Below the pieces are notes generated by a model. It saw only the letters and a list, made by a program, of their open reading frames with translations, was not told the origin of the DNA and searched no databases. This document shows, piece after piece, positions 1 through 24,890 of a stretch of 24,890 nt of DNA; positions within the stretch are counted from its first letter, which is position 1; every line of letters starts with the position of its first letter. A program made the position numbers and the translations under genes. The DNA is taken from IMG/VR virus record IMGVR_UViG_3300030406_000469, positions 1 through 24,890 of that record. The stretch is one strand, 5' to 3'. This DNA comes from a virus.

Positions 1-133
1 TAGAAGAAAGTTAGACCAAAAAGGTTATGACGTTTACTATTTTATAGGGATATTACGTAATGAAGGAAAAAGATACCAAGATAAAAGAGATAAAGAAAAA
101 GACAGACTCGAACAACTACCCCCAACACAATGA
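1..133 (+). CDS. C-terminal end of an upstream gene, partial, function unknown
   Basis: The second reading frame is open from the left edge to a TGA at 131-133 and would encode the last 43 residues of a protein entering from outside the window. The visible part contains a GYDVYYFIGILRN stretch and then a strongly charged Lys/Arg/Glu/Asp tail ending LEQLPPTQ. I do not recognise it. It overlaps the longest form of the helicase gene by 74 bases, so either this tail or the first 33 helicase codons may be non-coding. Aromatic and aliphatic residues ahead of the charged tail make real coding plausible. It would belong to the plus-strand replication module. Confidence 0.5.
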   Translation, partial: RRKLDQKGYDVYYFIGILRNEGKRYQDKRDKEKDRLEQLPPTQ

Positions 134-1481
134 AAGATTTAATCAAGAAACTACTAAAATGTTTAGCGGTATTTCTGAAAGAGAAGTTATTGGTTGTATA
201 CTACAAGATGATTCGATTATACCTAAGATATTAAAGTTCATACCTACGTCTCAAGTATTTTATCATAACGACCACGAGATTATTTGGAAAAGTATTTATC
301 ACTTATATAAGACGAATAAAAAAATAGATTTACCTACAGTTTGTAATCATCTCGCAGCTAAAGGTTACAAGATGACTTTTTATCTCACTGGAATACATAT
401 TGTGAGCACCGCAAATGTATCTAGTCACGCAAAAACAATTTATGATTTATACATAAGACGTAAGTTGTTTGATTCTATATTAAAATTTGAAAAAAGATTA
501 CGTAATGAATCTACTTATAAAGATATATCTACAGATATAAGTTATTTATCTAAGATTTCAGAAAAATTTACTGGAGTTGTATCAGTAGATGATAAGAATA
601 TTGCGTCTCTAACTGATGATGTTGAGCAACAAATATATAAGAAAACAAACTTAGTACAGACTGGATTAGCTAAGATAGATAAAGCTATTGTTGGTATGAC
701 CAAAGGAGAAATATCTATTATAGCAGGTAGACCAGGTAATGGTAAGAGCACCTTGGCTTTGAACATTGTAAAAAATATGGTACTTGACGGTAAAAAAGTT
801 ATGTTAATATCTCGTGAAATGCCTAGTGTAGAGATTGTAAAGAAGCTTATTGCTATGCACACTAACGTAAAGAATAAAGAAATGCGTGGTAATGCTCATC
901 TACATAAGGAGGAGATACAAAAAGGTTTAGATTTTATACGAAAACATTACAAATCGCTTTATTTATTTGATAATTTAAGAACTCTAGATGATGCTCTTAA
1001 TGAAGCAAAAAAGATACAACCCGATATAATTATCGATGACCACATAGGCTTTATAGAGTTTCCTCATTATGACAAACAAGATGTAAGACATCGTATTGCG
1101 GAGATAACACGTAGATATAAATGGCTTGCTAAAGATATTGATTGTGCGGTGCTACTCGTATCACAATTAAATAGAAACATCGAGCATAGAGTAGACAAGA
1201 TTCCACGACTCAGCGACCTTGCTGAGTCTGGAAATCTAGAACAAGATGCCGAGATAGTTGTCTTTTGTTACTACCCTTATGTATATGAATATGATAATTC
1301 TGAGCACGGTGAATATGGTACACAGATTATTGTTGCAAAAAATAGATATGGAACTACTTGTAAATTTGATATGGGTTACGACGGAGACAGTGCTATGATA
1401 TTAGATTCTCCAGCAGAAGCTAAAGCTCACAGGGAAGACAGGGTGCTCACGAGCACCGAGCTCGCAGAAGAATTATTCTAG
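60..1481 (+). CDS. dnaB: DnaB-type replicative DNA helicase
   Basis: Replicative helicase that would unwind DNA at the phage fork as a ring hexamer. The N-terminal DnaB domain starts near residue 38 (ISEREVIGCIL). The RecA-like core has Walker A GRPGNGKST (223-231), Walker B PDIIIDDH (321-328), the sensor stretch LLVSQLNR (365-372), the DnaB signature LSDLAESGNLEQDAEIV (384-400) and AKNRYGT (426-432). At 473 residues it has the usual family length. ATG 60 has an upstream AGGGA, but the first 33 residues are lysine-rich and outside the conserved domain. ATG 159 (Met34) is an alternative that would avoid overlap with the upstream gene, though it lacks a clear ribosome site. Only plus-strand module in the window; its stop shares CTAG with the stop of the opposing gene. 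Confidence 0.96.
   Translation: MKEKDTKIKEIKKKTDSNNYPQHNERFNQETTKMFSGISEREVIGCILQDDSIIPKILKFIPTSQVFYHNDHEIIWKSIYHLYKTNKKIDLPTVCNHLAAKGYKMTFYLTGIHIVSTANVSSHAKTIYDLYIRRKLFDSILKFEKRLRNESTYKDISTDISYLSKISEKFTGVVSVDDKNIASLTDDVEQQIYKKTNLVQTGLAKIDKAIVGMTKGEISIIAGRPGNGKSTLALNIVKNMVLDGKKVMLISREMPSVEIVKKLIAMHTNVKNKEMRGNAHLHKEEIQKGLDFIRKHYKSLYLFDNLRTLDDALNEAKKIQPDIIIDDHIGFIEFPHYDKQDVRHRIAEITRRYKWLAKDIDCAVLLVSQLNRNIEHRVDKIPRLSDLAESGNLEQDAEIVVFCYYPYVYEYDNSEHGEYGTQIIVAKNRYGTTCKFDMGYDGDSAMILDSPAEAKAHREDRVLTSTELAEELF
1442..1457. repeat. Perfect inverted repeat just before the convergent gene ends
   Basis: GGTGCTC (1442-1448) and GAGCACC (1451-1457) are separated by two bases. They can fold as a six-pair stem with a four-base loop in either transcript. 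The repeat lies inside the last codons of the helicase gene, some 20 bases before the shared CTAG stop site. No T-run follows on either strand, so it is not a standard intrinsic terminator. It may slow or stabilise the ends of two converging transcripts, or it may simply be two copies of the enriched GAGCAC word. Confidence 0.5.
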
Positions 1482-4400
1482 AGGTCTCTCCAATATTGCA
1501 TTTCTTTTCTAAACTGTTGTTCATCTTGTCTAGATAGTTGTCTAGCTAGTCCCATAACTTGACCTCTACGTTGTCTATAAAAAGAATTTAGTTGTTCATA
1601 TCTCATCAAGAACTCTTTATTATCACGAGATAACTTACTATACCAGTCATCATAAGGACTGAACTCTCTATTACCTCTTTCTTTACTTAGTTTTAATGGG
1701 TCTAATTGGTCAACGTATTCTGTAACGTCATCAAAAGCTTGACGATATGCTCTTATTGGAGACATAGCTCTATTGTTTGCAAGTTGTAATTGATGTGCTC
1801 GAGATACTACTGCTGCACGAAAAGCATTAGCAAATAATTGTGGAGGTGCATCACTATAAAAAGACTTCTTTAAATATTGATAATGAATATTCTTTTCATA
1901 TCCAGCACCTTTAGCTGGTATCTTAAAACCTTGTTTTACACCGTGTATAGACTGATAGTTTCTTTGATTTTGTGTAATCTTTTCATACTCACTTTGTAAT
2001 GATTGTGTTCTAGGAGTAACGATATTATAAATACTACTTGTTAGTGCTGTAATTTTAGATGCTTCTTCTATAAAAGCATATCTTTCTGCTTCAGGGTCAT
2101 TAGATATATTGTCCTCATTAACCATATCTGCAACCTCTTTGTAAACTTGTTTACCAACTAAAAAAGGTAACCTAGCTAAAATATATCCTTGTCTTGCTAC
2201 TGGAAATGTATCTACAAAATTATTTCTACCTTGAGTATCTGAACGTAAAGGTTGTATAAAGTCATTTATAATACCTATCGACCCCATAAACTCACCGTAA
2301 GCTAAGTAGTCCCAAACTTTTTCAGGTGTTGACTTCCAATAATCTCTTTCTTGATTATAAGCCCAATGATAATACTCAGCAATAGCTGCACCGCCTAGAG
2401 CACTTGTAGCTATGTATCTTAACATAGGTGCTATGTCTCCTTCTCTTGCTGGTCTAACAACGTTATTGTAAACATTGTCTGTAACAATGGTAGCAATACG
2501 AGTAAATAGTGTAAAAGGTTTTACCATATCATTACTAAATAATCTTGGTAACATAGCAACATCTGTAATACCTTGTGTGATAGCTTGACCTCTAACCATA
2601 ATTCTACTACGCATTAAGTCTGTAAACTCTCCACTATCTACGGCTTTAGCATAGTCATCTCCCATAGATACCGTTTCACGTAAAAATCTTGCTGCTTTAG
2701 TTTTAGCTTGAGCACTTGATTTAGGGTTACGTAATATTTTTAACGCATTTTCTGCACTTAAATCAAAAGCAGCTATAGCAATCAAACGATTTCTTTGTTC
2801 TACTAATGTCATACCAGTTGTTATAGCTCTTTTAAATTTAGAATAAGCACCAGTGCCTTCATAGTTAAATGCTGTATCAAGTAACTTCATACCACTTTGA
2901 CCTACTGCTAATTTATCATAGTCTACTAAATAAGTTTTTCTAAAATCACTACCTTGCATAGTTCTAGCAAAAGCTTTACTCCATTGTACTAAACCTACTG
3001 TAGATATAGTTTGTACTTGTCCTAGTATAAAGTTTTTAAGAGGAGATATAACACCACTCAATCCAAAAGCTGCACTAGTTCCTACAAGTTCTCTCGTCAC
3101 ATCTAAACCCACACCTCTAGCTTCTGTTTTTACTATCTTAGCTAAATCATCTTCAAATAATTTAATAAGTTGAGATGCACTTACCTCTCCTTTTTCTGAT
3201 ACTTGTAATGCTATTTCATTTATTAGTGAGTTGATACCGTCAGTATACTCTTTCTTTTTACTACTTGTAGCACTTCCAAATTTATATATTCCGTCCCCAA
3301 AATGTTTAGTAAGTGTCATTATGTTTGATATTCTACCACCATATCTATCAATACTATTAATATAATTATAATCATAAGCATCAATACGTTTGGCAATCTT
3401 TTTGCCACCAATCAAGTCTCCTACTTTTTTATTATAGTCATCAGCAATACTAGGTATAAATCTATTGTTTTCATCTAAAAAATATACAGGGTCTAATTGT
3501 ATACGTCTAGAATATTGAGCACCATAGATACCATTTTTAGTTGTATTGTTTGCAAATCTTTTATATAAAACTAATAATTCTTCTTCAGTTGCTCTTGGGT
3601 TGTCTCTTTTTAAACGTCTGAGCACCGCTGTCATTAATGAATTAGATTTGTTCATAGCATCTAATAATTCAAAATTAACAGTCAAAGGCATAAAGTTTTT
3701 AACTTCTTGTATCATACGTTTTTCAGGTCTACCATTTTTATAATAGGTTTCTTTTACAAATAACTTATTACCATTTTCATCTTTACCTAAGTTTTGTGCA
3801 ACCTTAACAATTTTTTTCATAGTTTTTTTGTGAGCTTCTACCATAGGTTGAAACCTTTTCAAATAATTAGCATCATATCCAGCTAATAAATGTTTAAAAT
3901 TAGGGTCAATTAAACCAACCATAACTTTATCAAAGTCTTTTAACATATCTTTGGCTAAACCTTGAGGTGCATTTTTTAGTAGTGTATCTTGTGCTCTACG
4001 CATAGTATATATATAACCAGAAAAAATTTGTTGGTCGAGCACCTTGTTTACTAATTTTTCTGATATTTTTTTAAATACTGTAGCACCAGTTTTTTTATAC
4101 AAAAACTCATACGTTCTATACATAGGCATAAGTATACCGTTAGTAGCTGCACTTAATTCAACTCTATTTAAATCTCCTAAATGGTCATCAATAACTTTAA
4201 TACCAGTCTTTACATCTGCGTCTGCTAAACCAGTAAGAACTGCTTGATATGTTTTAGCTTGTTCTGCTGATAATCCTTTAGTCGAACGTGTATTAAATAA
4301 TAGTTCTTTTAAATCTCTATGTACACCTTGACCGTTTTTATTTCTAAATCCAGAATCTACATCTGCATTTATAACTTGTTGATGTAATCTTCTGAGCTCA

Positions 4401-6481
4401 TCATCAGTTACTCTACCTCTAGTAGAGGCACTTTGTCCTCTAATAAATTCAACATCTCTTGCTCCTAAAATCTTTTTGGGTGTCTTAGTTTTTCTAGTAA
4501 CACTACCATAAGCTATTTGATTTCCTACTGCAATAACGTTTCCGTTCTGTAATGTTACAGAAAATATATCATTACCTTTAAATTTATCACCGTTGGTAGC
4601 ACCATAGATACCATTACCAGTACCACTTTTTCTTTGTGGTTTACCTTTACTACCACGTTTTGGAAGTTCTACAACATTACCAGAAGCAGTACCACCGCCG
4701 CCGAGCACCTTATGTTTTTTAGTAATCATACGTTTGCCCTGCTCCTCTGCTGCACCAGTAACTGTACTACCTGCAATCTTAGAGTGTAAAACTACTTCTT
4801 CTAATTCTATGCCATTTTTCTTTTTACGTACAAGCTCGAGCACCCCTTTGTGTGTCATAACTCTATCGTGACCTGTTAACTGACCAACTTGTATAGCATC
4901 AGATTCTTTCATATTCTTTATAATAAAAGTATTTTGATAACCATTATCTGCTTGTCTTTGCACTCGCATAATATCTTTTTCTTTATATCCACGTGCAAGT
5001 AAATCTCTTACTAAAGATTCTGTAGGACTTTCACCAGGTAAAACTTTTAAATTTTGTTTATGTGATGCTTTATCTACAGTAACAGCTACCCATTTACCTG
5101 ACTCCCAAAATCTTTTAGCATCTTTATCTGTTTTAAAAAATGATTTTACCACACCATTTACATCAACATTTTGCATAATTCTGGTTACATCTTCAGGTGT
5201 GCTAGTATATGTATTAACAAACTCATCTAAAGTTCTTTCTACGTTTTTACTGTTCTTTCTAACATTACCGTTTTTATCTAATACATCATAGATTACTACT
5301 GGTTTATCTACTCTACCTTTTGTTGTACCTTTACCAAACTGTTTTATACGTGCAGTAAATCCACTCTTACTAGTTAAGTTTAATCCTTCAAAAAACGAAG
5401 GAACATTTTCTATTTCTTTTACTGCCTTTCTAACAGCAGCTTCTGTAATATCATTAACTAATGATTCAGGTAAATCAGGTGCTTCTTGTCTGAGCACCTT
5501 AGCTACATTATTTTTTGTACTTTTAAATTCTGTACCTCTAGATAAATTACCTAGAGCACCTACCATTAAACCATTTATCAATCTTTCTTGTGGGTTTAAA
5601 TCAGCACCATTTAGTCCACTAGATAATGCACCAGCTGAAAACATATATCCAGTTCCTTTGGTTAAGCTTTTAGATATTTTAAATCCAGCTAAATTAAAAT
5701 CATCAACATTTGTTGCTTTTAAAAAACCTCCTTTAGCAAATAGAGCACCACCAACTATATCACCAGGTAATGCAAGTATTTGTTTTTGTATACTAAAAGC
5801 TTCATCAGATTGTATTTGAGTTGATGCTGTAGATACTTGACCATATAATCCAAAAAGCTTTGCTTCTTTGACCATACGTCCTCTTTTAAGAAATGTTAAT
5901 GCTTGATTAGGGTCTTTAGCTGCTAAGTTAAAAAATTTATCTGCAGCTGATGATTTTGCTACTCTACTACCAAATAAATTATAAGTCTGTCCAAAACCAA
6001 CAGAGCCTATAGCTTCTATTTTTTGTCCAGCTTGATATGCTCTACCTGCTTCTTGAATTTTTCTTAGACCTTTTGTTGTTTGAGCACCTTTTAGTGACAA
6101 CGCTGCCAAAGTGCTCGAGCCGCCAGTCATAGCACTAAGTATACCGTGAACACCAAACATACCTAAGACATTACCTGCTGCTCTTGCTGCCATAAGAGAG
6201 CCGCTTTCTAACTCCATAAATGGTATATCTGGTTGTATAAATAGAGCACCTGCTCCTAAACCTTCTTGAAATGCTGATGTTATAGTAGGTGGTACACGTA
6301 GTTGTTCTTTTGCTTCTGGTACACGTACTGGTCTGAGCACCGCAGATATTGTATTATTATAGTCTACTTCTCGTTGATTAGAAAGAGACCCAAAGTCTGA
6401 TAGAGTGATGCCTTGATTTTGAGATTGCTCACCGCTAACATTAAAGTCGTCTAACGAAATGTGTCCAGGTGTGTGTGGCAT
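1478..6481 (-). CDS. Giant internal virion / DNA-ejection protein candidate (1667 aa)
   Basis: Largest protein of the left part. I recognise no enzyme motif. The N-terminus carries two similar short stretches, ISLDDF (about 8-13) and ITLSDF (about 25-30). An Ala/Gly-rich hydrophobic region follows at about residues 95-130. The middle is long, basic and mixed in character. Towards the C-terminus are further Ala/Gly-rich hydrophobic segments, and it ends in a charged, Gln/Arg-rich helical tail finishing QYWRDL. Size, the alternation of soluble and membrane-seeking stretches, and position at the end of the virion operon after a transglycosylase-bearing protein resemble the large ejection proteins of short-tailed phages (T7 gp16 type) or large polyvalent phage proteins. 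This is inference; no catalytic site was found. It starts at ATG 6481, sharing TAATG with the gene before it. Confidence 0.9.
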   Translation of the reverse strand: MPHTPGHISLDDFNVSGEQSQNQGITLSDFGSLSNQREVDYNNTISAVLRPVRVPEAKEQLRVPPTITSAFQEGLGAGALFIQPDIPFMELESGSLMAARAAGNVLGMFGVHGILSAMTGGSSTLAALSLKGAQTTKGLRKIQEAGRAYQAGQKIEAIGSVGFGQTYNLFGSRVAKSSAADKFFNLAAKDPNQALTFLKRGRMVKEAKLFGLYGQVSTASTQIQSDEAFSIQKQILALPGDIVGGALFAKGGFLKATNVDDFNLAGFKISKSLTKGTGYMFSAGALSSGLNGADLNPQERLINGLMVGALGNLSRGTEFKSTKNNVAKVLRQEAPDLPESLVNDITEAAVRKAVKEIENVPSFFEGLNLTSKSGFTARIKQFGKGTTKGRVDKPVVIYDVLDKNGNVRKNSKNVERTLDEFVNTYTSTPEDVTRIMQNVDVNGVVKSFFKTDKDAKRFWESGKWVAVTVDKASHKQNLKVLPGESPTESLVRDLLARGYKEKDIMRVQRQADNGYQNTFIIKNMKESDAIQVGQLTGHDRVMTHKGVLELVRKKKNGIELEEVVLHSKIAGSTVTGAAEEQGKRMITKKHKVLGGGGTASGNVVELPKRGSKGKPQRKSGTGNGIYGATNGDKFKGNDIFSVTLQNGNVIAVGNQIAYGSVTRKTKTPKKILGARDVEFIRGQSASTRGRVTDDELRRLHQQVINADVDSGFRNKNGQGVHRDLKELLFNTRSTKGLSAEQAKTYQAVLTGLADADVKTGIKVIDDHLGDLNRVELSAATNGILMPMYRTYEFLYKKTGATVFKKISEKLVNKVLDQQIFSGYIYTMRRAQDTLLKNAPQGLAKDMLKDFDKVMVGLIDPNFKHLLAGYDANYLKRFQPMVEAHKKTMKKIVKVAQNLGKDENGNKLFVKETYYKNGRPEKRMIQEVKNFMPLTVNFELLDAMNKSNSLMTAVLRRLKRDNPRATEEELLVLYKRFANNTTKNGIYGAQYSRRIQLDPVYFLDENNRFIPSIADDYNKKVGDLIGGKKIAKRIDAYDYNYINSIDRYGGRISNIMTLTKHFGDGIYKFGSATSSKKKEYTDGINSLINEIALQVSEKGEVSASQLIKLFEDDLAKIVKTEARGVGLDVTRELVGTSAAFGLSGVISPLKNFILGQVQTISTVGLVQWSKAFARTMQGSDFRKTYLVDYDKLAVGQSGMKLLDTAFNYEGTGAYSKFKRAITTGMTLVEQRNRLIAIAAFDLSAENALKILRNPKSSAQAKTKAARFLRETVSMGDDYAKAVDSGEFTDLMRSRIMVRGQAITQGITDVAMLPRLFSNDMVKPFTLFTRIATIVTDNVYNNVVRPAREGDIAPMLRYIATSALGGAAIAEYYHWAYNQERDYWKSTPEKVWDYLAYGEFMGSIGIINDFIQPLRSDTQGRNNFVDTFPVARQGYILARLPFLVGKQVYKEVADMVNEDNISNDPEAERYAFIEEASKITALTSSIYNIVTPRTQSLQSEYEKITQNQRNYQSIHGVKQGFKIPAKGAGYEKNIHYQYLKKSFYSDAPPQLFANAFRAAVVSRAHQLQLANNRAMSPIRAYRQAFDDVTEYVDQLDPLKLSKERGNREFSPYDDWYSKLSRDNKEFLMRYEQLNSFYRQRRGQVMGLARQLSRQDEQQFRKEMQYWRDL

Positions 6482-7671
6482 TATGAACTACCTAGTATTA
6501 CGTCTTGCCCTGGTATTTGACCATATATAGTTATGTCATCTATAGTTAAAGAGTCTGCTGGGTTTACACTTCCGTCCCTTCTAAAACCTGCAAACCTATA
6601 TGTTCCAGTAGCTTTATCTTGATAAATTATGCCGTCTTCTCCTTTAAAATTAGTTCTCTTATATCTTGATGCGAAACCACCCTGTTCAACTAAAGATTTT
6701 ACTTGGTCATCATTGTACTGTGTAGGGTCTTGGTCTTTTTTTACAATCATATTTAAAATATTTTGTCTCATTACGTCAGAAGCAACACTACTTAAATACT
6801 GTGGATTACCTGCTGAGTCATAAGATATAGGTATTTTCCTACCAGTTTGTGGGTCAGTCTTATCTAATAGATAACTATTATCAATATCATCTAAACCTTT
6901 TAATATTTGAGATAAATTTTTAGCCATATCTGCATCTATTTCTGCTTGTGATATATCTTTTTCTCCAGCTCTTTTAATTGTTTGGTCAAATATTTTTTGT
7001 GCAGCTTCTGCTGTAGGGGCTTGTGCTAATTGTTGCATAAGTATTTCTGTGTTAGCACCAGATAAACCAAAAGCTCTACCAAATACATCTGCATTATCTA
7101 CTAAATAATTTTTCATTTCACTATCTAATGTAAGTTGTAAAGTGTTTTTATATTTTTCACTTAGTGCTTTTACTTGTTGATTATTAGTATTCATACCCGC
7201 TAAACCTTGATTAATAATCATTAATTGTTTTTTCTTGTCATCTAGGTCTGGCATATTTTCAAGTTCCATAAACATATTATTAATATTACCTAATGCAGCT
7301 TTATCATCTTCATATATTTGTTGCATATTTTGTACAGTAGTTCTACCTACATCAGACTTAACATTTAACTGAGAAAAATCAAAATCTATATCACCACGAG
7401 CACTGTTTTTTAATAAAGATTCAAAACCATTTATAATCAAAGTGTCTTCTTCTATCTGTAATTTTCTCTCTTGCAAAGCTTGCTGGTCATTATATCTTTC
7501 ATCATTTTTTCTTTCTCTTTCTCTAGTTATTTGGTAGTTCATAGCATCTTGAGCACCTTGATTTAGAGATGAAAAAGCTATTCTTGCAAATTGATTGAAG
7601 TCTATGTCGCTATCTTTTGCTGCTGCTTGTGAAACTAAAGCACTAAAATTATCTATTGTTTTAAAACTCAT
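6481..7671 (-). CDS. Probable internal virion protein, unknown function (396 aa)
   Basis: Not recognised. The N-terminal third is polar and probably coiled (an Arg/Glu/Gln-rich stretch around residues 48-75). The middle holds Gln/Asn/Met-rich helical segments, and the last 60 residues look globular with Gly/Tyr/Phe. There is no signal peptide or membrane helix. It lies between the transglycosylase-bearing protein and the 1667-residue protein and is coupled to the latter through TAATG at 6481. This is the place where short-tailed phages keep internal core proteins, so that role is the best guess. Start at ATG 7671; a GAGGACGG lies about ten bases upstream. Confidence 0.88.
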   Translation of the reverse strand: MSFKTIDNFSALVSQAAAKDSDIDFNQFARIAFSSLNQGAQDAMNYQITRERERKNDERYNDQQALQERKLQIEEDTLIINGFESLLKNSARGDIDFDFSQLNVKSDVGRTTVQNMQQIYEDDKAALGNINNMFMELENMPDLDDKKKQLMIINQGLAGMNTNNQQVKALSEKYKNTLQLTLDSEMKNYLVDNADVFGRAFGLSGANTEILMQQLAQAPTAEAAQKIFDQTIKRAGEKDISQAEIDADMAKNLSQILKGLDDIDNSYLLDKTDPQTGRKIPISYDSAGNPQYLSSVASDVMRQNILNMIVKKDQDPTQYNDDQVKSLVEQGGFASRYKRTNFKGEDGIIYQDKATGTYRFAGFRRDGSVNPADSLTIDDITIYGQIPGQDVILGSS

Positions 7672-7673
7672 TT

Positions 7674-8483
7674 TTAACCGTCCTCGTAATCATCTTGGTC
7701 TTGTTCATTATCGTTGTCTTCATTGTTGGTTGGGTCGTAGTCAAACAAATCTGCTAGGTCTGCAAGTCTTAACATATCACTTCTTTGATTTGCTTCTAAT
7801 CCTGCTAAGTATCTTTGAGCACCTGTAATTCTATTAATAATATCTTCACTAATATTATACAATCCTCTACTAAAGTTTGATTGTATGCCTTCAAATCTCA
7901 TAGCAGCTTGGTTGCTTATATTACCATAAACGTTTCTACCTAAAGCAAAACCACGGTTTCCTTCCATACCTCTAGCTTGTTCTAAGCTTTGAAATAAACT
8001 ACCTCTTAATCCTTGTTCTGCTTGACTTCTTTGTTCTTCTAACATACCTGTTCTTTCCTGACGCATTAATGAATACATTTCTGATTCTGGGTCTGCAGCT
8101 TCATAGATTTCTGACGGGATTACAGATACAAACTGTGTCAAACCTTCAAGTTCAGAAATATCTACGTCAGGAAAGAAAGATGTTAAAACTTCTAGTGGGT
8201 CTTGTCCAGGTGTGGAGGTTGGTGTTTCATTTCCAGTAGTAGTAGGGTCATCATCAATTATACCCCCATTAGTACCAGTTGCATCGTCATCTCCTATTTG
8301 GTCTGGACCTGTAAAATTATTTGTATTACCATTTATAAAAAAAGAAGGTGCAACACCTCTAGTTTCTTGTACAGGATTACCTGAGCCTAAACCTGTAGCA
8401 TTACCAGGTGCTATTTGGTTTGGATTTAGTTGCTTTAGTAAAGCATCTACATCTGGTGTTCTATATGGGTCAAGCATTGACAT
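7674..8483 (-). CDS. Small virion protein candidate with acidic tail (269 aa)
   Basis: Not recognised. Residues about 20-105 are low-complexity (Gly, Asn, Thr, Pro, Asp) and probably disordered. Residues about 115-245 look helical and Gln/Arg-rich, including LRGSLFQSLEQARGMEGNRG and RYLAGLEANQRSDML. The end is strongly acidic (DNEQDQDDYEDG). The helical region is of the type seen in phage internal or tail-lumen proteins of marine phages, but I cannot assign a family. Its ATG at 8483 overlaps the stop of the preceding gene (TAATG) and is preceded by AGAGGA, a good ribosome site. It precedes the two larger internal-protein candidates and may act with them in the same virion complex. Confidence 0.87.
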   Translation of the reverse strand: MSMLDPYRTPDVDALLKQLNPNQIAPGNATGLGSGNPVQETRGVAPSFFINGNTNNFTGPDQIGDDDATGTNGGIIDDDPTTTGNETPTSTPGQDPLEVLTSFFPDVDISELEGLTQFVSVIPSEIYEAADPESEMYSLMRQERTGMLEEQRSQAEQGLRGSLFQSLEQARGMEGNRGFALGRNVYGNISNQAAMRFEGIQSNFSRGLYNISEDIINRITGAQRYLAGLEANQRSDMLRLADLADLFDYDPTNNEDNDNEQDQDDYEDG

Positions 8484-9907
8484 TAAAATCCTCTTAATAT
8501 TGGTTGTGTTCTTACATTTAATATGTTTTGAAAAGTTTGATAAACTTGGTCTGGTCTTTGGTCTATAGCACTTACAGCATAGTTTCTTCCAACTTCATTT
8601 AAAAATCTTTCATTAATTTGATAAAGACCTAAATCAAATGTTCCGTCATTATTTAACCCAATAGCTAATGGATTGTTACTTGACTCAGCATCTGCTATGT
8701 ATTTTTTAATTTGTTCCCAACTTACAGTATCTTTATCTACTGGACCAGTATATCCAGTAGCATCTTGAAATGCTTTAGTAACTTTATCTTTTGTTGCCCA
8801 CTGGTTTATACCTCTTTTTTCATATAATTCTTTTGCTAATTGTTCATTAATAACTGGGTCTAATGCTTGTTTTTGATTTAATGAATCAGCATCTAATTGT
8901 TCTAATGGTGTGTTAAGTAAAATATTTCTTTTCTTTTTAATTTCATCACTTCTTCTTTGAGGAGCACTAGCTAAAAACTCTCTACCTGCTGCACGTTTTT
9001 CTGCGGCAGTAGCATCAACACCAGGGAACGTATCAACACCAATACCTAACATTTCATTTACAGCATCTAATCCAGCTTGGTCCGCTAATCGTCTTTCTTT
9101 AACTAAACTATAAGGAGCATCGCCTACAACATCTACTCCTTCTATAAAAATAGGATTTACTTTTGTACCAGCTAATCCTTCTCCTTTTAAATCTGTAGCA
9201 TATAATTTATTTTCTGTTTTTGTTGGCTCTAAACCAAAACTTAAATTAACAACATCTCTTAAATAATCTTTATATTTATAATCAATACTACCTGCTTTAC
9301 CTAACTCTCTTAGCTCTCCTAATGTTTTCGCATTATCTCCAGTACCAATTTTTAAGTTATCATATTTTAGTAAAGCTAATCCAGATATAGCATCAATACC
9401 AAAATCTATAACTGCTTGTTGTTTGTTCTGGTCATCTAAAACATCAATAGCATATTCTAAATCATCATAAGCATCTTCTAATTTTTTACCTTCATCTTTA
9501 AAAAAAGTCATACCTTCTCTAAGTTCAGGGTCTATATCTCCTACACTAATATCTCTAAATCCACCAGCTGCTGCTCTACCAGCTGCTCCACCTACTGCTG
9601 GTAGTAATACTTTAGCTGCTTTTGCTAATGCACCACCACCACCTGGTATAGCTAAAGATGCTAATATACCTAGACCAGTACCAAAAAACTTTCCAAGTCC
9701 TCCACGTTTTGCTCTACGACGAGCATCTCTTTGTGCTTTTGCTGCTGCTTCATTAAGTTTTTCTTGACCATATTCTAACTTTTCTTTGTCTTGTAAAGCT
9801 TGAATAGTTCTATCGAATTGTGCTTCTGAACGTGAGGATATAGCTTCGGCTTGTGCTAATCCGTAGTCTAGTTTTGCTGCTTGTGCTGGTGTAAACTTAT
9901 ATGCCAT
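8483..9907 (-). CDS. Virion protein with C-terminal lytic transglycosylase domain (474 aa)
   Basis: The last 80 residues look like a lysozyme-like lytic transglycosylase (SLT) fold: WEQIKKYIADAESSNNP with the likely catalytic Glu at 408, then FDLGLYQINERF (about 424-435), matching the family's ES...NP and GLxQIN pattern, then a weaker NILNVRTQ near the end. It would cut the glycan strands of the cell wall during DNA entry. Residues about 65-115 are Gly/Ala-rich and hydrophobic (GTGLGILASLAIPGGGG), possibly membrane-active. The domain is short and stops soon after the second motif. The C-terminal position and internal-protein neighbours suggest a structural ejection protein rather than a free endolysin. 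Start at ATG 9907 behind AAGGG. Confidence 0.88.
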   Translation of the reverse strand: MAYKFTPAQAAKLDYGLAQAEAISSRSEAQFDRTIQALQDKEKLEYGQEKLNEAAAKAQRDARRRAKRGGLGKFFGTGLGILASLAIPGGGGALAKAAKVLLPAVGGAAGRAAAGGFRDISVGDIDPELREGMTFFKDEGKKLEDAYDDLEYAIDVLDDQNKQQAVIDFGIDAISGLALLKYDNLKIGTGDNAKTLGELRELGKAGSIDYKYKDYLRDVVNLSFGLEPTKTENKLYATDLKGEGLAGTKVNPIFIEGVDVVGDAPYSLVKERRLADQAGLDAVNEMLGIGVDTFPGVDATAAEKRAAGREFLASAPQRRSDEIKKKRNILLNTPLEQLDADSLNQKQALDPVINEQLAKELYEKRGINQWATKDKVTKAFQDATGYTGPVDKDTVSWEQIKKYIADAESSNNPLAIGLNNDGTFDLGLYQINERFLNEVGRNYAVSAIDQRPDQVYQTFQNILNVRTQPILRGF

Positions 9908-9952
9908 AATCCCTTAATAAATATATTAAATATTATATCCTCATTTCTACTA
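9908..9952 (-). promoter_or_regulatory. Small AT-rich gap with a -10-like box; weak promoter candidate
   Basis: One of the few real gaps in the minus-strand operon (45 bases). On the minus strand it carries TATAAT (plus-strand 9932-9937), followed by an A/T-only run and then the AAGGG ribosome site of the transglycosylase gene. No good -35 box stands at 16-18 bases, so the box could be chance in AT-rich DNA. If real, it would drive the ejection-protein genes. Confidence 0.25.
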
Positions 9953-10318
9953 TTATTTTGGTACAATGTTACCACTATCTACTACTGCATCTCCTGTCAC
10001 AGCTTGTGAATCTGTTGTATCTGGTAGTGTAGCAAATAACTTTTTGTCTTCTGCTACTCTTACACCGTCTTTAATTATCTTAATTGCTTTTCTTTGTGGT
10101 CTTTTTACGTCTGAAAATTTAGCAAAGGTTTCTAACTCTCTATGGTCAGCTCTTTTAAATTCCATTTCAAACATCTTACCAAATTCTTTTCGTATTACTT
10201 TTAGTTTACCATTATGGTATTGTAATACTTCTTCACCGTTCTTCATATCTTTGGTGCTCACAGCACCTTTTTTGAGCACCTTACTTGAGCCCGATACATC
10301 TGAAGCTTTAGTTCTCAC
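9953..10318 (-). CDS. Small basic protein, unknown function (121 aa)
   Basis: Not recognised. The first 90 residues are rich in Lys, Arg and Glu and look soluble (EVLQYHNGKLKVIRKEFGKM, then FKRADHRELETFAKFSDVKR). The last 25 residues are polar and probably flexible. No cysteine pair, signal peptide or membrane segment. It uses a GTG start at 10318 that overlaps the TAG stop of the hub gene (TAGTG), so its translation is probably coupled to the hub protein. Position between the hub and the internal virion proteins suggests a structural or assembly accessory role, without direct support. Confidence 0.82.
   Translation of the reverse strand: MRTKASDVSGSSKVLKKGAVSTKDMKNGEEVLQYHNGKLKVIRKEFGKMFEMEFKRADHRELETFAKFSDVKRPQRKAIKIIKDGVRVAEDKKLFATLPDTTDSQAVTGDAVVDSGNIVPK
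10253..10273 (+). terminator. Terminator-like hairpin with T-run, antisense to the small gene
   Basis: On the plus strand GGTGCT (10253-10258), CAC, AGCACC (10262-10267) is followed directly by six T (10268-10273). That is a short stem of six pairs with a three-base loop and U-tract, the layout of an intrinsic terminator. No plus-strand gene reads into it, so it could stop antisense transcription coming from the left, or be chance. The stem is short and the strength is doubtful. Confidence 0.3.
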
Positions 10319-12543
10319 TATCTAACTCCTTTAGTTCTTGCGATTATAGTTATATCTTCTAATTGAAAGTCTGCGTGTGTAGTTCCAACAATCTGTAGTT
10401 GTAATGATTTTTTAAATACTTGATTAGCATCTGTCAATATAAACTCTTGTGTTGTTATAGAAGAAGAATTTAAAAGATTAGACGATACAAACTTATCTGT
10501 AAAACTACTTTCATCATCGAATCTTGCTTTCAACTGTAATGAACTACCATTGTTTTTATATGTTACATACACAGAATAAAACTTTTTATCTACTGAATTT
10601 AAACCTCCAGTATATTCTCTTGTCTGAATATCTACAACTTGAGCACTTGGAGTGTTTACATCAAACTTTAGTAGCTTAGAATCTGTACTACCTGACGATG
10701 CTTCGTCTCCTGATATACAACACAACTCATTATTGAGCACTATAAAGTTGCTAATAGGTCTATCATTAGCATCTACACCTATTTTGAGCACGTTGTTTTC
10801 ATCTATTTTAACAATAGATTTAGTTAGTAAGTCATATAAGTATCCACCGTCAGACATATCACCAGAATCTTTTACAATAATTACTTGGTTTTTCTTAGGA
10901 ATAAACCCTATCAATAGTTTTGATTCGTCTATATCTGCGTCATCATCGTTGTTTCTAGCCCAGGTGCTCTCTTTAATAGCATCAGTTAGTTTTGTAATCC
11001 CGTTTGCAAAAGCAAATAAACCGTGCTGATTAACCCACATCAAACCTAAATCTGTTTTTACTACAGCACCTGGGCTTTGTACTCCTCTATTAACAAACTC
11101 TCCCTCTAAATACCAACCAGCATCTGTGGTTGATGAAATGTTTATTACAAATAATTTATTCTTTTTATATACAAATAATCTATCACGAAACTCTACAAGC
11201 TTTACAATTTCGTCACCGTCATTTGCACCTATATCTATAAAGTATGTTTGTGGAAAAGTATCATACTTTAATGGAGGAGAATACTGTATTCTATCTCCCA
11301 TAACTTTAGTTTTCCCCACGTTATCCACATATCTTACGTTACCTACAAATGCTCTTTGGTTTGCTACAGTAGCAGTCTTATAACCAAATGCTGTATTATA
11401 AAAATCTATTGCGTGCTCACTAGGTGCGTAACCATTTATAGTAGAATATGTTTCTATGTTAGGTTGTTTTACTTCATAAGCTGTAACATTTGCAGTATTT
11501 TTAGCATCATTGGTAACAAGAAAGCCAGAGCCTGAAGAATCAAAAGCATCAAAGTCGTCAAGCAAAGATATTCTTGAGCCTTGTTCTAAATCTACATCTA
11601 ATAACAATACATATTCTTCATCTCCTGCTTCTACATTTCTAAGATATACTCTTACTCCTTGTATAAATTTATTTTGTCCTGATACATCTATCTCACTTTC
11701 TCCTATTGACATTTGAACTACAGGGTATTGTCCTTCTGTTATAGCTTGCATAGTTGTAAAGTTTGTAATTTTAGATTCTTGATTATTATGATATACATAA
11801 GATAATCCAATAGCATAATTACCTGGTTGCCATAAACCGTCAGTACCGTCTGCTTTTAATCCTAATCTAAAAAATTTATCACCGTCTGGGTCAGCACCTG
11901 GAGAAGTTGTGTCTGGTGTAACTGGGTCTTGTTTTTCAAAATCAGATGCAGTTGGTGCTACTAAACCACTATTAAACATTTGCATAGAATCTGCAACATC
12001 TGCACTATAAGCAGTAGCTGATGATTGAGTTCTTGATAATCTAATCAATGAAGTTTTTCTAGCATTAGTAGTTGTACTTGTATCATCTACTACACTTTGA
12101 TTAATACGTAATCCACCGTCTGCATAGTAGTATACAGGTTTAACTCCTGTTCCTGTGCTCACATCTGCACTTTGAAAAGCTATCATAGTAGCACTACCAG
12201 ACGATGAAGCAGAGTCATTTATAAAAACACTACCGTCATCGTCTGTAAATACAATATGTTCCCCCGCTGTTTTACCAGATATAGGAGCTACATCTGATTT
12301 AAATGTAAACAAACCAAAACCAGATTGTATATTTATATCACTATCATTTATAGTTGTACCACCACTACCTTCAGTAAGAGTTGCACCAGCAGCACTAAAA
12401 GTTCCTAAGTTTGATATTTGTCCTACTTCAGCTACATTAACATTTAATGCTTCTGCTAAGTTACCTTCAAGTAAATCCCTTTTAGATACTTTATCAGTAA
12501 AACCTTTATCAAATCTTTCTATTTTTATTGCTGCTTTAGGCAC
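10318..12543 (-). CDS. Tail hub / DNA-stabilisation type protein, beta-propeller-like (741 aa)
   Basis: A long beta-rich protein without membrane segments. The N-terminus (KIERFDKGFTDKVSKRDLLE, then a stretch with GNLAEALNVNV) resembles the opening of phage proteins that close the connector, such as P22 gp10-like stabilisation proteins and T7 gp12-like tail tube proteins. Around residues 440-530 is the repeating pattern typical of these hubs: DGDEIVKLVEFRDRLFVYKK, then FVNRGVQSPGAVV, then LGLMWVNQHGLFAFANG. It would sit between portal and fibres and hold the packaged DNA. GTG start at 12543 behind AAAGGT, overlapping the holin gene by eight bases. The family assignment rests on motif rhythm only. 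Confidence 0.85.
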   Translation of the reverse strand: MPKAAIKIERFDKGFTDKVSKRDLLEGNLAEALNVNVAEVGQISNLGTFSAAGATLTEGSGGTTINDSDINIQSGFGLFTFKSDVAPISGKTAGEHIVFTDDDGSVFINDSASSSGSATMIAFQSADVSTGTGVKPVYYYADGGLRINQSVVDDTSTTTNARKTSLIRLSRTQSSATAYSADVADSMQMFNSGLVAPTASDFEKQDPVTPDTTSPGADPDGDKFFRLGLKADGTDGLWQPGNYAIGLSYVYHNNQESKITNFTTMQAITEGQYPVVQMSIGESEIDVSGQNKFIQGVRVYLRNVEAGDEEYVLLLDVDLEQGSRISLLDDFDAFDSSGSGFLVTNDAKNTANVTAYEVKQPNIETYSTINGYAPSEHAIDFYNTAFGYKTATVANQRAFVGNVRYVDNVGKTKVMGDRIQYSPPLKYDTFPQTYFIDIGANDGDEIVKLVEFRDRLFVYKKNKLFVINISSTTDAGWYLEGEFVNRGVQSPGAVVKTDLGLMWVNQHGLFAFANGITKLTDAIKESTWARNNDDDADIDESKLLIGFIPKKNQVIIVKDSGDMSDGGYLYDLLTKSIVKIDENNVLKIGVDANDRPISNFIVLNNELCCISGDEASSGSTDSKLLKFDVNTPSAQVVDIQTREYTGGLNSVDKKFYSVYVTYKNNGSSLQLKARFDDESSFTDKFVSSNLLNSSSITTQEFILTDANQVFKKSLQLQIVGTTHADFQLEDITIIARTKGVR

Positions 12544-12904
12544 GACCTTTTACCTTCTCATAGCTACGTAAACCCCCAAGCCCGAGCATACCCATTAAGA
12601 CAGTTGTCATTGTGGTCATATCAAACTCAGGTAGTTGTACATTTACTCCTCCTGCAGCAAATGCAAACAATAAAAAAGGTTGCACAACAAAGTGATATGC
12701 AAAAGCTAAACTGAGCACCCAGCCTAAAAAGGGTCTCCAACGAACTAATAGTCCGCCTTGTCCTGCTTCTACTTTATTTACTTCAAGTTGTGCTTTATTA
12801 ATCTCTTGCATTAGCTGAGCTTTTTCTGCTTTGTCTAAAGTAAAATCATCTACTTTATCTACAACTTTTTCTATTAGACTACCTACAACACTTAGTTTAG
12901 GCAT
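12536..12904 (-). CDS. Holin, three-transmembrane gene-transfer-agent type
   Basis: Pore-forming lysis protein of the inner membrane. After an amphipathic, charged N-terminal helix comes the family core WRPFLGWVLSLAFAYHFVVQ, a second hydrophobic stretch (PFLLFAFAAGG), then MTTVLMGMLGLGGLRSYEKV. The WRPxxGW motif and the GxGGxRxYEK ending are hallmarks of the 3TM holin family first described for gene transfer agents. I start it at ATG 12904 (MPKLSVVG). ATG 12913 and a TTG at 12919 are also in frame, and a stop lies directly upstream of the TTG. None has a good ribosome site; the only strong one (GAGGAC, 12935-12940) serves a 12-codon leader frame. No soluble endolysin gene is seen beside it. 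Confidence 0.9.
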   Translation of the reverse strand: MPKLSVVGSLIEKVVDKVDDFTLDKAEKAQLMQEINKAQLEVNKVEAGQGGLLVRWRPFLGWVLSLAFAYHFVVQPFLLFAFAAGGVNVQLPEFDMTTMTTVLMGMLGLGGLRSYEKVKGRA

Positions 12905-12930
12905 AGTCCACATACACAATTACAGTTCAT
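12892..12930 (-). other. Possible 12-codon leader ORF overlapping the holin start
   Basis: An ATG at 12930 stands six bases after GAGG, the best ribosome site of this interval. It opens a 12-residue frame (MNCNCVCGLCLN, four cysteines) that ends at TAA 12892, inside the holin gene. The holin's own ATGs at 12913 and 12904 lie within this frame and lack such a site. The holin could therefore depend on ribosomes loaded by the leader. The cysteines may be accidental, because the frame is fixed partly by the overlapping holin codons. Confidence 0.35.
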
Positions 12931-12940
12931 AATTGTCCTC

Positions 12941-13243
12941 CTACCATTTTACTTTGTTAGCCCAGTAAGCTGCACTCATCTTACCTTTGGCTATGTTTTT
13001 TCTATGTCTTGCTTTAAAACTTTTACGTTTCATTTTAGTTCTTCGAGACTCTCCTGCTTTTGGTTTACCTGCAGTTTTTGCTCCTTGTTGTCCAAAACGT
13101 ATGGTTTTAATCTTATCGCCCTCTTTTGCTACAACTATATGAGACTTCTTAGGGTGATTAGGTGTACGTTTAGGTTTATTAAAACCTGATACACCAGCTC
13201 TTTTTAATCTTGGGTCTCTTTTACTTTTTCTTTTTGCGGGCAT
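12941..13243 (-). CDS. Small highly basic marine-phage protein with KSFKARH / AAYWANKVKW ending (100 aa)
   Basis: A 100-residue, Lys/Arg-rich protein. The last 30 residues are the characteristic part: KSFKARHRKNIAKGKMSAAY followed by WANKVKW. I know this ending as recurrent in ocean phages and related giant-virus proteins, where it is annotated only as a domain of unknown function. The strong positive charge suggests nucleic-acid binding or packing inside the head. It starts at ATG 13243 behind AAGGA and overlaps the end of the preceding basic gene by 23 bases. Confidence 0.88.
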   Translation of the reverse strand: MPAKRKSKRDPRLKRAGVSGFNKPKRTPNHPKKSHIVVAKEGDKIKTIRFGQQGAKTAGKPKAGESRRTKMKRKSFKARHRKNIAKGKMSAAYWANKVKW

Positions 13244-13520
13244 TTGCTTTCCTTATACTTTCTTTACCTTTTTTAAAAATACTAGCTACAGTTCTTTTAC
13301 CCATAACTCTAGCTCTTTGCTCACCTACTGTAAGTATCTGTATTTTTCTTGCAAAAGGTTTTTTAATTCTTTTAACTTTAGCTACTGTAGCTCTTGCGTC
13401 TGCTGGTGTAGCAAACTTTATACTAACTGTATCTCTAGGGTTTTCATCAGTATATAATCTTCTACCACTACCTTTTGGTTTTTTACCAGTTCCGACTTTA
13501 GGGTCTCTTTTTTTAGCCAC
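13221..13520 (-). CDS. Small basic marine-phage protein, MAKKRDPKVGTGKKPKGSGR type (99 aa)
   Basis: The first 40 residues (KKRDPKVGTGKKPKGSGRRL, then YTDENPRDTVSIKF) form a conserved opening I have seen in many marine phage proteins of unknown function. The rest is a basic helical region ending in a Lys/Arg tail (KANARKKKK). The start codon is GTG at 13520, sharing TAGTG with the stop of the tiny gene before it, so translation is probably coupled. No catalytic motif or cysteine pair. A DNA- or RNA-binding structural role is plausible from charge only. Confidence 0.88.
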   Translation of the reverse strand: MAKKRDPKVGTGKKPKGSGRRLYTDENPRDTVSIKFATPADARATVAKVKRIKKPFARKIQILTVGEQRARVMGKRTVASIFKKGKESIRKANARKKKK

Positions 13521-13627
13521 TATCTTTTCTTTTTTTTCTTACTAGCTACAATTTTTTTCTGTAAAAATTTAGGTAAAGTTTTTTGTTTTTTAGTTAAACC
13601 ATTTTTCTTTTTAGTGTGTTTAGGCAT
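13520..13627 (-). CDS. 35-residue Lys-rich micro-protein
   Basis: ATG 13627 to TAG 13520 encodes MPKHTKKKNGLTKKQKTLPK followed by FLQKKIVASKKKKKR. The pattern GLTxKQKxLPKxLQxxI recurs in short marine phage proteins, which argues that this is a true gene despite its size. It is joined by TAATG to the thioredoxin-like gene upstream and by TAGTG to the next basic gene. Function unknown; strongly basic like its two downstream neighbours. Confidence 0.8.
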   Translation of the reverse strand: MPKHTKKKNGLTKKQKTLPKFLQKKIVASKKKKKR

Positions 13628-14010
13628 TATCGTATCTCCTTTTTTATTTTATCAAACACTTCTTTTTCATCAAACCTCATACTGATACCAGGCTCATACC
13701 TCATAACTTCAGTACCTTCTTTTAAAATTATAATAGTAGGAACTACTTTTATTTTCCACTCCTTTTGTACTACAGCACCTATAGTTTTATTACTTAAATC
13801 TATTTCTGCTACATAACAAAGGTCAGCAAGTTTTTCTATTTTTACTCTATTTTTAAAATTCCAAGCTGCATTAACTTGTACTACAGCACACTCTTGTATA
13901 TTTAATGATTGTATTTTCTGAAAGCTATCCAAGTTGACTGATTGTGAGTGCAGCCAAGATAGCGATGAGAAAAGCATTAATACCAAGTATGATATAAATT
14001 TGTTGTTCAT
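13627..14010 (-). CDS. Exported thioredoxin-fold protein lacking the CxxC active site (127 aa)
   Basis: Residues 1-24 form a classical export signal (hydrophobic LVLMLFSSLSWL, then HSQS, a possible cut site). The rest has thioredoxin architecture: a first strand AVVQVNAAW (42-50), a helix NRVKIEKLADL where the active site should be, a strand YVAEIDLS, and VVPTIIILKEGTEVMRYEPG with the family's conserved cis-proline at 91. The residues after Trp50 are NFKN instead of CGPC, so redox catalysis by the usual pair is not possible. Only Cys41 and Cys65 remain, one before the first strand and one after the helix. It would act outside the cytoplasm. Start ATG 14010 behind GAGGT; lies between a membrane/coiled-coil gene and small basic genes. 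Confidence 0.87.
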   Translation of the reverse strand: MNNKFISYLVLMLFSSLSWLHSQSVNLDSFQKIQSLNIQECAVVQVNAAWNFKNRVKIEKLADLCYVAEIDLSNKTIGAVVQKEWKIKVVPTIIILKEGTEVMRYEPGISMRFDEKEVFDKIKKEIR

Positions 14011-14022
14011 CTGTAAACCTCA

Positions 14023-14319
14023 TTATTTGTTATTCATATCAATAAGTGTTTGAGTAATAGCTTTTGTATCTTCTTTAATATCATCTACTTTTTCCTCTAA
14101 CTTATCGACTTTCCCTTCAGTATTTAATATTGAATCACGTATCATTTGGTCTTTTAAATCATACTCCATACGTGAAACTTCTGGCTCAGGCAGTCTTTTA
14201 GCTTCTTCTATATCAGCTTGTAAAGAATACCATAAACCAATTATCATACCTATAGTTACAGCAATACTGACAGCTGTTTCTATAGACAATGTAAATTTAC
14301 TATCTTTACCTATTTCCAT
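14023..14319 (-). CDS. Single-pass membrane protein with coiled coil (98 aa)
   Basis: One membrane helix at about residues 12-31 (ETAVSIAVTIGMIIGLWYSL) is followed by a charged helical region with heptad-like spacing (NTEGKVDKLEEKVDDIKEDT). The topology, a short N-terminus, one helix and an extended coiled coil, fits an inner-membrane spanin subunit or a holin-like accessory. Location near the holin and among the lysis genes supports a lysis role, but no family signature is decisive. Start ATG 14319 behind AGGGG, two bases after the Hint-fibre gene. Confidence 0.85.
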   Translation of the reverse strand: MEIGKDSKFTLSIETAVSIAVTIGMIIGLWYSLQADIEEAKRLPEPEVSRMEYDLKDQMIRDSILNTEGKVDKLEEKVDDIKEDTKAITQTLIDMNNK

Positions 14320-14321
14320 AT

Positions 14322-15425
14322 TTAGTCCCCTATTTCTGAGTGTACTAATACGCCATTTGCGTAAAAGTTTTTATTTTTTGTTAATATAGTGTATGTCCAA
14401 TGTTTCTTTGGAAATCCTTCTAATCTGTGTACTTGTGCATAATACTTACCGTCTAATATTTTTAGTAAATCATTAGGTTGTATAGCAGCTGAATCTAAAT
14501 TATAATTATCTTTAGCTTTATCTGGGTCATCAGATACCATAGTACCGTCTTGTTTATATACTGGGTGGTCTTGTGTAAGTATTAATTCTTTTAGTTCTTC
14601 TCCCTCTGTTTCATCATTAGGGTCTGATAACATAATTTTATACAAGTTATCGTGTAATCTTTTTTCTATTTGTAGTATCTCAACTTCTTCTTCTTGTCCA
14701 GTCTCCCAGTTATAAGACATAATCATATCACCAATATTTAATTCGTGTATGTTTGCAGTGCCTTCTTTTAAATTAACTGGTATGTTTTCATAAATACAAA
14801 AACCAAATTGACCACCAGCAAAATTAATATCTCCTGTAATAGTAGCTCCTACACCATTATTAGTCAGTGTCAATGTATATGCTCCTGTACCGTCTTTATT
14901 AGAAGGCGAGTGTGCCCACCTAGTTCTAATAAATCTTGTACCTGAATTATGACCAGTAAATAAACTATTACTATTAGATGATGATACACTTATAAAACCT
15001 GTACCACTATTACCTGTACCATTAAAACCTGGGTCGCCACTGCTTGATGTAGCCATTGTAAATGTACCAAATGGTCCACCAGTAGTAGATAAAGATAAAC
15101 TTGTTCCACCACTACCATTAGATACAGTCATCTGTGCATCTTTATTAGATTCGTCAGTCTGACCAGGTAATTCTTGTAAGTCTAATCCAGTGTTATCTAC
15201 AACACTCCAAGATGTACCAGCTAAGTCGTGGTCATAACTATAGAACTCAGATATGGCGTGAGGTGCACTACCGTCTGGTCTGTCTGCACTATCATTTTGT
15301 GTGTTAATAGTAGCCACAGTACCGTCAGATAAATCTTCTAATGAAGTATCGCCAGTAGTAGAAGTTCTACCAAACTCAGTATTTATATCACTAAATTTAA
15401 TTTGTCCTGATGCAGTCAAACTCAT
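14322..15425 (-). CDS. Fibre-like virion protein with C-terminal Hint (intein/Hedgehog-type) domain
   Basis: Residues 1-65 (SLTASGQIKFSDINTEFGR, then an ISEFYSYD stretch) match the opening of many marine phage fibre proteins. Residues 70-205 are Gly/Ser/Thr-rich beta sequence. From Cys210 a Hint domain follows: block A CIYENIPVNLKEG with ELNIGDMIMSYN (228-239), block B ELILTQDHPVY with T284 and H287 (TxxH), and the final block TYTILTKNKNFYANGVLVHS (344-363). The penultimate His is kept, but the splice-essential Asn after it is replaced by Ser363, and only EIGD remains beyond. Hence splicing is not expected. Cleavage or transfer at the Gly-Phe/Cys210 junction, as in Hedgehog-type and bacterial intein-like domains, is possible. 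ATGA overlap with the giant fibre gene. Confidence 0.9.
   Translation of the reverse strand: MSLTASGQIKFSDINTEFGRTSTTGDTSLEDLSDGTVATINTQNDSADRPDGSAPHAISEFYSYDHDLAGTSWSVVDNTGLDLQELPGQTDESNKDAQMTVSNGSGGTSLSLSTTGGPFGTFTMATSSSGDPGFNGTGNSGTGFISVSSSNSNSLFTGHNSGTRFIRTRWAHSPSNKDGTGAYTLTLTNNGVGATITGDINFAGGQFGFCIYENIPVNLKEGTANIHELNIGDMIMSYNWETGQEEEVEILQIEKRLHDNLYKIMLSDPNDETEGEELKELILTQDHPVYKQDGTMVSDDPDKAKDNYNLDSAAIQPNDLLKILDGKYYAQVHRLEGFPKKHWTYTILTKNKNFYANGVLVHSEIGD
14334..14798 (-). other. Hint domain coding segment
   Basis: This segment encodes residues 210-364 of the fibre-like protein. It holds the nucleophile Cys, the TxxH motif and the C-terminal NGVLVHS strand. About 150 residues is normal for a Hint domain without a homing endonuclease, and no endonuclease insert is seen. 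Confidence 0.85.
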
Positions 15426-15733
15426 TTTTTAAGTTCCTCTATTTCAGCTTTTAATTCTTGTATTGCATTAATCAACACTGGTACTAACTTAGAATAATCA
15501 ACTGCTTTGAAGTTATCTTTACCTTGTAGTCCTTCATATTCTTTTACTACTTCTGGTATTACTTCTTCCATTTCTTGAGCAATAACTCCAATGTCGTGAC
15601 CTCTTTCTTTACCATTTGCTTTGTCTTTTTTCCAATCAAACTCTACAGCTCTCATTTTCATAACATCATCTAAGCCATAAGGTAAAGCTTCAACATTTTC
15701 TTTTAAGTTTTTATCAGAAGCTGTTGTACTTGA
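15422..15733 (-). other. S74 intramolecular chaperone coding segment
   Basis: Encodes the terminal 103 residues of the giant fibre with the LKENV motif, the GVIAQE motif and the trailing helix typical of the S74 family. In known members this part is removed by self-cleavage after the trimer has folded. Confidence 0.88.
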
Positions 15734-18700
15734 GAAAGCAACAATATCTGCGTCTGCGTGAAACTCTCCACCAGCAACAAATCTAAATTCATCTTGTACA
15801 CCATTTACTTCTACCTTGATTGCATTGTCTGTAGAAAAGTGAATACCATTATCATCATCTCTACCAACTACAAGAGAAGTATTCTTTACAGATGTAATAC
15901 CAGTCTGTGCAGCTGTTACAGCAATATCGTTAGAATTAACTGTAATACCAGTACCAGCACCTACATTTAAAGTTCTATTAGCAGCTATAGTTCCACCACC
16001 AGTCAATCCATTACCTGCTGTAATTGATACTGAGCCGTGATTAATATGCTCATTTGCAACAAAACCAGAAAGGTTGTCGTGAACAATCTCACTATCATTT
16101 GTACTAATAGAATCTGGCTCTACTGTAATACCAGTGCCTTCTCCAACATTTAAAGTTCTAGTTGCACTTAATGTACCACCACCTGTAAGACCTGTACCAG
16201 CAGTTACACCTGTATTAATACTAAAAGATAAATCGTAAGGGTCGCCGTCACTACCAGTAGAAGTGTCTGTCCAATTAATATTAATACCACCAGCTTCTAC
16301 AAACTTAACTTCTTTTGCGTGAGAAATTGTAACTTCTGTACCGTCACCGTCTTCTAGTTGGAAGGTAGTTAATTGATTTGTGTTAGTATCTGTGTTAGTA
16401 ACTGTTTCTGTTGCAGAAGAAATACCTGTAACGTGACCATAAGTATCAAGAGTTATATCTTGAATATATGTTCTACCAGAATTATTAACTGATGATTGTG
16501 AAGAAGTATCTTCGTGGTTAATCGTTATAGCTCCAGAAGAACCACCACCAGTAAGTGCATTACCTGCAGTTACTCCAGTAATATCTCCGTTATTTGATGT
16601 AAAACCACTATCATTGTTAAAAGCAGATAAAGGTATTTCTGATATTAGCTTTCTTCTATCTGCTCCATTGTCAAGTATAATTAACTCATCTTCAGAAGAA
16701 TTAACACTCGCTGTCATATCTGTTAATTCTGACATATCTAAAGTAAGAGTTACTGAACCAGAACTTCCTCCTCCAGATAATCCTACACCTGCAGAAACAT
16801 TGGTGATGTCTCCATTGTTGCTTGTAAATCCACTATCGTTATTAAATATACTTAAAGGAATTTCATTAGCTGCTTTTCTTCTGTCTGCACCTGCGTCTAA
16901 TACAATAAACTCATCTGTGCCTACCATAGCTGCAGTCATATCAGTTAATTCTGATAAGTCTACTGCTAAAGAAACACTACCACTTGCACCACCACCTGAC
17001 AAACCTGTACCAGCAGAAACATTAGTTATGTCTCCACTATTGTTTGTAAAAGGTAAATCTCCAATAGTTGTTTTTTTAATAGCTGTAGCAGATGCGTCAT
17101 AAATAGCTATCGAATCAGCTGTGTTAGCTTCTGAAGCTACACCCAGTCCGTTTATGTCTAATTCTATATCATTTGCATTTGCAGTAATTCCGTCACCACC
17201 AACTACATTTATTGTTCTTGATGCTGCGATTGTGCCTCCACCAGTTAATCCATTACCTGCTGTAATAGAAACTCCGCTATGGTCTATATGTTCATTGGCT
17301 ACAAACCCACTTAAATTATCGTGTACAATAGCACTATCATCTGTACTAATTGCATCTGCAGCTACAGAAATACCTGTACCTGCACCAACATTTAAAGTTA
17401 CTCCTCCACTAGCTCCTCCTCCTGTAAGACCAGAACCAGCTGTAACTCCAGTAATATCTCCACTTGCTTGACTACCTACATCACTTGCTGCAACTTTTTT
17501 GAGTGCACCTGCACTTGTATCATATATAATAAATTCATCATCATCAGCAGGAGATTCATTTAAAAGTGTTGTGCCGTTAATATCTAAGTTTAAAGTAACT
17601 CCACCACTAGAACCACCTCCACTTAAACCATTACCAGCAGTTACCCCAGTTATATCACCAGTATTTGTTGTGTAACCAAATGATTCAATTCTATCATTTA
17701 TTGCTGCTGAAGTCATAAGAGTTGTATCATTGTCTGCAAATGATTCTCCACTCGTTGTTAAAGAACCAGCTGCAAGTTCTGATACGGTTAATCCTGATAC
17801 ATTTAAAGTAGCAGAAAATGCACCACTACTTGCTGAGCCACCACCTGACAATCCAGTTCCTGCCGTAACAGATACAGAAGTAATATCTCCATTGTTATTA
17901 CTAAAAGGTAAATCTTCTACAAGTATTTTCTTAAGACCTACACCAGAATCGTGGAACATTATAGCATCATTTGCTCCGTCTAAACTACTAGCTAAACTTA
18001 ATCCATTTATATCTACCTCTATGTCATCAGCATTTACTGTTATACCGTCTCCTGCTCCAACTGCTAAAGTTCTTGTAGAGGTAATATCTCCACCACCTGT
18101 TAGTCCATTACCTGAAGTGATACTTACTGAACTGTGATTTATGTGTTCATTAGCTACAAAGCCACTAAGATTGTCGTGAACTATCTCAGAATCATTAGTT
18201 GTAATATCATTTGCATTTACAGTAATACCTGTTCCTGCTATAACATTTAAAGTAGCATCACCTGAAGTAGCACCTCCAGTCATACCAGCTCCAGCAACTA
18301 CGCTTGTAATATCACCAGTATTATTAGTAAAAGGTAAATCACTTACTGTTCCTATTTGAACAGCATTACTATTTGATGCATCAAAAAATATTAAGTGGTC
18401 ACCTGTTGCTATATCATCAGATATAGTAGAAAGTGCACTATAGGCTATGTCTACTGCATTAGTGGTTACAGCTAAACTACTTGAACCTACTGCAAGTGTT
18501 GCTGTACCTGAACTTGTTATTGCAGAACCACCACCTGTTAGTCCGTCACCACCAGTAACTGTAACAGATGTTACTGTACCAGCATTAGATGTAAAACCTG
18601 AATCATTATTGAAACCAGATATATTAATGTTACCTTTTGTAAGTTTCTTTTGAGCATTAGCACTATCTACTACTGCAAAGAAGTCTCCGTCTCCGTCTGA

Positions 18701-20851
18701 TGTAGATGTTGAAAGTTCAGATAAATCTACATCTATAGTTGGTGTAGCTCCTTCTCCACTATTGTTTTGCAAATCAATTAAATTACCAGCAGTCAATGTA
18801 GCTACATAGTTACCAGTAGTGTGTGTAGTTAAATCAACACTATTGTTAGCAATACTTACAGCAATAGTAGCATCTCCAGTTCCGTCAAATACACTAGCTG
18901 TTGTACCAGTAACATCTCCTGTCAAACTAATATCTCTACCAGTTGCTAAAGCAGTAGCTGTTCCTGCATTACCTGTAGCATTACCAGTTACATTACCTTC
19001 TAAATCTGCAACAAGTGTTGCTTTTGCATATCCTGTTCCAGAAACATCAACTGTTGTTGTAGGTTCATCTTGTAAATCTTTAAATAATTTAAACTTACCA
19101 CTATCGTTAGCATCTCTAAATAAACCTGCATATAAATCTTGTGAACCTGATGTATCATACAACCCATAAAAACCAATATCTACAGAATCTGCACCATTAT
19201 TAGCTTTTGCTAGTTTAATTAAAGGGTCTTCTACAATAAGATTTGTAGTGTCTACTGTAGTTGTTGAACCGTTTACAGTTAAGTTTCCAGCAATAGTAAC
19301 ATCATTTGGTAAACCAACAGTAAATGCAGTTCCTTCTCCTGCACTACCTGTTACTTCTATTTCATTTGTAGTTCCTGCTACAGAAGCTGCATAGTTACCA
19401 ACAGTCATTGAACCTAGTGTAATAAAATTATCTAATGATGTTTGACCTGTACCACCTCTAGCTACACTTAATGTACCTGTTGTTCCAGCTACTATAGGTA
19501 AGCTTGTAGCATCAGATAAATTAAATGCAGGTGTTGCATCTGATGAGCCTAGAGTTACACTTACTCCACCATAGCTTACATTATCAGAAGCAAGTTTTGC
19601 TATAGGTATTTCATCATCATCAATAACAAAATTACCAAAATCTAAATAGTGACTACCGTGTTGTCCGTCTAAAAGGTCAGCATCTAATCCACTTGTAGCT
19701 CCGTCATTAGATGTATCAAAGAAACCTAAGCCTCTTATATCTGAAGCTGTTTGGTCAGCTGTTGCTCCGTCTTCTACGTTTAAATCACTTCTTACTTCTG
19801 CTGCAGTTCTACCTTCTACAGATGTTCCGTCTATTTTAAGAAAATCATTATCTGCTACATTTGCATTGGCAACTAAAACATTACCACTTGATATACCAGA
19901 TGTTAAGCCTTTTACAAAAGATAGATTTGTTACTTCACTATCCATAAGAGCACCAGCAGCTGTTACATTTGTTTCGTCAGTAACATCTGCATTACTCTCT
20001 ACTGAGTCAAGTTTTGTTTCTTGAGCATCAGTCATAAGTCTTTTATTTGAAGCATCAGTAAAATTAGTAGTTGTAAATGTAGGCGTTGCTCCACTTACTA
20101 CAGATTGGTCTAATGCTTTTACATCAGTAGCACTAGTTAATTCACTTTCCATTACAGCACCTGCAGCATTTACTGTGGTTGCATCTGTAACATCTGCACT
20201 TGCTGATATACCGTCTAACTTAGTATGGTCAGCATCTGTAAATACATTAGAGTCAGTAGCTGCTTCAACAGCTGTTCTAACTTCAGAATTAGATAGTTGT
20301 GTGTTAGTGTCAGTTGATGCTATTGTTATTACACCACCAGATTCTGATAAAGTAATATTACTTCCTTTTTTAAATCTTAATGTTTCTGATGCACCTAATG
20401 TTTCATTAGCACTATCATCTCCATTTGTATCTACTTCTACTGTTCTGAATCCAGTAACCTTAGAATCTAATTGTGTTTGTATATTAGAAGTAACACCATC
20501 TAAGTAATCAAACTCAGTGGCAGTAACACCAGTTGCATGTAATGTATCTAAATAATTTAATTCAGTTACACTACCAGTATAACCATCTAATACATTTAGT
20601 TCTGCTACAGTTACAGTAGCTCCATCTAATATGTTTAATTCAGCTGCTGTAGCAGTAATAGCAGTACCACCATACTGCAACGTACCTGCTCCTGTAATAT
20701 TAACAGCTGCTGAGCTAAGTTGTAGTATACTAGATGTACCTTCGCCATCTTCTACTGCTCTCAGTGTTGAATCTATACCACTATTACTATTTGATACTTG
20801 TAATAAATCTTTATATGTTTGCGATACTTTTCTGTTTGTCAACGTTGCCAT
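15422..20851 (-). CDS. Giant tail fibre with C-terminal S74 intramolecular chaperone (1809 aa)
   Basis: Receptor-binding fibre candidate. Residues about 1-65 are the likely particle anchor. Residues 65-125 hold short repeats of the form TAxELNxLDG. Most of the length is repeated beta sequence (SVTAGxGLTGGG, NNDSGFTSNNGDIT, DSEIVHDNLSGFVANEHINH). The last 103 residues (about 1707-1809) are an endosialidase-type chaperone (peptidase S74): ASDKNLKENVEALPYGLDDV, then HDIGVIAQEMEEVIPEVV and VDYSKLVPVLINAIQELKAE. Such domains help trimerise the fibre and then cut themselves off; Ser1712 in ASDKNLKEN is the likely cleavage residue with a Lys partner nearby. Start ATG 20851 behind GAGGT. Codon and word usage change sharply near residue 120. 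Confidence 0.95.
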   Translation of the reverse strand: MATLTNRKVSQTYKDLLQVSNSNSGIDSTLRAVEDGEGTSSILQLSSAAVNITGAGTLQYGGTAITATAAELNILDGATVTVAELNVLDGYTGSVTELNYLDTLHATGVTATEFDYLDGVTSNIQTQLDSKVTGFRTVEVDTNGDDSANETLGASETLRFKKGSNITLSESGGVITIASTDTNTQLSNSEVRTAVEAATDSNVFTDADHTKLDGISASADVTDATTVNAAGAVMESELTSATDVKALDQSVVSGATPTFTTTNFTDASNKRLMTDAQETKLDSVESNADVTDETNVTAAGALMDSEVTNLSFVKGLTSGISSGNVLVANANVADNDFLKIDGTSVEGRTAAEVRSDLNVEDGATADQTASDIRGLGFFDTSNDGATSGLDADLLDGQHGSHYLDFGNFVIDDDEIPIAKLASDNVSYGGVSVTLGSSDATPAFNLSDATSLPIVAGTTGTLSVARGGTGQTSLDNFITLGSMTVGNYAASVAGTTNEIEVTGSAGEGTAFTVGLPNDVTIAGNLTVNGSTTTVDTTNLIVEDPLIKLAKANNGADSVDIGFYGLYDTSGSQDLYAGLFRDANDSGKFKLFKDLQDEPTTTVDVSGTGYAKATLVADLEGNVTGNATGNAGTATALATGRDISLTGDVTGTTASVFDGTGDATIAVSIANNSVDLTTHTTGNYVATLTAGNLIDLQNNSGEGATPTIDVDLSELSTSTSDGDGDFFAVVDSANAQKKLTKGNINISGFNNDSGFTSNAGTVTSVTVTGGDGLTGGGSAITSSGTATLAVGSSSLAVTTNAVDIAYSALSTISDDIATGDHLIFFDASNSNAVQIGTVSDLPFTNNTGDITSVVAGAGMTGGATSGDATLNVIAGTGITVNANDITTNDSEIVHDNLSGFVANEHINHSSVSITSGNGLTGGGDITSTRTLAVGAGDGITVNADDIEVDINGLSLASSLDGANDAIMFHDSGVGLKKILVEDLPFSNNNGDITSVSVTAGTGLSGGGSASSGAFSATLNVSGLTVSELAAGSLTTSGESFADNDTTLMTSAAINDRIESFGYTTNTGDITGVTAGNGLSGGGSSGGVTLNLDINGTTLLNESPADDDEFIIYDTSAGALKKVAASDVGSQASGDITGVTAGSGLTGGGASGGVTLNVGAGTGISVAADAISTDDSAIVHDNLSGFVANEHIDHSGVSITAGNGLTGGGTIAASRTINVVGGDGITANANDIELDINGLGVASEANTADSIAIYDASATAIKKTTIGDLPFTNNSGDITNVSAGTGLSGGGASGSVSLAVDLSELTDMTAAMVGTDEFIVLDAGADRRKAANEIPLSIFNNDSGFTSNNGDITNVSAGVGLSGGGSSGSVTLTLDMSELTDMTASVNSSEDELIILDNGADRRKLISEIPLSAFNNDSGFTSNNGDITGVTAGNALTGGGSSGAITINHEDTSSQSSVNNSGRTYIQDITLDTYGHVTGISSATETVTNTDTNTNQLTTFQLEDGDGTEVTISHAKEVKFVEAGGININWTDTSTGSDGDPYDLSFSINTGVTAGTGLTGGGTLSATRTLNVGEGTGITVEPDSISTNDSEIVHDNLSGFVANEHINHGSVSITAGNGLTGGGTIAANRTLNVGAGTGITVNSNDIAVTAAQTGITSVKNTSLVVGRDDDNGIHFSTDNAIKVEVNGVQDEFRFVAGGEFHADADIVAFSSTTASDKNLKENVEALPYGLDDVMKMRAVEFDWKKDKANGKERGHDIGVIAQEMEEVIPEVVKEYEGLQGKDNFKAVDYSKLVPVLINAIQELKAEIEELKK
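15992..16142 (-). repeat. Fibre module repeat, copy 3 of 3
   Basis: Encodes GITV...DSEIVHDNLSGFVANEHINH...VSITAGNGLTGGG. It matches the copies at 17235 and 18090 nearly residue for residue (INHGSVSI in this copy), while the DNA has drifted at third positions. This points to old internal duplication within the fibre shaft. Confidence 0.8.
17235..17386 (-). repeat. Fibre module repeat, copy 2 of 3
   Basis: Encodes GISV...DSAIVHDNLSGFVANEHIDH...VSITAGNGLTGGG. It differs from the other copies at a few positions (DSA for DSE, EHIDH for EHINH). Confidence 0.8.
18090..18240 (-). repeat. Fibre module repeat, copy 1 of 3
   Basis: Encodes GITV...DSEIVHDNLSGFVANEHINH...VSITSGNGLTGGG. It is the first copy in the direction of translation; the spacing to the next copies is about 855 and 1245 bases, so the modules are not simple tandem units. 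Confidence 0.8.
20462..20650 (-). repeat. ELNxLDG repeats in the fibre N-terminal part
   Basis: Four degenerate units of 14-18 residues: AAELNILDGAT, VAELNVLDGYT, VTELNYLDTLH, ATEFDYLDGVT. Repeats of this type are frequent in marine phage fibres just behind the anchor. The Asp-Gly pairs here use GAT-GG, unlike those in the rest of the fibre. Confidence 0.8.
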
Positions 20852-20854
20852 GTT

Positions 20855-21304
20855 TTACCTCAAGTCTGCTGGAACAACCGCTCTTGTTCCACCTGTTTTA
20901 TCTCTTCTCTTTGCTCCAAATCTTCTTACTAATCTATCATAATCTCTCATACAAGCTTGAGCAGCTGCTGATTTTATCTGTGCTAGCTGTGGATTATTAG
21001 TAGAAGCAGCTTCATCCATCAATGCTTTTCCTTTCACAAAAGCTATTATAGCAGGGTGTAATGCATTATCTAACTCTATTTCTTGAGTCATATCAGTATA
21101 TTCATCTGGTTCTGCATAATAAGATATTAAAAAACCATTTTCAATAGTATTACCAGTTCCTAGTTGAACTGCTTTTAAATTACCTCTACCTGTTTCAGTT
21201 GTACCACCATCACCTTCGATAGTAGCGATAGCTATTTTATCTCCCTCTATCCACCAAGCAAAGGTGTCAGAAGGGTCTTTATATGTACTACTTATTGCTG
21301 CCAT
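20855..21304 (-). CDS. Conserved marine-phage structural protein, unknown function (149 aa)
   Basis: Opens with STYKDPSDTFAWWIEGDKIA and ends with RRFGAKRRDKTGGTRAVVPA. Between these are YYAEPDEYTDM and a helix with HPAIIAFVKGKALMDEA. I know proteins of this pattern from many marine phages, next to neck and fibre genes, without an assigned function. A tail or neck completion role is inferred from position only. Start ATG 21304 behind CGGAG; ends three bases before the giant fibre gene, so both are probably co-translated. Confidence 0.87.
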   Translation of the reverse strand: MAAISSTYKDPSDTFAWWIEGDKIAIATIEGDGGTTETGRGNLKAVQLGTGNTIENGFLISYYAEPDEYTDMTQEIELDNALHPAIIAFVKGKALMDEAASTNNPQLAQIKSAAAQACMRDYDRLVRRFGAKRRDKTGGTRAVVPADLR

Positions 21305-21306
21305 AA

Positions 21307-21612
21307 TTACTCCGTATGTGTTATTTTTATGTCTTGATTTGACAATCTAGGTATTCTAATATATTCACCAGCATCATTTAAAACACTGCATCTAAATACC
21401 TTGTTTATTGTAACTGCTCTATCATCTGCTAACCCATACCACAATTGATTGTGAGCTAAGTCAGCTTTTGCATATTCAGTCTTTAAATTATATTGTCCTA
21501 AATCTATTAAAGCTTCATTTATTAAATTCTTTACATAGTTCTCAGATACACCAGGTACTGCTTGTAGTACTCTTGAATATATCTTTTTACCATTAAATTC
21601 TATCGCTGCCAT
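21307..21612 (-). CDS. Small structural / neck protein candidate (101 aa)
   Basis: Not recognised to family. Contains a predicted helical part (SENYVKNLINEALIDLGQYN) and a beta part (DDRAVTINKVFRCSV, then EYIRIPRLSNQDIKITHTE). No membrane helix or cysteine motif. I place the start at ATG 21612 (MAAIEFNG) because GGGAGG lies seven bases upstream. The longer form would begin at a TTG that lies at the edge of that ribosome site and is not credible. The ATG overlaps the stop of the 58-residue gene (TAATG). The position among connector genes suggests a head-to-tail joining role. Confidence 0.85.
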   Translation of the reverse strand: MAAIEFNGKKIYSRVLQAVPGVSENYVKNLINEALIDLGQYNLKTEYAKADLAHNQLWYGLADDRAVTINKVFRCSVLNDAGEYIRIPRLSNQDIKITHTE

Positions 21613-21788
21613 TATAGGTCCTCCCAATTACTATTTACATCTTGCCACATGACATTACCATCGTTCCATAAACTAAATTGTTCTAATACTTCTCTAAACA
21701 CTGTGCTTAAAGGTACTGTAACTTTTCTTAAGGTTGTACTTAAGAAGTTCTGAGATGTTACTTTTGTCCAGCTTGTTTTTACACTCAT
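21612..21788 (-). CDS. 58-residue protein, unknown function
   Basis: ATG 21788 to TAA 21612 encodes MSVKTSWTKVTSQNFLSTTL and onward to an end of VNSNWEDL. Its start overlaps the preceding stop (ATGA) and its stop overlaps the next start (TAATG), so it fills the space between two structural genes exactly. It is Trp- and Thr-rich, with an FREVLEQFSLWND stretch. No known motif. The tight fit and coding-like composition support it as real. Confidence 0.75.
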   Translation of the reverse strand: MSVKTSWTKVTSQNFLSTTLRKVTVPLSTVFREVLEQFSLWNDGNVMWQDVNSNWEDL

Positions 21789-22429
21789 CGTCTATCTGGT
21801 AGCTCCTTCTCTACATATAGCTTATCTAACCCTAGTAACTGTATCTTTTCTTTGTATTGTGCATCAATAACATTGTATTGTGCAATCAAAGAACCTACTA
21901 ATTCTGGGTCTTCATCTATGTTTGCATCTTTAATTTTATATGCCTGAGCACTTCTTGCTGCGTATAAAACAACAACACATTCAGCTTCATCTGGAATATC
22001 ATCTATAGAACTATCACCGTGTGCTACAGTTATACCTGTATCAACATATAATACCATGCTATCAGAAGTAGCAGCACTACTTGGAAAGGTTTGTATAGCA
22101 TTATCAAATACTATATATGCAGGGTCGCTTGTAGTAGCAGCTTCCATATAATCTGTATCTTCTACTTTTCCTAATAGTTGTGGACTTAATTTTCTACAAG
22201 GCATAAACCTATCGCTATTAGAAGCATCTTTTCTTAATACTTCAAAAATACGTTTACCTTGAGATGTAGTAGTATTAGTAAAGAATTCTTTCTCTGTTAT
22301 TCTTTCTAATTTATCAGTAGGTAATGCTTCTAAAACTAATCTAGCACCATCAGTCAACCACTGAGTAAGTGCATTGTCATCACCTATACCTGCTACATAG
22401 TCTTCTACTTGTGCTTTAAATGTTGCCAT
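21785..22429 (-). CDS. Head-to-tail connector / adaptor candidate (214 aa)
   Basis: The N-terminus ATFKAQVEDYVAGIG...ALTQWLTDGARLVLEAL, the middle with RFMPCRKLSPQLLGKV and DTDYMEAATTSDPAYI, and the later DDIPDEAECVVVLYAARSAQ are a pattern I know from structural proteins of many marine phages, usually located between capsid and fibre genes. Those are generally taken as neck or adaptor proteins; the exact role is not shown by sequence. Helical ends flank a beta-rich centre. No membrane helix. Start ATG 22429, TAATG overlap with the preceding 47-residue gene. Confidence 0.87.
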   Translation of the reverse strand: MATFKAQVEDYVAGIGDDNALTQWLTDGARLVLEALPTDKLERITEKEFFTNTTTSQGKRIFEVLRKDASNSDRFMPCRKLSPQLLGKVEDTDYMEAATTSDPAYIVFDNAIQTFPSSAATSDSMVLYVDTGITVAHGDSSIDDIPDEAECVVVLYAARSAQAYKIKDANIDEDPELVGSLIAQYNVIDAQYKEKIQLLGLDKLYVEKELPDRR

Positions 22430-22572
22430 TATTTACCTTGTCCTCTATATTTTTTAACATAATATTTTTTACTGGTTTTAGTTCCATATTTAGTATTCAC
22501 ACTATTGCCTTGTCTTGTTTTCTTTTTACCGTTAGTATGTCTAACTTGAGTTCCAAAGATAGCTCTTCTCAT
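22429..22572 (-). CDS. 47-residue basic protein ending KKYRGQGK
   Basis: ATG 22572 to TAA 22429. The sequence runs MRRAIFGTQVRHTNGKKKTR and ends in KYGTKTSKKYYVKKYRGQGK. Lys, Arg, Gly and Tyr dominate. The pattern (FGTQxRHTNGK...NTKYGTK...YRGQGK) recurs in marine phage micro-proteins. Both ends are TAATG junctions. GAGG stands four bases before the start. Function unknown; likely binds nucleic acid or other virion parts through its charge. Confidence 0.8.
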   Translation of the reverse strand: MRRAIFGTQVRHTNGKKKTRQGNSVNTKYGTKTSKKYYVKKYRGQGK

Positions 22573-22853
22573 TATCCTCTTCTAGCTTTCTTTCCATCTC
22601 TTTTAGCAAAAGTCTTAACATTGGTTGGTTTACCACCAACTCCTTGTGCTTTTGCTCTTTTTCTACTTACTGCACTTCTTATTTGTGCTTTAGTCATTCT
22701 AGCAGCTTTTGCTGCTGGTACACATTTTGGGTATTTTCTTTTACTACCTTTTGCAGATTTACGTCCACACTTCTTGAATCCTCCACCTTTTTTAGGAGCA
22801 CCAATGTCTACCCAATCTTCTTTGAACCATTTTTTTAAACCACCTTCAGCCAT
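22572..22853 (-). CDS. Basic marine-phage protein of the GLKKWFKEDWVDIGAPKKGG type (93 aa)
   Basis: Highly characteristic sequence: WFKEDWVDIGAPKKGGGFKK, then CGRKSAKGSKRKYPKCVPAA, then KAARMTKAQIRSAVSRKRAK and PTNVKTF. Proteins with this order occur in ocean phages and some large DNA viruses as a domain of unknown function. Two cysteines (in KKCGRKS and YPKCVPA) could bind metal or form a pair. Very basic. TAATG at both ends. A DNA-binding or head-internal role is inferred from charge only. Confidence 0.9.
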   Translation of the reverse strand: MAEGGLKKWFKEDWVDIGAPKKGGGFKKCGRKSAKGSKRKYPKCVPAAKAARMTKAQIRSAVSRKRAKAQGVGGKPTNVKTFAKRDGKKARRG

Positions 22854-23005
22854 TACTTACCTTTTCTGTATCCGCCGCCACGTTTTTTATACTCTCTTAC
22901 TAACCAAGCATTTGCATACGCAGAAGGATATACATCAAACTTACGTTTTGCTGCTGCCTTTACTCTAGCATAAAGAGCTTTATTTGTTGGTATATTTTTA
23001 GCCAT
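22853..23005 (-). CDS. 50-residue protein of the ALYARVK...YPSAYANAWLVREYKKRGG type
   Basis: ATG 23005 to TAA 22853. Contains NKALYARVKAAAKRKFDVYP and SAYANAWLVREYKKRGGGYR, a short motif I recognise as widespread in marine phages and giant viruses, without known function. A good ribosome site GGAGG stands six bases ahead of the start. TAATG junctions on both sides. Helical, basic, without cysteine. Confidence 0.85.
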   Translation of the reverse strand: MAKNIPTNKALYARVKAAAKRKFDVYPSAYANAWLVREYKKRGGGYRKGK

Positions 23006-23154
23006 TATTTTCCTCCGTGAGTTTTTACTACTGGTAAATTCATAGTTAATGAAGAACCCTTGTGCTTTTTATATCCGCCTTTAGGATTTTTCATCAAAGA
23101 CATTTTACTGCCTTTTTTCATAAAGTGATAACCTTTAGGTGCTTTTACTTTCAT
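23005..23154 (-). CDS. 49-residue basic protein of the KAPKGYHFMKKG...HKGSSL type
   Basis: ATG 23154 to TAA 23005 encodes MKVKAPKGYHFMKKGSKMSL, then MKNPKGGYKKHKGSSLTMNL, ending PVVKTHGGK. The KAPKGYHxMKxGxxxxLMKNPxGGYKxHKG pattern is another recurrent marine phage micro-protein. No function known. TAATG overlaps at both ends. Confidence 0.82.
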   Translation of the reverse strand: MKVKAPKGYHFMKKGSKMSLMKNPKGGYKKHKGSSLTMNLPVVKTHGGK

Positions 23155-23234
23155 TATTTTTTCTTACCTTTTTTCATGACTTTCTTTTTCTTTTTCTTAC
23201 CTTTTTTCATTTTACTTCCATAATGATACGGCAT
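23154..23234 (-). CDS. 26-residue poly-lysine micro-protein
   Basis: ATG 23234 to TAA 23154 encodes MPYHYGSKMKKGKKKKKKVM followed by KKGKKK. More than half of the residues are lysine. The MPYHY opening recurs in tiny marine phage proteins. It fits exactly between its neighbours by TAATG on both sides, and AAGGG precedes the start. Too short for structure prediction; probably a nucleic-acid-binding peptide. Confidence 0.7.
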   Translation of the reverse strand: MPYHYGSKMKKGKKKKKKVMKKGKKK

Positions 23235-23488
23235 TACATTACCCTTATTCCTTTCCCACGTGGTGTGGGTTTTGCGTTTTTCTTACTTTCTTTCATTTTT
23301 TTAATACCATCATCATATGATATGCTATTAAAATCTATTTGGTCTTTTCTAATTGCTGTTGCAAAAGAATTGTTTTCTCTTATAACAAAATTAGTATTCC
23401 ATTTATTAGGGTGTGCTCTTTTGCCACAACAAGGGCAGTTGAACATACCTTCAGGATTTGGCTCATTACAATGCTGACAATTAGCCAT
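23234..23488 (-). CDS. Small zinc-ribbon-like protein (84 aa)
   Basis: The first 25 residues form a treble-clef or zinc-ribbon pattern, CQHC (4-7) and CPCC (18-21) in ANCQHCNEPNPEGMFNCPCC, likely binding one zinc. The rest is soluble, with a basic end (KKMKESKKNAKPTPRGKGIR). It may bind DNA, RNA or a protein partner; no family could be fixed. It is the only gene of the micro-protein chain with a clear metal site. TAATG junctions at both ends. Confidence 0.85.
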   Translation of the reverse strand: MANCQHCNEPNPEGMFNCPCCGKRAHPNKWNTNFVIRENNSFATAIRKDQIDFNSISYDDGIKKMKESKKNAKPTPRGKGIRVM

Positions 23489-23679
23489 TATACTTTAGTA
23501 ATTATAATAAATGCAACTCTAGTTCTATCTAACATAACTGCGTTTGTAGCTACAAGCTTTGCATCGTCGATAGTTTCTATGTAGTCGTTGATTTCTTTAG
23601 CTAAAGAGCCACTGACAGTACTTGCGTCTGGGCTTATATCATTAATAATAACTTTAGTTACAGTATCAAAATTTGCCAT
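23488..23679 (-). CDS. 63-residue protein, unknown function
   Basis: First gene of the coupled chain behind the capsid genes. Sequence ANFDTVTKVIINDISPDAST, a helix EINDYIETIDDAK, and a hydrophobic strand RVAFIIITKV at the end. Ser/Thr/Asp-rich and not basic, unlike its neighbours. The start ATG 23679 has AGGAG six bases upstream, the strong entry site for the chain. Its stop shares TAATG with the zinc-ribbon gene. Could be a small decoration or assembly protein; unproven. Confidence 0.83.
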   Translation of the reverse strand: MANFDTVTKVIINDISPDASTVSGSLAKEINDYIETIDDAKLVATNAVMLDRTRVAFIIITKV

Positions 23680-23716
23680 TTTATTCTCCTATTGTTTAAA
23701 ATTCTTTATAGGTTTC

Positions 23717-23737
23717 GGAGTGGGTTAGCCCCACTCC
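23717..23737 (-). terminator. Strong hairpin between capsid genes and the downstream chain; attenuator candidate
   Basis: GGAGTGGG (23717-23724) pairs with CCCACTCC (23730-23737) over eight G+C-rich base pairs with a five-base loop. It stands out in an AT-rich gap of 77 bases behind the decoration gene. On the minus-strand transcript no immediate T-run follows (GAAACCTATAAAG), so it may act as a partial terminator, a processing site or a stabiliser of the abundant capsid mRNA rather than a full stop. Confidence 0.6.
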
Positions 23738-23756
23738 ATAGTACCTAATAACTATA

Positions 23757-24191
23757 TTATGATGTTTGAATACCGTTGTTAATACCACTAAATGCAAGAC
23801 CGTAGTACTCTCCGTTCCAATACATAAGTTCTACCATATCTCCTCTTTGAGCAGTTGTGTCTAGAATTACGTTAGAAACTTGAGTTCCAGCAGTTGAATT
23901 AGCAGCGTCTCCGCCAGCATCTTTGTTTACCAATGAAATGATAGCACTTCCTGCTGCAATTGTAATATCAGCTGTAGGTGTTTCTTCATGTACAATAAAT
24001 TTGTACACCGCTCCGTTTTGACCTAGAGCAGCTGTAGGTAGAGTAATTTCATAAGCTCCACCTTCTGAAGAACACATAAAGACTTTACCTGAGTCTTTTT
24101 CTTCTAGCGTTTTTGCAGCAGTGATGTGTTCTACATTTGATAGTAAACCACCAGCACCACTATTTTTTTCTAATAATGCACCTTTAGCCAT
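23757..24191 (-). CDS. Small head / decoration protein candidate (144 aa)
   Basis: Beta-rich protein: VEHITAAKTLEEKDSGKVF, then YEITLPTAALGQNGAVYKFI, then ADITIAAGSAIISLVNKDAG and a GDMVELMYWNGEYYGLAFSG ending. The order 'DSGKVF ... ITLP ... G..YKFIV ... I.....GDMVEL..WNGEYY' is common in small proteins next to marine phage capsid genes and fits a capsid-decoration or head-fibre fold; the role is inferred from this. I start it at ATG 24191 (MAKGALLEKN), because GGAGGG is eight bases ahead. A longer in-frame form would overlap the capsid gene by more than 50 bases and has no such site. Confidence 0.88.
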   Translation of the reverse strand: MAKGALLEKNSGAGGLLSNVEHITAAKTLEEKDSGKVFMCSSEGGAYEITLPTAALGQNGAVYKFIVHEETPTADITIAAGSAIISLVNKDAGGDAANSTAGTQVSNVILDTTAQRGDMVELMYWNGEYYGLAFSGINNGIQTS

Positions 24192-24192
24192 T

Positions 24193-24890
24193 TTATAATC
24201 CCTCCACATTGTATAGAGCGTGACATTCAGGTAGTGTGATTTCAAGACCAGCTTCAGTCATAATCATGTCTTTTCTTAAATCTTCATCCGCAGCTTGTAC
24301 GTTTGTCATGATTTGAGTGTCACGATTTAAACCGTTACCGACTAATGGTCTGTATGCCAATTTAGACATGTCAGCCATAAGCATGAATCCACTAGCGATA
24401 CCTCTAAATAGAGGCTCTTTCACTAAGAACATAGAACCGTGGATAGTGTTGATTTCCATTAACTGGTGACCAAACTGTCCTGATACGTTATCCATGTTAA
24501 CTCTGTATGGTCCATTTGCATGTCCAACAGAAGCGTCAATGAAAGCACCGTCGCCCATTTTGTTAAAGAATGTAATTACTGGCAAAGAAGCTAGTACAAG
24601 TTTTTCACTTGCTCCACCTCTTGCAGGGTCAAAGATAACCTCTAAGTCAGCAAGTAATCTATCATATGTAAGTTCTGCTTGAGCTACACTTCTGTAGTAT
24701 GCATTACCTGAATCATATGAAAATGCTGAGTTATCTGTAATTGGATTTACATTTTTTACAATGTGTCCAACTAGACCTTCAGTGTATTGTACTCCGTTTA
24801 CACGAGCTTTCTGTCCAAAGAGCATAGCTCTTTCGATGTCTACTTTGTGTTCACGTAATTTTTGAGCCCAAATTCTATCGAATTCGTTCT
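24193..24890 (-). CDS. Major capsid protein, C-terminal part, cut by the window edge
   Basis: The frame is open to the right edge: upstream of the internal Met at 24825 it continues as NEFDRIWAQKLREHKVDIER, so the gene starts outside the window. The KVDIERAMLFGQKAR...YTEGLVGHI order is typical of HK97-fold major capsid proteins of the SU10-like kind found in marine phages. Later parts include LADLEVIFDPARGGASEKLV, YRVNMDNVSGQFGHQLMEIN and MADMSKLAYRPLVGNGLNRD. It would form the icosahedral shell. More C-ending codons than its neighbours, as usual for a highly expressed gene. One base separates its stop from the decoration gene start. Confidence 0.88.
   Translation of the reverse strand, partial: NEFDRIWAQKLREHKVDIERAMLFGQKARVNGVQYTEGLVGHIVKNVNPITDNSAFSYDSGNAYYRSVAQAELTYDRLLADLEVIFDPARGGASEKLVLASLPVITFFNKMGDGAFIDASVGHANGPYRVNMDNVSGQFGHQLMEINTIHGSMFLVKEPLFRGIASGFMLMADMSKLAYRPLVGNGLNRDTQIMTNVQAADEDLRKDMIMTEAGLEITLPECHALYNVEGL

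Follow-up and report, generated by a model that had tools for sequence, protein, structure and literature searches.

Genes and word copies in the window

The window, the whole stretch of 24,890 nucleotides that was analysed, is a piece of an uncultured phage genome. The last gene of the early module, which encodes a DnaB-like replicative helicase, converges here on a late gene whose 1667-aa product is probably internal-virion-like, judging from its size and position. The window has a zone rich in the hexamer GAGCAC, or GTGCTC on the other strand, a word that in this phage lies in and beside a recombination module (ERF, PD-(D/E)XK nuclease and resolvase-like genes). Known RNA families gave no match. 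The features and the word copies of this zone are as follows.

60–1481, plus: DnaB-like replicative helicase (PF03796, 1.5e-55), early module's last gene, 5 sites
1478–6481, minus: 1667-aa late gene, convergent with DnaB, 16 sites
10318–12543, minus: 741-aa late protein with relatives in word-bearing phages, 6 sites
404–12718, unstranded: word-rich zone, 34 GAGCAC/GTGCTC, extending leftward in a longer contig (G001, 10.5–34.3 kb)
404–409, plus: word copy
746–751, plus: word copy
1302–1307, plus: word copy
1443–1448, minus: word copy, inverted pair with the 1451 copy
1451–1456, plus: word copy, inverted pair with the 1443 copy
1795–1800, minus: word copy
2398–2403, plus: word copy
2710–2715, plus: word copy
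3517–3522, plus: word copy
3620–3625, plus: word copy
3991–3996, minus: word copy
4037–4042, plus: word copy
4703–4708, plus: word copy
4838–4843, plus: word copy
5492–5497, plus: word copy
5554–5559, plus: word copy
5743–5748, plus: word copy
6082–6087, plus: word copy
6111–6116, minus: word copy
6244–6249, plus: word copy
6335–6340, plus: word copy
7398–7403, plus: word copy
7551–7556, plus: word copy
7817–7822, plus: word copy
8962–8967, plus: word copy
10254–10259, minus: word copy
10274–10279, plus: word copy
10641–10646, plus: word copy
10735–10740, plus: word copy
10786–10791, plus: word copy
10964–10969, minus: word copy
11413–11418, minus: word copy
12155–12160, minus: word copy
12713–12718, plus: word copy, where the dense zone ends

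The window holds 38 copies, with GAGCAC found 29 times on the plus strand and 9 times on the minus strand. Thirty-four of them fall within 404–12718 (26 plus, 8 minus) and four in the other 12 kb, a recount that bears out the enrichment on the left and scarcity on the right described in the first-pass annotation. The expectation of about four copies given there was a little low, as dinucleotide shuffles of the whole window (n = 100) gave a mean of 7.25 and a maximum of 14, none reaching 38; the excess itself stands. It also survives codon-level shuffles. In the left half, 34 copies compare with 5.0 ± 1.9 (maximum 10, n = 200) under a null that keeps the protein and the codon counts, and with 8.0 ± 2.2 (maximum 14, n = 200) when codon-junction dinucleotides are kept as well, while the right half has 4 copies against 2.5 and 2.1 expected under the same two nulls. 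A codon-pair-preserving shuffle had been proposed as the check; the junction-dinucleotide shuffle and codon context tests were used in its place, because the codon pairs themselves (GTG-CTC) are the signal, and in this form the left-half count was never reproduced. Synonymously possible sites in the window are occupied at 43% on the left (34/79) and 9% on the right (4/47). Extension to GAGCACC, earlier said to be common, is seen in 21 of the 34 left-zone copies, and GTG-CTC (Val-Leu) or AGC-AC (Ser-Thr) lies behind about 18 of them, in agreement with the earlier figure of about 17 GTG-CTC or AGC-ACC sites.

Saturation, exactness and conservation of the word

A near-identical 50.9-kb contig carries 92 copies of the word against 7 of a reversed-word control, and 76 of the 92 lie at 10.5–34.3 kb, a region that takes in the early/recombination module and, next to it, the terminal part of the convergent late operon. 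The same pattern is present in at least eight relatives. In pooled early genes, 306 copies were observed where the strictest null gave 122.4 ± 5.6 (maximum 135), these counts being non-independent because the word-bearing relatives are homologous. Across the early module and adjoining late-operon end, pooled, 377 of 894 synonymously possible sites are filled (42%), compared with 5–15% for nine control words and 10% in head/tail genes. In a sister phage group whose genes are ordered alike, occupancy is only 3%. Conservation in relatives had been proposed as a second check, and sites are indeed retained at homologous positions in 552 of 778 cases against 268.5 expected, twice the level of comparable hexamers, with 14 orientation flips. 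Together with the counts above codon-level nulls, this retention upholds the earlier suggestion of a functional DNA word.

The codon context follows the word closely. Val-Leu is encoded as GTG-CTC 94 times, GTG-other 24, GTH-CTC 12 and GTH-other 148 (odds ratio 48, Fisher), whereas in the sister group it is GTG-CTC in 0 of 81 cases. Before C, Gly-Ala is written GGTGCT 52 times and GGAGCA 7 times against a single mixed case; before any other base, the four combinations occur 53, 26, 39 and 31 times. Single-mismatch neighbours of GAGCAC show no enrichment. The depleted ones (GTGCAC, GAGCTC and GAGTAC) are either palindromic or include GTAC; these phages have a general shortage of palindromes, among them GATC, CATG, AATT and GTAC. 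With its soft flanks, the word reads YGAGCACY; a palindromic dimer site, GTGCTCGAGCAC, was rejected, the left flank following the palindrome only weakly.

The first-pass annotation had also noted a plus-strand bias of about three quarters and raised the possibility of a polar word. The bias is real within the window (76% plus) and is not a general property. Coding-strand ratios of GTGCTC to GAGCAC are 37:42 in G3, 45:36 in G5, 22:26 in G13, 29:32 in G14 and 22:22 in G15, with 51:26 in G1, and the sum over these genomes and G4 is 238 to 205. Polarity was rejected on these near 1:1 ratios in the relatives, and single sites can flip synonymously. The word is present in every reading frame and both orientations, within and between genes. 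Regular spacing or pairing of sites was rejected (gaps Poisson-like, pooled CV 1.06), as was operator or promoter placement, since coding and noncoding densities are similar and copies are spread evenly along genes. The excess lies at the level of DNA and is exact, conserved at homologous positions and lineage-specific; neither orientation nor reading frame nor gene boundaries affect it, and the word fills much of the synonymous space.

A putative recognition word and its alternatives

The word-bearing phages are a group of uncultured marine phages, and the pattern in their genomes points to a DNA-reading machine. Synonymous saturation of about 42% by a 6-bp word in both orientations is a strong recognition footprint, in DNA that had no previously known one. 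Our best explanation, offered tentatively, is that GAGCAC is a recognition word made dense by selection across the early/recombination module and the late-operon end beside it. The word would be read, wherever it is present, by a DNA enzyme or a binding complex with sequence specificity. Each copy would add a slight benefit, so that density rather than any single site would count, by analogy with uptake sequences or Chi. More tentatively, the word could label phage DNA as self to a processing system, which might serve in recombination, in shielding the DNA from nucleolysis or in handling it at entry. Such a sequence-coded self/non-self or DNA-handling system, if real, would be previously undescribed.

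No known family matches all of the features tested, and a literature search returned nothing relevant on this word or phenomenon. The DNA uptake sequences (DUS/USS), which have dialects in Neisseriaceae (PMC3630211), resemble it in being dense, dispersed words kept at many sites and swapped for other words in related lineages. GAGCAC differs from them in that it sits in phage DNA, is shorter and comes without known competence machinery or an enriched host genome.

Among the alternatives, it seems unlikely that the word is Chi-like and controls a RecBCD/AddAB-type nuclease of the host, or the PD-(D/E)XK exonuclease of the phage, so that phage DNA ends are recombined and not degraded. Like Chi, it is a short, exact, over-represented word scattered over genes regardless of frame, and it lies in or beside a recombination module. 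However, Chi is polar, acting in one orientation, and is spread over the whole host genome, whereas the phage word is balanced in orientation in most relatives, is known from one phage lineage and is mostly confined to half of its genome. The sister group, moreover, keeps an orthologous exonuclease yet lacks the word. GAGCAC came nowhere near its phage density in any of the 296 Bacteroidota genomes sampled, but the host may belong to another phylum: early promoter and ribosome-binding sequences look sigma-70/SD-like (with promoters no more numerous than in shuffles), and therefore Bacteroidota may be the wrong host phylum. When phage genes were sought in bacterial genomes, TerL had no match and DnaB only one of about 30% in Gramella. 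Were the reader a nuclease or methylase of the host, the word would identify such an activity in uncultured marine bacteria.

Methylation is an equally improbable account, in which GAGCAC would be the m6A target of a host or phage BREX/PglX- or MmeI-like methyltransferase and methylated copies would mark self. Phages are blocked through unmethylated BREX motifs, and we know of no precedent for the enrichment of a BREX motif in a phage. Such sites are a liability, so that avoidance rather than saturation would be expected; GATC, GCGC and GGCC are almost wholly avoided by the word-bearing phages. Pfam/PHROGs scans of a subset of the early proteins revealed no methyltransferase domain. The exactness of the word would suit an enzyme, and GAGCAC, TAGCAC and GCTAAC fit the format of non-palindromic 6-bp words with adenine at position 5 (PMC11341690), a weak fit given that about half of random hexamers match in one orientation. 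The likeness is one of format, set against the enrichment of the phage word where BREX motifs do harm, and methylation here is only hypothetical.

Still less plausible is the absence of any selected function, the word arising by biased gene conversion, by a repair or mutation bias, or by hitchhiking in an early module spreading as one block. The word does move with the early module, as seen in the discordant TerL tree (L052). Positional retention is high, however, and the preference covers the two strands at once, along with synonymous double changes (GGT-GCT to GGA-GCA). Vsr-like repair conversion was rejected because no single neighbour is specifically depleted as it would leave, the depleted ones belonging to the palindromes and GTAC-containing words, with palindromes scarce in general.

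Dispersed repressor or terminator sites governing transcription genome-wide, as in the stoperators of Cluster A mycobacteriophages, are very unlikely. Stoperators are 13 bp long, number about 30 per genome and mostly share one orientation relative to transcription, whereas the phage word has a 6-bp core, up to 92 copies and an orientation of about 1:1, without preference for gene edges. Variants of GAGCAC are not enriched, and neither a repressor nor an integrase was recognised in a non-exhaustive look among the genes read. What the two share is a dispersed, phage-specific and asymmetric site, as stoperators are mostly not promoter-associated, vary between related phages (PMC6550527) and bind a repressor that recognises an asymmetric sequence (PMC9283540). 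An artefact of codon or codon-pair usage is hardly credible: Gly-Ala GGT-GCT supplies some sites, but codon choice varies with the base after the pair, noncoding DNA is equally dense, and shuffles that keep codon counts and junction dinucleotides do not reproduce the excess.

Other words and a candidate reader

Returning to a recognition word with its own reader, distant relatives bear different words, namely GTTAGC, TAGCAC and GCTAGC. Comparing the differing words among related phages offers a direct way to look for the reader. The putative reader may travel with the early module, and a pair of genes for a MoxR-like AAA+ protein and a VWA protein (DUF7192) is a correlational candidate. GAGCAC is present in all relatives with a readable early-module start and MoxR+VWA, and relatives with SprT/B303 genes in place of the pair lack it. 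Distant MoxR+VWA phages carry other words, for example GTTAGC at 49% occupancy. It is conceivable, if rather doubtful, that GAGCAC, GTTAGC, TAGCAC and GCTAGC are lineage-specific self-words driven towards synonymous saturation in the early half, read by a phage-encoded machine, possibly MoxR-like AAA+/VWA. If a phage-encoded reader were confirmed, it would add a novel means by which a virus marks its DNA as its own. That the word keeps to half of the genome might stem from an exchange of modules with relatives that lack it, rather than from a regional function.

The MoxR/VWA link draws on few independent lineages. L152, L153, L155 and the cultured Vibrio phage ICP2 have such gene pairs, yet no comparable word. 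The N-terminal helical domain of MoxR has no detectable homology to the N-termini in other word-bearing phages; the AlphaFold model is of only moderate quality (pLDDT 67). No close cultured relatives were found. The cultured Roseobacter phage CRP-810 combines CobS/CobT with a different genome-wide word, CAGACG, a case that fits the MoxR/VWA idea only loosely.

GAGCAC in the window and in the longer contig

GAGCAC or its complement GTGCTC occurs 38 times in the window (29 plus strand, 9 minus strand), whereas 100 dinucleotide shuffles averaged 7.25 copies and never exceeded 14. The first-pass annotation had proposed a left-half enrichment, and this is confirmed: the 34 copies within 404-12718 exceed every shuffle, both when the proteins and codon counts of the window's own genes were kept (5.0 ± 1.9) and when codon-junction dinucleotides were also preserved (8.0 ± 2.2, maximum 14, 200 shuffles). 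The right half has 4 copies against about 2 in shuffles of its own genes. Occupancy, the share of positions writable as the word without protein change that carry it, was 34/79 in the left half and 4/47 in the right.

This 24.9-kb virus contig (G000) is contained, from position 21,608, in a near-identical longer contig, G001 (IMGVR_UViG_3300037961_005043, 50,937 bp). GAGCAC is the top over-represented hexamer of G001 (92 vs 14.2), which holds only 7 copies of the reversed control word. The region at 10.5-34.3 kb, with 76 of the 92 copies, comprises the distal end of the convergent late operon and the module listed below, putatively early as judged from gene content and upstream promoter-like sequences:

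Plus-strand (early) module: genes for a MoxR-like AAA+ ATPase, a VWA-like protein, a PD-(D/E)XK nuclease, an ERF recombinase, an SSB-like protein, a resolvase-like protein and DnaB

In the terminase, portal, capsid and tail-fibre genes the word is near background. The MoxR/VWA region of G001 (about 10.6-13.8 kb) has 43-50% GC within a 35% GC phage, and its third positions favour C before GA (CGA-rich). G001 carries two different major capsid genes (1667-3058 and 46799-48181) and two portal genes (3812-5803 and 48953-50815); probably it is chimeric, or two related phages have been joined with an overlap.

Selection on the word at the DNA level

GAGCAC is under selection as DNA: the word is exact, specific to the lineage and independent of orientation, and its density takes up much of the available synonymous space. 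Pooled early genes contain 306 copies, where the strictest shuffle yields 122.4 ± 5.6 (maximum 135). Single-mismatch neighbours show no comparable enrichment there, GTGCAC, GAGCTC and GAGTAC are depleted, and the flanks prefer pyrimidines (YGAGCACY). Occupancy reached 377/894 (42%) in the early regions of word-bearing phages, where nine control words gave 5-15%; it dropped to 44/451 (10%) in the head/tail genes of the same phages and was lowest, 5/178 (3%), in the sister group, related phages with the same gene order.

Synonymous codons are chosen in line with the word. In word-bearing early regions Val-Leu was written GTG-CTC 94 times, GTG-other 24, GTH-CTC 12 and GTH-other 148 (odds ratio 48, Fisher test), and in the sister group 0/81 pairs were GTG-CTC. 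Before C, Gly-Ala was written GGT-GCT 52 times, GGA-GCA 7 times and in mixed form once; with any other base next, the four combinations numbered 53, 26, 39 and 31. Since GGT-GCT-C and GGA-GCA-C both write the word, one in each orientation, either is acceptable and mixtures are not. Conservation in relatives, which the annotation had put forward as a check, was found: at homologous positions with the same amino acids 552/778 sites were retained, where hexamers matched in GC content would predict 268.5, these comparisons being pairwise among related phages and hence non-independent. Orientation was flipped in 14 comparisons.

A further word, CATATC (22 copies in the window, with 8 of GATATG), shows unusually high retention at homologous positions (756/895, all relatives) and about 30% occupancy in early and late genes of both phage groups.

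Relatives and exchange of early modules

Scans with DnaB, a 741-aa protein and terminase gathered relatives, and the same excess occupies the same modules in G2, G3, G4, G5, G13, G14, G15 and G20. The sister group (for example G7, G9 and G11) shares the gene order and a terminase about 80% identical and lacks the excess; its early module has the palindromic word CGTTTAAACG in place of GAGCAC. Wherever the early-module start is present, MoxR+VWA accompanies GAGCAC and an SprT-like/B303 gene set accompanies CGTTTAAACG. The terminase tree places the CGTTTAAACG group as a nested branch among GAGCAC lineages, and L052 combines a GAGCAC-type terminase with a CGTTTAAACG early module; early modules have therefore been exchanged as units together with their words. 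Such exchange may partly explain the few copies in head and tail genes.

In sister-group contigs, for example G7 (IMGVR_UViG_3300029319_000032, 24-43 kb), about 20 copies of CGTTTAAACG lie in the early module. The palindrome is often extended (AGAG..CGTTTAAACG..CTCT), and several copies overlap stop codons or sit between genes; it could serve as an operator or form a hairpin between cistrons.

Candidate readers, host and other words

We infer that a sequence-specific reader would act additively at many sites. More tentatively, this reader might be encoded together with the early module and might take the word as a self mark in recombination, nuclease protection or DNA handling on entry. Alternatively, the word may be a site of Chi-like host action or be marked by methylation. 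Gaps between sites follow a Poisson-like distribution, averaging about 315 bp in most genomes; coding and noncoding stretches have the word at similar density, and within genes the sites are spread evenly. The strand bias noted earlier holds in the window (26 plus, 8 minus in the dense zone) but not as a general property, the coding-strand ratio being near 1:1 in most relatives. This ratio argues against simple polar Chi action and against stoperators, which are mostly co-oriented with transcription (PMC6550527).

The association with MoxR/VWA offers a lead to the reader but falls short of demonstrating one. Among distant phages obtained through the MoxR-like protein, with words chosen after inspecting all hexamers, L156 is enriched in GTTAGC (50 vs 8.0; occupancy 49%), G329 and G328 in TAGCAC (25% and 23%), and G327 has GCTAGC (28%). 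L152, L153, L155 and the cultured Vibrio phage ICP2 have MoxR/VWA-type gene pairs and no comparable word. In the cultured Roseobacter phage CRP-810 (OR671924, L170), which carries CobS/CobT genes, the word CAGACG is spread genome-wide (142 copies where 51 are expected, across the 50 kb read; occupancy 29%). Top word scores were about 5-7 in the other five cultured comparison phages (ICP2 included) and 12-19 in most GAGCAC-bearing relatives.

The GAGCAC observation is real and strong and, as far as our searches show, undescribed: literature searches for this word or phenomenon found no earlier description. No known family passed on all the defining features tested. GAGCAC is best placed with distributed recognition words, and there is a real chance that it is a categorically new kind.

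None of 296 Bacteroidota genomes came near the phage GAGCAC density. Promoter sequences of the TTGACA type, no more numerous than in shuffles, and a ribosome-binding sequence GGAGGT suggest that the host may lie outside Bacteroidota. GATC, GCGC and GGCC do not occur in the window. The early genes of relatives lack GATC (0 copies where 266 are expected) and are poor in CATG and CAATTG; the pattern is one of strong restriction-site avoidance.

A 367-aa late protein (14322-15425, minus strand) has a C-terminal stretch resembling a Hint (hedgehog/intein) domain by eye, with no Pfam match; a secreted thioredoxin-fold-like protein (13627-14010, minus strand), with a weak Pfam match only, is kept in both phage groups. 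All 18 copies of CCGTCT, at 6632-20211 (mostly 11.8-20.2 kb), lie on the plus strand and none on the minus; the word reads AGACGG on the coding strand of mostly late genes, and the pattern probably stems from Asp-Gly codons.
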